Below, piece after piece: positions 1 to 55,546 of a stretch of 55,546 nt of DNA. The stretch is from the IMG/VR virus record IMGVR_UViG_3300017991_000132, positions 1-55,546 of that record. One strand, written 5' to 3'. Positions within the stretch are counted from its first letter, which is position 1. Every line of letters begins with the position of its first letter. The notes under the pieces are model-generated. The model was given only the letters and a program-made list of their open reading frames with translations, was not told the origin of the DNA and did no database searches. A program made the position numbers and the translations under genes. Origin of the DNA: a virus.

Positions 1-162
1 TACTCAATTTTGCGCTTTCCGCCACACGCGGTCTAGTGATTACGCGGAGTTACGCGGGCCACCCCTCCGCGTTTCCGGGTTAAACCGAACGTCCGGGGAG
101 CCCTCGGGCTCCACCTATCCCCTGTCAACTACTTTTTGTGGTATTTTTCTGACCAGAAAAGG
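1..162. other. Non-coding left edge with regulatory-looking repeats
   Basis: No gene is seen. The stretch follows the stop of the gene at 163-675 and holds two perfect inverted repeats (TTTTCTG/CAGAAAA at 145-160 and GGAGCCC/GGGCTCC at 97-112), neither with a T-tract typical of a terminator. It also has one copy of a 16-base motif (78-93) found three times in the window, a CGCGGAG/CTCCGCG inverted repeat, and one copy of a spaced element (3-43) that recurs at 10978-11018. Confidence 0.6.
78..93. repeat. 16-base repeat GGTTAAACCGAACGTC, copy 1
   Basis: Same 16-mer as 3999-4014. Only the inner GGTT-A-AACC part of the palindrome is kept here. Confidence 0.7.
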
Positions 163-675
163 CTACGCTGCCTGCTTGTCTTTCTTTTCCTTCCACTTGC
201 GCGGACACTTCCCCTCCAAGATACGCTTCGCCTGGCGATCCGTGTTCAGTCGCTTCCACGTCGAACGATCCGCAGCCTCGCCTACCTCGTAGACTTCCAC
301 GCCCGTCTTCTTGATCACGTAGGCGTACTCGATATCCCAGTGGACTTCAGTACACACACCGTAGCCCAGAAAATCGTTGCCATCGTTGTCGAGAATCCGC
401 TGCATGAATAGGGAGGGCTTCTCGTCATCCTTCACGTAACAACGTTCCATGACTTCCAGCATATGCGCCGAAGCCTTCGCAATCATGAAGTGCATCAGCT
501 GCGCCGCGATGTACTCCGGATCCCAGCCACGGTACGCCATGAACTTCCCCAGAAACTCCGCCAGGTCCGGGACCACCCCGGGAAACTCCGGGTAACCGTC
601 ACTGTGACGATACAGGATAACCCTGAAATCCCCGAACTCCGGGTCCTCAATGAAAATGTGACACCGTGTACTCAT
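163..675 (-). CDS. Phage protein with YRHSDGYP motif, unknown function
   Basis: A 170-residue protein beginning MSTRCHIFIED. The ATG at 675 is chosen because it follows the leader box GAAACGGAG (684-692); a longer reading frame upstream has no ribosome-binding site. The N-terminal stretch with LYRHSDGYPE resembles a family of small phage and prokaryotic proteins that start M(S/G)TR and carry a Y-x-H-x-DGYP motif; I know of no firm function for it. The C-terminus is lysine-rich (KWKEKKDK), which would suit nucleic-acid contact, but that is a guess. It is the last gene on the left, 32 bases after the next gene upstream, and probably shares its transcript. Confidence 0.85.
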   Translation of the reverse strand: MSTRCHIFIEDPEFGDFRVILYRHSDGYPEFPGVVPDLAEFLGKFMAYRGWDPEYIAAQLMHFMIAKASAHMLEVMERCYVKDDEKPSLFMQRILDNDGNDFLGYGVCTEVHWDIEYAYVIKKTGVEVYEVGEAADRSTWKRLNTDRQAKRILEGKCPRKWKEKKDKQAA

Positions 676-707
676 TCCCTTTTCTCCGTTTCTTCTGTTG
701 CCTACCA

Positions 708-1448
708 CTACACGCGGTAGTCCTCTTTGTCGAACTTGATCCCCTGCCGTTCGTAAGCCTTGATGCAGGCATCGCAGGCTTTGATGAAATACTTGACAGC
801 ATCCGCCTCGATAGCACTCACTGCCCTGGGCAGGTTTCCACTGCTATCCGCAGAATACGTATGCTCCAGCATAGCCTCTGCGTATACCCTGCGCCGGTTG
901 ACCACCGCATTCGGAAGCTTGTCAGCAGGAGCACACAGCAAATCTTTGCAGAGCCTCCCAAGCATGTCGTGCATCACGGCATCGTATGCCCACCTGATAG
1001 TGTGTGACAAATTCTCCTCAGCTTCTAGCAGAAACTTACGCTTGAGCTTCTCATTGGCATCCACTTCCCACTGGAGAATCGCTACGACCTCCGGGTGAGC
1101 AGCTGCAATCTTCTCCGCCATCGGACGATCCTCTACCTCACGACGCTTCCGCTCCGCAGTCTTGTGACAACCTTCCGGAACTCGCTTGCCACCCCGCTCA
1201 GACGAAATGGAGTCCCGATCGGGAAGGACCATACGCACGTAGGAAAGACGCTCCCCGGTAAACCAGATCCCCCTTCCCTCGTGCTCCGCGTAGTACCCCT
1301 CTTTGCCGTTCAGATTCAGATTGGAAACGTTTCCTGCTTTCCAGATCTTCCACCCGCGCCAGGTGTAGTCAGCTACTTCCTTACCAGGAGACAGCTTAGC
1401 ACGAACGTCACCACCGTCAACAATTGCCACGTCGTCTGAATGTTTCAT
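708..1448 (-). CDS. Hypothetical protein, 246 aa
   Basis: Not recognised. It is a soluble, charged protein with no signal peptide or membrane segment. The N-terminal third has short beta-like stretches (DYTWRGWKIWKAG, GYYAEHEGRGIWF), and the rest looks mostly helical, with a basic segment around residues 85-107. The ATG at 1448 sits a few bases after GAAACGGAG (1455-1463), and a sigma70-type promoter lies at 1481-1508, so this gene heads its own transcript with the 163-675 gene behind it. Confidence 0.85.
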   Translation of the reverse strand: MKHSDDVAIVDGGDVRAKLSPGKEVADYTWRGWKIWKAGNVSNLNLNGKEGYYAEHEGRGIWFTGERLSYVRMVLPDRDSISSERGGKRVPEGCHKTAERKRREVEDRPMAEKIAAAHPEVVAILQWEVDANEKLKRKFLLEAEENLSHTIRWAYDAVMHDMLGRLCKDLLCAPADKLPNAVVNRRRVYAEAMLEHTYSADSSGNLPRAVSAIEADAVKYFIKACDACIKAYERQGIKFDKEDYRV

Positions 1449-1480
1449 CGTTTTCTCCGTTTCTCAATTCGTGCGACAAA

Positions 1481-1508
1481 AATATCACACCGAACTTTAC
1501 GTTGTCAA
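1481..1508 (-). promoter_or_regulatory. sigma70-type promoter for 708-1448
   Basis: TTGACA at 1508-1503, a 16-base spacer, then GATATT at 1486-1481. An A/T-rich ATATTTTTC stretch lies just upstream of the -35. The -10 lies inside the sequence GTGTGATATTTTTG, which resembles a box repeated at 7270-7318, 8537-8585 and 10889-10904. Confidence 0.75.
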
Positions 1509-1524
1509 GAAAAATATTCGACGA

Positions 1525-2025
1525 CTAGCTGCTCGCCCAGCCGAAAAAGAGAAAGACCTTACCCTGCTTCCCCTTGTACCCTTCCCGCTTGCGGAATTCC
1601 TGCGCGTCCTTACCCGTGATTTCCACGCATCCCGCAGGCCCCCACTTGTTGTCCACTGCCTGGTGAGCTTTCCTGATCCACGGCACCAGCTTTTCCGGGA
1701 GCTTCTTACGCTCCGCTACCTGAGTGTACCACTCGCCGTCCCGGTTCATGCAGCTTGTAGTCCGGTCGAAGTCTTTCGCGTCCTCGTGCTCTTTGAGCCT
1801 ACGCCAGACCCAGTAGTGCTCCTCGTTGTTGATAGAGCAGCCTGCCAGGTCACGGATAGACAGGCGCGTGTCGGGCTTCGGAAGCATCACAAAGTCATGC
1901 TTCTCCGCAATAGTTCCCGTGTAGCCGCCATGCCCGTGCTCCCACTGAGCTTGGTGTACCGCATCCCGAAAGGCGTCTTTGGCCGTCTTGCCGAAAGCAT
2001 ACGTGTAGAAAATGTTAGCACCCAT
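1525..2025 (-). CDS. Conserved phage hypothetical protein, 166 aa
   Basis: Starts MGANIFYTYAFGKTAKDAF and contains HGHGGYTGTIAEKHDF. This layout (MGA.., AxDAFxxAVxxAxxEHGHxGYTGTIAEK) is one I associate with a recurrent family of unknown function in phages and some bacterial genomes. The ATG at 2025 follows the TAA of the upstream gene (2027-2416) by one base, with GAGGTGCTAAC before it, so the two are translationally coupled. No catalytic motif is evident. Confidence 0.85.
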   Translation of the reverse strand: MGANIFYTYAFGKTAKDAFRDAVHQAQWEHGHGGYTGTIAEKHDFVMLPKPDTRLSIRDLAGCSINNEEHYWVWRRLKEHEDAKDFDRTTSCMNRDGEWYTQVAERKKLPEKLVPWIRKAHQAVDNKWGPAGCVEITGKDAQEFRKREGYKGKQGKVFLFFGWASS

Positions 2026-2026
2026 G

Positions 2027-2416
2027 TTAGCACCTCACCCTTTCGTAAGCTTCCTCCAGGTGACGTTCCCACGCATCCATCGCGTCGAAGCGACTACCAC
2101 CCGTAGCCTCGTACAGCTTGTCGTGGAAATCCCCTACAACCTCACGGACTGCGGTATCTCCCGCTTCGCCGTAGCTCTTGGTGCGTTGCATACGCAGCCA
2201 CTTGACAATGTAGGTGACGAGTACCTGCCGACGCTTCTGCGTCGAGACGCGCCCTTCTTTCTCCTTCGCCTTTTCGAGTTTGTCTATCGCATCCTGAGCG
2301 ATAGCCTTGAGCCGCTTGTTCCCCTTACTGGTGAACATACCCCACCGCTCGTAAGGCTTGAGCTCCCTCTCCACCGTTTCTCGATGGACCCTCTCGATCC
2401 TGATCATGGGTGCCAT
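2027..2416 (-). CDS. Hypothetical helical protein, 129 aa
   Basis: Not recognised. The start MAPMIRIERV is taken at 2416 because GAAACGGAG (2425-2433) precedes it; a longer frame back to 2584 would overlap the neighbour heavily. The sequence is rich in K, E and R and looks helical throughout, with a basic segment near KRRQVLVTYIVKWLRMQR. It overlaps the 3' end of the upstream gene by 13 bases and is coupled to the downstream gene at 2025. Confidence 0.8.
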   Translation of the reverse strand: MAPMIRIERVHRETVERELKPYERWGMFTSKGNKRLKAIAQDAIDKLEKAKEKEGRVSTQKRRQVLVTYIVKWLRMQRTKSYGEAGDTAVREVVGDFHDKLYEATGGSRFDAMDAWERHLEEAYERVRC

Positions 2417-2967
2417 CCTACTACCTCCGTTTCGTTCTGATACACCAGAGAATTGCAGTTGGGACAAATCCCCTGCGGGACCGTGTCCCCAGGAGAAACC
2501 CGATCTACCACCAGCGGGTCGGGCCAACGATACTTCAGCTTGCCTACCGGCCACCGGTTTCTTCCGCACGCAGGATTGCTGCACGTAAGCACAGGCTCCT
2601 CTGCGATAGCCTTCGCCAGATCGTCCAAGCTTACCTCGTCTACCTCACCGCCCCGGTAAACATAAGAGAAAAGAAACCCCTCGCAGTAGAAGGTCTGGTA
2701 GGACCCATCTTCCACAAAAGGCGCAATCTCCTCGTAGAACTTTTCCTCGTAGTTCGACGACCAATTTAAGCTATTCGGATAGGCGTCCACAATATCTCCA
2801 TCCTTCGTCATGCTCAACTCGATGCCGAAGTTTGCACAGACGTCATGGACGTCCTCACCTTTCGCAAACTCCTCCCCCAGCGAACGCAGGTGCTCCACCA
2901 TCGCTCCCACGTTTTCCTTTTTGATTTCGATGTTACCACCCTGACCAACGTATGCTGTCATACTCAT
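2404..2967 (-). CDS. Hypothetical protein with C-terminal zinc ribbon, 187 aa
   Basis: Begins MSMTAYVGQGGNIEIKKENV. The first 130 residues form an unrecognised alpha/beta-looking domain. The last 60 residues hold two paired-cysteine knuckles (CSNPACG and CPNC), a zinc-ribbon pattern. The ATG at 2967 follows GAAACGGAG (2975-2983), and a strong promoter lies at 3007-3035, making this the first gene of a transcript that continues into 2027-2416 and 1525-2025. Confidence 0.85.
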   Translation of the reverse strand: MSMTAYVGQGGNIEIKKENVGAMVEHLRSLGEEFAKGEDVHDVCANFGIELSMTKDGDIVDAYPNSLNWSSNYEEKFYEEIAPFVEDGSYQTFYCEGFLFSYVYRGGEVDEVSLDDLAKAIAEEPVLTCSNPACGRNRWPVGKLKYRWPDPLVVDRVSPGDTVPQGICPNCNSLVYQNETEVVGWHP

Positions 2968-3006
2968 GATGTTTCTCCGTTTCGCTCGTTTCCATCCGAC
3001 GTGTCA

Positions 3007-3035
3007 AATATAACAACGCGCCACCGCACGGTCAA
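3007..3035 (-). promoter_or_regulatory. sigma70-type promoter for 2404-2967
   Basis: TTGACC at 3035-3030, a 17-base spacer and TATATT at 3012-3007, preceded by the A/T-rich ATTTTTC seen before most promoters in this region. Confidence 0.8.
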
Positions 3036-3082
3036 GAAAAATCGAATTAAAAAATTTTTTGAACGGGAAAGAAAAGGCGGGG

Positions 3083-3658
3083 CTACTTCTTGGTCTTGCG
3101 CACCTTCGCAGTCTTCTTGCGCCGCTTGTGCTGCACGTAGAACGCACAGATTTCGTGGAGCAGCTCACCCTGGATAACGTCGTATCCCAGCTTCTGCTTC
3201 GCCAACGTCATCGCCTCGCGGTACTCCCTACGATGCTCCGCGTGCAGCCAAACAGCTACAGTTTTCGGGGCGTTCGCATCGTGTACCCCCTTGGCCATCG
3301 CACGGAGTTTGCTCACCGGCTCGTCCAGAGCATACTCCAACCACTCGCCCACGTTGTCTTTCCGCGCGAGCTTCGTCAACGCCGCTACCTTGCAACGCCC
3401 CAACGTAGCCAGACGCTCCCGCTGAGACTTCGTGATACCGTAACGACTCGTCCACCGAGCAATTACCAGCAGCTCGTAAGACGCACCCACCGGAACTCCT
3501 ACCTCGCTCTCCACGTAGTCCTTCCAAGTCTTCCAGCCCCAGTTCTGGTGGAAGCTGTTGCGGTGAACTACCCAGAGAATATCCGCCAGGCGGAACAACG
3601 CATCATTCACTTCCCGGCCCAGCTTGCGCGCCAACGCGCGTACTTGTGCTTTCGTCAT
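3083..3658 (-). CDS. Hypothetical basic protein, possible DNA-binding
   Basis: A 191-residue protein, MTKAQVRALARKLGREV. The segment WGWKTWKDYVESEVGVPVGASYELLVIARW looks like a helix-turn-helix-style module seen in some phage and plasmid proteins, and the C-terminus is strongly basic (KRRKKTAKVRKTKK). DNA binding is therefore plausible but not shown. The start at 3658 has a standard AAGGAG site that overlaps the TAA of the upstream zinc-ribbon gene, so it is coupled to that gene and lacks the GAAACGGAG box. Confidence 0.8.
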   Translation of the reverse strand: MTKAQVRALARKLGREVNDALFRLADILWVVHRNSFHQNWGWKTWKDYVESEVGVPVGASYELLVIARWTSRYGITKSQRERLATLGRCKVAALTKLARKDNVGEWLEYALDEPVSKLRAMAKGVHDANAPKTVAVWLHAEHRREYREAMTLAKQKLGYDVIQGELLHEICAFYVQHKRRKKTAKVRKTKK

Positions 3659-3670
3659 TCCCTTTACTCC

Positions 3671-3898
3671 TTACACGCTCAGCGCGCGTCCAATGGATAC
3701 CCCAGGGCACTCCGTACAATGGTACTCCCCGTGCGTCCGCACCAGAGGAGCTCCACAGTCAGGACACATGCCCTTGCGTACCATCCTGCGACCCCTACGA
3801 CGCCTGCCCCGAATACTCGCGCGAGGCTTGCGCTCCTCTTCGTCATCGTACCGTCTACGCTTCCGGCGCCGCTCGAAATTCCTGTTGCTACCCTGCAT
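3671..3898 (-). CDS. Small arginine-rich zinc-ribbon protein, 75 aa
   Basis: The start MQGSNRNF at 3898 is chosen because it follows GAAACGGAG (3906-3914). About 40 residues are extremely arginine-rich (RRRKRRRY, RGRRRRGRR). A compact zinc ribbon follows, with CPDC and CTEC knuckles about 15 residues apart. Such a layout suits RNA or DNA binding, but there is no direct evidence. It heads a two-gene unit under the promoter at 3935-3963. Confidence 0.8.
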   Translation of the reverse strand: MQGSNRNFERRRKRRRYDDEEERKPRASIRGRRRRGRRMVRKGMCPDCGAPLVRTHGEYHCTECPGVSIGRALSV

Positions 3899-3934
3899 CT
3901 TTTTTCTCCGTTTCCAATTCACCAATCGAAAACG

Positions 3935-3963
3935 AATTTAACAAATGCGAAAAAATCCGTCAA
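3935..3963 (-). promoter_or_regulatory. sigma70-type promoter for 3671-3898
   Basis: TTGACG at 3963-3958, 17-base spacer, TAAATT at 3940-3935. The A/T-rich run before the -35 is present. A palindromic 16-base repeat lies about 36 bases upstream (3999-4014). Confidence 0.8.
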
Positions 3964-3998
3964 GAAAAAAATCGCACCGACCGCTCCCTCCAATATTC

Positions 3999-4014
3999 GG
4001 TTAAACCGAACGTC
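3999..4014. repeat. 16-base repeat GGTTAAACCGAACGTC, copy 2
   Basis: Identical 16-mer to 78-93 and to the reverse complement at 7234-7249. With its left flank it forms the palindrome TTCGGTT-A-AACCGAA (3996-4010). All copies are intergenic, so a regulator-binding site is likely. Confidence 0.7.
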
Positions 4015-4116
4015 CCAACCCACCTTCCCCCTTGTCAAGTTTTTATTCTGTTGTGTGAGAAATATTCGACAGGAAAGGTGGGAAGGGGTGGGGGCTCGAA
4101 CGGCCCCCGGAAACTC

Positions 4117-4911
4117 TTACGCCTGGCCGTTCCCCTTCATCGGGAACGGAATGATGCCAGCAGCGCGCTCCTCACTCTGCGCTTCCATCAGCTTCTGCAC
4201 CAGAGGACTCTCCACATCCTCCAGCTCCTCGCCAGGCTGCATCACAGCGAAACGAGCAAAGTCCACCGTGGAAGCGTTCATCTCCCGCTGCACATCCTCC
4301 AGCTGCATCCCGCGCTCCTCCAGAGACTTCCGCGCCAGCCCAGCCTGCTTCTTGGCGTCCGCCACCGCACGCTGAAGATAGTCCGCTGCATCCTCCGGCA
4401 GCACAGCATCGAAGCCCTTCAACTGCTTCGCCACGTCCCGGATACCCTTGACGTCCGCAGCTTTCACCGCGTCCCTCAGTGCGTCCAGAAGCTCCCGAAG
4501 CTCCGACAGCATATCTCCCAGAGCCACTTCGTTCTCGCCAGAAATGGCAAACTTCAGCGCACGAAACCGAAGGTTCGTGTAAGTCGACGTAGCATTGAAT
4601 TCCCGCACGTCTCGCTTACACTTCTCGATCATCTCCTCCAGCTCAGCCTCGCGGTCCACAGGAACAATCGTCCCCAGCTCGTTCGCCCGCCCCAGACGCT
4701 CCACCGCACGCTTCACTCGACCGGCCAGACTCACACCCTTGTTGCGCTCCTCTTTGTCGTTGACCGTCTTCTGTGTCTTCCACTCCGAGTCCTCGCGCTT
4801 ACCCTGGCGCTCCGTCTTCCCGTCCGAATGCCGGTAGCTCAGCCCACCATGCACTCCGCACTTGAACACTACCAGAAAACAATTCTTCAGATCCTCAATC
4901 TTCGTCGGCAT
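4117..4911 (-). CDS. Hypothetical charged helical protein, 264 aa
   Basis: Not recognised. It starts MPTKIEDLKNCFLVVFKCGV at 4911, just after GAAACGGAG (4919-4927). After a short N-terminal stretch it is a long run of charged helices with heptad-like leucine spacing (residues about 80-235), suggesting a coiled-coil or scaffolding role. The gene follows the AAA+ ATPase with no promoter between them, so a partnership is possible. The 3' flank has a GGGGGC/GCCCCC hairpin near 4092-4110 without a T-tract. Confidence 0.8.
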   Translation of the reverse strand: MPTKIEDLKNCFLVVFKCGVHGGLSYRHSDGKTERQGKREDSEWKTQKTVNDKEERNKGVSLAGRVKRAVERLGRANELGTIVPVDREAELEEMIEKCKRDVREFNATSTYTNLRFRALKFAISGENEVALGDMLSELRELLDALRDAVKAADVKGIRDVAKQLKGFDAVLPEDAADYLQRAVADAKKQAGLARKSLEERGMQLEDVQREMNASTVDFARFAVMQPGEELEDVESPLVQKLMEAQSEERAAGIIPFPMKGNGQA

Positions 4912-4963
4912 ACTCTTTCTCCGTTTCTCTCTTTCGAGTTTATCCTACGCCTTCCAATAAGGC

Positions 4964-6694
4964 TTAGTTGCTTCCAGACTTACCGCCGATCCCACCCATC
5001 ATCACCGGGCGGAACATTTCCTCACCAGACGGCTGATCCTTCTCCTCACTCTTCGACGCCTGCCGCGCTCCCTTACCCCACTCACGCTGACGCGCCAGCT
5101 TGCCCTCACTCCAACCTTCCACCACCGGACGAATCTGCTTCGCCTCACTCACGATGTCCGCAGTCTCGATCGCGCGCTCCTCGTAATTACTACGCTTGAT
5201 CGCGTTGATCACTGCCTGCTCCAGCTCTGCACCCGTGAAGTTCTTCGTCGCCTCCGCTACAGCCTTCCAGTCGATGTCCATGTCCGACACGAACTCGTCA
5301 GCTGCCAGACTCTTGAACTTCCGGGCCACCACCTTCAGAACCTTCACCCGGTCTGCCGTGTTGGGCACGTCCACCCAGAACTGGTCATCGAAACGACCAG
5401 CCCGCAGAAACTCCGCGTCCAGAGCCATCGGGTCGTTGCACGTCGCCACGATAAACACCGGCTTGTCGCAGTCCTGCAACCAACCCAGAATATCCTGGCC
5501 AATCCGCCGAGACGTTCCACCATCCGTATCGCCACCACCAGAGAATCCGGCGAACCCTTTTTCGATCTCGTCGATCCACAGAATGCACGGAGAAATAGCC
5601 TCCACCACATCCCGCGCCTTGTACCACCCCTGCTCCGACTCGCCCACGTACTTCCCCATCAGCGCACCCATCGAAAGCTGCACCACCGGAAGCTCCCAAG
5701 CCGTGCCCACGCACTTCGCCGTCAGAGACTTTCCACCACCCGGAATACCCGCGATCACGATCCCCTGCGGGCGAGGAGTGTACTCGAAACGCTGCGCGTC
5801 CAGGAACGTCTTGTAGGTGATCATCAGATATTCCTTCAGATTATCCAGACCACCAATGGCGCCCAGCCCCTGCGGAATAGTCTCGATCCACTTCACCGCC
5901 GGGCTCGAGATCAAAGCCTTTTTCGACTGAATGAGAACCGCAGGCTCGAAACGGCCAGTCTCCGCTAGAGACACCGCACAAGCCTGCTGGGCCTGCTGAT
6001 CCTCCAGCCCCAGCAGAGCATCCAGTACCTTGTTGTAAACCTCGGAGTTCGCCGCTCGGTCCGGATCGATCTTCCCCTCGTCCATGTCCGCGTCCACCGC
6101 AGCCTTGTCCTCGTCCGTCTCCGCTCCTAGCAGATGGTAAACGATCTCCATCGAGCTAGCCGCCAGAGACTTCGCCATCCCTTTCACCACCAACCCCAAC
6201 TCCTCACGAGTAGGAAGGTCCAGCTCCACAGGTAGGAAACCGTCCACCGGCTTGTTTCGATCCACTACCACAACCTGCACCCACTGATTCCCCTTCGATG
6301 ACTGGGACCGCCGATTCAGGTCCTTCAGCAGCCGCATCGCAGGCACACGTAGAGGAGAGTTCTCCCCCAGGTGATCTGCCATGTCTTCCATGATCACCAG
6401 AGCAGGACCATCATCGTAGTTCCCCAGATACTCCAGCACCCCATCAGGCTGCCCAGCCGGGGGCATGAAGGGAGACTTGCACAGCACCGCCAGGTCGTCT
6501 CGGTTCTCCCCTTTGTCCGACTCGTTGACCAGCCCCGTGGAACAGCGCCAACGCAGAACCTTCTTGAACCCGATATCCTGAGCCGCACCCTTGAGCAAAA
6601 CCTCCGCCCGAGCCTCTTCGTTGGTCCGCGCCCAAAGCAAACCAGACCGCGCTCGAATCAGCTTGCTAAGAGTTTTCATGAATTTCTGAGACAT
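4964..6694 (-). CDS. Ycf46-like AAA+ ATPase, 576 aa
   Basis: Residues 1-260 form a degenerate AAA-like N-terminal domain with PALVIMEDMADHLG and VVVVDRNKPVDGFLPVELDLP, as in Ycf46. The C-terminal half is a full AAA+ module: Walker A GIPGGGKS (316-323), Walker B ILWIDEIEKG (D375, E376), a sensor-1 segment VATCNDP, and the arginine-finger/sensor region LRAGRFDDQFWVDVP. The match along VGESEQGWYKARDV and the loop with GGGDTDGGTSRR is characteristic of the Ycf46/FtsH-like group of cyanobacteria, chloroplasts and some phages. These are assumed to be ATP-driven remodelling factors; the substrate is unknown. The ATG at 6694 follows GAAACGGAG (6702-6710). Confidence 0.92.
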   Translation of the reverse strand: MSQKFMKTLSKLIRARSGLLWARTNEEARAEVLLKGAAQDIGFKKVLRWRCSTGLVNESDKGENRDDLAVLCKSPFMPPAGQPDGVLEYLGNYDDGPALVIMEDMADHLGENSPLRVPAMRLLKDLNRRSQSSKGNQWVQVVVVDRNKPVDGFLPVELDLPTREELGLVVKGMAKSLAASSMEIVYHLLGAETDEDKAAVDADMDEGKIDPDRAANSEVYNKVLDALLGLEDQQAQQACAVSLAETGRFEPAVLIQSKKALISSPAVKWIETIPQGLGAIGGLDNLKEYLMITYKTFLDAQRFEYTPRPQGIVIAGIPGGGKSLTAKCVGTAWELPVVQLSMGALMGKYVGESEQGWYKARDVVEAISPCILWIDEIEKGFAGFSGGGDTDGGTSRRIGQDILGWLQDCDKPVFIVATCNDPMALDAEFLRAGRFDDQFWVDVPNTADRVKVLKVVARKFKSLAADEFVSDMDIDWKAVAEATKNFTGAELEQAVINAIKRSNYEERAIETADIVSEAKQIRPVVEGWSEGKLARQREWGKGARQASKSEEKDQPSGEEMFRPVMMGGIGGKSGSN

Positions 6695-6734
6695 TTCTTT
6701 TCTCCGTTTCTTTCCCTACTTGACAACGTCAAGC

Positions 6735-7067
6735 CTAGTGCCCATGCCCATGATGCCCACCACCACCACCCATCAGATGGGCCATGTTGTGCTGGTGTAC
6801 GAAGTTGGCCTGCGTCTGCGCCTGACCCATCGCCTGGCGGAACGCAGCACTGTTACGCTCCTGGAGCTTCGCCAACACACACAGGTCATACATCCCCTGC
6901 GGAAGTTGCGCCCCCACCACGCGGAACGTACCGTCGGGCTGCTTCACGATACGAGCCTGCCCCCGGGCCAAAGCATCCTCGATCTCCCGGAGCGCTCGCT
7001 TACGCTCCTCTTCCAGCCTCTGCCTCTCAGCCTCTGCCATCTTTCTTGCAATCACGTCACACGGCAT
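6735..7067 (-). CDS. Hypothetical protein with histidine-rich C-terminus, 110 aa
   Basis: The start MPCDVIARKM at 7067 has a GGAG site in CACAGGAGAAAGAAAATG. Residues 8-45 form a charged coiled coil (AEAERQRLEEERKRALREIEDALARG). The protein ends GGGGGHHGHGH, a glycine/histidine tail that would bind divalent metal. The leader has a broken form of the usual box (GAAACGGAAACAGAG followed by CAGGAG), as if it had been altered and rescued by a new Shine-Dalgarno. It precedes the AAA+ ATPase gene on the same transcript. Confidence 0.8.
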   Translation of the reverse strand: MPCDVIARKMAEAERQRLEEERKRALREIEDALARGQARIVKQPDGTFRVVGAQLPQGMYDLCVLAKLQERNSAAFRQAMGQAQTQANFVHQHNMAHLMGGGGGHHGHGH

Positions 7068-7113
7068 TTTCTTTCTCCTGTGGTCTCTGTTTCCGTTTCT
7101 CAATCACGCATCA

Positions 7114-7142
7114 AATATAATGCCGCCGCGTTTTTTCGTCAA
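7114..7142 (-). promoter_or_regulatory. sigma70-type promoter for 6735-7067
   Basis: TTGACG at 7142-7137, 17-base spacer, TATATT at 7119-7114, with A/T-rich sequence upstream of the -35. Confidence 0.8.
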
Positions 7143-7233
7143 TCAAATATTTTCGATCACGAATTTTTTTGCCCCTTACTCCCCCTACTAAACTATCACA
7201 CCCGCAACCTTCCACCTACTACCCCTCCCCTTC

Positions 7234-7249
7234 GACGTTCGGTTTAACC
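7234..7249. repeat. 16-base repeat, copy 3, inverted
   Basis: GACGTTCGGTTTAACC, the reverse complement of the copies at 78-93 and 3999-4014. It lies about 92 bases upstream of the promoter at 7114-7142. Confidence 0.7.
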
Positions 7250-7269
7250 AAATATCCATTTCCGAATTC

Positions 7270-7382
7270 GGACAAATCGGGTCCGATTATTTCGGTGTAA
7301 AATATCACACGCTTTACGAAGCCTCAGAGGAAACCTGAGCTCGCTCTAGGTTAGTAGACCACCCCTTATTTTGTATAGAGAG
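7270..7382 (-). repeat. Composite intergenic module, copy 1
   Basis: Read on the minus strand: the 15-mer CTCTCTATACAAAAT (7382-7368), then exactly 49 bases that are not conserved, then a 49-base block (7318-7270) that matches 8585-8537 at 46 of 49 positions. The block contains GTGTGATATTTTACAC and the palindrome AATCGG-AC-CCGATT. The variable segment can form a small hairpin CTCAG/CTGAG next to the conserved block. The module starts right after the stop of 7385-7720. The rest of the 7143-7269 spacer shows only the repeat at 7234-7249. Confidence 0.7.
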
Positions 7383-7384
7383 AG

Positions 7385-7720
7385 TTACTCAGCGCAGAGG
7401 ACCAGACCCTCGTCAGAATATTTCGAGTCGTAACAGCCACACTTATTGTAGCAGCGGGGGAGCACACACATGCGTTTGGTTTCCTTGGCCACGAGTGCCA
7501 TGAGTGCAGCAGCATCCTCGTCGTTACCGATGCCCATCTTCTCTTTGAAGTAGGAGGCAGTCAAGTAACCTTCGGGTTGCATAACCATGGACTTTCCACC
7601 ACGACTTCCTCTGTTAGTCCAACAGAATAAAATCATCGGCCAGCCATCGCCGCGCTCCACTTCTCCGATGTAGCACTCGTACCTGCTACCGTTGCCGGGC
7701 ATCCACTCGATAAATTTCAC
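7385..7720 (-). CDS. Hypothetical protein, 111 aa
   Basis: Not recognised. It begins MKFIEWMPGNGSRYECYIGEV from a GTG at 7720. The start is supported by AAAGGAGAAAGCCT before it and by overlap with the stop of 7717-8463, so the two are translationally coupled. The C-terminal half has five cysteines (CVLPRCYNKCGCYDSK), which may bind a metal. A role linked to the upstream GP88-family protein is possible because of the coupling. Confidence 0.8.
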   Translation of the reverse strand: MKFIEWMPGNGSRYECYIGEVERGDGWPMILFCWTNRGSRGGKSMVMQPEGYLTASYFKEKMGIGNDEDAAALMALVAKETKRMCVLPRCYNKCGCYDSKYSDEGLVLCAE

Positions 7721-8463
7721 AGGCTTTCTCCTTTCACGATCTTGTCCGCTTTCTTCGCCAGGCTACCGTGCGCCGGGAAGCCGATGATTGCTTTGCGGTT
7801 GCCCTTGCCACAGACCTTGCAGTCGATACACTGAATGTTCTCGTCGAGGATCGCAGGGCACGTAATGACGTGTCGACCTTTCGGAGTCTTCAGGCGGCGA
7901 GGGGAATCCATCGGAAGGACGGTAACCACGGGGCCGATGTCCAGGTCTGCCAGAGCGTCTGCGTGCTCGAGGTTATCCCCCGACAGATTCACCACGAAGC
8001 CCAGGGCATTCATATCCCGGATCACTTCCAGGTTATGCTGGGCCACCGCAGGGGCGACCATCCCCTTGACGGGGAGGGGGGAGTAATGCGTGTACGTGTA
8101 GCCGCCACGGTTACGCCCACCCGAACAGTTGGCCCTGGCCAGCTGCAGGCATCGCCCACGATGCAGTCTGTTATTGTACCCCGTCAGGTCACCAGACTGA
8201 TTGTGCCGCCACGTAGTTACGTCATCACCCAAGGCTTTTACGCGCTCGCAGAACTCCGTGAAGCTCGTGCCGTTTACGAGCCAGCCTTTCCCCAACTTGT
8301 GCCACACGAGCCCAAGCCGTCCCACCCTGGCGTAGCACGCTTCGCGCATGCGGCAAGAGGAAGGACACGTACCCTTGTGTGACATGGATACGGGAAGTTT
8401 TCCAGTCTTGCTGTTGCCAGATTTCGGGGTGAGAATAAATAGTTCTTTGTCGGGATGCTCCAT
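7717..8463 (-). CDS. GP88-family phage protein, 248 aa
   Basis: The start MEHPDKELFILTPKSGNSKT at 8463 follows GAAACGGAG (8472-8480). The pattern KLPVSMSHKGTCPSSCRMREACYARVG is the hallmark of the 'gene product 88' family of phage proteins: a cysteine cluster C-x3-C-x5-C near the N-terminus. A further C-terminal cluster CPAILDENIQCIDCKVCGKGN looks like a metal or iron-sulfur site. The biochemical function is not established as far as I know. It is expressed from the promoter at 8496-8524 together with 7385-7720. Confidence 0.85.
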   Translation of the reverse strand: MEHPDKELFILTPKSGNSKTGKLPVSMSHKGTCPSSCRMREACYARVGRLGLVWHKLGKGWLVNGTSFTEFCERVKALGDDVTTWRHNQSGDLTGYNNRLHRGRCLQLARANCSGGRNRGGYTYTHYSPLPVKGMVAPAVAQHNLEVIRDMNALGFVVNLSGDNLEHADALADLDIGPVVTVLPMDSPRRLKTPKGRHVITCPAILDENIQCIDCKVCGKGNRKAIIGFPAHGSLAKKADKIVKGESL

Positions 8464-8495
8464 TTTTGTTTCTCCGTTTCGTTGCTCCACCAATC

Positions 8496-8524
8496 AATTT
8501 AATTCGGTGGAACCAGCTTGTCAA
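8496..8524 (-). promoter_or_regulatory. sigma70-type promoter for 7717-8463
   Basis: TTGACA at 8524-8519, 17-base spacer, TAAATT at 8501-8496. It lies just downstream, in the sense of transcription, of composite module copy 2. Confidence 0.8.
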
Positions 8525-8536
8525 GAAATTCAAATT

Positions 8537-8649
8537 GGACGAATCGGGTCCGATTATTTCGGTGCAAAATATCACACGCTTCACGGATACTCCAGGGTAT
8601 TTTCCATTGCGCACGATAAGCTATTGCCCTCCCTATTTTGTATAGAGAG
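8537..8649 (-). repeat. Composite intergenic module, copy 2
   Basis: Same arrangement as 7270-7382: CTCTCTATACAAAAT (8649-8635), 49 non-conserved bases, then the conserved 49-base block (8585-8537). The variable part again can form a short hairpin (ATAC/GTAT) beside the block. It begins just after the stop of 8659-9207 and fills most of the gap before the promoter at 8496-8524. Confidence 0.7.
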
Positions 8650-8658
8650 AGCTACCCT

Positions 8659-9207
8659 TTAATTGACGAGAGAAAGGGAAGGGGCTTTGCGGGAGCCGTC
8701 TTCCACGTCGTCGTCTTTGATAGCTACAGCGATGGCTACAGCGTCTCGGAAAGAACGTTCAGTGACGTAGCTTTCAGGCGCGGCAGCGTCCTCTGCACAG
8801 GCTTCTTGGTACGACATTTTGCACGGGCCTGTGTCCGACACTACGCGGCCTGTACGGTTATCTGCCATAGCTGTCCGCGTCAGGATGTAGAGCTCGCCAT
8901 CCTTGCTACCTGTATCGCACGAGGTCATGGTGAGGGCGAAGAGGTGGCTCTCTTCGAGCAGCCTTTGGAACCTTTCCAGGTTGCCGTTCCTGTTGTCGAT
9001 AGAGGCAGCTCGAAGTCCGTTGATGTGTAGCTGGAGTTCTCCTGTGGATTCGTCTGGTAGGATGATCATGTTTTGGGGATCGAGTGAGAGGATCTCCAGG
9101 GTAGACCACAGGTGCTCCGGTAGTGTCACCATGACCACCGGGTAGACAGTCCCGGAAAACTGCTGCGCTTGTAAGTCGATGATGACCTGTAGGATGTCGT
9201 CACTCAT
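8659..9207 (-). CDS. Hypothetical protein, 182 aa
   Basis: Not recognised. It begins MSDDILQVIIDLQAQQFSG; the ATG overlaps the TGA of the upstream gene (ATGA, 9204-9207), indicating translational coupling. The protein looks alpha/beta and is acidic, with no membrane segment or catalytic motif I can identify. The stop is followed by composite module copy 2. Confidence 0.8.
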   Translation of the reverse strand: MSDDILQVIIDLQAQQFSGTVYPVVMVTLPEHLWSTLEILSLDPQNMIILPDESTGELQLHINGLRAASIDNRNGNLERFQRLLEESHLFALTMTSCDTGSKDGELYILTRTAMADNRTGRVVSDTGPCKMSYQEACAEDAAAPESYVTERSFRDAVAIAVAIKDDDVEDGSRKAPSLSLVN

Positions 9208-9758
9208 TGTGCGCCCGCTTCCGCAGCCCGACGTTCTTTCCCTCGGGCTACCATCTCTGCGGCTCGCTCTTCTCCATAACGAGCCTTCAGATCCTCATGC
9301 TCGGGAGTACCCGGAGTCTCGACCGCCTCGGCATAGCGTTGCATTTCCTTGAGCATCGCCACGTCCCGCTCGACCGTAGCCAGTGCCACAGTCTTTGCGA
9401 ACCACACCGGGAACAGCTTGTACGACACGTAGCCGCTACCACTCTCGTAGTACGGGACCGGCTCGGGCCAAGTGATGTCCGGGTCCTCTTTGTCAAGGTA
9501 ACCCGGGATGCGCTTCTCGAACGCCTTGACGTACACCTTTCGGTAGAAGTCCTCGAACTCCCTCCCGTCCAGCGCTTTGATCTCGGGAGCGCCCTCATCC
9601 TCCATGACCTCGGCAATCTCCCAGTACGCCTTCAGCAGCGCCCTGACGAGTGCCGACGTGTCGTAGCTGTCGAGGTCCGAGATTACCGCGCGAAGCACGA
9701 GCTCCTTGATCTCCTCGAGTTCTACCGCCTCACGATAAAAGAAAAGTTCCAGTGCCAT
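9204..9758 (-). CDS. Hypothetical acidic helical protein, 184 aa
   Basis: Not recognised. It starts MALELFFYREAVELEEIKEL at 9758 with GAAACGGAG at 9766-9774. Most of it is predicted by eye to be helical and acidic, with a short aromatic-rich segment around residues 95-120 (WPEPVPYYESGSGYVSYKLFPVWF). It is coupled by a 4-base overlap to 8659-9207 and follows 9780-10121 on the same likely transcript. Confidence 0.8.
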   Translation of the reverse strand: MALELFFYREAVELEEIKELVLRAVISDLDSYDTSALVRALLKAYWEIAEVMEDEGAPEIKALDGREFEDFYRKVYVKAFEKRIPGYLDKEDPDITWPEPVPYYESGSGYVSYKLFPVWFAKTVALATVERDVAMLKEMQRYAEAVETPGTPEHEDLKARYGEERAAEMVARGKERRAAEAGAQ

Positions 9759-9779
9759 GCCGTTTCTCCGTTTCCCCGG

Positions 9780-10121
9780 CTACTGCCGGTCCTTGTACGC
9801 TTTGGCCAGGAATGCCCGGTAGCCCTTCCAATCATGCACTATGCACGGGGCCTCGTCCAGCCAGAGAGGGCTCTCACGCTTACGCCACTCGCGAGCTTTC
9901 TCCATCTCCTCTTCATCGGCGTAGCCTTTTTCACAGGTACACACAACAGGCTCCTTGCGGACTGTCCTGCACCCACTGGCGAAAAGTGCCTTCACGAGTA
10001 TGTCGTACTCATTCTCGAACGCCACCATGATCGCCGCCTTGCCCAAGTTGTCACCTGTCCCGATGACAACAATCGCCTTGCGGTCCAAGCACAGAAGTTC
10101 GTAGAGAGTCGGGTCATTCAT
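9780..10121 (-). CDS. Hypothetical protein, 113 aa
   Basis: Not recognised. The start MNDPTLYELLCLDRKAIVVIG is set at 10121 because GAAACGGAG (10129-10137) lies just upstream; an in-frame TTG at 10139 is inside that box. The segment AIVVIGTGDNLGKAAIMVAF resembles a nucleotide-binding beta-turn-helix, but without a full motif. A CTCEKGYADEEEMEKAREW segment follows. First gene after the promoter at 10153-10181. Confidence 0.8.
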   Translation of the reverse strand: MNDPTLYELLCLDRKAIVVIGTGDNLGKAAIMVAFENEYDILVKALFASGCRTVRKEPVVCTCEKGYADEEEMEKAREWRKRESPLWLDEAPCIVHDWKGYRAFLAKAYKDRQ

Positions 10122-10152
10122 CTCGTTTCTCCGTTTCAAAAATCGTGATCAC

Positions 10153-10181
10153 AAAATATCAAATCGACTTGACGTCGTCAA
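10153..10181 (-). promoter_or_regulatory. sigma70-type promoter for 9780-10121
   Basis: TTGACG at 10181-10176, 17-base spacer, TATTTT at 10158-10153. A GTGATCAC palindrome lies just beyond the -10 (10145-10152). Confidence 0.75.
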
Positions 10182-10188
10182 GTATTTT

Positions 10189-10800
10189 TCACGGCCGCTT
10201 CCAAATTACTTCGCCGTCGCGCTCCACACGTAAAAGGTAGTTGTACATCTGAGGACGCGGTAGCTTGCTGCGCCCAAGACAATCATCTTCCACTAACGCA
10301 CTTTTGCCGTTGTTGTACACTCCCAGTAACGTGAGGACTTCTTCGTTGCCCATCCCGCCAAAGCACGAGAGCACGAGCTTGTCCCCCTTCTCCAAATCTT
10401 CCGCCAACGGTACTGAACCAGCTTTGGCAGCAGCTTCTTGAAACTCCTTGTCAAAGTAGATAGAATGCCAACGCCGGACGACTGCTTCAGCCTTGGTGTT
10501 GTCTACAGGACGGCCGTCTCTACGCTGGCCAAGCTTCGGGTGCTCCAGGAAAACAATGCTGCACGCACGATTCTTTTCGTACCACAGCTTCCCTCCCCAG
10601 AACTTTCCCAGGTACATCGCGTGCCGCGTAAGATTGCCTTCGGCCCAGGAAAGTGAAACGCTCAACCCACCATGTTCCGCGGTCCCATACCACGTTACCC
10701 CGCGCTCCAATTGTTGGGAATATTGCGCACGACCCCAGGGAGTAGAAGTTCCTTTGCCTTCCTCGAATCCTTTAATGTCCGCTACTTCCACTGTGCTCAT
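10189..10800 (-). CDS. Hypothetical protein, DUF7007-like pattern, 203 aa
   Basis: The start MSTVEVADIKGFEEG at 10800 is preferred because GGAGGTTGTG precedes it; a TTG frame extending to 10833 is possible. The N-terminal region has STPWGRAQYSQQLERGVTWYGTAEHGGLSVS, a TPWGxAQ ... HGG pattern that resembles DUF7007-type phage proteins with no defined activity. The family assignment is tentative. It is served by its own promoter (10836-10863). Confidence 0.75.
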   Translation of the reverse strand: MSTVEVADIKGFEEGKGTSTPWGRAQYSQQLERGVTWYGTAEHGGLSVSLSWAEGNLTRHAMYLGKFWGGKLWYEKNRACSIVFLEHPKLGQRRDGRPVDNTKAEAVVRRWHSIYFDKEFQEAAAKAGSVPLAEDLEKGDKLVLSCFGGMGNEEVLTLLGVYNNGKSALVEDDCLGRSKLPRPQMYNYLLRVERDGEVIWKRP

Positions 10801-10835
10801 CACAACCTCCAGCAGTTCGCCGTCCGACAACACAT

Positions 10836-10863
10836 ATTATGCACAGCAACTTTACGTTGTCAA
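10836..10863 (-). promoter_or_regulatory. sigma70-type promoter for 10189-10800
   Basis: TTGACA at 10863-10858, 16-base spacer, CATAAT at 10841-10836. The first 14 bases after the -35 C (AACGTAAAGTT) match the promoter at 1481-1508. Confidence 0.75.
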
Positions 10864-10865
10864 GT

Positions 10866-11024
10866 GAAATCGAATTTTATTAGTTCGAGTGCGAAATATC
10901 ACGCAAATAGCAGCTACATACCCGTAGCTGGTACTACAACAGGGCTTGGTTATCCGAACCAATAAAATCGGTCATTGCTCAATTTTGCCCTGCTCGGCCA
11001 GCTGGCTCACGTGATTACAGGTAC
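10866..11024. other. Intergenic region with possible structured leader
   Basis: No gene. On the minus strand it begins right after the stop of 11025-11408 with the spaced element GTAATCAC-N22-GCAAAATTGAG (11018-10978), also present at 43-3. It then holds a hairpin CAGCTAC/GTAGCTG (10911-10930) and the box GCGTGATATTTCGCAC (10904-10889) related to those in the composite modules. No T-tract terminator is seen. Confidence 0.55.
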
Positions 11025-11408
11025 TTAGTGGGTCCCGTTGAGTTCGCGGTTCACTTGTCTGACTACCATTTTCGCTTCTAGGTGACCCAGGTCCCCCAAC
11101 GCTACCAGCAAAACAGACCAAATCACGAAATGTGTGTGAGTAGCCATCAGCCGTTTGGCTGCGCGGCGTCCAGCTATTAGCTCGTCTCTATCTATCTGGA
11201 CGGAAACCGTCTTGCGCTCACGCTCATCCGTTACCCATTCTGGGAGTAGCTTCAGACTCTTCTCGTGCTCAAGGATTCCGTGTGCCGCTGCGTTAGCTGC
11301 CGAGACGTAATATTCACCAATCCTTTTACCTGTCTTCTCAGCAGCTTGCTTCACCATTCGTCTGGTCAACAAAGGAATACGCATGGATATGGCTTGATTA
11401 TTCTGCAC
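11025..11408 (-). CDS. Hypothetical protein, 127 aa
   Basis: Begins MQNNQAISMRIPLLTRRMVKQAAEKTG from a GTG at 11408 preceded by GAGGAG. The pattern of an N-terminal basic strand followed by two helices (RIPLLTRRMVKQAAEKTGKRIGEYYVSAANAAAHG) is reminiscent of a ribbon-helix-helix or toxin-antitoxin-type DNA-binding unit, but I cannot assign it. A hydrophobic stretch near THFVIWSVLLVALG is too short and mixed to call a membrane helix with confidence. Its leader box is repeated exactly before the vWA gene at 38195-38944. Confidence 0.75.
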   Translation of the reverse strand: MQNNQAISMRIPLLTRRMVKQAAEKTGKRIGEYYVSAANAAAHGILEHEKSLKLLPEWVTDERERKTVSVQIDRDELIAGRRAAKRLMATHTHFVIWSVLLVALGDLGHLEAKMVVRQVNRELNGTH

Positions 11409-11416
11409 GTAATCGA

Positions 11417-11432
11417 CTCCTCGTAATATTGC
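11417..11432 (-). repeat. Leader repeat GCAATATTACGAGGAG, copy 1
   Basis: A 16-base sequence including the GAGGAG ribosome-binding site of 11025-11408. An identical copy (38952-38967) precedes the vWA gene, so this is a second type of shared leader in the phage. Confidence 0.65.
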
Positions 11433-11444
11433 CTAGCTCCCTCC

Positions 11445-11472
11445 ATGATAATAAAGGACATTACATTGTCAA
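11445..11472 (-). promoter_or_regulatory. sigma70-type promoter for 11025-11408
   Basis: TTGACA at 11472-11467, 16-base spacer, TATCAT at 11450-11445. It overlaps the last codons of 11469-11732. Confidence 0.75.
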
Positions 11473-11732
11473 GTAGTTTCCTGAGCAATATACTCAGACA
11501 GCACCCTCCCATCCTTTTTCACGCGGAGCTCCGCCATATCGTACTTCACCAGATGGAATACTACTTCCACGTCGTTCCAGTAGAAATGACAATCTGTGTA
11601 CAAGGAGGCTTCCACGCGACGTACAGCTCGCTGTAGCGTCCGCGATAAAACAATATCCCCCTCGTCTGTCGTTAGATGGGTATGCTTGAACAGCTGTCGA
11701 TTGACAACTTCTATACGGCGATTCTTGGGCAA
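11469..11732 (-). CDS. Hypothetical protein, 87 aa, start uncertain
   Basis: Not recognised. I place the start at a TTG (11732) two bases after the ParB-like gene's TAG, which gives a coupled gene beginning LPKNRRIEVVNRQLF. An upstream GTG at 11786 would overlap the neighbour by about 50 bases and encodes a low-complexity AEAEAD stretch. The protein has alternating beta-like stretches (CHFYWNDVEVVFHLV, DMAELRV) and no known motif. Confidence 0.6.
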   Translation of the reverse strand: MPKNRRIEVVNRQLFKHTHLTTDEGDIVLSRTLQRAVRRVEASLYTDCHFYWNDVEVVFHLVKYDMAELRVKKDGRVLSEYIAQETT

Positions 11733-11734
11733 GC

Positions 11735-12604
11735 CTACTCGCCGTCCGCAACCTCGGTCAGCTTCAGCTTCAGCTTCCGAGTACACGCCTTCAGCAGCGC
11801 CTCCCCGTCAGCCTCACCCGCGGCGAACGTGAGCGCCATGATCACCAGCTTCCGAGCATCCCCCGTGGGCACCGTGTCACCCTTCATCTCGGACTGGTTC
11901 AGCCCCCGCATGATCTTCACGATGTCACGCTTCCCAGGACGACGGGCCATCCCCGTCACCTGCGCGGCAGCCTTGGCCGTCTTGCGCCGCTTGCCACCCG
12001 AAACCACGAGCACCTTGTCCAGCATCCTCTTCTGGTCCGCAGCCTTCACCTTCCGAGCGATGATCAGCCCAGCCTCGAGAGTCACCTTCCCCGTGTCCAC
12101 CGCGTCCTTCAGAGCCTTGCACGCTCCGGCCATCGTCGTCATCTGGTCCACCCAGCCGACACTCTTGTTGACCTTCACGCTGATCTCCTTCCCCGAAAAC
12201 CCGCGCTTCTTGTACTCGCGCACCAGCGCCACCTTGTCCGTCAAGGTGAAGTCCTCTCGGTTCAGATTCTCCTTCACCGCCAGGTCGAGCGCCTCGTCCT
12301 CGTCCACGTCATGCACGATGACAGGAATGCGCATCTCCATCTCCGGGTCCTCGGAGAAAATCTTGCGTAGAGCACGAATGCGCCGCTCACCCGCAATCAG
12401 GATGAAAGGCTGCTCCGGGTTCGCCCGGTCACGCCGCACCCACAGCGGGTCCAGTACCCCGTTCTCCTTGATGTCCTCCGCCAGATCCTCGATCCCCTCG
12501 AACACCGTTCGCGGGTTGAAACCATCGACCACCTGAATGCGCTCGGGGCTGTCCACCGAGTACGCATTCGACCGAAACACACCATCCAACTTTCTCATCG
12601 ACAT
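11735..12604 (-). CDS. ParB/Spo0J-like N-terminal domain protein, 289 aa
   Basis: Starts MSMRKLDGVFRSNAYSV with an excellent GGAGGTGAT site. Residues about 25-120 match the ParB N-terminal (sulfiredoxin-like) domain: PRTVFEGIEDLAEDIKENGVLDPLWVRR followed by the box II motif LIAGERRIRAL, then helical KEN-like segments (ENLNREDFTLTDKVALVREYKKRG) and an HTH region (FSGKEISVKVNKSVGWVDQM). In plasmids and phages such proteins bind specific DNA sites and hydrolyse CTP, serving partition or regulation. No ParA partner is visible here, so a regulatory or nuclease-related role is equally possible. Confidence 0.9.
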   Translation of the reverse strand: MSMRKLDGVFRSNAYSVDSPERIQVVDGFNPRTVFEGIEDLAEDIKENGVLDPLWVRRDRANPEQPFILIAGERRIRALRKIFSEDPEMEMRIPVIVHDVDEDEALDLAVKENLNREDFTLTDKVALVREYKKRGFSGKEISVKVNKSVGWVDQMTTMAGACKALKDAVDTGKVTLEAGLIIARKVKAADQKRMLDKVLVVSGGKRRKTAKAAAQVTGMARRPGKRDIVKIMRGLNQSEMKGDTVPTGDARKLVIMALTFAAGEADGEALLKACTRKLKLKLTEVADGE

Positions 12605-12648
12605 TTAATCACCTCCGGTAATTTGTTTTCCGTCCGTTCACGCAATCA

Positions 12649-12677
12649 AATATAATTGCCGAACAATACAACGTCAA
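12649..12677 (-). promoter_or_regulatory. sigma70-type promoter for the ParB-like gene
   Basis: TTGACG at 12677-12672, 17-base spacer, TATATT at 12654-12649. It is one of the best matches in the window. Confidence 0.82.
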
Positions 12678-12703
12678 GTAAAAAATCGAATTTTCTGTGC
12701 AGA

Positions 12704-13003
12704 TTATTTGGCGGCGAGAATACGCCGAGAAGGAAGGTCCGCGTAGACAGTGAAGCTTTTTGTTTGGCTTACAGGACGATAACCACGATGTTTCATCGTG
12801 CGTGTGTTGACCAGGCGCTGGAACTTTTCCTTGCCAGTCTGGAACCCGAAGTCGCACATATCGTTCAGGTCATCACGCATAAAGCGTGGAGGCCATAGAA
12901 AGGAGCCCGGTGTGGGAGTAAACGTAAGCCCGAGATGTTGCTGGTAGTACCAGTCCACAATCCATTGGTTCTGCGTTTCACCAGTGAGGGCGTTGCGCAG
13001 CAT
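12704..13003 (-). CDS. Hypothetical protein, 99 aa
   Basis: Not recognised. It begins MLRNALTGETQNQWIVDWYYQQHLGL a few bases after the stop of the methyltransferase gene, with only a weak AAAG site, so it probably depends on translational coupling. It is rich in aromatic and basic residues and has no clear motif. Confidence 0.7.
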   Translation of the reverse strand: MLRNALTGETQNQWIVDWYYQQHLGLTFTPTPGSFLWPPRFMRDDLNDMCDFGFQTGKEKFQRLVNTRTMKHRGYRPVSQTKSFTVYADLPSRRILAAK

Positions 13004-13008
13004 CTTTA

Positions 13009-13416
13009 CTAGGTCATCTTGCTCCGCACGATGTGGATTATTTTGTCAGCTCGAGCCTTGAGCTTCCGAATGATCAGACGTTCATCTTTCAGGCGCACGA
13101 CGTTCAGGACGAACGAACTGAAGGCGATATCAAATTTTTCACCCAGCTTCGGTTCCTGTGTAGTGACGCTACCCTGCTGCCACCCGTTGCCATGAGTACG
13201 ATGGTTGGGATCGTAAGCGTAGACCTTACAGCCCAATGCACGCAGGTAGTCTGCGTTGCGCCCGGATTTACCTGCGCCCCAGTCGAGCACGCGCGTACCT
13301 TTTTTGAAGAAGCCTTTCTTCGCGAGCCAGCGGATGGCTGGGGATGCTTTGCCACTGATAGACGTGGCACCCTTTTCTACGGCTGCGCCTTTATAGGCGC
13401 GTTTCTTTTTCGACAT
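13009..13416 (-). CDS. Small SAM-dependent methyltransferase-like protein
   Basis: A 135-residue protein with a class I methyltransferase core. Motif I is TRVLDWGAGKSGRNADYL (residues about 41-58), with the glycine-rich SAM loop. The acidic end of strand 2 is KVYAYDPNHRTHG. FDIAFSSFVLNVV is the motif IV region. It is far shorter than typical methyltransferases (about 200-250 residues) and lacks an obvious substrate domain, so the target is unknown. The ATG at 13416 follows GAAACGGAG (13424-13432). Confidence 0.85.
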   Translation of the reverse strand: MSKKKRAYKGAAVEKGATSISGKASPAIRWLAKKGFFKKGTRVLDWGAGKSGRNADYLRALGCKVYAYDPNHRTHGNGWQQGSVTTQEPKLGEKFDIAFSSFVLNVVRLKDERLIIRKLKARADKIIHIVRSKMT

Positions 13417-13441
13417 GTGCGACCTCCGTTTCGCTACATCG

Positions 13442-13470
13442 AACGTAGCAAATCCGCATTACGACGTCAA
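13442..13470 (-). promoter_or_regulatory. sigma70-type promoter for 13009-13416
   Basis: TTGACG at 13470-13465, 17-base spacer, TACGTT at 13447-13442. Confidence 0.75.
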
Positions 13471-13485
13471 GTGGAAACGGAATTT

Positions 13486-13683
13486 TTAGAGGCCGAAGAA
13501 GAGGGAAAGGTGGGAGTCGCTTCGACGTTGGAGCTCCTCTTTCGCAACATGGATAGCCAGGAGCTTTCCGTCGAAGTGGTCTGTCAGTGGTCGTAGAAGG
13601 TTTCCTGCTTCAAGCACCTTGACGATTTCCTCGTCGGTGTACTCGGTGAAAGAATCCCTTAGATGCTTTTCATACGCTGTCAT
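13486..13683 (-). CDS. Hypothetical small protein, 65 aa
   Basis: Not recognised. The start MTAYEKHLRDSFTEY at 13683 is chosen over the in-frame ATG at 13701, because that ATG lies in the leader box GAAACGGAG (13691-13699), which must act as the ribosome-binding site. The protein is helical and charged. It lies directly downstream of the structured RNA at 13719-13843, so it may be translated from read-through of that transcript. Confidence 0.7.
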   Translation of the reverse strand: MTAYEKHLRDSFTEYTDEEIVKVLEAGNLLRPLTDHFDGKLLAIHVAKEELQRRSDSHLSLFFGL

Positions 13684-13718
13684 TGGTTGCCTCCGTTTCA
13701 TTGGTGTTGGGTTGGTAG

Positions 13719-13843
13719 TGGAGCGCCAGGGATCGAACCTGGATCGGGTACGGAGCTTGCGAAACGGAGATGAAAGGCAAGCAGCCTAGGCGGGATCAGT
13801 TGTCGGACGGAAACCGCTACCCGATAGCCAAATCCTTCGCTCC
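13719..13843 (-). ncRNA. tRNA/tmRNA-like small RNA with anti-leader loop
   Basis: On the minus strand the RNA starts GGAGCG (13843-13838) and ends CGCTCC (13725-13720), which pair as an acceptor-like stem. Just inside the 3' end is a perfect T arm: stem CCAGG/CCTGG around loop TTCGATC (13741-13725). There is no normal D or anticodon arm. Instead ATCGGGTA (13825-13818) pairs with TACCCGAT (13750-13743), extended by CGG/CCG past a bulge, like helix P2 of tmRNA. Inside is a hairpin GCTTGC/GCAAGC (13782-13777 and 13760-13755). Its 16-base loop contains TCTCCGTTTC, the exact complement of the GAAACGGAGA leader shared by phage genes. A promoter places the RNA start at or next to the first G. At about 125 nt it is too long for a tRNA and too short for a normal tmRNA; the fold is by eye. 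Confidence 0.7.
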
Positions 13844-13851
13844 TATGTTCA

Positions 13852-13879
13852 AGTATAACTACTCGTTATTGGATGTCAA
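13852..13879 (-). promoter_or_regulatory. sigma70-type promoter for the small RNA
   Basis: TTGACA at 13879-13874, 16-base spacer, TATACT at 13857-13852. Initiation 7-9 bases downstream falls on 13845-13843, the predicted 5' end of the RNA. The -35 lies within the last codons of 13859-14209. Confidence 0.8.
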
Positions 13880-14209
13880 GTCTTTCCTCGGATTATTTTT
13901 CTTCTTTCTTTTCGTACGCTTAAACGACTTGTCGTAGGGTGCTCGGCAAGGCATCTCTGCGTAGAGCTCTTTGGCTTCTGCGCGGGAGATTTGGCACGCC
14001 AGGATGTGCCCCTTGATGATGCTGATGACTATGAAATATTTATCATCTTTCATGCGTCGTCGCACCCACACCAGGGCTGACGTGCTAGAGGAGTCCACGG
14101 CTATGTCTCGCCACTTGTCTCCTTCGGCGCCCTTCCAGTCTTCTCCTGTAAGGGAGGTCTGGTAGTTCAGGGGAGCCATCTCCAGCAGCTTATTTTTAGC
14201 GTTACTCAT
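13859..14209 (-). CDS. Hypothetical protein, 116 aa
   Basis: Not recognised. The start MSNAKNKLLEMAPLNYQTSL is set at 14209; the longer frame to 14254 overlaps the neighbour and adds only arginines. A compact central region, TSALVWVRRRMKDDKYFIVISIIKGHILAC, looks like a small beta-sheet domain, and the tail is strongly basic (KSFKRTKRKKKNNPRKD). The ribosome-binding site is weak (GAAGTAG). Its 3' end contains the promoter of the small RNA. Confidence 0.75.
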   Translation of the reverse strand: MSNAKNKLLEMAPLNYQTSLTGEDWKGAEGDKWRDIAVDSSSTSALVWVRRRMKDDKYFIVISIIKGHILACQISRAEAKELYAEMPCRAPYDKSFKRTKRKKKNNPRKDLTSNNE

Positions 14210-14234
14210 ACAGCTACTTCTATTAAGTATGTTG

Positions 14235-15341
14235 CTACGCCGCCTCCGCTTCACGCTCGCTCAGGATACGCTTAGCTTCCTCTTCGGCCAGCTTCACTTT
14301 TTGCTTCCAGGCGCGCACCTTCAGCGTAAGGCCGAGGGTCATCTCCCTGCGGGCCCAGTAGTTCTTGTGCCGCTTGCTAGGCTTGTAGGCCGTCTCCCAC
14401 GGCTTACCCCAGAAAGCCCAAACAGGAACTTCCACTCCAGTATCCTCGTCACCGTTACACCAGGCTACCGGGTCCATACCCTTCAGCCCGTGCTTGATGA
14501 ACGCAGCCTCGCTCACCCGGATAGGGAAGTTCAGACGCTTGATGAGAGCCCGAAGCTTCGACAGATGCTCCTCAGCAGCTTCCATCCCAGCTCGAGTCTC
14601 CGCCACTTCCAGGTAGTCCCCTTCCAGCTCGAAACCTTCCAGCTCCGCCTCGAAGGCCATGACCTCGACTTCCAGCTTCGCTCCCGTTTCCTTGGAAAAG
14701 TAAGACCCCTTTTCTACGGGGAACTTCTTCCGAAGCTTCCGCACCACAGCCCCGTAGTGCTGACTCTCGTCCTGCAGACGAAGCACAGCAGCCTTGGCCA
14801 CGAGATACGGACGACCGTAAATACTCGACCAACGCCCAGGGTTCACAGTGTAGGTCAGCTTGATTTCGTCGGCCAGCTCTCCGCTGTCTCCGAAGATCTC
14901 GATGGTCTGCCACGCATCCTCGTCCCGGAACTCCCCGTCCGCTCCACAGAAGTTGAAAGCGCGAAACGCTCCCACCCCTCCGTCCTTGATGACCTGAGCA
15001 TCCTTGATCAGCAGCCCCAGGTTCGGAAGATGCTTATGGCACGACGGTGCCAGCACTTCCCCATGACGGTTGTCCCGCGACAGAACGATTTCGTTGCTGC
15101 GCTCCACCCGAGGACCAGCTGCCCGGTAGGTCGGGATGTTGATGACGGTATTACCCTTCACCAGCTCCATGATGAGGGCAGGCAGGTCCAGCTCCATCGT
15201 GGTAGTCCCATCCTCACCCTCGAACTGCCGAGGCTTACGTCCCTTCAGGTCGCAGCCCCACCCCTCAAGGTAATCCCCCACCTCAGCCACTACGTCGCGG
15301 CTGCGGTCACTCAGTTGATCGAGAAATTTCTGAAAATCCAT
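14235..15341 (-). CDS. Hypothetical protein, 368 aa
   Basis: Not recognised. The start MDFQKFLDQLSDRSRDVV at 15341 follows GAAACGGAG (15349-15357). The first 220 residues look alpha/beta with several short conserved-looking stretches (LSRDNRHGEVLAPSCHKHLPNL, NPGRWSSIYGRPYLVAKAAV). The last 150 are helical and basic. There are no membrane helices or signal peptide. It is the first gene after the promoter at 15370-15398 and probably shares its transcript with 13859-14209. Confidence 0.85.
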   Translation of the reverse strand: MDFQKFLDQLSDRSRDVVAEVGDYLEGWGCDLKGRKPRQFEGEDGTTTMELDLPALIMELVKGNTVINIPTYRAAGPRVERSNEIVLSRDNRHGEVLAPSCHKHLPNLGLLIKDAQVIKDGGVGAFRAFNFCGADGEFRDEDAWQTIEIFGDSGELADEIKLTYTVNPGRWSSIYGRPYLVAKAAVLRLQDESQHYGAVVRKLRKKFPVEKGSYFSKETGAKLEVEVMAFEAELEGFELEGDYLEVAETRAGMEAAEEHLSKLRALIKRLNFPIRVSEAAFIKHGLKGMDPVAWCNGDEDTGVEVPVWAFWGKPWETAYKPSKRHKNYWARREMTLGLTLKVRAWKQKVKLAEEEAKRILSEREAEAA

Positions 15342-15369
15342 TTTGCTTCTCCGTTTCAATTGCTCTCAC

Positions 15370-15398
15370 ATAATAACGACGCATCAATACGTCGTCAA
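15370..15398 (-). promoter_or_regulatory. sigma70-type promoter for 14235-15341
   Basis: TTGACG at 15398-15393, 17-base spacer, TATTAT at 15375-15370, with the A/T-rich ATTTTTTTC upstream. Confidence 0.82.
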
Positions 15399-15428
15399 GA
15401 AAAAAATGCGAAAACAACTAACGGAGAG

Positions 15429-15878
15429 CTACTGCGGAAGGCCCAATTCTTTGGTTCCCTTGTACCATTCGGTAAAGGGTTTCCACGCTCCACCCTTCGG
15501 ACCACTCATCCGAAAGTCTCCCACCTCTACCTCTAAATATTTATTCGAGTTAGCGTCCCGCATCTTGAGCACCACACTCTTTCCCTTGTCTACCTCTGCC
15601 CTGCGCAGAACGTCTTCCACCCGCATGACATCCTTCATGGTTGGCTTCCGGATGACAATAGAACCCATTTCTGTGATTCGCTTGTTCACCTTGTCCGTCC
15701 TCCCCAGGTGCTCAGCTGTCACCCTACCCCTCGCGTCGTCCAACGCTACTACCATCTTTTTCTTCATACGCTTCGTAGCACGCTCAGCGATAGGACGAAA
15801 CGCTAGCTTATCCACACCCTTTGGGAATTCCTTTACGCGGATGATGAAATCTATCACGACGAACTTTTCCTGTTCCAC
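15429..15878 (-). CDS. Hypothetical protein, 149 aa
   Basis: Not recognised. It begins MEQEKFVVIDFIIRVKEFPK from a GTG at 15878, preceded by ACGGAGGTTTGCT, a partial form of the regional leader box. It is a basic alpha/beta protein with no catalytic motif seen. It is probably the last gene of the transcript that begins at the BrxL homologue. Confidence 0.75.
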   Translation of the reverse strand: MEQEKFVVIDFIIRVKEFPKGVDKLAFRPIAERATKRMKKKMVVALDDARGRVTAEHLGRTDKVNKRITEMGSIVIRKPTMKDVMRVEDVLRRAEVDKGKSVVLKMRDANSNKYLEVEVGDFRMSGPKGGAWKPFTEWYKGTKELGLPQ

Positions 15879-15936
15879 AGCAAACCTCCGTGTACGTAAG
15901 TCTCCCCTCGCATTTTACAAGATAGCCTGGAGATTC

Positions 15937-16233
15937 TTAGCCAGCAGATTTGCGGTCTTTTTCGATACGGTCCAGCGCTTCTTGCATCTTGCGTTGCCAC
16001 TTCTTCGTAGAACGAGGCTTCTCCTGATACGCTTTCTTTCCCGGGGCCTTACGCCGCTTCCCCCACACAATCTCCGTCGCACCCATGTACAACTGGCAAG
16101 CTTGCGCCAGGTCGATACCGTCACGCCTACCAGCTCTGTCTACGACGAAATACTTGTCCTGTGCAGGAGTCGTGCACAGCGTGTGCCCGTCTTCCAGTTT
16201 CGCCAAGGGCTGTATCTCTGTGCTATGGCTCAT
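15937..16233 (-). CDS. Hypothetical protein, 98 aa
   Basis: Not recognised. It starts MSHSTEIQPLAKLEDGHTLC; the ATG overlaps the 3' end of 16223-16561 and has GAGGGAG before it, so it is coupled to that gene. The N-terminal half looks like a small beta fold (GHTLCTTPAQDKYFVVDRAG). The C-terminal half is a very basic helix (KRRKAPGKKAYQEKPRSTKKWQRK). Confidence 0.75.
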   Translation of the reverse strand: MSHSTEIQPLAKLEDGHTLCTTPAQDKYFVVDRAGRRDGIDLAQACQLYMGATEIVWGKRRKAPGKKAYQEKPRSTKKWQRKMQEALDRIEKDRKSAG

Positions 16234-16561
16234 TGGAAATCTCCCTCCGCACGCGCCGCTTGGTCCGCTCTTCCAGCACTCCCTTCGGCGCCCGTGTCAA
16301 GTCCCGTGGCAGAACGTACTTGAAGTCGTAGTAGTCGAAGTAGCGTGTCCACTCTTCGTCGTCTTCCAGCACAGCTTTTACCGAAACCTCAGCGCGCAGC
16401 TTTCCATCCTTTCGCTTGAAGTCGATGACCTTCCCGAACGCTTGTACACCCTCCCACTCAAACTCCACCATGTTCCCAATGGAAAAGCCATCCATCTCAT
16501 CTTTGCTGGCACGCTTTCCACGAGGGCCTTTGTAGTTTTTAAGATGTTCTCCTCTAGGCAT
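16223..16561 (-). CDS. Hypothetical protein with SH3/KOW-like core, 112 aa
   Basis: Begins MPRGEHLKNYKGPRGKRASK with a GGGAGGAGGG site at a good distance. Residues about 26-60 (FSIGNMVEFEWEGVQAFGKVIDFKRKDGKLRAEVSV) read as a small five-strand SH3/KOW-like barrel, which often binds nucleic acid or protein; this is a by-eye fold guess. It lies 15 bases after the stop of the BrxL homologue and is probably co-transcribed with it. Confidence 0.75.
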   Translation of the reverse strand: MPRGEHLKNYKGPRGKRASKDEMDGFSIGNMVEFEWEGVQAFGKVIDFKRKDGKLRAEVSVKAVLEDDEEWTRYFDYYDFKYVLPRDLTRAPKGVLEERTKRRVRREISNEP

Positions 16562-16576
16562 TATTCCCTCCTCCCA

Positions 16577-17995
16577 TTAAGGTACCAGAGCTAGCTTCCG
16601 CCGACCCACCGAGAAGTCTTTCGTAGTAAACTCTCCCGGCGCCATCTTCGCCAACTCATTATTCACTCGCTGCCGAAGCTCCGCAGCAAAGTTTACCAGC
16701 TGCTCCAGCTCCGCATCCGTGTACTGGTCGTGAGGATACACGAGCTTCACCAGCCCAGACACCAGCTTCTCCACCGCCACCACGTCACGCCGTGTCATAT
16801 TTGACGCCAACGAAACCTGATGTGCCACGTCACGCCGGTCCCGCGTCCGCAACGTTCCCAGCACCTGGCCCAGATAGTCCACCACCAGGCCGTATCCCTG
16901 GCTAATCGAGGTCGGACTCAGTTTCGGAATTTCCCATCCTGGTAGATACCCGTGCACCCTGTCCAGAAAAGCGGTGTCCTGCAGCATCGCGGGCAACGGC
17001 TCGAACAGATGTCCGTACCTACCATCCGGTTCCTTCCCCACCACATCCAGGTTCCCTGCTAGAACCATAGAGGAATCTGAAGAGTACGTCTTGCCCCCTC
17101 GAGCAAACTGCCCCGACTCCATGAAATCCTTCAGCATGGAAATAGTCGAGATGTTGTCGAACCTCGTGCTTGCAATCTCGTCCAGCTGCACAATCTTGTA
17201 CGACCCCAGGATGCCCATCGTTCCCGTAGTTACGTTGGCAAACAGGCTCGCCGCCGACACGTTCGCTCCCGAGGCAGTGTACACAGACGGGGATACGTTA
17301 CGCAGCAGAAACGTTTTACCAGTCTGCCGAGGACCCAGCTCCATCACGTTCAGGTTGGGCTCCACAGCGGGCGCCAGCCGCACCAGGTACAGCAGCTTCT
17401 CCCGCTCGCTCAGCCTATCCGTCTCGTACCCAACCGACGTCAGCAGAACGTCGATCCACTCCTCCGTCGTAAACTTCCCCCGCCGCTGGGCAAAGTCTTC
17501 CGCGCTGGGGCAGTCTGCTTGGAAGGGCATCACGCCGACCACCACTACTCTGTTCGGGCTCCGCGGGCCAGCGGGTGGAAGATACTTCAGGCGGTACGCG
17601 CCCCACAGTCCTCCCGTTAGCAGCCGGGGATAGTCATCCACGATCTGCTCCAGGATTTCTGCACGGTTCTCCCCGAGGAAAGTGAGCGCGCACACGAGCG
17701 CACCTGTTTTGAGGTTGACGGTTACCATCGCTTTGTCGATGATGACAACCTCGTGTTCCTTGACGAGCTTGGCCTTAACGACTTCGCGGGTATCGGCTTC
17801 GGGGAAGATCTTGGCCACGTGTTCGCGCATGCGTTTCATATCAGCTTGCGCTTGAGATTCTTTGACGTGGTTGGCGATCAAATATTCGACAACGTACTGG
17901 GGGATGCGGGGGAGCCCGGCATCGCGTACGAGTGCCTTGCGGACCACTACTCCGTCGAAGATGCGTCTGAGCTTATGTACTGTTTGAGACTTCAT
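16577..17995 (-). CDS. BrxL-like AAA+ protein lacking the C-terminal Lon-like domain
   Basis: A 472-residue protein; the start MKSQTVHKLRRIFDG at 17995 follows GAAACGGAG (18008-18016). It aligns from end to end with the N-terminal and AAA+ parts of BrxL, the Lon/MCM-like protein of BREX systems. Shared features are the N-terminal LRRIFDGVVVRKALV and LLTGGLWG segments, FTTEEWIDVLL, Walker A GPRQTGKT (221-228), Walker B VQLDEIAS (D272, E273), MKDFMESGQFARG-type text (here starting LKD), and DRVHGYLPGWEIPKLSP. BrxL is usually near 680 residues; this copy stops after the AAA+ lid at YPHDQYTDAEL and lacks the Lon protease-like C-terminus. No other BREX gene is visible. A DNA-translocating or helicase role is likely; defence or counter-defence is inference. 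Confidence 0.9.
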   Translation of the reverse strand: MKSQTVHKLRRIFDGVVVRKALVRDAGLPRIPQYVVEYLIANHVKESQAQADMKRMREHVAKIFPEADTREVVKAKLVKEHEVVIIDKAMVTVNLKTGALVCALTFLGENRAEILEQIVDDYPRLLTGGLWGAYRLKYLPPAGPRSPNRVVVVGVMPFQADCPSAEDFAQRRGKFTTEEWIDVLLTSVGYETDRLSEREKLLYLVRLAPAVEPNLNVMELGPRQTGKTFLLRNVSPSVYTASGANVSAASLFANVTTGTMGILGSYKIVQLDEIASTRFDNISTISMLKDFMESGQFARGGKTYSSDSSMVLAGNLDVVGKEPDGRYGHLFEPLPAMLQDTAFLDRVHGYLPGWEIPKLSPTSISQGYGLVVDYLGQVLGTLRTRDRRDVAHQVSLASNMTRRDVVAVEKLVSGLVKLVYPHDQYTDAELEQLVNFAAELRQRVNNELAKMAPGEFTTKDFSVGRRKLALVP

Positions 17996-18029
17996 CCGTT
18001 GTAACACCTCCGTTTCGCATCGCACATCA

Positions 18030-18058
18030 AACATAGCAATTCCGCTTGCCGTTGTCAA
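18030..18058 (-). promoter_or_regulatory. sigma70-type promoter for the BrxL-like gene
   Basis: TTGACA at 18058-18053, 17-base spacer, TATGTT at 18035-18030. It is the rightmost promoter of the dense early-type series. Confidence 0.8.
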
Positions 18059-18101
18059 GCGGCAATCGGGAATTGCAGCGAAATTTCAAACGGTTGGGAA
18101 T

Positions 18102-18767
18102 TTACGGATGCTGCTGAATCAGTTGCAAAAATTGACGCAACTTCCGCGGGTTGGAGTGGAGCAGCACTATGGAATACTTTTTACCACGAAGGACGCGGCG
18201 GCGCAAGGCACGCCACATTTTCTTGGCAGACCACCGGTAGTCCTGCACGTGCGCGGGGACGTGTGTCAATTTTAATCTGCGTGCTGCGCGCCAGGTTTTC
18301 TTGCAGCGAGATAGGAAGGGAGCTCGCCAGAGTGTAGGGTTAGCTTTGCTGTAGCGGTAGACTAGCTTCTGTGTTCGTTTGAGCTCTCGGTAGACCTTCT
18401 TGGCTGATAGCTTGCACAGGTTCTTGTGGGTTAATGAATGGTTCCCTACAGCATGCTTGTCTTTCAGGATGGCCAGGAATGCTCCGTACAGTCTTTTGAA
18501 TCCGGGGTCTTTGGGGTACCTACTGTAGTAGTACAGGGGCCATCCTACCACAAAGAAGGTTGCTCGTATCTTGTGCTTGCGCAGTATCTTGAGGATGGCA
18601 AGGGTATAATTATTAGGATGGTCGTCGACGGTCCAGCACACCTTGTGGGGGTGTTTCAGAACAGAAATTTTTTGGCAGAGTAATCCGGAAGGGGGTGTGG
18701 CGAGAACTGCTGATTTTGTATAGAGAGATGCTACCAGTAGAACTCCCACAGCAATAGTGTATCGCAT
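18102..18767 (-). CDS. Secreted polysaccharide deacetylase (NodB-type, CE4)
   Basis: The start MRYTIAVGVLLVASLYTKSAVLA at 18767 gives a clear signal peptide of about 23 residues; the longer frame to 18827 would bury it. The mature protein has NodB-fold motifs: TVDDHP (46-51) in place of the usual TFDDGP, RATFFVVG, the metal-binding HSLTH (H110, H114) and WRAPF (148-152) with the catalytic arginine. CE4 enzymes remove acetyl groups from peptidoglycan or exopolysaccharide, so export through the host membrane before lysis or display on virions is plausible. The C-terminus is very basic. The ATG is two bases after the HNH gene's TAG, suggesting coupling. Confidence 0.88.
   Translation of the reverse strand: MRYTIAVGVLLVASLYTKSAVLATPPSGLLCQKISVLKHPHKVCWTVDDHPNNYTLAILKILRKHKIRATFFVVGWPLYYYSRYPKDPGFKRLYGAFLAILKDKHAVGNHSLTHKNLCKLSAKKVYRELKRTQKLVYRYSKANPTLWRAPFLSRCKKTWRAARRLKLTHVPAHVQDYRWSAKKMWRALRRRVLRGKKYSIVLLHSNPRKLRQFLQLIQQHP
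18713..18727 (-). repeat. 15-mer CTCTCTATACAAAAT, copy 3
   Basis: Same 15-mer as in the composite modules (7368-7382, 8635-8649) and at 19403-19417, but here inside the signal-peptide coding region of 18102-18767. It could be a promoter-like element or an RNA-processing signal. Confidence 0.55.
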
Positions 18768-18769
18768 AG

Positions 18770-19381
18770 CTACTCGAAGGGAATGAGGTCGCCCATGTCT
18801 TTCGCAAGCGTAGGAGTCTCTGTGCAATCTATGTCGACCCCGAAATATTTCTCGGGGTCTTTGGCGTGCATGCGTGAGGACGTGGCTAGTTTCACGTGGT
18901 TCGTGATCAGTATCTGCAGATACTTGTACATTCCTAGCTGGCGCTTGCTGCCCGGGTTTTTGTGCTGCGCTGCCAGGTGCTTCAGCATCTTGTGCACCGA
19001 GCGAGGAAGAGGGACTTGGACTAGCACCGTGTCCTCCTCCACGAGCTCTTCCATATCCTCCGGGATGAAGGAGTCTATCGTGGTGGCCACGAGGTTGGCG
19101 AGCTCGAGGAGTCTCTGCTTGCCAGCGGGGGACAGGTTCTGGGATGCCTGGTACTGCTGCGCCAGGTCCGATACCAAACCCTTCTTCCTACCTCGCATGA
19201 AGTGAGCTAGGCGGTGCACCAGGTCGTGGCACGATCCACACAGCCACACCAGGTTCTCCGGATCGTCCTTCTCGCCACCGTAGCCTTGGGGCCGCTTGTG
19301 GTGCTCGTGCAGTAGCCGTGTGTCGACAGGCATTCCCTGGTGCACGTAACAGCGAGCGGTTTGGTATTTTTCAGCAGGCAT
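18770..19381 (-). CDS. HNH endonuclease, 203 aa
   Basis: Starts MPAEKYQTARCYVHQGMP. Residues 25-60 form an HNH motif: LLHEHHKRPQGYGGEKDDPENLVWLCGSCHDLVHR, with the metal-binding histidines, the asparagine of ENLVWLC and a CxxCH zinc site. The long C-terminal region (residues 75-203) is helical and may recognise DNA. Free-standing HNH enzymes in phages act as homing endonucleases or in packaging; position between tail genes and the early block suggests a homing or accessory type. The gene is preceded by the 15-mer at 19403-19417 and a 21-base leader ending in a weak AAGAGAT site. Confidence 0.88.
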   Translation of the reverse strand: MPAEKYQTARCYVHQGMPVDTRLLHEHHKRPQGYGGEKDDPENLVWLCGSCHDLVHRLAHFMRGRKKGLVSDLAQQYQASQNLSPAGKQRLLELANLVATTIDSFIPEDMEELVEEDTVLVQVPLPRSVHKMLKHLAAQHKNPGSKRQLGMYKYLQILITNHVKLATSSRMHAKDPEKYFGVDIDCTETPTLAKDMGDLIPFE

Positions 19382-19402
19382 CGCTATCTCTTACCAACCA
19401 AC

Positions 19403-19417
19403 ATTTTGTATAGAGAG
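19403..19417 (-). promoter_or_regulatory. 15-mer CTCTCTATACAAAAT, copy 4, possible promoter of the HNH gene
   Basis: Two bases after the TAG of 19420-19650 and 21 bases before the ATG of the HNH gene. It contains TATACAAAAT but has no TTGAC-type -35. As it recurs at four gene ends, it may be a promoter for a modified or phage-specific RNA polymerase; that is inference. Confidence 0.45.
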
Positions 19418-19419
19418 GG

Positions 19420-19650
19420 CTACTGCACACGCAGGATGCCTTTGTGTAGCAATCCAAACAGATTGCTGGACCGATTGATCAACCCCGGTTCCGTATACTT
19501 CGGGGCGAGCTCTACCGTGCTCAACCCGGGGATCAGCACCGTTCGTACGCCGCCTTCTGCCAACGGGATCTTGACCATTGCCTGGCCGGGATGAGGGTTG
19601 TACACTACGACCTTTCCTTCGACGATCGCTCTCGCTAGTTTCTTGCTCAT
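19420..19650 (-). CDS. Hypothetical small protein, 76 aa
   Basis: Not recognised. It begins MSKKLARAIVEGKVVVYNPHP and looks like a compact beta-rich domain (VVVYNPHPGQAMVKIPLAEGG, RTVLIPGLSTVELAPKY). Small beta-sandwich proteins in this position are often head-tail or tail-completion parts, but this is only positional. The ribosome-binding site AGGAT overlaps the stop region of the tape-measure gene. Confidence 0.75.
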   Translation of the reverse strand: MSKKLARAIVEGKVVVYNPHPGQAMVKIPLAEGGVRTVLIPGLSTVELAPKYTEPGLINRSSNLFGLLHKGILRVQ

Positions 19651-19656
19651 CGTTTT

Positions 19657-22446
19657 TTATCCTGTCTTCGACGTGTTGGTTATCGGTGGGTTGTCCGCCC
19701 TGGTCTGGTCGATGCCTTTCACCAGGTTGGCTATGCTGAACACGAGTTTTTGCGCAGGGAGGTTGTACTCCATCGTTCCGCTGACTGAGTTGAGCTTGCC
19801 TTCCTGGGCCAACCCTTCGCCCCCTTCTCCAGTTCCTTCTATCTTGAGATTGAGCGCTGTTGCTGCTGCTTCTTGTGCCCTCTGCGTTTCCTTGCCTTGG
19901 GCGAGCTCCCCTATGAGTTGTACTGCTAGCGGTGTTCCTCTTGCTTGCTGCATCAGCTCTTTGTAAGCTTGTACGTCTGTAAGGCGCCCCTCTGCTCTCC
20001 TCGCGCTTAGCTCATCTAGTCGCTTCGAAAGAGCTCCCTGCGTTCCCGTTACCTGCTCCCGCGCTTGCTTCGCTATGTCCCCTAGCGTTCCAGCTCCCAT
20101 TGCAGCCATCACTTGTTTCTGCTTTTCTTCCGCTTCCTTCTTCGCTCCCTCTTTAACAATGACCGCTTCATCCGCTTTTTTCTGGGCCCGTTCTAACCGC
20201 TGTTGTAATGGGCTTTTAGAAGTCTTCTTTTCCGGAGCCGTTTTTTCAGGTGGCCCCTTTTTTGTTTTTTCTTCTGTGTTCTTTTTCCTTTGCGCAGCGC
20301 GTAGCTTTGCGATTTGGCTGCTTAGCTCAACGTCAGATTTACTTTTGCGTCTGACCACGAAATCTTCCCACCAACTTTTTTCTGATGCCGGACCGGCGCG
20401 GTAGGCGAGCTGTTCCTTCTTCGAGACCAGTGCATCATTTATAGCTCCCAATCCTTTGTATATCCCGGCTGCAACCATAGCGTAGACGTTACCAGACAGC
20501 AACGCCAAATTGGCTGTCATATCATCTCTTCCTTGCTGCCCCATCAACCCCATCATTCCTGCCGCACCCATTGCCATTCCCCCTCCTCGTACAGCCATAC
20601 CTCCGTACCTGCCAAATCGTCCTCCCCCCGGTGTAGCGGCAGCTCCTGCGGGAGTTAAAGGCATTCCCGATCTGGCAGCTGAAGCTGCTGTAGCAGCTCT
20701 TCTTGATGCGTAGGTACCTCTCCGAGCTCCCCTTCCAGCTCCTCCTGGTAATCCTCCTCCCCGTCCACCTATTCCACCACTAGAATAAATAGCTCTTTCT
20801 ATACGGATGAGCGCACTGTACTCTTTCCACCGAGCACGTGCGAGCGCTATCAAACTAGCACCAGCAGCCGCCAATGTTATATAGATATTTTCTTTCAACC
20901 AATTAATTATCTGGTCGGTCCACTTAGCAATCTTCGCCGTGAACAAGAAAGTCTTCTCTGTAGGCGTTAACGCCTTTTTCGCTAACTCCGCTTGCTCTTC
21001 TCTATACTTGTTCGCTGCCTCGTTTGCTGCTTTATCATCACCAGCAAACTCCTCCATCTTGTTCATAAATCCGCTACCCGGTCCCAGCTGCTCCGCTAGA
21101 ATACGCGCCGCTATTGGATTCTTCTGAAGCTCCGCGTTACCCTGGATAATCTCATTGCGCAACTGAGTCGGCAGATCGGAAAACCGTTTTAGCACCATCG
21201 CCATCAAACGCGGGTCCCCCTTAGCTGCCTGGAGAACTTCCCGCATCGCTTGGATCTCGTTCAGAGTACCTTTTTTGATCCCTTCACTAACAAACTTCAA
21301 ACGTCGCTTAACACGCTCATCTCCAGCTGCAGCAAACTCATCTATTCGATTCATGATATCGTGTGCAGATTGTACACCGAAAATATTTTTAAGCTGCGTA
21401 CTCTGCAAGGTGGTCAGAAGTTTCACCACCCCAGAGTTCATACTTTTGATTTCCTCTACGTTCAGTCCCGCCTCCCTGCCTATCTTCTGCAACGGTACCA
21501 GCGCAGCCGCAAACGCCCCCGTGTTCAAAGCACCAAACTTCATCGCCTCACTGGCTTCCTGCATGGTAGCCATCCAGTCCTGTGCTTTGAGGTTTGCCTT
21601 CTCTAACTCACCTGGCGTCTTGCGGAGCTCCTTCAAATACGTATCATACGCCTTTGCCACCAACATCGTTTCATTCTGTGCTTCTTTGAGCGTCCTGTTG
21701 GTACGTCGCATACGTTCGTCGGTGTATGCCATGAACTTAGGTAAATCCATCCCCAACCGACGCGTCAGCAGCAGTGCATCCCGCGACAGGTCCTTCAGCA
21801 CTCCCCGACTATCTTTGTATGCTTGGATCTGTGTGATAAATTGTTTCCTGGCTGCCTCCTGAATCTTCATCCCCTCATCAGAGGAAATGTAGAATTCGTC
21901 CATAAGTTCGTTGGTAATTTTATATTGCTGCCAAACTAGATTAACACTCTTCTGTAAACCCTTGCTTGCTTTCTCCTGCATCCCCGTGTGGTACAACAAA
22001 GATCTCGTGTAGAGTTCTTGCCCTTCACGGAGAACTTTCAAATGGCGATTGTACTGTGCAGTTACATTGGTAAGCTTTTTGAACTCGACTACTGCTCCTG
22101 TAGCCGCTTGCTTCATTGTATTGGTAGCGTGCGTGGCACCAAAGGTTTCGTCCGTGTACTTCTTTAGCTGCTGCCAACTTTCCTTCAACTTGTCGTTGAG
22201 TGTCTGTGCTTCTTCCGCAGCTCGCTTCGCACGACGGCCAAAGTTCTGTGTCTTGTCTGCAGCAGGAACAATAGTCTGGCTGTAGCGCTGTATGTTAGCT
22301 GCACTTTCGCTCAGCGCCCTCCCCATTTCCTTAGACGCTTTGGTAGCCTCGTCCAGAGATGCAGACATCCCTTCGCTGGTTTTTGTAACCGCCTCGGTTT
22401 TTTTACTGAGGTCGTCTACTCCAAAGAGATCATCGTTGTCAGCCAT
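19657..22446 (-). CDS. Tail tape measure protein (probable), 929 aa
   Basis: A long, largely helical protein. Residues 1-250 are charged coiled coil (SKKTEAVTKTSEGMSASLDEATKASKEMG and onward). The middle carries a membrane-like segment NIYITLAAAGASLIALARA (about 530-550) followed by a glycine/alanine-rich stretch (GGIGGRGGGLPGGAGRG). The C-terminal third is a second K/E/Q-rich coiled-coil region. Length, composition and position right after a frameshifted chaperone pair are those of a tape measure, which sets tail length and is ejected with the DNA. No lytic or peptidase motif is evident. AGGAACTTGTT precedes the ATG. Confidence 0.85.
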   Translation of the reverse strand: MADNDDLFGVDDLSKKTEAVTKTSEGMSASLDEATKASKEMGRALSESAANIQRYSQTIVPAADKTQNFGRRAKRAAEEAQTLNDKLKESWQQLKKYTDETFGATHATNTMKQAATGAVVEFKKLTNVTAQYNRHLKVLREGQELYTRSLLYHTGMQEKASKGLQKSVNLVWQQYKITNELMDEFYISSDEGMKIQEAARKQFITQIQAYKDSRGVLKDLSRDALLLTRRLGMDLPKFMAYTDERMRRTNRTLKEAQNETMLVAKAYDTYLKELRKTPGELEKANLKAQDWMATMQEASEAMKFGALNTGAFAAALVPLQKIGREAGLNVEEIKSMNSGVVKLLTTLQSTQLKNIFGVQSAHDIMNRIDEFAAAGDERVKRRLKFVSEGIKKGTLNEIQAMREVLQAAKGDPRLMAMVLKRFSDLPTQLRNEIIQGNAELQKNPIAARILAEQLGPGSGFMNKMEEFAGDDKAANEAANKYREEQAELAKKALTPTEKTFLFTAKIAKWTDQIINWLKENIYITLAAAGASLIALARARWKEYSALIRIERAIYSSGGIGGRGGGLPGGAGRGARRGTYASRRAATAASAARSGMPLTPAGAAATPGGGRFGRYGGMAVRGGGMAMGAAGMMGLMGQQGRDDMTANLALLSGNVYAMVAAGIYKGLGAINDALVSKKEQLAYRAGPASEKSWWEDFVVRRKSKSDVELSSQIAKLRAAQRKKNTEEKTKKGPPEKTAPEKKTSKSPLQQRLERAQKKADEAVIVKEGAKKEAEEKQKQVMAAMGAGTLGDIAKQAREQVTGTQGALSKRLDELSARRAEGRLTDVQAYKELMQQARGTPLAVQLIGELAQGKETQRAQEAAATALNLKIEGTGEGGEGLAQEGKLNSVSGTMEYNLPAQKLVFSIANLVKGIDQTRADNPPITNTSKTG

Positions 22447-22481
22447 AACAAGTTCCTACAATTGTTCCAATAAGAATATCG

Positions 22482-22955
22482 CTACTTTCCTACTACTTTT
22501 GGTCGGATGAAGGTTCCTACGAAATCCAGGAACTGGTCCCGATCTGTAGATTCATACAGGTCCACGATGTCACTACTCTTAACCCACTTCGGCGCGTTGA
22601 TGCCGACCTTGCTACCGAACGACTTCCGAACGTGGTCCAGCAAATTGGGTTCCATGATTGCCGCCAACGGAATGAACAGTTCGTCAGGAGCCATTCTACG
22701 CTTGCCGCCACCACGGTCCCGCATTGCTTCTATGTCATCTCTCTCCCATAGTACCCCCAAAGCCTTCTTGAGATCTCTAAACCTCTCCTCCTCTACCAGC
22801 GTCTGCCAGTAGTCCATGAACAACAAGGCGGTCTTGTTCTTCCACAAATCCTTCGCTTTGGACTCCGTCGGAAGAACGCCTGCTCGCGCTATGACTCGTC
22901 CCCAGACTGCGAGTTCGTCGTCGTCTCTACTTCTTGGGATGGCATGGCTAAAGGG
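22482..22955 (-). CDS. Frameshift extension of the tail assembly chaperone
   Basis: This reading frame has no good start: its first candidate is a TTG at 22847 without a Shine-Dalgarno. The frame is open further up, past the stop of 22889-24154, to the slippery site CCCTTTA at 22955-22949. From there it reads PFSHAIPRSRDDDELAVWGR and then VIARAGVLPTESKAKDLWKN, continuing as a normal acidic helical protein ending FIRPKVVGK. It is therefore best read as the -1 frameshift extension, giving a long form of the upstream protein, as with gpG/gpGT of lambda. It lies directly before the tape measure gene, the usual place for this arrangement. Confidence 0.8.
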   Translation of the reverse strand, partial: PFSHAIPRSRDDDELAVWGRVIARAGVLPTESKAKDLWKNKTALLFMDYWQTLVEEERFRDLKKALGVLWERDDIEAMRDRGGGKRRMAPDELFIPLAAIMEPNLLDHVRKSFGSKVGINAPKWVKSSDIVDLYESTDRDQFLDFVGTFIRPKVVGK

Positions 22956-24154
22956 TAGAGAGTCGCCTTATCCATCTGGCGGTCCTTCATCACCTCCCGT
23001 TTCTTATCAAACAACAAAGGCAGCTCTTCGTACGGGCCGAACTCTTCCTCCAGGAATTCGCTAAACCTCTCCGCACAAAGTAACCGGAGGTCTGTGGGCA
23101 TATCAAATGGATCCAGTTGCGCGCCACAAGAAAAACATTCTTTCTCATCTACACTAACCTGCACACCACACGTACAGAACTTGCGGAAGATGTTTACGGA
23201 GATTGTCTTTGCGTCTACCACTTCCCCCTTTTCAGCAGCACGACTGATCGTGTGCTCTTCCACCAAGGGAATACTCAAAAATTCGTAGATGGGTACACCG
23301 TCCACTCCCACCAATCCCGCTGACACCATCAACGCCGCAGCATTGATTCCCTCGTCTCGCAGGTTCAACGCAACCCAGTTGTCCAACCGCCCGTTCGTTG
23401 GCGCGAAATGCCACTTCACCCCAGCCCATTCCACAGCCGCTGGTTTGATCTGAGCCAACCCCAGATTGGCCTTCAACTTCGCCAGCGCTGGGTGCTCCTT
23501 CTTTTTCGGGACCACACGCTCCAACGTGTACCCCTCTGCGATGTTCTCCGCTACCTGCCGCGCCTCCGCTGCACCTCCGTAGTCACCTCGATTGCGCAGC
23601 TCCACCTCCTGGTCCAGAAGCTGCCGAAGCATCTCGGCACTGTTCTCAAACAGCGCCTGCTGCGCCGCTGATGCAGCAGCAGTAGGTTGCGCAGCAGCAG
23701 GAGCTTGCTGTGGCGCTCCCTCCTGCACCTGCTGGTACGCCTGGGCTTCACCAGGAGGAGGCCCCGCAGGTGACTGCCGCAAGTAATCCGGCATCATCTC
23801 CTCAGCTTTGCTTTGAGCTGCCGGATTCGCCGCCGGTCCCCTTTGCTGAGCTCCCCTCTGCATCTCGGGCTTCTTCCCATCCTTGTCCGTCATACTAGGC
23901 TCGAACATCGGCACACCCTCACCAGCCTGCATCCGATGCGCCCGTTCGAGATCTTCGTTCGATACGGGGCGCACCCGACGCCCCATCATCTGCTGGACGG
24001 GAGCGTTCGCCACAAACCCCGAAGGGTCATCCACGATGTTCCCCGAGTCTTCCGTAAGCCCCAGATCCTCCTCCACCGCTCCCGTTTCTCCCGAAGGAGT
24101 ATCCGGACCTTCAGGTGGTCCACCGCTGTTGATGCCTGTTTTCTGCGTTCCCAT
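22889..24154 (-). CDS. Tail assembly chaperone, short form (probable), 421 aa
   Basis: Starts MGTQKTGINSGGPPEGPDTP after AAAGG. Residues 1-165 are disordered and rich in P, Q, A and G. A helical segment (ENSAEMLRQLLDQEVELRNRGDYGGAAEARQ) is followed by a globular domain from about 230. That domain has a zinc-ribbon-like CTCGVQVSVDEKECFSCG near 340. The C-terminal region (DLRLLCAERFSEFLEEEFGPYEELPLLFD) is chaperone-like. The frameshift site near codon 400 joins it to the next frame. It is longer than common gpG-type chaperones because of the N-terminal extension. Assignment rests on the slippery site and on its place before the tape measure gene. Confidence 0.75.
   Translation of the reverse strand: MGTQKTGINSGGPPEGPDTPSGETGAVEEDLGLTEDSGNIVDDPSGFVANAPVQQMMGRRVRPVSNEDLERAHRMQAGEGVPMFEPSMTDKDGKKPEMQRGAQQRGPAANPAAQSKAEEMMPDYLRQSPAGPPPGEAQAYQQVQEGAPQQAPAAAQPTAAASAAQQALFENSAEMLRQLLDQEVELRNRGDYGGAAEARQVAENIAEGYTLERVVPKKKEHPALAKLKANLGLAQIKPAAVEWAGVKWHFAPTNGRLDNWVALNLRDEGINAAALMVSAGLVGVDGVPIYEFLSIPLVEEHTISRAAEKGEVVDAKTISVNIFRKFCTCGVQVSVDEKECFSCGAQLDPFDMPTDLRLLCAERFSEFLEEEFGPYEELPLLFDKKREVMKDRQMDKATLYPLAMPSQEVETTTNSQSGDES
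22949..22955 (-). promoter_or_regulatory. -1 ribosomal frameshift site C-CCT-TTA
   Basis: The heptamer fits X-XXY-YYZ in the frame of 22889-24154 (CCT TTA, P and L about 20 codons before the stop). Slipping back one base gives CCC TTT and enters the frame of the 22482 ORF. The receiving frame is closed by TAA about 20 bases upstream, so the overlap is short and this is the only such heptamer I find in it. Confidence 0.8.
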
Positions 24155-24168
24155 CTGTTAGCCTTTCT

Positions 24169-25320
24169 TTACGCTGCCAGGAAATCCCATCTGCCAATGC
24201 CCCGGCCCCACTTGCGCGTGATCGCGTGTGGCACCAAAGGACAGTAGTAGTGAGACCCCTCTCGTTTAGCTGGTTGGACAGGGTGTGTTTGATTCAAAAT
24301 ATCAGCCCACTCAGATTGTTCCGATTTCACGTACGGGTGGAGCTCCACAAATTTGTCTACGTCCAAACATGGTTTATTGTTTTCCCCTTGAACGCGCATG
24401 ATCGATTCGTGGATACCCAGCAGGCACATGTTGTCGATTACTGTGTACGCTCCGAATATCAAGTAGAAGGCGTAACCCAGCGCTGGGTGTAAACACTCCC
24501 TGATTACAGACTCCGGAAGCCTACGCCCGCTATGAGAAATTACGGGAAACTTGGCTACCCCTACTACAACATCTTCCCCCAACAAACCCTCGCGAGGCTT
24601 CTGCAACCGAGTCAGTAAATCGAAGCTCTCCTCCAAATCACTATCCACCGCCTTCTCCGTCGCCTCCGCAAGCTGCTTCTCCGTTACACGCCACCCCCGC
24701 TTCTGTGCTTTCTCAAGGAAAGGCGCAAGCGCTGTGTCCTCCTCTGTGTGGAAGAGCGCACGCGGAGAGGCAGCAATGATGTTGGGGTTGGTAGGAAGGG
24801 TGACAGCGGCAGCAATCTTCGTGTAGGGAATGAGCTTGAAGCGCGCTGCTTCTGTATCAGTAACGACACGCTGCAGCCGGTTCTGTATGAGAGCTACCCG
24901 GCTGGTGATGCTGCCACGGGCAAAGACTGCCAGAGAATCCACCACCTGCAAAATTTCGTCCGCTGTACGCGCCAGGTCTTGCAGCATTCCAGCTGCTTCG
25001 TGGTCACTCGTCTCTTTCTTCGCTCCCTGCTGAAAACAAATGGAGGCACTCTCGAGCTTTGATTGCAAAACGTGCGCCCGGCGAGTGATGGTTTGTGGAA
25101 GGTGCTTGCCAGCTTGGATGTGCTTCCGCGTTCTCTCAAACGATAAGAAATTTAATAACTCTTCCGCAGTATTTGCAGCGTCCAATACAAGCTGGAGCAC
25201 ACCCTCCACCACTTGAGCTGTGCGCACGCGTCGCAGAGAGCTCCTAGTTGGTTGAGTAGTTTTGTGGTAGTCCTTGAATTTATAAGAGGTTGTGGGTGTT
25301 CGAGATCTCGTTGTTCGCAT
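24169..25320 (-). CDS. Hypothetical protein in tail region, 383 aa
   Basis: Not recognised. It begins MRTTRSRTPTTSYKFKDYHK. The N-terminal half is helical with regular spacing (residues 35-165). The C-terminal half appears globular, with a hydrophobic stretch LGYAFYLIFGAYTVIDNMCLLG around 285-306 that could be buried rather than membrane. Place between the tube and chaperone genes suggests a structural or assembly role. The ribosome-binding site is poor (GGAAG far from the ATG at 25320), so the start is uncertain. Confidence 0.75.
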   Translation of the reverse strand: MRTTRSRTPTTSYKFKDYHKTTQPTRSSLRRVRTAQVVEGVLQLVLDAANTAEELLNFLSFERTRKHIQAGKHLPQTITRRAHVLQSKLESASICFQQGAKKETSDHEAAGMLQDLARTADEILQVVDSLAVFARGSITSRVALIQNRLQRVVTDTEAARFKLIPYTKIAAAVTLPTNPNIIAASPRALFHTEEDTALAPFLEKAQKRGWRVTEKQLAEATEKAVDSDLEESFDLLTRLQKPREGLLGEDVVVGVAKFPVISHSGRRLPESVIRECLHPALGYAFYLIFGAYTVIDNMCLLGIHESIMRVQGENNKPCLDVDKFVELHPYVKSEQSEWADILNQTHPVQPAKREGSHYYCPLVPHAITRKWGRGIGRWDFLAA

Positions 25321-25535
25321 TAGCCGCCCGCTTCCTTGATAAACTTGACAGCGTCATGTTTATTTTACAATGGATCTACTGATTTTGAGTGATAGCTTCA
25401 GAGAACCAGTGAAAGTTTAGCAGATCTGCCCCCAGATCCGCAACCCAAACAACACAATATTTTTGACGAAAGGTAGACCAGACTACAAGGATATGCAGTC
25501 CACCTGTAGAATTACAGGAAAGAGGAGGAGCTCAG
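25321..25535. other. Intergenic gap in tail operon
   Basis: No gene over 25 codons is convincing. On the minus strand it holds two hairpins: CCTGTA-ATTC-TACAGG soon after the tube gene's stop, and GATCTG-GGGG-CAGATC in the middle. Neither has a T-tract. They might attenuate or process the tail transcript. A TTGACA on the plus strand (25344-25349) has no suitable -10 and no gene after it. Confidence 0.5.
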
Positions 25536-26078
25536 CTAGGCGATGATCTGCCGCGCGACGTAGTTGAATTGGAAGTTCGCGATGACCCTCGCGTTCCCTC
25601 CAGCCTCGTAAGCTGTTTCGTTACGGTCGGTTAGCCAGCAGCCACGGTACACCCAGATGCGGTACTCGCTAACACCGCGCCACCAGAACTCGTGCGCGGT
25701 GAAGGGATGCGTCTGCTCGATGAGGTCGTTCAGCTGACCCTGGCCCTTCAGACCCAGCTGAATATCGATCTCCTTGTCCCACATCTCGGCCACAGTCGCC
25801 GCGATGGTCAAGCCCTCCCACCGACCAGGCACGTAATCCACCGGCTTGCCCCACGTGAGGTCACTGAGCTCGTAGACGTGCTCACCACCACGTGCCCAGG
25901 CACCCGACGTGTCCCAGCTTTGGATACGCCCAATCACGTTCCCGTCCACAGCAATCGAAATACCGTGGTACGTTTTGCTCGTTGGAGCATGCTCATGACT
26001 GTAGTCGAGCGGTGCAGACTCTTGACCGTACGGGTTCCCAGCATAAGGTTCGTAGTTTAGTTCCGCCGGTGCTGGCAT
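25536..26078 (-). CDS. Tail tube protein, 180 aa
   Basis: Starts MPAPAELNYEPYAGNPYGQE after AAGGAT. The fold reads as a contractile-tail tube protein: a beta-rich body with IAVDGNVIGRIQSWDTSGAWARGG, YELSDLTWGKPVDYVPGRWEG and the C-terminal strand-rich RVIANFQFNYVARQ. Tube proteins of T4-like and jumbo phages are 160-290 residues and stack as hexameric rings inside the sheath. Its place close to the sheath and tape measure genes supports this. A single long insertion relative to short tubes is not obvious. Confidence 0.82.
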   Translation of the reverse strand: MPAPAELNYEPYAGNPYGQESAPLDYSHEHAPTSKTYHGISIAVDGNVIGRIQSWDTSGAWARGGEHVYELSDLTWGKPVDYVPGRWEGLTIAATVAEMWDKEIDIQLGLKGQGQLNDLIEQTHPFTAHEFWWRGVSEYRIWVYRGCWLTDRNETAYEAGGNARVIANFQFNYVARQIIA

Positions 26079-26098
26079 GAATCACATCCTTCCAAGGA

Positions 26099-26449
26099 TT
26101 ACTGCAACGCTTCGAGGACCTTCGCCAGGTCAGGCAATGCAGCTTTGGCGTTTCCCAATTTCTTAGTAGTGGCCGCGCTCTCACTCCAAGCGGCAATCCG
26201 CAACACACTACGTAGCTTGAGCTCCTTGCTCGAGTCCTGCTCCGTCCCCGCGAGCGCCAGGGCAATCTCCCGTACCAGAGTACCGTTCGGACCCTCCGGT
26301 AGCTCCTTCACACCAAGGTACGTGCACGCCAACCTGACACCGTGTTCAGACAGCTCTTCACCCAACTTGATGGCATCCTCGTGATGACCAGCCAAAGCAA
26401 GCTTGCGCTGGATGGCCTTCAACTCTCTGTAGGCAACAGCTTTCTGCAT
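26099..26449 (-). CDS. Hypothetical protein in tail operon, 116 aa
   Basis: Not recognised. It begins MQKAVAYRELKAIQRKLALAG and is helical throughout, with leucine and alanine in repeating positions. It lies between the tube gene and 26461-26898 with gaps of 11-20 bases. The ribosome-binding site is weak (GAG). A small assembly or completion role is possible. Confidence 0.75.
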   Translation of the reverse strand: MQKAVAYRELKAIQRKLALAGHHEDAIKLGEELSEHGVRLACTYLGVKELPEGPNGTLVREIALALAGTEQDSSKELKLRSVLRIAAWSESAATTKKLGNAKAALPDLAKVLEALQ

Positions 26450-26460
26450 AGCAAATCTCG

Positions 26461-26898
26461 TTAGACTGTCGTCGCTTTGATGATTTCCTGGCCAGCGGGC
26501 AGTTGCACACTTACCTCAGTTTGTCCGAACAATATAAATCTAACTATTTTTTCTTCCACCAAATCCAGGTTCTCCACAGAAACGACATGCCTCGTCGCCG
26601 CTGTAGTATCCAAATCGATCTGCGGTGTGAAATCATAGTCCCGCAAAGCAGGAGAAGGAACGTCCTCGTCTACCACAGTGTACTGGTACGTACCGCTGTA
26701 AAGAGGATTGTCTCCGAAGCCCAGGTCGAGAACGTGAACGATCGTTAGATGCACACTCGACCCACTCGAATTGTACAAACGAATCAACGGGTCGAAAATG
26801 AACTTCGCCGTTTGCATTTCATCTTCGACGGTAAACGAGATGGTCTCGCCAGGGTCGAGCCGGTACGGCCACAAAAATTTAACGGGAACCAAGCTCAT
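26461..26898 (-). CDS. Hypothetical beta-rich tail protein, 145 aa
   Basis: Not recognised by name. It starts MSLVPVKFLWPYRLDPGETI after AGAGGCG. Its sequence alternates in the manner of a beta-sandwich (GETISFTVEDEMQTAKFIFDPLIRLYNSSGSS; VSVENLDLVEEKIVRFILFGQTEVSVQLP). Proteins like this next to the sheath are often tail terminator, adaptor or decoration proteins; the sequence does not decide between them. Confidence 0.75.
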   Translation of the reverse strand: MSLVPVKFLWPYRLDPGETISFTVEDEMQTAKFIFDPLIRLYNSSGSSVHLTIVHVLDLGFGDNPLYSGTYQYTVVDEDVPSPALRDYDFTPQIDLDTTAATRHVVSVENLDLVEEKIVRFILFGQTEVSVQLPAGQEIIKATTV

Positions 26899-26908
26899 AG
26901 TTTCGCCT

Positions 26909-27322
26909 CTAGTCAGGGTGCCTTTCGCGCCCTTCCTCGTCCCAGGTGTTCGCGTGGTCCTTCACAGGCTTCCCAGACAACATCGGATTCGTCGCAATGT
27001 CGTGGTAGGGAAGCTCGTCACTCACCGATACCTCGTTCTCCGTGTATCCCGTACGACCGTCCTGGAGCTCCACCTCAAAACGAACTCGTAGATGGTTCTG
27101 CAAAGGAGGATGGATGAAAAATATCCAGTACCCCTCTTCACCCTCGTTGTAGTCCCGCTCCTCGAGCTCCTTCGTCAAAATGGCTTCGCCACCCTTAGTC
27201 AAAGAAACCAGACCAGACTCCAACATCCGATGAAGAGAGGTACCGTCCTCCTCCTGAAGCACAGCCGCCACCTGCACCATGTCCTGCGTGCCGTGGTACG
27301 TCGCTATCGCCTCAATTACCAA
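26909..27322 (-). CDS. Hypothetical tail-region protein, 137 aa
   Basis: Not recognised. The start is a TTG at 27322, three bases after the sheath gene's TAG, with GAGG just upstream, so it depends on coupling to the sheath. The protein is beta-rich in the middle (EGYWIFFIHPPLQNHLRVRFEVELQDG) and ends in a charged tail (DHANTWDEEGRERHPD). Confidence 0.72.
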   Translation of the reverse strand: MVIEAIATYHGTQDMVQVAAVLQEEDGTSLHRMLESGLVSLTKGGEAILTKELEERDYNEGEEGYWIFFIHPPLQNHLRVRFEVELQDGRTGYTENEVSVSDELPYHDIATNPMLSGKPVKDHANTWDEEGRERHPD

Positions 27323-27325
27323 CTA

Positions 27326-30300
27326 CTACGCCTCGTCCTGACGCGCGTCCCAGAACTTCGTGTCCACCGAGAACAGACCGTACAGCCGCTTGATCGGATA
27401 CCGGATGTTGTACCAGTACCCGAAGTGGTACAGCGTTCGGTCCTGCTCATCCACAAACACGTAAATGTCCGTCGCAGGATTGATCGGCCGCGGAGCTGGC
27501 GGGTCCAGCTCGTCCCCGTAACGCGAAATAACCTTCGAAGAAACTATCTGCGAAAGGTCGTCCGCCAGGAAAGACCGCACAATCGCTACACCCGCTGCAG
27601 CACTCGGAGGTACAATGGCTACCAGAGCTTCGTCCATGTCGCGCGCAATCTTGCGCGTTACATAGATCTTCTGGTTCATCGCACTGATTTCCTTCAAGTC
27701 CTGCGGCGACGGCGTCACCGTCGTAGACTGCTCGAATCGGAACAGCCCACCACCCACAGACGAGCAGTACAGAATCAACGAGCTCCCCAGGATAATCTCC
27801 TCCTGCTCGTTCCACGTCTGCATGTCGTCGAACGCCGGTACATCCTTCCGCAACAACGTAGTCGAGGGAGCCCGGAACGCCGCGTTGTACGCCGCAGCGT
27901 ACGCCGCCAAGAACGACCCGTCCAACGTCACCGTCGTCACCGTACCATCGTCCAGAATCACCGTCCGGTCCACCGAAGTGTTCCCCAGCAGAACGATGTG
28001 ACCCCGACCAGGGTTGTCCCCGCTGAACTGCAGCGTCTTCGTCGCCAGATAAACTAGCGTGTCCGGAGTGTCCGAATCACCCAACGGAGTTCCAATCGGC
28101 ACACCCTGCCACAGCATTCGTTCCGCGTTCTCAAACGGGTCCGCCATCCGCTCGATAGATGCCTTCGCCTCCGCCAGCGCCGGATAGAAGTTCACCACTA
28201 CCAGATCGGTGATGTCCTTCACCGTCTCCGTAGCCTGGATGGCCCGACGGAAGTCCGCCGTCGTGAACACCCGGTTGCCCGCAGCATCCCGCACCTGACA
28301 GAAGTACGCGCCGAAGAAACTCGTGTCGAACGCGATGTCCCCAGCTATCCAGATGAAGTTGTCCGTCGCCTTCGGACCCAACCCACGCTCCATGTCCTCA
28401 CGTGTGAGGTAACGCGTGGGAGTCTCGTACTCGCTCGTCAACCGAAGCCGCTGAGCGCTCACGTAGTAAATGTTCCCCGGGTCCGGTTCCCTACCTCGAT
28501 GCTCGTACTTCACCTCTACATCTACACCCGGATCACCAGACAGCATCAGGTACGAAGTGTTCTCCCCAGCATCCTGAACGATGGTGTAGGACAACAACGT
28601 CCCATCTGTAGCCTTCTTGACCCAGATCACCGATTCCGGAGTATCACTGAGAATAACGTACCAACTCGTGGGCACCCCGGTAACTTGACCCATCGGGTCC
28701 TGGTACACCTCATCCGCCGGAATAGTTTCCGTTGCCCGCGTTCTCAGCGACCAGTCTACCAAGTCCTCATTCACCGTAGTGAAATTGAACTTGTCGTTGG
28801 TGGCAAATTGGTTTGTCGTGTCCGTCGTCGGGAAATTTCGCACGGACAAATCAATGTTGTCCGACATGCTCACGTACGGGTCCGCAGCCGCCACCGTGAA
28901 ACTACCGAAGCTCCCCTCGTACGTATTCGTGTACCACGCTACCACCATCGAGGTAGCTGGGCCCGGCGTCGGCGTAAGTGCCCCCACCGTCAACGAGTAC
29001 AGCCGGTCGTCCTTCGCTGTGTAGTCCTTCCGAGCCGCCCGCGCCACGAACGTCCAGGTGTCGCCCTCAACGAAGTTGAATGCCTGGCGATGCCGTGCGT
29101 ACTTCGCCGCGAAGTCGTTCAGGAAGTTAATCGCACTGGTGAGGTCCGTGATAGTGATGTCGTCCAGCACGAAAACATCGTCAATCGGAATGTGCATCAC
29201 TGCGTCACTGATGTGAGCCGTGTACAACGTTTGGAGCTCTACGCAAGCTGCCAGAAGCTCCGTCAAGTTGGTCGGAGCAGCTACTGTAGTCTGGTGCTGG
29301 CTCGTTGCCGGTACACCGCCAGAGTGGAATACAGGAGGTCCGGGGTTACTGTCGTTGTCGTGTGCATCGTACTGCGTCTGCGCATCCGCACACAACGCCA
29401 GTGCGGTAGCCAGGTCCGCTGCAGTACCAGCTGTGATAACATTCACAGCATCCACTGCAACGTGGCCCGCACCCAGATTGAAATCAACGTAAATTCCATC
29501 CTCGAGATGAATGCCCGTCAACGGGTACTGCGCTACGTTGTTCTCCCGAATCTGAATGAGCCCCTCGGTGTACGGGTCCTCATCCCACGCCGACCACACT
29601 ACGTTGAACTCGCGGTTACCCGAAGGACCATCACCCTGCGGACCGGGACCAGACGGGTAGTACACCTGCAGCTTGTAGTGACGATCGTATTCGCCTGTGT
29701 AATTCGTGGAATCGTTGAGCGTGATCTCTCCCGACCCACTAGCTGCAGCCGCCGTCAGATGGTTGAGCCCCTCAGCAGGCTCCGACACCTCCGAGAACTG
29801 ATTGTCGTTGTCGTGCGCACTCGAGAGCTCGATGAGCCCGGGACCGAAGCTGTCCCAAGTGAACACGTCGTCCGTGTTGTAGTCGCCTGGTGTGAAATCG
29901 AAAACCAGCACTATGTCGTCGCTGAACCCGTAGTTCACTGCTGTAGACAGCGTGATAGTGTCGGTGAATGGTGCAACACCGGGCCGGGTAGCCGTGAATT
30001 GGTAAGAACGGCCTGCAGGCAGGGCGGCGGTGCCAACAAACGAAGAGTGCTCTGGCACCTTGTTGACTTGGCTATTTCCACCCGAAAGTGGAGTGACCAC
30101 GAGCTCAAAGGTAGCGTCCACCCCTGCATTGAATGCACGGCAGTACAGCGTGTACTGCATCGAGTAATCACGCGAGTACGCGGAGGTGCTGTCGTGTGAC
30201 ACGAGCCCCACACCAGTACCAGCACTCTTTGCGACGATGGTGTTGCGTCCCGTCAGCTGCGAGTTGTTCGGGTCCGAGATCAGGGCGTCGGGGTCCCCGC

Positions 30301-30856
30301 CAATCACGTCACCCAAAATCTCCGTGACGACACGATAGTCCGTGAACTCTTTATAGAGATCCTGACCTTCCGTGTCCCCCACCAGCATCATCTGGCGAAG
30401 CTGGTCGAAGTTCAACGGGTCCTTGATGTCGTCGCGCTCTACGCTCTGATAATCGATCAGATACGTCGCGTGCTTGTCGAACTTCGTCAGCTGAATCTCC
30501 ACCCGGTCCCACACACCAGAACCCGGTACCGACTCCCGGAATGCCCACTTGTCCGTTGGCACTACCTCTTTGTTCTGCTTGTACAGCGTGGTCACGATTT
30601 CCTGATCGTTCAACGCCGCGTACGGCAGCACAGCTTGATAGGGAGGAGTCAGAGAAAAAGACAGCTGCTGGTTCTCTACGTACGACCGACGATGCGGTAC
30701 GTTCACCTCGAGCTTCAACCGGCTACCCACACCCACGTAACAAGGATACCGCGGGTTGCCAGGGTCGGTAGAGGGCCGCGGAATCGCTACGTAGCCAATG
30801 TACGCGCCCGGTCGTACCCACCGACTATTTGTTAGACGGAAGTCGCCAATCGCCAT
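27326..30856 (-). CDS. Tail sheath protein, unusually large, 1176 aa
   Basis: The C-terminal 450 residues carry the contractile sheath pattern: an N-to-C arrangement with DNFIWIAGDIAFDTSFF, MERGLGPK, ALVAIVPPSAAAGVAIVRSFLADDLSQI and a final FVDEQDRTLYHFGYWYNIRYPIKRLYGLFSV, which would form the handshake strands linking sheath rings. Myovirus sheaths are commonly 380-700 residues. This one carries about 500 extra residues between the N-terminal segment (RWVRPGAYIGYVAIPRPSTDPG) and the core. The insert is beta-rich, with repeated LTxxxNFLNDFAxxYxxH-type lines and DNDNQF/DNDSNPGP, and probably folds as outward-facing domains. AAGGAGATCGATC gives a strong start at 30856. Confidence 0.85.
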   Translation of the reverse strand: MAIGDFRLTNSRWVRPGAYIGYVAIPRPSTDPGNPRYPCYVGVGSRLKLEVNVPHRRSYVENQQLSFSLTPPYQAVLPYAALNDQEIVTTLYKQNKEVVPTDKWAFRESVPGSGVWDRVEIQLTKFDKHATYLIDYQSVERDDIKDPLNFDQLRQMMLVGDTEGQDLYKEFTDYRVVTEILGDVIGGDPDALISDPNNSQLTGRNTIVAKSAGTGVGLVSHDSTSAYSRDYSMQYTLYCRAFNAGVDATFELVVTPLSGGNSQVNKVPEHSSFVGTAALPAGRSYQFTATRPGVAPFTDTITLSTAVNYGFSDDIVLVFDFTPGDYNTDDVFTWDSFGPGLIELSSAHDNDNQFSEVSEPAEGLNHLTAAAASGSGEITLNDSTNYTGEYDRHYKLQVYYPSGPGPQGDGPSGNREFNVVWSAWDEDPYTEGLIQIRENNVAQYPLTGIHLEDGIYVDFNLGAGHVAVDAVNVITAGTAADLATALALCADAQTQYDAHDNDSNPGPPVFHSGGVPATSQHQTTVAAPTNLTELLAACVELQTLYTAHISDAVMHIPIDDVFVLDDITITDLTSAINFLNDFAAKYARHRQAFNFVEGDTWTFVARAARKDYTAKDDRLYSLTVGALTPTPGPATSMVVAWYTNTYEGSFGSFTVAAADPYVSMSDNIDLSVRNFPTTDTTNQFATNDKFNFTTVNEDLVDWSLRTRATETIPADEVYQDPMGQVTGVPTSWYVILSDTPESVIWVKKATDGTLLSYTIVQDAGENTSYLMLSGDPGVDVEVKYEHRGREPDPGNIYYVSAQRLRLTSEYETPTRYLTREDMERGLGPKATDNFIWIAGDIAFDTSFFGAYFCQVRDAAGNRVFTTADFRRAIQATETVKDITDLVVVNFYPALAEAKASIERMADPFENAERMLWQGVPIGTPLGDSDTPDTLVYLATKTLQFSGDNPGRGHIVLLGNTSVDRTVILDDGTVTTVTLDGSFLAAYAAAYNAAFRAPSTTLLRKDVPAFDDMQTWNEQEEIILGSSLILYCSSVGGGLFRFEQSTTVTPSPQDLKEISAMNQKIYVTRKIARDMDEALVAIVPPSAAAGVAIVRSFLADDLSQIVSSKVISRYGDELDPPAPRPINPATDIYVFVDEQDRTLYHFGYWYNIRYPIKRLYGLFSVDTKFWDARQDEA

Positions 30857-30876
30857 GATCGATCTCCTTCAGATTT

Positions 30877-30987
30877 TTACTTCTTCTGACGCAAAGCTGT
30901 TTCAGGTCTGCGTGGCTGGAAGTTGTAGAAGTACAACTTGGACCGCTTGTCCAACATAGAATAACTAGTTTGCACCATCAGAAACAC
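30877..30987 (-). CDS. Possible small protein, 36 aa
   Basis: A short frame fills the gap between 31004-32017 and the sheath gene. From a GTG at 30987 with AGG seven bases before it, it reads MFLMVQTSYSMLDKRSKLYF, then a basic tail ending RQKK. Other in-frame starts are ATGs at 30978 and 30957. Codon use looks like that of its neighbours, and the sequence also contains a perfect AAGTTGTA-CTTC-TACAACTT hairpin, so an RNA signal rather than a gene is the alternative. Confidence 0.4.
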   Translation of the reverse strand: MFLMVQTSYSMLDKRSKLYFYNFQPRRPETALRQKK

Positions 30988-31003
30988 CGCATTACCTAGA
31001 TAT

Positions 31004-32017
31004 TCAACGGGCCACTACCGTCACTTCCTTTTCAGCCACTATCGTTCCTACATGACGCGGCTTCGTAGGCTCAGGCTTCACTTCCGTTTGCCCCTTCGCC
31101 ACCATGATCTTGAACGTCCCCAACCTCTTCGGCCAAATTACCCAATGCGTCTTGTCCTGATATATCAACGCTACCTTCGAATCGTTGCTGTACACCCGAA
31201 CCGGGTAAGGCATCTGCTGTATCCCAAACCGCGACTTCTTGTTCAATCGTACCTTGTCTGGAGCGTTCAGTTGAATAGACCCCTGCTGCGGAAGATACTT
31301 CGGGTGAGCACTGTATTGAATATACGTGCTGTTCTCGAACTCCACCGTCATACTGCAGGACGCCTGCCACAGCTGCCGCCGAGGATCTCCATCTAACGAT
31401 GAATGAGATTTTGCACTCATCGAGTGAGTCAACGGAACTCGCACCTCCCAATAAATCCCGTGCCGCGTGTCCGGAGGCCGCAGAATATAATTACACGTGA
31501 ACCGCTGAAACTGCCCGAACGCCGCACTCACAAAAGCTTCCAGGTCTTCTATCTGCTGCTCATCCGTTGCTGCGCAAACAATCTCTATCGGAATCGGTAT
31601 CACATCCATCACACGAACTATCTGCGTGTGGTTCCTGTCCCGAGCGTTTATCCCCGACGTCAAGCTTCCTAACGATGCAGGCTTGTATTCGTACCCGCCG
31701 TCCTGAATGAATATCTGCGGCGGAGCTCTCCGCATCCCAGAGAAGTACCGAGCAATCTGTAGATGCCGCTTGTCAGAATCCCGGTCCAGCACCTCGTTGA
31801 CCACGAACTCATCCATGAAAGTCGCAAAGTGTTTGAAGAACTTTCTGAACTGCCCCTTCTCGTGCACACACGCTTCCAGGTACTTCTGGAGGGTGAGCTT
31901 CGTGATTTTGAGATACTGGGAGATATCCCCGTGGTACAGCCCACCGATAGCCGACCTGTCTAGGTCGTCCACCTGAATAAAGTGTGGCAGCTTTCGTTGA
32001 AGGTCCGTAGTCGACAT
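31004..32017 (-). CDS. Hypothetical virion protein, 337 aa
   Basis: Not recognised by name. It begins MSTTDLQRKLPHFIQVDDLD directly after the stop of 32018-32737, with no clear Shine-Dalgarno, so coupling is likely. Residues 60-220 look like an alpha/beta domain with FVVNEVLDRDSDKRHLQIARYFSGMRRAPPQIFIQDGG. The end (DKTHWVIWPKRLGTFKIMVAKG) is like an Ig-type beta-sandwich. Position upstream of the sheath suggests a tail terminator, neck or sheath-associated protein. Confidence 0.75.
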   Translation of the reverse strand: MSTTDLQRKLPHFIQVDDLDRSAIGGLYHGDISQYLKITKLTLQKYLEACVHEKGQFRKFFKHFATFMDEFVVNEVLDRDSDKRHLQIARYFSGMRRAPPQIFIQDGGYEYKPASLGSLTSGINARDRNHTQIVRVMDVIPIPIEIVCAATDEQQIEDLEAFVSAAFGQFQRFTCNYILRPPDTRHGIYWEVRVPLTHSMSAKSHSSLDGDPRRQLWQASCSMTVEFENSTYIQYSAHPKYLPQQGSIQLNAPDKVRLNKKSRFGIQQMPYPVRVYSNDSKVALIYQDKTHWVIWPKRLGTFKIMVAKGQTEVKPEPTKPRHVGTIVAEKEVTVVAR

Positions 32018-32737
32018 CTAGTTCGCAGGCTCGGTGGAGGGGGCGCTCTTCACTAGCGAGAGCTCTTTCATTGTTCGGTAGGCGGCAGAGTAGTACTTCC
32101 CGTAACCACGCTTCGTAAAGAGAGCTCCACTTTTCGCGTCACCCAAACTCTGTTTCAGTCTCTTCTTCACATACTTCGGGAAAGGGCACATCCAAAAGTA
32201 GAAGCTCTTGGTGAACTCCTTCGAGCGCCGTTCGATGTACTCGTCATCAATAGCCACTCCGTTCCAATGGCGAACCGCTATGGACAGACCGTACATCTGA
32301 AATTCCCAGTGAGCTCGGAAGAACCCAAAGGGTGGGAAAGACACCAGAGCACACCCCAGCACGAAAATCAGCCCAGCCCACCAAGGAAGCCACACGAAGA
32401 ACATCCAACCAAAGAGCAGCGCTGGAACCAAATAGACCGGAGTACCCAGCAGGTACAGAGCACCAAAGAGGAACCGTGTGAGCTTCTTGGCCTGCAGCCC
32501 ATGGCCAGCCTCGTGCCACAACGTGCGCCAGCCAGCCCTATCCTTCCCCGGACATCCCACTGTGAACCCGAGAGTTGTGTAGTAGCGCTCCATGTAGTCT
32601 GGATTGCCAAATACTTTCAGGAGTTTCCCGATGGTTCGATGTAGCCACGAGTCTTCCTTCGAGATAATTTTGAGCTTCGGGACGAACTCCTTGCACGTCG
32701 CCACCGTAGCATCGTAAATTTCCAGGTCTGTAGGCAT
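32018..32737 (-). CDS. Membrane protein with HEAGH metalloprotease-like motif, 239 aa
   Basis: Starts MPTDLEIYDATVATCKEFVP at 32737 after GAAACCGAGG, a one-base variant of the early leader box. Residues 73-80 read LWHEAGHG: H75, E76 and H79 form an HExxH zinc-binding site. Two adjacent hydrophobic segments follow (FLFGALYLLGTPVYLVPALLFGWMFFVW and WAGLIFVLGCALVSF, about 88-135). An acidic residue in HWEFQMYG might be the third ligand. A membrane-bound zinc protease is plausible, but a phage scaffold that keeps the motif by chance is not excluded. It follows the structured RNA and terminator at 32788-33065. Confidence 0.72.
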   Translation of the reverse strand: MPTDLEIYDATVATCKEFVPKLKIISKEDSWLHRTIGKLLKVFGNPDYMERYYTTLGFTVGCPGKDRAGWRTLWHEAGHGLQAKKLTRFLFGALYLLGTPVYLVPALLFGWMFFVWLPWWAGLIFVLGCALVSFPPFGFFRAHWEFQMYGLSIAVRHWNGVAIDDEYIERRSKEFTKSFYFWMCPFPKYVKKRLKQSLGDAKSGALFTKRGYGKYYSAAYRTMKELSLVKSAPSTEPAN

Positions 32738-32787
32738 ACCAAGTCCTCGGTTTCGTTGGCCTAACAGAAGCTAACTAGACCGCCTAC

Positions 32788-32830
32788 AAAAAATTGGCCC
32801 CCTGGCCGATGGAAGGGAAGCCAGGGGGCC
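32788..32830 (-). terminator. Rho-independent terminator of the structured RNA
   Basis: On the minus strand: perfect 11-base stem GGCCCCCTGGC/GCCAGGGGGCC with a 13-base loop, then AATTTTTTG (32795-32787). It is the clearest intrinsic terminator in the window. Confidence 0.85.
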
Positions 32831-33065
32831 TGTCCAAGGAAAGCAGAATGGGTCGCCACGTAATAATCACCACCAGTTGGAGCGGTGTAACCCACCCAGT
32901 GGTGAGGTAGCAATGGAGTCCAGATGGACCTGTGTTGCTACCAGAACCTAACCTGATTTTTCGTATTATTTCTTGGAGAGAAAAAGGTGCGCGGAGGTAG
33001 GAAGACCTTGGGGGGACTGGGGAGGGGGAAAGGCTGGGCCACCAACCTCCGCGCTATCCGGATTT
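32788..33065 (-). ncRNA. Structured non-coding RNA of about 280 nt
   Basis: A 370-base gap has no reading frame of note but, on the minus strand, a promoter (33100-33072), four consecutive perfect-stem hairpins and a terminator. Stems are GCGCGGAGGT/ACCTCCGCGC (33054-32989, followed by ACCTTTTTCTC), GGTAGCAA/TTGCTACC (32942-32906, with an inner GTCC/GGAC), TCACCAC/GTGGTGA (32905-32867) and the terminator stem. The first hairpin has a cytosine-rich loop (CCCCCTCCCC, CCCCCC) that could pair with GGAGG-type sites. It does not match tmRNA, RNase P, 6S or a riboswitch that I recognise. The 5' end estimate is 7 bases after the -10. Confidence 0.7.
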
Positions 33066-33071
33066 TTGTAG

Positions 33072-33100
33072 TTTCTAACAGATGCCCAAACGGAAGTCAA
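33072..33100 (-). promoter_or_regulatory. sigma70-type promoter for the structured RNA
   Basis: TTGACT at 33100-33095, 17-base spacer, TAGAAA at 33077-33072, 11 bases after the endolysin stop. The -10 is weaker than in the early region. Confidence 0.6.
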
Positions 33101-33110
33101 GTAGAAAATG

Positions 33111-34553
33111 CTAGATAGCGTAATCCTCCGCCAACTTCAGCTTGGCACCGTTCACCACTCCACTAGGGTGTGCAGCAGAAGTTCCCGCTGCGTCCGTGAT
33201 GCGCCGACTAGCAACTGCTTGGTACCAGTACTTGTCCCAGCTACTACGGCTGCGGAACTGAGCTACCACCAGCAGCTGCGCTTCCGGGTCCGCAGCACAG
33301 TGCTGAGTCACAATCTCCTGGGCCGCAGATTGGTTAGCCGCTTTGCACGCGCCCTTATCCAAATCACTTCGGTCTTTCCCACCATGCTTCTCGTAGTGCT
33401 TCCACCAAAGCGCCTTCATCCCACTCTCCCCATCCTCCCCATAATCGATGTACTTCCCCAACGTCTCGTTCCACCACGTACCATAATAGAGCTCGGGCCA
33501 CTTGTACCCCTTCGGGTCGCTCTTCTCCCAATCCTCAATCCCCTTCCAGAAAGGCTTCCGACTCCCGCTCCACATAGTACCGTTCTGCACCACCGAATCA
33601 CAGAACAGTAGCACTGCACGCTCCCAGTACTTCTTCATCGATGGATCGTCTTCCCAAGCGTCGAACGCACCAAACGCCCGCAACTCCTTCATCGCCAACT
33701 TCAGTAGCTTCTCCTCAAAATATCGCATCTGGGTCTTGATGCCCTCAGTCGAGCCAAACCAATCCTGGATCGTAGGATTCACCACCTTCTTGTCCGCACC
33801 GTTGTACACGTTCACCAAATCACTACGCCCGGCCAACTTCAACATCGAAACAACAGACCCGTAGCTGTTGCACTGGAAAATGCCGTAGTTCGCTCCGGCT
33901 CCATCACCAATGTCGTTCTCGGCCATCCCGAAAGCATCCCGTCGATTCGACACCTCGTAGAAAGCGATGACACTCATGATACGCGTGTTCAGGTCCGGCA
34001 CGAAACCCGCCGCGTGCGCTTGAGGTAGTAACACAGAAGCTGTGCCCTTCCCGATAACTCCGTCTACCGGTTCGAGGTTGTTCTTCTCCTGGAACGCTTT
34101 GACAGCTTCCGCAGACCCATTCCCAAACCACCCGTCGACCTCCCCATCGTAAGCGCCTACAGCTTTCAGAGCTCCCTGGTAGAGAAACACCTCGGGCCTC
34201 TTGGTCGTAGCTTTGATCGTTGCCTTGCTGTACCTCTGATACTCCATCGGTTCCTCTCCTGTTGGTGGTTTCGGTTGTTCTGGTTGCTCGGGCTCTTCAG
34301 GTTCCTCCTCGAGAGGGCGCAGGAGCTCGATTGCCTCCTCGTCGATCAAAGAGATGTGCCAGGTCGTGGTAATCGTGGCGTCGAACCTGCCACCCACCTT
34401 CATCTCAACCACGAGGTTGTCCCCAGCTACTTCAGTTACTGCGAAAGTCTGGCCCTCCCCAATCGTAATTTTCACGTTCAGGTCGGTACCCATTGCGTCG
34501 AAGTCGAACGCACGCTTGATGCGTATGACGTCCCCTACTTGCCAATCGATCAT
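33111..34553 (-). CDS. Endolysin-like protein: PG-binding domain plus GH46-like catalytic domain
   Basis: 480 residues. Residues 1-78 form a small beta domain (VGDVIRIKRAFDFDAMG). Residues 79-100 are a P/E linker. Residues 122-176 are a PG_binding_1 repeat (YDGEVDGWFGNGSAEAVKAFQEKN...DGVIGKGT). The rest resembles the GH46 chitosanase/lysozyme fold: RIMSVIAFYEVSNRRDAFG with E200 as the likely acid, then NDIGDGAGANYGIFQCN with an aspartate of the DIGDG motif as base. A phage enzyme of this type would cut host cell-wall glycan, either at lysis or as a virion lysin; it lacks a signal peptide. AAGGAG precedes the ATG at 34553. No holin gene is obvious next to it. Confidence 0.85.
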   Translation of the reverse strand: MIDWQVGDVIRIKRAFDFDAMGTDLNVKITIGEGQTFAVTEVAGDNLVVEMKVGGRFDATITTTWHISLIDEEAIELLRPLEEEPEEPEQPEQPKPPTGEEPMEYQRYSKATIKATTKRPEVFLYQGALKAVGAYDGEVDGWFGNGSAEAVKAFQEKNNLEPVDGVIGKGTASVLLPQAHAAGFVPDLNTRIMSVIAFYEVSNRRDAFGMAENDIGDGAGANYGIFQCNSYGSVVSMLKLAGRSDLVNVYNGADKKVVNPTIQDWFGSTEGIKTQMRYFEEKLLKLAMKELRAFGAFDAWEDDPSMKKYWERAVLLFCDSVVQNGTMWSGSRKPFWKGIEDWEKSDPKGYKWPELYYGTWWNETLGKYIDYGEDGESGMKALWWKHYEKHGGKDRSDLDKGACKAANQSAAQEIVTQHCAADPEAQLLVVAQFRSRSSWDKYWYQAVASRRITDAAGTSAAHPSGVVNGAKLKLAEDYAI

Positions 34554-34563
34554 CTTGTCTCCT

Positions 34564-34812
34564 TCACGGAACTCGTTTCAGACATTTCTTCTGCACCCAA
34601 CGACGCACCTCTACGTCGTCCGATGCAGCGAAGCACAGGTACGCTTCTTCCCCGTTCAGTTTTTCTATGGTTGCCTGAGCTCCCGCAGGAAGCGAGAGCT
34701 CCAAAGGTTGCTTGTGGTAGGATGCTACAGGGTGCTCGACTGACAACGTAGCCGTAATGCTAAGGTCGTAATCAAGCTCCACCACATCCCCACAACGGAA
34801 ATGCTTGGGCAT
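34564..34812 (-). CDS. Hypothetical small beta-domain protein, 82 aa
   Basis: Starts MPKHFRCGDVVELDYDLSIT. It reads as a compact SH3-like or KOW-like beta domain (GDVVELDYDLS ... LSLPAGAQATIEKLNGEEAYLCF), similar in style to the first 78 residues of the endolysin-like protein, which it precedes by ten bases. The Shine-Dalgarno GGAGG lies in a perfect hairpin (34818-34841), so translation is probably controlled. Confidence 0.8.
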   Translation of the reverse strand: MPKHFRCGDVVELDYDLSITATLSVEHPVASYHKQPLELSLPAGAQATIEKLNGEEAYLCFAASDDVEVRRWVQKKCLKRVP

Positions 34813-34817
34813 TGGTG

Positions 34818-34841
34818 TTAATCCTCCAAGTAGAGGATTAA
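34818..34841 (-). promoter_or_regulatory. Hairpin that masks the Shine-Dalgarno of 34564-34812
   Basis: On the minus strand TTAATCCTC-TACTTG-GAGGATTAA: a perfect nine-base stem with a six-base loop. The GGAGG site is formed by the last loop base and the 3' arm, six to nine bases before the ATG. It would block ribosome entry unless melted, for example by temperature or a binding factor. Confidence 0.7.
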
Positions 34842-34889
34842 CTATTTACTTTGGAAATTAGAGAAAGGGATGGATAGCTGAAGGAGGAA

Positions 34890-36587
34890 TTACTTGCCCG
34901 GCTTCATGCTCATCTTGTAGAGCTTGTTCCCACGGTAGAAGTGCAGCTGCCCCTTCACGCGGGCCAGCATCATGTCACCACCCAGCACCGGGTCTTCCAG
35001 ATAGCTCAGCTTCCGAGAACGATGGTCCGCTTTGAACATCTCGAGCTTCTCATCCTCGTTCAGACAAACAGCCACACCCGAATCGAGCACCACGAAGTTC
35101 AGTCCAGCTGGTGTAATATTTTCGACCACGCGTACGTCGTACTCCGCGTCCTCGAAACGGAACACCAACCGGTCGTACTGCCCCTGCTTCTCACCCACCA
35201 CCATCAAAACACCGCGGTCGTACCTGGCGTCCACAATCCGGTAGCCCTTGAGCTCATCAGGTAGCAACTGTACTGTGATACCACTCCTCGGAAACACCGA
35301 CACCACCATCGTATCCAGCATATCCTGGATCACTACCCCCGGAAACATCTGCGTAGAATTCTCCATCACAGTACACGCCAACCGCGTCGTCGCTACCAAA
35401 TCCGCGCCCATGTCGGCCAACACCAACTCATACACACTGTCCCGTACCCGCATGTACACACGTCCATCGTAGGCCATCAGGTCCGACGCCTCCAAAGAAA
35501 ACGCCACGCCCCGACGGTCCGTGAGGTTGTACAGCTTCACACCCCGACTCGTCTTCTCCACCGATACCGCTTTGTTACGTGCAGGACTGTACGCTACCGC
35601 GTCCACCGACATCCCAGCTTCCGGAATCGAGTGGCCGTTCAGCCACACCAGGTCGTCCGTCACCACCGTCACATGCTGCCCGAAACCCCACACACTCCGC
35701 ACTACGCACTTCTCACCCCCGTACGACCCCACCTCCACAATGTCCAGCAAGTCCGTGCCCACAATCTCCCGCAGGTCCGGAACCAGCACCATCACCATGC
35801 CCGGAGCAACCGGAGGAGCCGCCCGCTTCCCATCCTCGAATACCGCCCGATACCAATCACGATACTCACTCGGAATCACCGTCACAGGGTACGCCGCCTT
35901 CGGCACACGCACACTCGAGCTAAACACTGACACGTTCGCCTTCATGCGCGCGTCCAGTCCCTTCAGCTGCTTGTGCTTCCCCTTGAACGGATGAATACCA
36001 CAGAACATCTGGAAGCTCACCACCCCAAACGCGAACCAGTCCGTCAGCTCCGTGAACGCCAACGGCCCCTTCATGTGCCTGTCGCGCACACTCTCCATCA
36101 ACGCCGTTGCTGGGAACGATTTCGTTTGGTAGGAGTCCACATCAATAAAACGAATTTCCTCGAAGCTCTTACTCACCAGGAAATTCATTTCGTTCAGGTC
36201 GACGATCAAAATTTTCGCCTGGTGAACGTGCCCCACACCTTCCTGCAGCTCCCGAACCAGGTGGGTAATCTGAGCCAGGTCCAGCCCCTCCCGCTCCCTA
36301 AACGCTCGAGGGAACAGCTGGCACAAGGCGTACCCACCTCGCACCAACGCCATCGTGTAGCCCACTGGGGTTCCCTTCGCGTTCGTGATCACTTCTAGCG
36401 GCTTCACCACCCGCTTGTCCGTCAACGCGCTCAGCTCCTGGATTTTCGCCACCGGTATCATCTTCTTCCGGTCCGCGTAAATCTTGTATGCTGTGCTCCC
36501 TCGCGCGTACACCGCACCCTCTCCACCCTGGCCGAGGTAGTGCCGCTTGTCGAGGCGTACCGCTTGTCCGTTGACGTAGATTTGCAT
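34890..36587 (-). CDS. Ser/Thr protein kinase with C-terminal repeat domain, 565 aa
   Basis: N-terminal kinase domain (about 1-270): glycine loop LGQGGEGAVY (18-27), lysine in AYKIY (K35), catalytic loop LIVDLNEMNFLV with D130 and N135 in place of HRDxxxxN, and the metal-binding DVD at 149-151 instead of DFG. WFAFGVVSFQMFCGIHPFKG matches the helix F region. Residues 280-565 are beta-rich repeats suggestive of a propeller (DLVWLNGHSIPEAG, KLYNLTDRRGVAFSLE). It is the kinase of a TerY-P-type set with the PP2C protein (37046-37900) and vWA protein (38195-38944), separated from them only by two tiny genes. Substrate is unknown; host proteins or a defence switch are inference. Confidence 0.9.
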   Translation of the reverse strand: MQIYVNGQAVRLDKRHYLGQGGEGAVYARGSTAYKIYADRKKMIPVAKIQELSALTDKRVVKPLEVITNAKGTPVGYTMALVRGGYALCQLFPRAFREREGLDLAQITHLVRELQEGVGHVHQAKILIVDLNEMNFLVSKSFEEIRFIDVDSYQTKSFPATALMESVRDRHMKGPLAFTELTDWFAFGVVSFQMFCGIHPFKGKHKQLKGLDARMKANVSVFSSSVRVPKAAYPVTVIPSEYRDWYRAVFEDGKRAAPPVAPGMVMVLVPDLREIVGTDLLDIVEVGSYGGEKCVVRSVWGFGQHVTVVTDDLVWLNGHSIPEAGMSVDAVAYSPARNKAVSVEKTSRGVKLYNLTDRRGVAFSLEASDLMAYDGRVYMRVRDSVYELVLADMGADLVATTRLACTVMENSTQMFPGVVIQDMLDTMVVSVFPRSGITVQLLPDELKGYRIVDARYDRGVLMVVGEKQGQYDRLVFRFEDAEYDVRVVENITPAGLNFVVLDSGVAVCLNEDEKLEMFKADHRSRKLSYLEDPVLGGDMMLARVKGQLHFYRGNKLYKMSMKPGK

Positions 36588-36836
36588 CTACTCTTTCCAA
36601 TATTTGGAAAACGCTGGTGCTGTTCCAGTTAACCGGTCCTCTGCAGCCATCTGTCGATAAGGAGCGCCCTCCCTGCTCATGGTGCCGCAGCCTTCCGGAA
36701 GTTTGTCCACGTACGTGTGTACCGTGAAGCCGGGAACTGCTTCGTGCTCCCCTACCACTAGCCACCTTCCTCGAGGCTTGTTCACCCGGAAAATCTCCAG
36801 CTTGAAACCCTCATGGTTATACACGTAAGCTGCCAT
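36588..36836 (-). CDS. Hypothetical small protein in kinase operon, 82 aa
   Basis: The start MAAYVYNHEGFKLEIFRVNK at 36836 follows TAAGGAG, which overlaps the stop of 36848-37045; the longer frame to 36884 is rejected. It looks like a small beta-rich domain (GRWLVVGEHEAVPGFTVHTYVDKLPEGCG). Its TAG is directly followed by the kinase ATG, so the two are coupled. Confidence 0.78.
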   Translation of the reverse strand: MAAYVYNHEGFKLEIFRVNKPRGRWLVVGEHEAVPGFTVHTYVDKLPEGCGTMSREGAPYRQMAAEDRLTGTAPAFSKYWKE

Positions 36837-36847
36837 TCTTTTTCTCC

Positions 36848-37045
36848 TTAGTCGTACACCTCGAAAGAGACGCGCATCCCACATTTGCTACACGTCCACT
36901 CTACCCACGAGCCTCCCCACTCATCGTGCTCCTTCTGAGACTCCGGTGGGTAATCATGGTCACATTCCTCGTCTCCTCCACGTGTTTTGCAAGTATGAGG
37001 ACAGCAGTATACAGGCAATTTAATTTTTCGGTTTTCAGTTGGCAT
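36848..37045 (-). CDS. Small zinc-ribbon protein in kinase operon, 65 aa
   Basis: MPTENRKIKLPVYCCPHTC with a cysteine/histidine-rich body: CCPHTCKTRGGDEECDHD, then WTCSKCGM near the end. It probably folds as one zinc ribbon. Its ATG immediately follows the stop of the PP2C gene. Small zinc ribbons often accompany vWA/PP2C/kinase sets. Confidence 0.78.
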   Translation of the reverse strand: MPTENRKIKLPVYCCPHTCKTRGGDEECDHDYPPESQKEHDEWGGSWVEWTCSKCGMRVSFEVYD

Positions 37046-37900
37046 TCATTCTCCTACGTACACCGCCCCCATACTAAAATCGTCGTAATTCGACCACCCG
37101 TTCTTCTTGCAGAACTTTCCCAGAAACCGCTTGCACCGTCGGGTGACGAACTCCCCCTTCACCGTCTTGAACTTCAGTAGCTGCTGCAACACCGCCTGCA
37201 AAGGCACCGTCTCCAAAACCCCGTCCTGCTTTCTTTGGAAAGACAGCACACCATCCGACATCACGGTGACCAGGTCGAACGTTCTCCTGTCGAAACACTT
37301 GACCCACCAGAAATCGTCCGGATGCTTGGTCACCTTGTCAGTGAACCTGTGCTCTGGAATCTCCTCCCACTCCGTCAGGTCCGCGTTAGCCTCGTACCCC
37401 CGCTCTGTTCGTAAACCACACTCTCCGAGCTCCGCTCCGCTACTCAACGAACCACTCGTGTACGCTTCCATGCGAAGCTGGTTTATCTGGTAGCTTAGGT
37501 AAGCTGGAGCGTTATTGTTAAACTCCAGCTCTGTCACAAGAACACTGCCGTCTCTACGCCTCGCCGCAATGACCCCATCCCCACAAGCGAATACGTAAAT
37601 CAACTTTGGTGTAGTGTGTACGAAAAGAATGGTGGAGTCCAGGCACTCCACTTGAGGACCCGCGCCCAGAAACCGACAGGCCATCGGCAAAACGCCGCGG
37701 AAGAAAAACCGGTTGTCGGAAGACCGCAAGCACTGCTCCGCGCCGAAGCACAGAAACCGAGCCCCCAAATCTGTGTGCGGAGAGGACGAGCATCCATCAG
37801 CCACCGCTGCGAAGAAACTCCCATCGACCTCCCCGGCCAACGCGTAGTCCTGGCAAACCTTGTGACTGCTGCCGATGGAAAAATAGAAATCGGAGTACAC
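37046..37900 (-). CDS. PP2C-type protein phosphatase, 284 aa
   Basis: Begins MYSDFYFSIGSSHKVCQDYA from a GTG at 37900 after GGGAGG. PP2C motifs are in order: CQDYALAG (D18), FFAAVADGCSSS (D35-G36, the metal-binding DG), IYVFACGDGVIAARR, LVTVMSDGVLSF and the final NYDDFSMGAVYV with the last metal-binding aspartates. Size fits a single PP2C domain. It would remove phosphate placed by the kinase of the same operon. No membrane segment. Confidence 0.9.
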   Translation of the reverse strand: MYSDFYFSIGSSHKVCQDYALAGEVDGSFFAAVADGCSSSPHTDLGARFLCFGAEQCLRSSDNRFFFRGVLPMACRFLGAGPQVECLDSTILFVHTTPKLIYVFACGDGVIAARRRDGSVLVTELEFNNNAPAYLSYQINQLRMEAYTSGSLSSGAELGECGLRTERGYEANADLTEWEEIPEHRFTDKVTKHPDDFWWVKCFDRRTFDLVTVMSDGVLSFQRKQDGVLETVPLQAVLQQLLKFKTVKGEFVTRRCKRFLGKFCKKNGWSNYDDFSMGAVYVGE

Positions 37901-37924
37901 GGGCGCCTCCCAGACTACGCTGCC

Positions 37925-38155
37925 TTACGCTGCTGTGTAGTAGGTTTGAATTGTTTTCGGTCCGCTACTTTTACGCTTACTTTTCAGATAAGCGACGCAC
38001 CAAGCTTCTACCGAGTCTACTTTGGCGACAACAGAATGAACCGCGGTGCCGTTTTCATAGACGTCACAATGCTCGCAGTGCCATGCTAGAGCAGTTGCTG
38101 CTGAGAAAAGTGGCAGCAATTCCCTTCCACAACGTGAGCAAACACCTTCCTGCAT
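37925..38155 (-). CDS. Small zinc-ribbon protein in triad operon, 76 aa
   Basis: MQEGVCSRCGRELLPLFSAA with CSRCG and CEHCD about 20 residues apart, a standard zinc ribbon, then a basic C-terminus (KSKRKSSGPK). GGAGGTATT precedes the ATG. It lies between the vWA and PP2C genes and is likely part of the same system. Confidence 0.8.
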   Translation of the reverse strand: MQEGVCSRCGRELLPLFSAATALAWHCEHCDVYENGTAVHSVVAKVDSVEAWCVAYLKSKRKSSGPKTIQTYYTAA

Positions 38156-38194
38156 AATACCTCCATCTACTAGAGGACGCTTAGCCCACGAACT

Positions 38195-38944
38195 CTAGAA
38201 GGCCAATGATTTACTTGGACCTCCCGTGCCGAGTGCCTGCGACTGCGAGCTGATGCTTTGCGAAATAAAGCCACCCAGCTTCGCCAGCTGCTTCTCTGTG
38301 GCATCCGCAATCTCCACGTACTGCGTGAACCCCGCTTCGTCGGTGAACTCCTTCAGGTAGTTCCCCAGCTGGTCCGCGAGCGTGTTCACACCAACGAGCA
38401 CCGAAACGATGGATTCCATCGATTCCGTTTTCACTGCTTCCCGCATGGCGTCCTTCACCATCCCCCGCGTCAGCTTGGACTTGTTGTCCATTCCGTCGGT
38501 CACGCACACCAGAATGGCGTTGACGTCGAAATCGTTTTCAGCGAGATCACGGCTGTACTGCGTCATCGACTGCACACCGTTGTAAACGGCATCATAAAGC
38601 GCAGTGAGTCCCGCAGGCTGGATGCACCCGTCGTAGTCGTCCTCGTTGCACTCCGACAGCGGCTTGAAGCCGTGGTACTCGTCGACGCTCGAGTTGAAGG
38701 TAATCACCCGGAGCATCAGGTTGTCCGCCCGAGGACTGCGCCGACAAGCCCTCGCCACCTCCTTCACCACCTTCTCCATGTCGTCCGCGAAGTCGGTGAT
38801 GGAAGGGCTGCAATCGATCACCAGCAGCGCCAGCGTATACTCGCTCGCCCCCAGCTCGTCGATGCGCTTCGCAGAAAATTGGAAGTTGGACGTGCCCACC
38901 TGGTGGGTCTCCATCGTCGGATCGTTGTTGTCAAATCGCGGCAT
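38195..38944 (-). CDS. TerY-like vWA domain protein, 249 aa
   Basis: A single von Willebrand factor A domain fills the protein. MIDAS residues are visible: LLVIDCSPSIT (D44, S46, S48), the threonine in PAGLTALYDAV, and VTDGMDN. This is the layout of TerY, the vWA member of the TerY-P triad, which acts as an adaptor or sensor for the PP2C phosphatase and kinase. The start MPRFDNNDPT at 38944 follows GAGGAGG within a 16-base leader identical to that of 11025-11408. A region 42 bases long separates it from the nicotinamidase-like gene. Confidence 0.9.
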   Translation of the reverse strand: MPRFDNNDPTMETHQVGTSNFQFSAKRIDELGASEYTLALLVIDCSPSITDFADDMEKVVKEVARACRRSPRADNLMLRVITFNSSVDEYHGFKPLSECNEDDYDGCIQPAGLTALYDAVYNGVQSMTQYSRDLAENDFDVNAILVCVTDGMDNKSKLTRGMVKDAMREAVKTESMESIVSVLVGVNTLADQLGNYLKEFTDEAGFTQYVEIADATEKQLAKLGGFISQSISSQSQALGTGGPSKSLAF

Positions 38945-38951
38945 AATGTAC

Positions 38952-38967
38952 CTCCTCGTAATATTGC
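38952..38967 (-). repeat. Leader repeat GCAATATTACGAGGAG, copy 2
   Basis: Identical to 11417-11432. Here it supplies the ribosome-binding site of the vWA gene, 27 kb away from the other copy. Confidence 0.65.
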
Positions 38968-38986
38968 ACGTTCCAGTAGGGAACGC

Positions 38987-39793
38987 TTACTTCAGAAAAT
39001 CGACCGTCGTGGTGAGCTTCATGCCCTTGGCGGTAAGCTCCTTGACGAAATCCTCGCCCAGGTTCTCGAACCCCGGCACACTCGAAGAAGCGTCCGTCAG
39101 CAGGTGCACCTTCTCCACGTACTTCGGATCGCTGAACGCATCCGCCGTGTCCCGCATGGTATTGGCCACGCAGTGCGACAGCGCCTCGCCCGCCAGCAGG
39201 ATGATGTCTGCATCTTCCAGTGTCTGCACGAAGCGGGCGTTCAGCTGCGTGGTGGGATCCTCGGGGTCGGGAACCTCTGCCTTCACCGCGCTGAAGTGCT
39301 CGGTGTAAACGTTGCTCCCCTTCGTCACGAAGTCCACCGTGGCGAAGCTTCCTTCCCACACCTGAAGCGCCTCGAACATGGTGGGGTAGATGCTGTAGCC
39401 CCAACTGCCGATGAGGCAGTGCGGGGGCCAGATGCAGTGCGGGTAGCGGTTTCGGGACTCGAGCTCCTCCAGGTACTTGAGGGTGCGGTCGTACAGGCTG
39501 GGAAGCTTGGTGGTCCACTTTCCTGCTTTGACGTCAGCTGCGGTGATGATGGTGAAGGGGTCGGGCTTGGCACCCGAAGAGTCACGCCACCAAATGGGGT
39601 GAGCGATGTCCACCAAACGGTGGCTGTCGAGCGTAACGTGGATGTCGTCGAGCTTGTCGGGAATCCGCTTGATCATGGCTGCGAGACGCTCCATGTCCTT
39701 GTCGGCTCCCGGAGTGTAGAGTGACCCGTTGGGATCACAAAAGTCGTTCTGCGGGTCGATGATGACCAAATGAATGGAGACTGGCTTGCTCAT
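38987..39793 (-). CDS. Nicotinamidase-like cysteine hydrolase, 268 aa
   Basis: The start MSKPVSIHLVIIDPQNDFCD at 39793 has AAAGGAAAA before it. The isochorismatase/nicotinamidase fold is shown by IIDPQNDF (D13), a metal-binding line VTLDSHRLVDIAHP (D56, H58, H65), FVTKG (K158) and ALSHCVANT with the nucleophile C208, giving the D-K-C triad. It is longer than bacterial PncA (about 210 residues). Nicotinamidase turns nicotinamide into nicotinic acid in NAD salvage, so the phage could be rebuilding NAD during infection or after NAD-depleting defence; that role is inference. It has its own promoter (39871-39899) and is first in the transcript leading to the TerY-P set. Confidence 0.88.
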   Translation of the reverse strand: MSKPVSIHLVIIDPQNDFCDPNGSLYTPGADKDMERLAAMIKRIPDKLDDIHVTLDSHRLVDIAHPIWWRDSSGAKPDPFTIITAADVKAGKWTTKLPSLYDRTLKYLEELESRNRYPHCIWPPHCLIGSWGYSIYPTMFEALQVWEGSFATVDFVTKGSNVYTEHFSAVKAEVPDPEDPTTQLNARFVQTLEDADIILLAGEALSHCVANTMRDTADAFSDPKYVEKVHLLTDASSSVPGFENLGEDFVKELTAKGMKLTTTVDFLK

Positions 39794-39829
39794 GGTGATT
39801 TTCCTTTCGTAATCGGGCCGTAATACTTC

Positions 39830-39849
39830 GCAGCATTTTTCCATGCTGC
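39830..39849 (-). other. Leader hairpin upstream of nicotinamidase-like gene
   Basis: GCAGCAT-GGAAAA-ATGCTGC, a perfect seven-base stem in the 5' leader between the promoter and the start codon, about 35 bases before the ATG. It may stabilise or regulate the message. Confidence 0.55.
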
Positions 39850-39870
39850 AAGCTTTTTTCACGCAGTTAA

Positions 39871-39899
39871 CTCGTACCTTTTCTGCGTTACGTTGTCAA
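39871..39899 (-). promoter_or_regulatory. sigma70-type promoter for the nicotinamidase/TerY-P operon
   Basis: TTGACA at 39899-39894, 17-base spacer, TACGAG at 39876-39871. The sequence around the -35 (TTTTTTCTTGACAACGTAA) is almost identical to that of the early-region promoters, which suggests shared timing. Confidence 0.7.
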
Positions 39900-39912
39900 G
39901 AAAAAATTCTGA

Positions 39913-40632
39913 TTACTGCTGTATCTCCCTGTCAAGATACAGTTTAGGGAGCATCATTTCTGGAGCCCAAGTTGCTTGTAGTTTTTCTGGGTCGTCCTCT
40001 GTCTGATATTTTCCTTGCTTCGTGTACTTCTTTTCGACAGGAGCCGTTCGACTAAACTCGATCTGAGCGATCCTTCTACCTACAACCAACGGCAGTGTAT
40101 AGTAGCGGCTGTTGTTCGTGATCTCCATCGTCCAGCGAGTGCAATAACCAATGTCGCCCATACCGGCACAGCGGCACATCTCAAGGAAGTTTCGTCCTAT
40201 ACTCGAGCGTGCAAACATCTTCGTGGTAATATTATTGGAGCAGCCACCGATGAACTCGATCGTGTGCCCAAGGATACTTTCACCAGGAGCTATCAGCACC
40301 ACTTTATCAGTAGGACTTATCCCGCTCAGTTGCTGTAGCTGCTTAGCGGTAAACGGCGTGCTAGCGAGCACTGCTTCGTCCTTCTGAAAAAGGTACTCAA
40401 CATCCCGTGCATCGTAGGGATTGTAGAGGTCGGATACTTCAACGTGATCAGACTGGCTACGTACTATGCGAAGACGGTCTAGTCTTTTGCTGGGAGCAAC
40501 TTCACGCCACACATGTGGGCCGAACGTAACGTCGTAGCTGTTCGGTCCCACGTTTTCTTCATCGAAAGGGCTGATTAAAATGTTTCCCGCTTCGAGCTCA
40601 GCCAGTATTTCAGGTCTGCTCAGTAGACTCAT
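39913..40632 (-). CDS. dcd: dCTP deaminase/dUTPase-family protein, 239 aa
   Basis: Starts MSLLSRPEILAELEAGNILI. Family motifs: PNSYDVTFGPHVW near the start, then MFARSSIGRNFLEMCRCAGMGDIGYCTRWTMEI (R-S-S with the catalytic-loop serines, and a GY..RWTMEI strand) and VVGRRIAQIEF. Dcd deaminates dCTP to dUTP on the way to dTTP; some homologues also hydrolyse dUTP. Which activity remains is not clear from sequence, as the usual E138-type region is altered. It overlaps the methyltransferase gene by 23 bases. It belongs with the uracil-glycosylase/polymerase fusion in controlling uracil. Confidence 0.85.
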   Translation of the reverse strand: MSLLSRPEILAELEAGNILISPFDEENVGPNSYDVTFGPHVWREVAPSKRLDRLRIVRSQSDHVEVSDLYNPYDARDVEYLFQKDEAVLASTPFTAKQLQQLSGISPTDKVVLIAPGESILGHTIEFIGGCSNNITTKMFARSSIGRNFLEMCRCAGMGDIGYCTRWTMEITNNSRYYTLPLVVGRRIAQIEFSRTAPVEKKYTKQGKYQTEDDPEKLQATWAPEMMLPKLYLDREIQQ

Positions 40633-41494
40633 CTGTCGCTTCCTTTTGTGCTTTGGGGTTCAGCCACAAGCATTCAGTGCGTCCTTGCGTTACCTTGATT
40701 ACTCCGTCGCCCTGTAGCTGGGTATGCTTTGTTCTCGCTGCTGCGTTGCAGGACCGGTCGAAGCTCACCAGTTGCCACCCGTCCTTCTTGAGCTCCTTGT
40801 ACGTATCGTTCGGGTATCCCGACAGCACCACCATCCCCTGCAGCTTCCTAGCCGCCTCCACCATCTCCTCCTGCTCTTCCTTCGTCATTTCGAAGTAGTA
40901 CCAGCCATCCCGACGTGTCTCCCGAGGATAAGGAGGGTCCAGATAGAACAATGTGTCCTCACCGTCGTACGCAGAGAACATCTCCTTGTAGTCGACGTTG
41001 TGAATCAACACCCTCTTCATCCTCTCCGCCACCCGCGGCAACATCTTGATCGCCCCGACGTACGCATTAATAGGCTGAGCCATCCCACGCACGCTCGTGT
41101 TCGTTACCAGCCCCCACGAGGACCTATCGATCATCCCACCCAACGACTGCCGACAATCCACGAAGAACATCCGAGCTCGCTCCACATCATCCTTCGCATC
41201 GTGCCAGTGGTCTTTACTGTGCAACCGCTCCTCACGGCTGTACGGCGTCAGCATCAGCTGCTCTATGAGCAACTCCCGCTGAGCGTCGTCCACTATCACC
41301 TCGAACAGTGTTGTAATGCGAGGGTCGATGTCGTTGAACACCTCGACCTCACTGTGCTCCTTCACCAGCAGCACGCTGCCACCGCCTCCGAAAGGTTCCA
41401 CGTACACGCGGTGCTTGGGGAAGTAGGGGAGGATCCGCTTTCGCAGGACACCCTTTCCGCCGATGATTTTAATAGGGGACCGAAGAACTGCCAT
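40610..41494 (-). CDS. Dam-like DNA adenine N6-methyltransferase (D12 class), 294 aa
   Basis: Motif I VEPFGGGGSVLL (residues about 33-44), the preceding IGGKGVLRKRILPYFP, NDIDPRITTLF, and motif IV LDPPYP (about 190) are those of D12-class adenine methylases such as Dam. Motif order (I before IV with a target domain between) fits the alpha group. Recognition sequence is not predictable. The modification could protect phage DNA from host restriction. It shares one base with the GyrA gene's stop (41494), so they are tightly coupled. Confidence 0.92.
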   Translation of the reverse strand: MAVLRSPIKIIGGKGVLRKRILPYFPKHRVYVEPFGGGGSVLLVKEHSEVEVFNDIDPRITTLFEVIVDDAQRELLIEQLMLTPYSREERLHSKDHWHDAKDDVERARMFFVDCRQSLGGMIDRSSWGLVTNTSVRGMAQPINAYVGAIKMLPRVAERMKRVLIHNVDYKEMFSAYDGEDTLFYLDPPYPRETRRDGWYYFEMTKEEQEEMVEAARKLQGMVVLSGYPNDTYKELKKDGWQLVSFDRSCNAAARTKHTQLQGDGVIKVTQGRTECLWLNPKAQKEATDESTEQT

Positions 41495-43665
41495 CAGTCT
41501 TCATCCGTGAGCGGAATGATTGCCAGCGGAGTGTTCTCTTGGTTACGTAGCTGCTGCACCACTTCTTCATAGGAGGCTACCCACCTCTTGGCTCCCGCTT
41601 CCGGCACGACGAGGTTACGTTCACCCACCGCCCACACCGGCCACTCTGCTTGGGTAATGTCTGCGTCACCTATCTCGACTGCACCATTATCCATTAGAGT
41701 AGTACCTGCTGGAATGACAACTGCTCCTTCGATGCCTCTTGCTTTCCGTCTTTTCGAAAACAGCTTTGGCTTCACGTTAGGACGCGTGACCTTGAAGTCG
41801 CTTACCGTGCAATCTTGCTGCGTCTCGTCCTCGAACATCACCAGAAGTCTATCCTCCTCGTGCAGTCCCCCAACGAAAACTATCTCGTCGTCCTCCAGCT
41901 GCTTGAACACTGGGAACTGCGTACGACGCTGGTCGGGCGGGAACGCCACATACTTGCCGCTCCGCGATAGCACCACAACGCATTCGTGGTCTTCCGACGC
42001 CACACCGATCACCTTCCCCACACTCTTGTCGAACTTCTCCATGAAAGAAATCGACACCGACTGCCCCACGTTGTCCTCCGACACTACCGCAAACTTCCCC
42101 GGCGTAGTCACCAGGTCCACGTATCCCCACGCTGCCCGACTCTTCAACGGTAGCTCTGTAAAACTGTCCACCTTGCCGTCCTCCGTTACCCCCACGTAGT
42201 ACGTCGCCTCCGCTACCGTCAAATCCAAGTCGTCCTTCCCACCCCGCAACCGCGTCCCCCGCTTGTCCGCGTACTCCAGCATCTCCCGCAATCGACGTCC
42301 CACTACACGGTCCAGGTTCCCTAAGTCGTCCTTCACCTCGTCAATTCGATCACTGTACTCCTGAATCCGCTGCTCCAACTTCTCCTTGTTGATACTCATC
42401 AACCCCCGCACCGGAGTCTCCGCTATCACCTTCGCCTGGTCGTTCCCCACAAAACCAAACTCCTCCTGCAGCCTGTTAATCAAATCCTCCTCCGACTCCG
42501 CCTCCATCAAAATCTTCGTCACCAACGGCAAAGCCCGCACCGCTACCAACCGAGCCGCCTCCATCCCCCGCTTCCGCTCCAACTGCCGCTGCTCCTCCTC
42601 CAATACCAACTGCTCCACCTTCCGACGAAAACGTAAAAATATTTGCAGCAGCTCCTTTAAGCTGTACAGCACCGGACGCTTCTTGTTGTCCAGCGCGTAA
42701 AATTGGTACGTCATCGAAGACCGCAACAACGGCAACACCCGGTCGTTCACTATCTTCGGGTCCGTGAACTCCACTACCACCCGCGTCCCGATCTTCTTCG
42801 AGCTTTCATCGTTCGCCGCCGACTCCAACAGCTTCGCTTCCTTCAACTCCTCCGTTACCCGTACCAACTTCTTCGCATCAAATCCCGGACCGAAACTTGT
42901 GACCACCAACTTCTGCTTGCCCCCCTTCCCATCCTCGAAGTGGTAGTTACACGAGTACATCAACCGACCGCGCCCCGTTCCGTACACCGTCCGCAAATCA
43001 TCCTTCCGAGACAACAAAATCCCCCCACCGTAATCCGGCCCCTTCACATGCTTCAACAAATCATCCGTCGTACACTCCGGATTCTCCAACACCTCCAACG
43101 CCGCGTTCACCATCTCCCCTAAATTGTGCGGAGGAATATTTGTGGCTATCGCCAGCGCTACCCCCTTGCAGCCGTTCACCAGCAACATCGGTACACGCAC
43201 CGGCAACAGGAAAGGCTCCTCGTACTCCTCGGTGAACGACTTCACCAACGGCATGATCTTGATGTCGTCAAACACCCGGTCCGCAAACTTCGACAACCGC
43301 GTCTCCGTGTACCGGTACGCAGCCGGAGGAGCATCCATCAACGACTCCCGAATGCCGAAGTTACCGTGCTTCTGCACCAACGGATGCCGCAACCAACCCA
43401 TGTTCACCAACGCACCGTAGCACGCCTCGTCACCGTGCGGATGGTACCGACCCAGCGTGTGCCCCACCGCTGTCACCGACTTCACCGGTATGTCCTTGCT
43501 GTGCCGCTTCAACTCGTGCAACGACCACAGCAGCCGACGCTGTACCGGCTTCAATCCGTCCCGCGCATCCGGTATCGCCCGGTCCTCGATCACGTACCTT
43601 CCGTACTCGAGTATGTACCCCTCGCGTACAATATCCGACGCTTTCTTCTGTTTCAACTTCGCCAT
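41494..43665 (-). CDS. Type IIA topoisomerase subunit A (GyrA/ParC-like), 723 aa
   Basis: Starts MAKLKQKKASDIVREGYILE at 43665; an adjacent TTG at 43668 is less likely. Breakage-reunion domain: IPDARDGLKPVQRR, GRYHPHGDEACYGALV and the active tyrosine in AAYRYTETRLS (Y119). A coiled-coil (residues 330-450) precedes a shortened C-terminal region of degenerate blades (GVTEDGKVDSFTELP, GVASEDHECVVVLSRSGK). It is shorter than bacterial GyrA (about 875), so whether it supercoils or only decatenates is open. It forms the enzyme with the GyrB/ParE-like subunit at 45307-47175. Confidence 0.92.
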   Translation of the reverse strand: MAKLKQKKASDIVREGYILEYGRYVIEDRAIPDARDGLKPVQRRLLWSLHELKRHSKDIPVKSVTAVGHTLGRYHPHGDEACYGALVNMGWLRHPLVQKHGNFGIRESLMDAPPAAYRYTETRLSKFADRVFDDIKIMPLVKSFTEEYEEPFLLPVRVPMLLVNGCKGVALAIATNIPPHNLGEMVNAALEVLENPECTTDDLLKHVKGPDYGGGILLSRKDDLRTVYGTGRGRLMYSCNYHFEDGKGGKQKLVVTSFGPGFDAKKLVRVTEELKEAKLLESAANDESSKKIGTRVVVEFTDPKIVNDRVLPLLRSSMTYQFYALDNKKRPVLYSLKELLQIFLRFRRKVEQLVLEEEQRQLERKRGMEAARLVAVRALPLVTKILMEAESEEDLINRLQEEFGFVGNDQAKVIAETPVRGLMSINKEKLEQRIQEYSDRIDEVKDDLGNLDRVVGRRLREMLEYADKRGTRLRGGKDDLDLTVAEATYYVGVTEDGKVDSFTELPLKSRAAWGYVDLVTTPGKFAVVSEDNVGQSVSISFMEKFDKSVGKVIGVASEDHECVVVLSRSGKYVAFPPDQRRTQFPVFKQLEDDEIVFVGGLHEEDRLLVMFEDETQQDCTVSDFKVTRPNVKPKLFSKRRKARGIEGAVVIPAGTTLMDNGAVEIGDADITQAEWPVWAVGERNLVVPEAGAKRWVASYEEVVQQLRNQENTPLAIIPLTDED

Positions 43666-44744
43666 CAACTTATCCCCAGATATCCAGAAACAATCTGAAT
43701 GCCCAGCTCTTCTATCTTGTTCCGTCGAGGTGCGTGTTGCAAATCCGAAGTCTGGTGCAACTCCTCGAGCTCCGCACTAATCTCGCCCTCCCACCGCATC
43801 AGCTTCTCGTAGCTCCACTCGCCCCGCTTGATCGGCAACAACACACTCTCAGCCTCCACGCACTCCACGTGGATCGTCTTCTCGGTCAAAATTTCCCTAC
43901 AGTTAATTAGAAGCCTGGCCAGATGCGTGGCGTGCTTCGAATCATAACCGTACTTCTCTTCTGACTCCTTACGCCGCGGATTACGCTCCTTCTTCCAGTG
44001 CAACCATGACTTGTACTCCTTGCGCGCCTTTTGATAGAGCTTCTCCTGCCGCAGCACCTCAAGAAAGTTGTCGTCGAATCCCAACGCCTTCCCAGCTGCT
44101 ACCCAACTTTTCTCCTCCACTTCCTGCATCGTCAACGACAACGTGTGCTCCAAGAAGTTACGTAGCATATGCCGCACACCCATCGCTGCATCCTTGGCAA
44201 TTCCCGACAACTCCTCCTCGATAGGATACTTGTTCAAGTGCCGACGGATCAGCTCCTGCGCCGCGTTGACCGTCTCCGTAGGAAGCTCCCTCCTATCCCG
44301 CAGCCCGAAGTCCTCCCGCTTAGGCTCCTTCAGCTCCCCCTTCATCAACCATTCCCGGTGACTCCGCATTCTACGCATCTGGCTGTGGGAGTAACCTCTG
44401 TACGAATGGAAACACTTCTTCGAGAGGAACCAGTCCCGGTGTTCCACCAAACGTTCCCAGTATCCACTGCTATCCGTCCAGTACTTCTCCGGTATCCACA
44501 TCAACTCGATGATGTTCGGATTGTTCTGCGCTGCCAAGTGTAAAAACTTCGACAGCCCGTAGATAACCTCGTCCACTTCCTTCGGTGCGTACTGCTCGAA
44601 CCGACTGGCGTAACCCAACCAGTACCGATGCGGCGGAATGCACACACCGCGGTAGTCGTAATCGGAATCCTTGTTGTGTGTTCCGTACACCCGAGAACCC
44701 GTGAGCGTTCTAAAAATAGTATGGTCTTTAACATCGAAATTCAT
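43665..44744 (-). CDS. RlaP-type predicted nucleotidyltransferase, 359 aa
   Basis: The start MNFDVKDHTIFRTLTGSRVY at 44744 is preferred, with GGAGGGTGAG before it; a longer frame to 44936 overlaps the neighbour completely. GSRVYGTHNKDSDYDYRGV (16-34) is the polymerase-beta-type active site (GS, then DxD at 26 and 28) of the RlaP/YcgL family of predicted nucleotidyltransferases, found in phages and associated with RNA repair. The rest is helical with conserved-looking HSQMRRMR and YDSKHATHLARLL stretches. Start and stop overlap neighbours by 4 and 1 bases, so it is locked into the topoisomerase operon. Confidence 0.87.
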   Translation of the reverse strand: MNFDVKDHTIFRTLTGSRVYGTHNKDSDYDYRGVCIPPHRYWLGYASRFEQYAPKEVDEVIYGLSKFLHLAAQNNPNIIELMWIPEKYWTDSSGYWERLVEHRDWFLSKKCFHSYRGYSHSQMRRMRSHREWLMKGELKEPKREDFGLRDRRELPTETVNAAQELIRRHLNKYPIEEELSGIAKDAAMGVRHMLRNFLEHTLSLTMQEVEEKSWVAAGKALGFDDNFLEVLRQEKLYQKARKEYKSWLHWKKERNPRRKESEEKYGYDSKHATHLARLLINCREILTEKTIHVECVEAESVLLPIKRGEWSYEKLMRWEGEISAELEELHQTSDLQHAPRRNKIEELGIQIVSGYLGIS

Positions 44745-45307
44745 CTCACCCTCCAGAACCATGTAAACGGTGGCAACGGATTCAAATCCCTCGCCGGAAT
44801 AGTAAACGCACCGCTGAATACCCCACTGTCGTTCGGCCGCTTCGGCAACATAGCATCCGTCGCCCAACCAATCAAATGAGCTACCACCGGCTTCGGAGGC
44901 TTCATCTCCGTCACCAACACCAACACGTACACCCAATCCTCGTGACGCTCCTTCGGCCGCACAGCCAACCGGTACGCCAACAAATCCCTATCCGGGTTCC
45001 GAGCCAAGCTCGCTTTGAAATCAATGTTCGACCCGATGAAATCACTTCCACCATCTCCCACTGTAGGATTCTGGTTCGCCACCCACCGCGAGCGCAAGTA
45101 CGGATCTGGACTCCCAAACAACCACAAGCTCCCCACGTACTGCCCCACCTGACCTACCAGTTGATCGTTCTTCAACGTCGCTTGCCGATCCCCACCCCGA
45201 ATGTTTGACCTCCCACCAACACACGCCAGCTTCGCGTGCGCCGCTACCACGTTCATCTCCCCAGGAGAAATCTCCACCCGGATAATGTCGCTCCTCGTAA
45301 TTGTCAT
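44741..45307 (-). CDS. PD-(D/E)XK nuclease-like protein, 188 aa
   Basis: The start MTITRSDIIRVEISPGEMNV at 45307 overlaps the GyrB stop (TAATGA). A PD-(D/E)XK-style core is suggested by GGSDFIGSNIDFKASLARNP: D89 ... D96-F-K98, followed by DLLAYRLAVRPKERHEDWVYVLVLV. GEMNVVAAHAKLACV at 17-31 would be the first helix. Similar proteins in phages and bacteria are restriction-endonuclease-like folds that cut or repair DNA; no target is known. I could not confirm the fold beyond these motifs. Confidence 0.7.
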   Translation of the reverse strand: MTITRSDIIRVEISPGEMNVVAAHAKLACVGGRSNIRGGDRQATLKNDQLVGQVGQYVGSLWLFGSPDPYLRSRWVANQNPTVGDGGSDFIGSNIDFKASLARNPDRDLLAYRLAVRPKERHEDWVYVLVLVTEMKPPKPVVAHLIGWATDAMLPKRPNDSGVFSGAFTIPARDLNPLPPFTWFWRVR

Positions 45308-47175
45308 TATTCCACGACGCCCAGGATCTTCTTCCGGTGCACGGGGTCCTTCCCCATGTACGCCAACACCAATTCCTGGTCCTTCTTGCCACCCCATAAT
45401 ACCTGGAACACCTTCCGCGTCTTCGGGCTCATCGCGTAAATCTGCAAGTCCCCCGCTTCCGACTCTCCCAAACCCTTGAACCGCGTGATCCGCGTCTTCA
45501 CGTTCCCCTTTATCTGCTCCCGTACCTCCTCCACCGTATCCCCGTACACCCGCTGCTTCGCCGTCACCCCCATGAACAATGGACTCTCCACTACAAACAA
45601 CCGACCATCCTCAATCAGCTGCGGCATGTGCGCCGCAAAGAAAGTTAATAGCAGCGCCTGAATATGCTTCCCATCCGAGTCCGCATCCATCAACAAGTAG
45701 ATTCCCTTGTAGCGACACTTCGCCAGGTTGAACGCCGGACCAATCCCAGTACCCACCGCCTGCGTAACACTCGTAAGCTCCGCGTTCGCTAGAATCTTGT
45801 CGATGCCTACCTCCGCAGCGTTCTTCACCTTCCCACGTAAAGGCAAAATCTCCTGGAAATGCACGTTCTCTTTCAACGTCACCCGGGCATCCCGAGCACT
45901 CCCGAACGCCGAAGTACCCTCGACGATAAACAGTTCCCGCTCATCCGGAGAGCAATCAGAAGCTTCACACAGTTTGCCAGGTAGAATACTCTTGGCACCC
46001 TGCTTGACTTTCATCTCGCGGATCGCTTTTTGCTGCTCCCGCAACTTCTTCTTCGCGTCCCGCAGCAACACCGCCCGCTCGAGCAGCTGCTTCGTCACGT
46101 CCGGATTCGCAGCTACGAATTTTCGCAGCGCGCTCTCCACAATCTCCTGTACCTGCTCCTCCACCTCTCGATTCTGCAAACTGCGCTTCGTCTGCCCCCG
46201 AAACTCTGGCTCCAAAACGTGCGCGTGCACAATCCCCACTACACCTTCACGCAGATAGTCACCCTTCAGTTTACCGTACTTGCCGCTGGCAGCCTGGTCC
46301 TGCAGCACCTTTTGAATGGCCTTCTTCACCCCCGATACGTGCTTCCCGTGCTCTGGCGTGCTCGTCACGTTCACGAAAGACGACCACCACTCCGTACCAG
46401 CATCCGTCCAGACGAGTGCCACCTCCACCAACTCCTCTTCGACCACGATAGGCTCGTGTAGCTGAGCAACATCCGGATGCTCCTCCATGTACACCGGCAA
46501 CATGTCCGCCAACCCACCGTCTGCCACAAACCGCTCTGGCGCTTCATTGTCCACCTTGAACTCCACTACCAACCCAGGGCACAAGTAGGCAATCGATTGT
46601 AGCCTTCTCCGAATGCGCCCAACGTCGAACTTCGCTCCTTTGAATATCTTCGGGTCCGGCCGGAACATGATCCGCGTCCCCGCCTGCATCTTCACCTTCG
46701 CCCTATTCACCTTCGTCGTTGGTTCGCCTCGCTCGAACGTCTGGTGATACACCTTCCCGTTCTGCACCGTCCACACAGACAGCTTCTCAGACAACGCGTT
46801 TGTCGCCTTGATACCAATGCCGTGCAGCCCCGCCACCGCGCTCGTGTACGCCCCCTGCCCAAACTTCCCTCCCGAGTGTAGCTTCGTGAGCACCGCCGTC
46901 AACAAAGGCAGCCCGGTCTTCTTGTGCTTCGATACAGGTATCCCGCGCCCGTTATCGATCACCACTGCTATCTGATTAGCCGTGTCAATTTTTACACCAA
47001 CCGCAGTAACGTGCCCATCCATGAACTCGTCGATAGCGTTGGACACCACCTCCTCGAGAACATGATGTAATCCATCGGGGCCGGTGTCCCCGATGTACAT
47101 GGCAGGTCTCAGGCGGATGGGCTCTAGGTTCTCGAGGATCTTTATTTTATCCCCGGCATAATGCTTCTTGCTCAA
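45307..47175 (-). CDS. Type IIA topoisomerase subunit B (GyrB/ParE-like), 622 aa
   Basis: The start is a TTG at 47175 (MSKKHYAGDKIKILENLEPI) with AGGAT upstream. GHKL ATPase domain: LRPAMYIGDTGPDGLHHVLEEVVSNAIDEF, VIDNGRGIPV and AGLHGIGIKATNALS. Transducer domain: residues about 225-400. TOPRIM: IVEGTSAFGSARDARV (starting LFIVEG), LPLRGKVKNA and DADSDGKHIQALLL. It ends GLGESEAGDLQIYAMSPKTRKV. Length matches ParE (about 630) rather than long GyrB. It pairs with the subunit A gene in the same operon. Confidence 0.93.
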   Translation of the reverse strand: MSKKHYAGDKIKILENLEPIRLRPAMYIGDTGPDGLHHVLEEVVSNAIDEFMDGHVTAVGVKIDTANQIAVVIDNGRGIPVSKHKKTGLPLLTAVLTKLHSGGKFGQGAYTSAVAGLHGIGIKATNALSEKLSVWTVQNGKVYHQTFERGEPTTKVNRAKVKMQAGTRIMFRPDPKIFKGAKFDVGRIRRRLQSIAYLCPGLVVEFKVDNEAPERFVADGGLADMLPVYMEEHPDVAQLHEPIVVEEELVEVALVWTDAGTEWWSSFVNVTSTPEHGKHVSGVKKAIQKVLQDQAASGKYGKLKGDYLREGVVGIVHAHVLEPEFRGQTKRSLQNREVEEQVQEIVESALRKFVAANPDVTKQLLERAVLLRDAKKKLREQQKAIREMKVKQGAKSILPGKLCEASDCSPDERELFIVEGTSAFGSARDARVTLKENVHFQEILPLRGKVKNAAEVGIDKILANAELTSVTQAVGTGIGPAFNLAKCRYKGIYLLMDADSDGKHIQALLLTFFAAHMPQLIEDGRLFVVESPLFMGVTAKQRVYGDTVEEVREQIKGNVKTRITRFKGLGESEAGDLQIYAMSPKTRKVFQVLWGGKKDQELVLAYMGKDPVHRKKILGVVE

Positions 47176-47180
47176 CTTCT

Positions 47181-50171
47181 CTATCCTACGCTAGCTTGGA
47201 GGTTTCGCTTCTGCCACCAATCCCAATAGCTCAACGCCTTCCCCAACGGACCAGACTTCAGCTTCAGCTCGATGTTCTTCGACCCACACTCCTCGCACCG
47301 CTTGTTCTTGGGGTACGAAGTCTCTTCGCGTTCTTTCCCACATGCACGACACTTTACAACGTACTTCTCCTGGATGTCAATATCCACCTGGTCCGCCCAC
47401 GTAGGCCCAATCGAGAAATCCGCCACGAAGGGAATCGACATCTTCACCCCGAACGGCTTCATCAGCTCCGGGTCCACCATGATTCGATCCGCCACCTCAA
47501 TATACTCCTGCACATCCTCCACTGGAATCTCCGCAATAATCGAGTCGTGCACGATATTCAACAGCTTCCAGGGCTTCTTACACAAATCAATGTGTTTCTG
47601 AATAGCGATGCACGCCATCAGATTCGTGTCGCTAGCTATCGCTTGGATAGGCGCGTTTCGACAAACCCGGTCCTCGTAAGACCGATACTTCCCAATATCT
47701 GTTATAATGCGTCGTCCGTCTATCTCGAAATACTCGTTGTCGTCGGTAACCACAAATCCCGACACCAAATGCCGACGACGACCAATAGGTGACTCGACGT
47801 AGCCCCGGTTGAATCCATACTCCTCAATCCACGTGAGCCACTTGCGCGCTCGAGGAAATTGTTGCATGAATTTGTCTTGGAAGTCAGCTGCCTCCCTCGT
47901 AGAAATTCCAAGCGCCTCGGAAATTCCAAACACAGACATACCGTAGATGATCCCGAAGACGATCTGCTTCGAACCACCTCTTTCCAAATCTGTAATTTCG
48001 TGCGGAGGTTTACCAAAAATCTGTGAAGCGGTCTGTCGATGGAAGTCGCCTTCCTGGATCATCCGTCGACGATTCTCTTCCGTAGGATTCTCCAAGTAAG
48101 CTTTCTGAACTCGTGCAACAGCTTCAAAAGCGGCTTTGAGATTGGGATCACCCGTGATCTGCGCTAGCCACCGTACCTCTGCCTGGCTGTAGTCCGCGCA
48201 GACCATCAGGTGCCGTTCCTCCACGGTGTACACTCGTTTCACTGCCAGAGCGTTGACCGTCTTCCCCTTGGGGATGTTCTGCATGTTGGGCTCGCTCGAG
48301 CTTGTCCTCCCCGTGGCTGCGATGTGGAAGTTGAACGACGCGCGAATACGACCGTCGCGCATCTCCGGACTGTTCTGCAACATTCGATAGGGAGCTTCGA
48401 TGTACGTTCCCCTCAGCTTGTCGAGCGACTTCCACTCGGATGCCAGGTCGACTTCTTTTACTCCCTTGTTCTCTTTGTAGAATGCCTTGTCGATTTTTGG
48501 GCGCTGTGTCTTTTCTGTTATCTGTGTTGGCAGTCTAAGCACATCGACGAACAAGGCTTTCTGCGAGTCGGGCTTGTTGATGTGGAAGAGCCACGGCTCT
48601 TTCGCTTGGCTTCCCCAGATACCCGCCATGCCACGAGTTCTCTTCACCTTCCGAAGCAGTATCTGATTCGCGTGCGTTACACTTTCCAAGTTCCGTAACT
48701 CGTCTTCGATATGGAACAACCTTCCGACGATAGGAGAATCTTTCCGCAGCAAGTAACGAAGTTGTTCCTTATTGGCTTTGATACCGTTTCGCTCCATGAT
48801 AGCAGCGAACATCGATACGGGACCATGCATATGCACGCCCAACCGTTTGAGTTTTTCCTGGTACTCCATCTGCGCTGCCACCAGGTCCTGCATGTGATGC
48901 AGCCGCCAGGTTACGTAGCAGTCCATTCCGTTGTACTCGCACAGTGTGGAGAGGTCGGCTTCTTCCATCGAGCGTTTTTTACTACCACGGATTGCCAACG
49001 CTTGTACAATATCCTCATCCACGTACCCAGTGAACCCGAGCCACTCGTCGCTCAGCGTTTTCAGCCCGAAGGGGTATTGTGTTACGCCTTTTCTGTTCTC
49101 GTTCAGCGCGTGCGCTCGCAGCATTGTATCCTCGAGGGGGAGGTTCCACAATGGAATCCCAAACTCGTCCAGTGTAGCTGCGCACTCGAACTTGAGGTTG
49201 TGCGCTACCAAAGACCGAAAGGATACGTTGCGAGCAGTGAAGAACATGTGTAGTAGTTTCTTCACCTCGCGGAACTCTTTGCCACTCCATGGACTGTCGG
49301 GGTGTCGGTAAGGGATAACGAATCCCCGGTCGGGGCCGTAGGCAAACCCGACTGTCAATATCTTGTTGCCCACTCGCTGTAAGTTGGCTGTTTCGTAGTC
49401 CAGCACAACCACTCGATCCTTATCCAGGTTGCTCACCATATGCTTGAGCAACTTGTACACCTTATCTACTTCCTGCACTACTACTGTCGGCTTCCCTCGT
49501 TTACTGTAGTCTGGTACTACCCCTCGAGCTTTGTAGAACGCCCGAGAAATATCCTCCTCGAACATCCCTCCCATTCCTGGCGTTCTGCTGACGAAGGCGA
49601 AATGAAAAGTGATGATAGCCGGGTACTCCTCCCCGTCCGGCGTCTTTACCACTACCTCTTTTCCCCGCAGCCCGAATACTTTGGCAGCCGAGTCAATCTG
49701 CTCGCCTGTTTGCTTGTCCACCGCTAGCCCTACTGCTGCTGATTTACCAAGCAGCACAATATAGGCAGGCTTGACCTTCATGATGTCGCGCAAAATATTG
49801 CGTCGACACGTCCGCACCTCAGCCGAAGTAGGCGGTCGGTCCTTGCGAGGGTCTTCCTCGCGCACAGGTCTGCACCGCACCACGTTCCCGTAGGCCACCC
49901 CTTTTTGCGTTCCTCCGTTGACTTTGTGGACTAACTGCCGAAGGATCTGACCCGTTCCACCCACCATCGGTCGACCCACATCATTCTCTACCCGTCCTGG
50001 GGCCTCCGCGATAAACATCACGTCGACACCCATCCCCTTCCTATTCTTTCCTCCTCGGTAAACTTCGGTGGGAACCTGCTTACGAACGAAGCGGTTGCCT
50101 AACAGGGGGCACTCGTACTGTTTGCAGATGTTATCTGCGAGAGGAGAAAGGATGAACTGGTCGTCGGTCAT
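47181..50171 (-). CDS. Fusion of family-4-type uracil-DNA glycosylase and family A DNA polymerase, 996 aa
   Basis: Residues 1-220: UDG domain, with MFIAEAPGRVENDVGRPMVGGTG, a YGNVVRCRP line and an altered end FHFAFVSRTPG. Residues about 255-450: 3'-5' exonuclease with VVLDYETANL, LVAHNLKFECA and CEYNGMDCYVTWRL. Residues about 480-950: polymerase with ATGRTSSSEPNMQNIPKG, motif A VCADYSQAEVRW, motif B KQIVFGIIYGM and motif C LLNIVHDSIIAEIP, where the usual HDE reads HDS. Both catalytic aspartates remain. The C-terminus has a zinc ribbon (CRACG ... CEECG). It starts MTDDQFILSPL at 50171. The fusion would let a replicative enzyme sense or remove uracil; that is inference. Confidence 0.93.
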   Translation of the reverse strand: MTDDQFILSPLADNICKQYECPLLGNRFVRKQVPTEVYRGGKNRKGMGVDVMFIAEAPGRVENDVGRPMVGGTGQILRQLVHKVNGGTQKGVAYGNVVRCRPVREEDPRKDRPPTSAEVRTCRRNILRDIMKVKPAYIVLLGKSAAVGLAVDKQTGEQIDSAAKVFGLRGKEVVVKTPDGEEYPAIITFHFAFVSRTPGMGGMFEEDISRAFYKARGVVPDYSKRGKPTVVVQEVDKVYKLLKHMVSNLDKDRVVVLDYETANLQRVGNKILTVGFAYGPDRGFVIPYRHPDSPWSGKEFREVKKLLHMFFTARNVSFRSLVAHNLKFECAATLDEFGIPLWNLPLEDTMLRAHALNENRKGVTQYPFGLKTLSDEWLGFTGYVDEDIVQALAIRGSKKRSMEEADLSTLCEYNGMDCYVTWRLHHMQDLVAAQMEYQEKLKRLGVHMHGPVSMFAAIMERNGIKANKEQLRYLLRKDSPIVGRLFHIEDELRNLESVTHANQILLRKVKRTRGMAGIWGSQAKEPWLFHINKPDSQKALFVDVLRLPTQITEKTQRPKIDKAFYKENKGVKEVDLASEWKSLDKLRGTYIEAPYRMLQNSPEMRDGRIRASFNFHIAATGRTSSSEPNMQNIPKGKTVNALAVKRVYTVEERHLMVCADYSQAEVRWLAQITGDPNLKAAFEAVARVQKAYLENPTEENRRRMIQEGDFHRQTASQIFGKPPHEITDLERGGSKQIVFGIIYGMSVFGISEALGISTREAADFQDKFMQQFPRARKWLTWIEEYGFNRGYVESPIGRRRHLVSGFVVTDDNEYFEIDGRRIITDIGKYRSYEDRVCRNAPIQAIASDTNLMACIAIQKHIDLCKKPWKLLNIVHDSIIAEIPVEDVQEYIEVADRIMVDPELMKPFGVKMSIPFVADFSIGPTWADQVDIDIQEKYVVKCRACGKEREETSYPKNKRCEECGSKNIELKLKSGPLGKALSYWDWWQKRNLQASVG

Positions 50172-50526
50172 TCGGTGAGCTCCCTGAACGTAGCACCGAA
50201 TCGGTGATACGTAGTAGTTTTACCAGGGAGACACCCGTCGACGCCTTGTCCCGGAAAGGTCCAGGAGTTCGGTTCATCGCCGTGAGCACGCGGGAAAGGT
50301 TATTGGCGATTGTACGTGCGGTCGGTCCGTTGCATCCGTAGGTAGCAATAAAGTTTGCTACGTTCACGAAGTTTCCAGTCTCACCTCGGATGAACAAACC
50401 GTAGCCGCCTTGCACGTTCATCGCCCAGAATCGCATACCGGCGCCACCCTGCTCTAGTATTTTACAAGGTGGCTGCCCGTTTTGATGGGCGTTACTACTT
50501 CTCTGCCTACCTCTGCAGCATCCCAT
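50131..50526 (-). CDS. Hypothetical protein, 131 aa
   Basis: Not recognised. The start MGCCRGRQRSSNAHQNG at 50526 is chosen because it follows the stop of 50532-51047 with AGGCG nearby; an alternative is MRFWAMNVQGGYGLF at 50436. The core GGYGLFIRGETGNFVNVANFIATYGCNGPTARTIANNLS looks globular. It overlaps the polymerase gene by 41 bases, more than other pairs here, so either the C-terminus is short-lived or the polymerase start is further in. Confidence 0.65.
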   Translation of the reverse strand: MGCCRGRQRSSNAHQNGQPPCKILEQGGAGMRFWAMNVQGGYGLFIRGETGNFVNVANFIATYGCNGPTARTIANNLSRVLTAMNRTPGPFRDKASTGVSLVKLLRITDSVLRSGSSPNDRRPVHPFSSRR

Positions 50527-50531
50527 CGTTT

Positions 50532-51047
50532 TTACGCCTGTTCGCCTGCAAGAGACTTCTTTCCAAAAGAAGCCTCCTTCGGCCAATCACTAACGCCGTC
50601 AAATACTACGATAATACTATTTATTGTGTGATGGTCGCCTTCACGATACTTGTACATCAACTTCCTGCGCATGGTCAAGCTGCAAATCCAGTTCGGCCCC
50701 AGCTTCTCCGGGTACTCCAGTATCTTCGGATGCAACAGGATAGTATTTCCACACCGCTCAGTAGTGTAGGTGCCAGGAATCATGTGGATGATATCGGGGT
50801 CCCCATTCGCATTCTTCGAAGGGACTTTCTCGATAGGACGCAACACAAACACACCTCGAGGACCACCAGCTCCCTTCTCCGCCACAATCTCTACATACCA
50901 GAACTCTTCCGGTTGAGGAGCTTGCGACTGGTCCTCAATGTGCTCCCAAGAAAGAACTCCCGTCTTCCCCAACGTCTTGGAAATTACCTTGTTGTTGGGA
51001 GGGGCGTCTTCCTGCCTGTTTTTCATGAATTTGACTAATGTGATCAA
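50532..51047 (-). CDS. Hypothetical protein, 171 aa
   Basis: Not recognised. It starts from a TTG at 51047 with CGGAG eight bases before it, encoding MITLVKFMKNRQEDAPPNNK. It appears to be a beta-rich domain (EEFWYVEIVAEKGAGGPRGVFVLRP, GNTILLHPKILEYPEKLGPNWICSL). It sits at the junction between structural and replication genes. Confidence 0.72.
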   Translation of the reverse strand: MITLVKFMKNRQEDAPPNNKVISKTLGKTGVLSWEHIEDQSQAPQPEEFWYVEIVAEKGAGGPRGVFVLRPIEKVPSKNANGDPDIIHMIPGTYTTERCGNTILLHPKILEYPEKLGPNWICSLTMRRKLMYKYREGDHHTINSIIVVFDGVSDWPKEASFGKKSLAGEQA

Positions 51048-51064
51048 CGTAATGACTCCGTGAG

Positions 51065-51982
51065 TTAGAGGTACTTCCAGAAATGCACTCTGAGTCTTCC
51101 TACACGGATATACTCACCCTTATACACATCGAAGGTGAGCCGCACTGTGTAGGGCTTTCCAGTATCGAAAGTTCCTGAAGTCTGGTCTACCGTGACCGTG
51201 TGGTCTGTCCATGCACCAGACCCGTTAATGGTTCCTCCTGTAACTGTGACAGGGGCTTGGTTGGTGTCGTAGAGCTCTACCGTCAACTTCGTGTTGGGAG
51301 ATGTAGCAAATTCTACGTAGGTATCGATGGATACCGGTCGTAGGTCCCCCTGTACGAAAAAGCTGAAATTCTGTACAAGCTGCTGTATGTTGGGTAGCGC
51401 GGTGGGGGAATTCTCTACCCGTTCGTTCACAACGAAACTTACTGCATCGAACTCGTTTTCCGTGAACGTGATATCTGTACCTACAGCCGAGTTGGCGTAG
51501 CGTTCGAAGGGAGGCACAAGCTCTACTGGCAAAGAGGTAGCCACGAGTTGTGTGTAGTCGTCTTCAGCCAACTTTGGAGCTTCAATGATATATTCCTGCA
51601 CTAGGGGGAGCCCACCACCAGGATGATTTATCCACCCAATTACTACTCCATCAAATATGTCCGAATTGGAAAGTTGCGCCTCTTCTAGCGCGTACTCTAC
51701 TGGAACCCCTCCAAGCGAACGCCGGTTCTCGTGCGTGGCTACTAATGTGTACCAGGTCGCTGTTCCTGGAGCTGTAAAGCTAAATGTGGTTTCCGTATCC
51801 TCTCGCCACATTACGCCGTTGTGCTGAAGGCCGTACCCTTCTCCCATTACCAGATTGTTGTCCGTATTCACAGACAAGTCGAATCCACGGTAAACACCTT
51901 TAGGATGCAATCCGTAATGAATCGTATTTTCGCTTAGGTCGTCTTGTGTTGCGCCGTAGTTGTAGTATCTCAGCTGTGCCAT
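51065..51982 (-). CDS. Virion structural protein, probably baseplate or tail fibre, 305 aa
   Basis: Starts MAQLRYYNYGATQDDLSENT after AGGAGCTCGAG. The N-terminal half (KGVYRGFDLSVNTDNNLVMGEGYGLQHNGVMWREDTETTFSF) matches the style of phage baseplate and fibre-attachment proteins with a beta-sandwich that begins with self-initiation text. The C-terminal third is a carbohydrate-binding-like beta domain (DLRPVSIDTYVEFATSPNTKLTVELYDTNQAP). It follows two more structural genes with 9-12 base gaps. No chaperone or enzymatic motif is seen. Confidence 0.75.
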   Translation of the reverse strand: MAQLRYYNYGATQDDLSENTIHYGLHPKGVYRGFDLSVNTDNNLVMGEGYGLQHNGVMWREDTETTFSFTAPGTATWYTLVATHENRRSLGGVPVEYALEEAQLSNSDIFDGVVIGWINHPGGGLPLVQEYIIEAPKLAEDDYTQLVATSLPVELVPPFERYANSAVGTDITFTENEFDAVSFVVNERVENSPTALPNIQQLVQNFSFFVQGDLRPVSIDTYVEFATSPNTKLTVELYDTNQAPVTVTGGTINGSGAWTDHTVTVDQTSGTFDTGKPYTVRLTFDVYKGEYIRVGRLRVHFWKYL

Positions 51983-51991
51983 CTCGAGCTC

Positions 51992-54199
51992 CTAGCCGAA
52001 AACGAGCATCCCAATATAGTCAACTGTGTTGACAGCAACCTTGATCATGTCTGGTGTACTTGGGAACGTAACCTCGTAAGTGTTTCTCATCCCTGGCACC
52101 GCGGTCGTTGTTAGAGAACCCCATACTCCAGATATGTACGCGTACACCAGTGGTGGGTTCTGATACTGGAAATAAATTTCCGAGCGTACCTCTTCCAACG
52201 GAACCATCACTACGCGCCAGGTAGCACCAGACCCCGATTTCACATCCAGCGCTCGAGTTTGGTACCACCCCTCGGAACCCACCCTCAGTTTGCTGATATT
52301 GTTCATCGGGAGCGCGTACGGCAGGGTATCGTATCGTTCGTTGTTGGGGACCATATCGTGCAAGCTGGGAGCTCGGAAGTCCTCCATGTAGACAGTGGAG
52401 TTTCCGCCTGCCAACGTGTTGGCGATGTACATTAACGAATCATTTGCTGGAGCTTTCAGCAGGAAGTCTCGAACGGTTGTAGAGATGATACGTTTGTCCC
52501 GTGTTTCTGCTAGACGGAGCCCATCCCACATCACTTCTGCGATGTGGCATCCATCCTTTAGTTTATCGTACGTGTCGTAGGGATTGTGGGAAGCCCACAT
52601 CATGATAGCGGCACCGGGTCCTGCGTCGGTTGCTTCATCGATAACGATCTGGTCGAGGCTAGAGAACACTTGTGAACTGCTGTTAACTGCTTGTGGTGTG
52701 ATAGTATTTTTGGGTACCGGACCTGGGTCTACCCATGTTGAGTCGAACTCGAAGATGTGTTCAATTGAGTTTCCGTTTGCATCTTTGCCGTAGAGGTGGA
52801 CCTTCACGACCATGGTGCCAGCACCGGAGGCATCTGCGAGGCCACACATGATACGAGCTGGTCCGTAGAGGTCGATGTCGAACGTGTCGGAAGTGGCTAT
52901 AGTAGTGAGTAGTTTGTAGCAGTATATTACTTGGGGGGACTTGATTAAACTTCCGGTTCCGTCTACCAAGATCTCGTAGATCATGGGGAACTTCTGGGCA
53001 TCCGCAAACGCTTCCTGAGTGTTGGTTAGCGCGGTAAACCCAGAGCCCCCCGCGATGATGAGCTCCTCTGCGCTGGGGTTCTTGGTAGAAAATAGAATTT
53101 CATTACTTCCTACTGGGGGCTCGCAGGCATCCACTTTAGTGTAGTACATATGGACCGCCCAATCGGTTGGAACGGTTTCCCATATTACTACGCGGTTGGT
53201 GCCTACTACGATACTTCCAGCGTAGTCGGTTTCGGTGATTCCGTCTGTTACCCAGACTTTGCCTAATCGTACAGGATAGTTGGTAAGTTCGACGTATTGT
53301 GCGTTTGGGACAGATGTTTTTGACCCGGCGCCATCATCGGTTTTTATGGAAGCATAGGGGATTGCTACTTCACATCGGACACCGGGAATCTTGGCAATGG
53401 ATCTATCGTCGGCCACAATCATCCCGTGATCTAGTTGTAGCTGCAGCGGCGAGAAGTCGCCAACGGTTAGATCGTTTTGTGATAGCGCGTGGGGGTTGGT
53501 TGCGGTGGATACGCCGGTTCCGATTTGTCCTCGATGCTCTACGTCTACAGCAGAGAACCAGGGACGGTTCCAGCTGTAGTTTCCTCGTGTGTGGTCAATC
53601 GACATCTGTGTGGTAACTGTAGATGTCAAAGGGTCTTCCACGTTTTGCATAGTGGCGATAGCAATCGGCACTAAGCTGTTGCGCACATCCTCGTCGTAGT
53701 TTTGATACGCGTCGAGTGTATCGATATCTACTTGTACATCTGCTTCTGACGCACTGTTAGGGGAACCTGGTCTCCAGGTTACTGGAATAACCGGATCGAG
53801 GTAATCATTCAGCTGTGAATCTCCGGGGTCGAGAACGTACCGGAGGTAGACAACGTTTGTGATGCCGACTTCTGGGTCGTCCAGCTCGATTTGGCGTACT
53901 GTGTCGGGGATGAGGATCCACATCCCGTCTTTTGTGACCGCCATACCTGGGCTAATATCAACAGATTCTGTGTTGTTATTATTTACTGAGACTGTGAGGG
54001 GAACGGTAGTTGTACCTGAAACAGCTGTTTCAGGGTTCTGTTCGCTTACGATTCCGTATGCGGGTGTGGTGAAGTAGTCGGGATGCCCTATCATGAGCAG
54101 CAGTCGCTGCACGAATTCTTCATTGTAGGTGTTGGCTTGATACTGCAGTCTGTCGAGCGACTGTCGAATCGTGTACGTGAGTCCTGGAATGTTTGCCAT
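51992..54199 (-). CDS. Virion structural protein, baseplate-type, 735 aa
   Basis: MANIPGLTYTIRQSLDRLQY. The first 60 residues (QANTYNEEFVQRLLLMIGHPDYF) look like a helical attachment segment. Then follow beta-rich domains of 120-150 residues: TTVPLTVSVNNNNTESVDIS, GDSQLNDYLDPVIPVTWRPG, and a long middle with VKVHLYGKDANGNSIEHIFEFDSTWVDPG. Similar layouts occur in baseplate wedge and tail fibre hub proteins of large myoviruses. No enzyme domain found. Confidence 0.78.
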   Translation of the reverse strand: MANIPGLTYTIRQSLDRLQYQANTYNEEFVQRLLLMIGHPDYFTTPAYGIVSEQNPETAVSGTTTVPLTVSVNNNNTESVDISPGMAVTKDGMWILIPDTVRQIELDDPEVGITNVVYLRYVLDPGDSQLNDYLDPVIPVTWRPGSPNSASEADVQVDIDTLDAYQNYDEDVRNSLVPIAIATMQNVEDPLTSTVTTQMSIDHTRGNYSWNRPWFSAVDVEHRGQIGTGVSTATNPHALSQNDLTVGDFSPLQLQLDHGMIVADDRSIAKIPGVRCEVAIPYASIKTDDGAGSKTSVPNAQYVELTNYPVRLGKVWVTDGITETDYAGSIVVGTNRVVIWETVPTDWAVHMYYTKVDACEPPVGSNEILFSTKNPSAEELIIAGGSGFTALTNTQEAFADAQKFPMIYEILVDGTGSLIKSPQVIYCYKLLTTIATSDTFDIDLYGPARIMCGLADASGAGTMVVKVHLYGKDANGNSIEHIFEFDSTWVDPGPVPKNTITPQAVNSSSQVFSSLDQIVIDEATDAGPGAAIMMWASHNPYDTYDKLKDGCHIAEVMWDGLRLAETRDKRIISTTVRDFLLKAPANDSLMYIANTLAGGNSTVYMEDFRAPSLHDMVPNNERYDTLPYALPMNNISKLRVGSEGWYQTRALDVKSGSGATWRVVMVPLEEVRSEIYFQYQNPPLVYAYISGVWGSLTTTAVPGMRNTYEVTFPSTPDMIKVAVNTVDYIGMLVFG

Positions 54200-54210
54200 G
54201 GCGCGTGTCC

Positions 54211-55546
54211 TTAGACGTGGAGGTAGCCGCCGTTGAGCTTACCGTAGAAGCCCAGTTTGGTTTCGAGATCTTTAAGAGAGGGGAATAGTGGTTTGATAAA
54301 GAGGCCGTTCGCGGCGTAGGTGTGATCTCCCACCATTTGCGAAACGTACTCATGAGACACTGCGGCCACACGAGGAGTAGCGATATTCCAATCACCCATC
54401 TGTACTTCGCCCGCAGCGGCACCCTTCATGAGAATGTCGATACGTTCTATTGGTTCATCAGTAGATGACAACGTCGCGTTGACTAGAGTGGGTACTCCTG
54501 CAGTGATATTCACGTTGGTCCAATCGTTGGGAAAGAACCTGATGCGCAGTAAAATATCTTGGTCCGAGTTTATCTCGAAGCTCCATTGAGCTCCTCCAGT
54601 ACCGCCAGCCATGCCAGTAATAAGGAAGTTGGGATCTGTGATGCTATACGTGATGGGGTTGTTACCATCTGTGCCTCTAAGCTCACTGAAAATTTGGAAC
54701 GAATTGAAGATGCCAGGGTATTCTGCTCGAGCCAGGAGGTTTGCGCGGTTGATGGCAGCGCTGGTAAGGATAGCCACCTCAACGTCGGTAGTGGCAGCGC
54801 TTATATCGATGGTTTCCAGGTCGTCTGTACCACCACTCATAGTGAATGGTGGTACTCCGGGGGATGCTACCCAGCCGATGCCGATTAGGTTTGCTGTGAG
54901 CGTGATGAGCTGGTTGCCCTTGATGCTGATTTCATCGTGTGTCAGGTTTACGGTTGTGAGCATTCTGCTTGCGGTAATCTTCAGCGCAGCCACCGCATTG
55001 ATTGCTGCCTCCGTTGCTACAGCAACATCAACCGCAAACACCGCGGATGAGATGTCTATTACTCGAGCTCCACTCGTAGCGACGAAGGTGGAATCGATTT
55101 TGTACTCAAACGTGATGCTGGTGCCAAACCCATCATCGAGAACAAAGTTGTCGTTGTTCAGTATTAGTCCAACAGCAGGGCTTACAGTGATCCAGCCTGT
55201 GGAAGCAGATGTCGGTGTTGGGACGTAGGCGCTGTTCGTTTGGAACTCGAACAGCATAGCGTTTTCACCATCGTCAATGCGGAACCAATCGTTGTTCACG
55301 ATTCCTGCTGGGTCGACAGCAACCATTGAACCAGAAGCGTACGTGAACGGCACTTCTATAATGGGAGCGCAAGTATGCTTGAGCCACCATTTTCCTTCAT
55401 CGTTTAAAAGAGCGAGGAACTTTTCTATATCCGCGTCGTAGTTTATTTCCCCGTCTACTCTGTCCCAGAAAAGAAACTGATCTGCTTTAATAGGGGTCTC
55501 TAAAAATATAGTGTTCTTCTTGATTTCAATTGGTACACCTAAAGCA
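54211..55546 (-). CDS. Virion structural protein, partial at the right edge
   Basis: The frame is open from the stop at 54211 to the end of the window, so the GTG at 55353 is not its true start. The visible upstream part reads EIKKNTIFLETPIKADQFLF, then a charged segment ending KWWLKHTCAPIIEVPF. The rest has repeated beta motifs: NNDWFRIDDGENAMLFEFQTN and NNDNFVLDDGFGTSITFEYKID, which are two copies of one unit, then TTDVEVAILTSAAINRANLLARAEYP-type helices. The repeats (about every 70-100 residues) point to a fibre, decoration or baseplate protein. N-terminus missing. Confidence 0.8.
   Translation of the reverse strand, partial: ALGVPIEIKKNTIFLETPIKADQFLFWDRVDGEINYDADIEKFLALLNDEGKWWLKHTCAPIIEVPFTYASGSMVAVDPAGIVNNDWFRIDDGENAMLFEFQTNSAYVPTPTSASTGWITVSPAVGLILNNDNFVLDDGFGTSITFEYKIDSTFVATSGARVIDISSAVFAVDVAVATEAAINAVAALKITASRMLTTVNLTHDEISIKGNQLITLTANLIGIGWVASPGVPPFTMSGGTDDLETIDISAATTDVEVAILTSAAINRANLLARAEYPGIFNSFQIFSELRGTDGNNPITYSITDPNFLITGMAGGTGGAQWSFEINSDQDILLRIRFFPNDWTNVNITAGVPTLVNATLSSTDEPIERIDILMKGAAAGEVQMGDWNIATPRVAAVSHEYVSQMVGDHTYAANGLFIKPLFPSLKDLETKLGFYGKLNGGYLHV

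Follow-up and report, generated by a model that had tools for sequence, protein, structure and literature searches.

In S. aureus, the host-encoded RNAs RNAIII and RsaE carry C-rich loops that pair with many Shine-Dalgarno sequences, at the ribosome-binding sites of several mRNAs; to our knowledge, RNAs of this type have no tRNA-like body and no regulon-wide box that changes together with the loop. Phages have antisense RNAs of their own. The C4 RNA of P1 and P7, in the passages cited here, is cut by RNase P from a longer transcript and covers a ribosome-binding site (PMC5320573, PMC12197685). In phage T4, the RegA protein is described in the cited account as a competitor of the ribosome for the sites where translation of about 30 phage mRNAs begins (PMC3014915). 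In the cluster K mycobacteriophages, a 13-base box termed “SAS” contains a Shine-Dalgarno core, stands before 11-19 genes and is conserved beyond what pairing with 16S RNA accounts for; its trans partner is reported as unknown (PMC3203893).

The RNA described here shares features with each of these systems. Like C4 RNA, it is a phage RNA with a loop suited to a ribosome-binding site, but C4 RNA (RF01695), as the cited passages present it, is about 77 nt long, has three stem-loops and is described for ant mRNA, whereas the RNA considered here matches about twenty leaders and ends in a T arm and an acceptor stem. As with RegA, one phage product would address many phage mRNAs; RegA, however, is a protein whose sites have no clear consensus in the part of the account cited, whereas in the system proposed here an RNA would take its place, at sites that have an exact box in common.

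The RNA in the window phage

The window, which is the whole stretch of DNA analyzed (55,546 bases; IMG/VR record IMGVR_UViG_3300017991_000132, here G000), is identical in the stretches compared to the longer contig G001 (IMGVR_UViG_3300018080_000098, 349,793 bases). A window position p corresponds to p+12915 in G001, where the RNA occupies 26,634-26,758. A relative, G006 (IMGVR_UViG_3300017963_000190, 260,067 bases), was brought in by a DNA polymerase scan, its polymerase being about 60% identical to that of the window phage, and the gene order around the RNA is common to the two. A first-pass annotation of the window had proposed a distinct, promoter-preceded tRNA/tmRNA-like RNA with a loop matching a regulon of leaders. 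Re-reading the minus strand from 13843 to 13719 confirmed its letters and coordinates. The elements of the locus, in order of transcription, are these:

13852..13879, minus strand: promoter TTGACA-N16-TATACT, 11 of 12 consensus bases
13719..13843, minus strand: tRNA/tmRNA-like body with anti-leader hairpin, about 125 nt, reading GGAGCG...CGCTCCA
13838..13843, minus strand: acceptor stem, 5' strand GGAGCG, same sequence in G006
13818..13825, minus strand: P2-like helix, 5' strand ATCGGGTA, in the tRNA-like fold
13790..13817, minus strand: hairpin 1, base GCGG/CCGC, in the tRNA-like fold
13755..13782, minus strand: hairpin 2, stem GCTTGC/GCAAGC, which in the fold displays the anti-leader loop
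13761..13770, minus strand: anti-leader loop TCTCCGTTTC, exact complement of GAAACGGAGA (plus strand)
13743..13750, minus strand: P2-like helix, 3' strand TACCCGAT, in the tRNA-like fold
13726..13742, minus strand: perfect T arm CCAGG-TTCGATC-CCTGG, in the tRNA-like fold
13720..13725, minus strand: acceptor stem, 3' strand CGCTCC, same sequence in G006
13486..13683, minus strand: small gene, 65 aa from the ATG behind its box, directly downstream of the RNA

The promoter claimed ahead of the RNA is thus present as an 11/12 match at 13879-13852, with 8 nt between its -10 hexamer and GGAGCG. The acceptor-like stem, perfect T arm, P2-like helix and GCTTGC/GCAAGC hairpin that had been described are all present or foldable, with an acceptor of 6 bp, a tRNA acceptor minus one pair. 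The full loop of hairpin 2, CTTTCATCTCCGTTTC, contains TCTCCGTTTC, and its claimed exact complementarity to GAAACGGAGA holds. All of TCTCCGTTTC is predicted to be unpaired (0.98-1.0) save one base at 0.37. The optimum fold of the whole RNA, at -47.4 kcal/mol (z -2.47; 2 of 200 shuffles equally good), opens the T arm for other pairs, and the tRNA-like fold, obtained by forcing the acceptor, T arm and P2, lies at -43.7 kcal/mol, 3.7 kcal/mol weaker. A descriptor combining acceptor and T arm gave no second copy in the examined parts of G001 and G006. A plus-strand reading frame across the RNA (GAAACGGAG-ATG, 55 aa) was set aside, zero bases separating its box from its ATG.

By the tests run, the RNA is not a tRNA, a tmRNA or a C4 RNA. 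ARAGORN calls no genes in the window or on the G006 stretch (L182), with no tagged tmRNA in either, and Rfam gives no match in the window at gathering score. The tRNA family RF00005 matches G001 at 20 places, the lowest at 183,381, and not at the RNA; all 20 lie over cut-off within G001:C1:183381-333877 and none in the window. The 6-bp rather than 7-bp acceptor and the lack of an anticodon arm in the fold common to both phages likewise depart from a tRNA. Four places in G001 match the tmRNA model RF00023 at E values up to 10, none over cut-off and none at the RNA; the permuted tmRNA model RF04321 scores 10.4 bits against a cut-off of 47 on the window RNA, through the T arm only; and the C4 model RF01695 finds nothing in G001 or G006 at E values up to 10. 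On the G006 copy, the nearest sub-threshold Rfam match is the tRNA-like mascRNA at 14.3 bits. A likeness to tmRNA (RF00023, RF04321) would lie in the possible tRNA-like fold, in which the acceptor and T arm enclose an unpaired D-like stretch and a helix of the P2 type. The differences are that no tag reading frame was found in the RNA, that its acceptor has 6 bp, and that its third acceptor pair is A-U, whereas in tmRNA that pair is G-U.

What the RNA does have is a loop complementary to a ribosome-binding site, as in C4 RNA, and, judged by sequence, its own promoter and predicted short or imperfect pairing with several separate mRNAs, as in trans-acting small RNAs. It would appear to belong with the trans-acting antisense RNAs directed at ribosome-binding sites, among which its body is unusual and its set of matched targets unusually wide. 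The promoter lies just upstream of the RNA, so that its 5' end may need no RNase P cut. The first-pass annotation knew of no described phage system of this kind, which stands for regulon-wide targeting and not for the antisense principle, since the C4 RNA of P1/P7 is already a phage antisense RNA on a ribosome-binding site. In the titles and abstract openings of the literature searched, a scope outside which most subscription papers and preprints fall, no phage RNA pairing with a regulon of its own leaders was found.

Two small stable RNAs of the T4 tRNA cluster, rnaC (139 nt) and rnaD (119 nt), fall in a similar size range, and rnaC (L191:1409-1547, minus strand) ends in a perfect T arm, CCGGG-TTCGAAT-CCCGG. 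CUCC is absent from both, and after reading and folding of both sequences a relationship to the window RNA was unsupported.

The leader box

The annotation had placed a nine-base core before 14 genes in the first 18 kb, and 14 minus-strand sites, from 684 to 18016, are indeed there. Each is a match to GAAACGGAG:

684..692, minus strand: leader box of an early-region gene
1455..1463, minus strand: leader box
2425..2433, minus strand: leader box
2975..2983, minus strand: leader box
3906..3914, minus strand: leader box
4919..4927, minus strand: leader box
6702..6710, minus strand: leader box of an AAA ATPase gene
8472..8480, minus strand: leader box
9766..9774, minus strand: leader box
10129..10137, minus strand: leader box
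13424..13432, minus strand: leader box of a methyltransferase-domain gene
13691..13699, minus strand: leader box of the gene directly downstream of the RNA, probably same transcript
15349..15357, minus strand: leader box
18008..18016, minus strand: leader box of a BrxL-like gene

Together with the complement within the RNA, these make 15 matches in the window, against 0.82 expected, a count that none of 100 shuffles reached. In the 68,461 bases of G001 covered by the 9-mer counts, GAAACGGAG is the commonest coding-strand 9-mer, with 20 copies, every one of them having a start codon at most 13 nt away (ATG in 19). Across the whole of G001 there are 27 sites, 23 on the minus strand, 20 of which lie inside the first 31 kb, and 4 on the plus strand, comprising the RNA and three other places with the complement. 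In many leaders the sequence is GAAACGGAGAAAC, and 15 of the 20 box leaders match the RNA over 10 bases; genes past 18 kb have ordinary GGAG leaders. Promoters with at most 3 mismatches stand upstream of 11 of 20 boxes in G001 and 13 of 21 in G006, compared with 11/300 and 13/300 random positions, and in both phages the promoters of the RNA and of the box genes resemble each other.

That the GAAAC part of the box is not required by the 16S anti-Shine-Dalgarno, as had been argued, is mostly, though not fully, right; if the 16S tail of the host ends CCUCCUUUCU, some pairing of GAAA with it would be possible across a one-base bulge. The chance of finding the 9-mer's complement in 125 nt, put earlier at about 1 in 2000, recomputes to 117/262144, or about 1 in 2,240.

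A homologous RNA whose loop differs with the box

Only two phages in this analysis, G001 and G006, have both the RNA and a matching box. The G006 homologue lies at L172:1266-1389 on the minus strand, between homologues of the window genes 13862-14260 and 11738-12604 (ParB) and on the same strand as these. Its sequence is GGAGCGAGGTGGTCTATCGG...CTGATCTGGGTTCGACTCCCGGCGCTCCC, preceded by a promoter TTGACG-N17-TATCCT (3 mismatches) with 7 nt from the -10 hexamer to the RNA. Relative to the window RNA, its T arm, CTGGG-TTCGACT-CCCGG, has one pair in which both bases differ (A-U to G-C) and another in which a single base differs; its P2, ATCGGAA/TTCTGAT, has two pairs changed on both sides and one on a single side, and is without the eighth pair; at the base of hairpin 1, AAGC/GCUU, three of four pairs are changed on both sides. 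The stem of its hairpin 2 is GCTTG/CAAGC.

One topology is possible for both RNAs, with a tRNA-like domain made up of acceptor, T arm, stemless D-like loop and P2 that lies 3.7 kcal/mol above the optimum in the window RNA and 1.0 kcal/mol above it in G006. For stem co-variation, named in the first-pass annotation as a check, hand-set helices allow 28 pairs to be compared: 19 do not differ between the phages, 2 differ in one base and 7 in both. This count depends on the hand-set alignment, since MAFFT shifts the inner helices and leaves just 11 of these pairs, those of the acceptor and T arm, in common columns.

The boxes of the two phages differ. GAAACGGAG occurs only 4 times in G006, where the commonest coding-strand 9-mer over the 100,595 bases counted is CGGAGGTAA, with 21 copies, all 21 before an ATG; in the whole of G006 it is found at 25 places, 21 on the minus strand and 4 on the plus strand, one of these being the RNA and three other places the complement. 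The loop of the G006 RNA is TTTACCTCCGTTC, of which RNA positions 73-81 exactly complement CGGAGGTAA; at the homologous place, positions 75-83 of the window RNA exactly complement GAAACGGAG. Given the same event at a homologous place in G006, a chance origin of the loop complementarity appears very unlikely. The fit has its limits: several leaders nearer the G006 RNA read GAACGGAGGTAA, with 12 bases complementary to the loop, while many of those farther away read AACCGGAGGTAA, one base longer, and fit the loop incompletely; many leaders read AACCGGAGG whereas the loop fits AACGGAGG. In the predicted ensemble the G006 loop is partly open (0.2-0.96).

How well the loops fit leaders in general was compared by exchanging 16-nt loops between the phages, using leaders of ORFs of at least 80 aa defined by a simple ORF rule on uncurated genes, with “early” as a positional label inferred from place in the genome. 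The phage's own loop pairs better than the other phage's with 23 of 36 early-region leaders in G001 (13 worse, p=0.0017) and with 44 of 62 in G006 (18 worse, p=7e-6), the G006 early range being 18-66 kb, widened from 18-62 kb after the strong pairing of the BrxL leader was noticed. Shuffles of the full loop match the own median in 0/300 cases for G001 and 2/300 for G006, and shuffles that keep CTCC in none of 300 for either phage. In G001, pairing of -12 kcal/mol or better is predicted for 22 of 36 leaders in the early region and for 0 of the 22 outside it; in G006 the counts are 35 of 59 and 8 of 47. The two loops used for these counts were unequal in length (16 and 22 nt), and the eight G006 leaders outside the early region include that of BrxL, at 64,724. 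Because the box was defined by frequency, contrasting early with other leaders is in part circular; contrasting own with swapped loops is not. The BrxL-like gene (window 16577-18016, minus strand; L172:3288-4724 in G006) has the Pfam domains BrxL_N and BrxL_ATPase (BREX Lon-like) and is 60% identical between the phages; the predicted pairing of its leader, at -18.5 kcal/mol, is the strongest in G001, and at -20.1 is also strong in G006.

Loop changes that track changes in the leader box, which the annotation had named as the test of its proposal, are thus found in one relative, G006, and the two-phage comparison supports a distinct RNA of the kind it described. The matched changes suggest that one RNA may control the translation of a whole viral gene set.

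Proposed mechanism and competing explanations

The preferred reading, to which we assign a probability of roughly 0.6, is that a trans-acting antisense RNA covers the Shine-Dalgarno sequences of an early regulon and represses their translation, its 3' end being freed by host tRNA-processing enzymes. The RNA would be transcribed from the sigma-70-type promoter that resembles those of the box genes, with its 5' end at the acceptor stem, and host enzymes of tRNA processing, recognizing the acceptor/T-arm body, would probably separate its 3' end from the mRNA downstream. The hairpin loop would bind the leader box of each of some twenty early-region mRNAs through a stretch of 9 to 14 bases, masking the Shine-Dalgarno and stopping translation as the stable RNA builds up, and the shut-off of early genes could leave ribosomes for later ones. 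That the RNA is transcribed, processed at its 3' end, stable and paired with leaders in the cell, and that it represses them and does not activate them, are inferences. Repression would be expected, since the paired bases include the Shine-Dalgarno itself and occlusion is the simplest outcome, for which T4 RegA and the C4 RNA of P1/P7 are precedents. Against this reading, the RNA and its targets use the same promoter class, and a repressor would be made alongside its targets, although a stable RNA that accumulates could give a delayed shut-off despite the shared promoter class. Also against it, the tRNA-like fold is not the minimum-energy one, and 13 of 36 leaders in G001 and 18 of 62 in G006 favor the other phage's loop.

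The shared promoter class would suit a system in which the RNA pairs with the leaders and activates them, its body binding the ribosome or a factor while the loop recruits or holds phage mRNAs for the 16S tail. A tRNA/tmRNA-like body and leaders conserved past the Shine-Dalgarno would also suit such an adaptor, for which we know of no precedent in bacteria. Pairing would cover the very Shine-Dalgarno that the 16S RNA needs, which makes activation unlikely, and ribosomal protein S21, considered for this model, was found in neither G001 nor G006. A role in cis, with the RNA as a structured 5' leader of the 65-aa gene whose loop hides that gene's own ribosome-binding site, draws on the arrangement downstream: no terminator was found between RNA and gene, and there is no space for a second promoter, so that the primary transcript probably runs on into the box-led gene. 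The gene is also kept behind the RNA in G006 (L172:1032-1238; 21/67 identical, E 6e-8 in a single comparison), and in G001 the loop matches the adjacent box over 9 bases. The cis leader is not the best partner, however: its pairing is -14.1 kcal/mol in G001, where the early-region median is -14.8, and -10.8 in G006, where that median is -12.55. In G006 it reads AACGGAGAAA, without the GGTAA that the loop complements and that distant leaders have. A freed, trans-acting RNA is therefore favored, and a purely cis role is quite unlikely. The product of the small gene, which ends HLSxFFGx and has no Pfam match in either phage, could be a partner of the RNA.

Two further explanations would detach the RNA from the phage regulon. 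ACCUCC is the usual anti-Shine-Dalgarno core, and the G006 loop contains it, as would be expected of a mimic aimed mainly at host mRNAs and shutting down host translation; but the G001 loop is without ACCUCC, and the loops fit phage leaders so far past the core that shuffles keeping CTCC lose the fit (0/300 in each phage), and this explanation is slightly less credible still than the cis role. That the RNA derives from a tRNA or tmRNA, has some other function and is complementary to the leaders by accident would accommodate the resemblance of its T arm and acceptor to tRNA-Ala. It is barely credible when, at a homologous place in two phages with differing boxes, the loop complements the commonest coding-strand 9-mer of each.

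If the antisense reading is true, the RNA would be the equivalent of RegA in T4, except that a single small RNA would reach about twenty viral genes by way of a leader they have in common. It would also be a candidate cause for start-associated boxes conserved past the Shine-Dalgarno, a question left open for the cluster K phages, and would suggest a general search, for the complement of the commonest leader box on a phage's own coding strand. Tentatively, and with somewhat less than even confidence, the RNA may be taken as an undescribed kind, a tRNA/tmRNA-like anti-leader RNA acting as the single translational master switch of an early regulon and evolving with its own box, on a principle that arose independently elsewhere, for example in cluster K.

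Further carriers and the cluster K parallel

Among named phages, no nucleotide relative of window positions 12500-15500 was found. The RNA stretch itself matched 9 Mycobacterium phage records over 24-29 bases (7 annotated as tRNA-Ala, 1 as tRNA-OTHER and 1 without a feature), and for DNA polymerase and topoisomerase II every match in a named phage was below 60% identity. Scans of viral contigs with T-arm patterns, BrxL, a structural protein and ParB returned G001 and G006 as the only carriers. The other T-arm-pattern loci of one scan proved to be tRNAs called by ARAGORN, and eight loci of another were inspected. The leader pattern scan gave no relative among the matches listed. Four closer relatives by polymerase (L164-L167, 72-77%) have contigs that end short of the RNA region and in which GAAACGGAG is absent; a search of genome contigs gave four matches at 23-30%.

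The SAS of the cluster K phages is unrelated to the window box in sequence and host. In Anaya (JF704106), genes 96 and 97 are separated by 385 nt (L193:31683-32067), and this gap contains a reverse copy of SAS (12/13 bases). The copy lies within a hairpin loop, GCGCGG-CCTCCTATCC-CCGCGC, read on the same strand as the genes. Over 30 shuffles of the 32.8-kb Anaya stretch, 0.03 such matches are expected per shuffle; the fold of the whole stretch is no better than that of shuffles (z -0.54). A region like this gap is matched in 177 phage records, from which 14 phages, picked from a spread list of 40, were aligned together with Anaya and Pixie, the last being uninformative. The loop retains CTCCTATCC in 7 of the 15 informative phages; another 4 carry a pyrimidine loop that has diverged, and the remaining 4 have no such loop. 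In Krueger and Hammy, both with diverged loops, the SAS copies found are unchanged (4/4 and 6/6), so that loop changes there do not follow the box, although the two can still pair in part. TM4 has no anti-SAS site at 3 mismatches; Pixie and ZoeJ have two each, all with 3 mismatches, and one further single-mismatch site in ZoeJ is the SAS of a reverse gene. With an anti-SAS loop that is inexact across the cluster, cluster K may be a partial, independent parallel, a lead and not a confirmation.

Several other elements were seen along the way. In another viral contig (IMGVR_UViG_3300028597_000046, L011:400-640, minus strand), a further long acceptor/T-arm element, roughly 125-130 nt in size and bounded by CGGAGCG/CGCTCCG, is uncalled by ARAGORN. 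In the window, a 54-base stretch between neighboring early-region genes is repeated at 7265-7318 and 8533-8585 with 93% identity. Within G006:C1:19951-49790, the intergenic repeat TGGTAACGCGTGAGGG(TTTAACCC) occurs at 14 places, and on the plus strand TTGAC often stands some 15-20 nt ahead of it. Another repeat there is TTTTGTATAGAG, with TTTTGTATAG present at 11 places; both TGGTAACGCGTGAGGG(TTTAACCC) and TTTTGTATAGAG are possibly promoters or regulatory sites.
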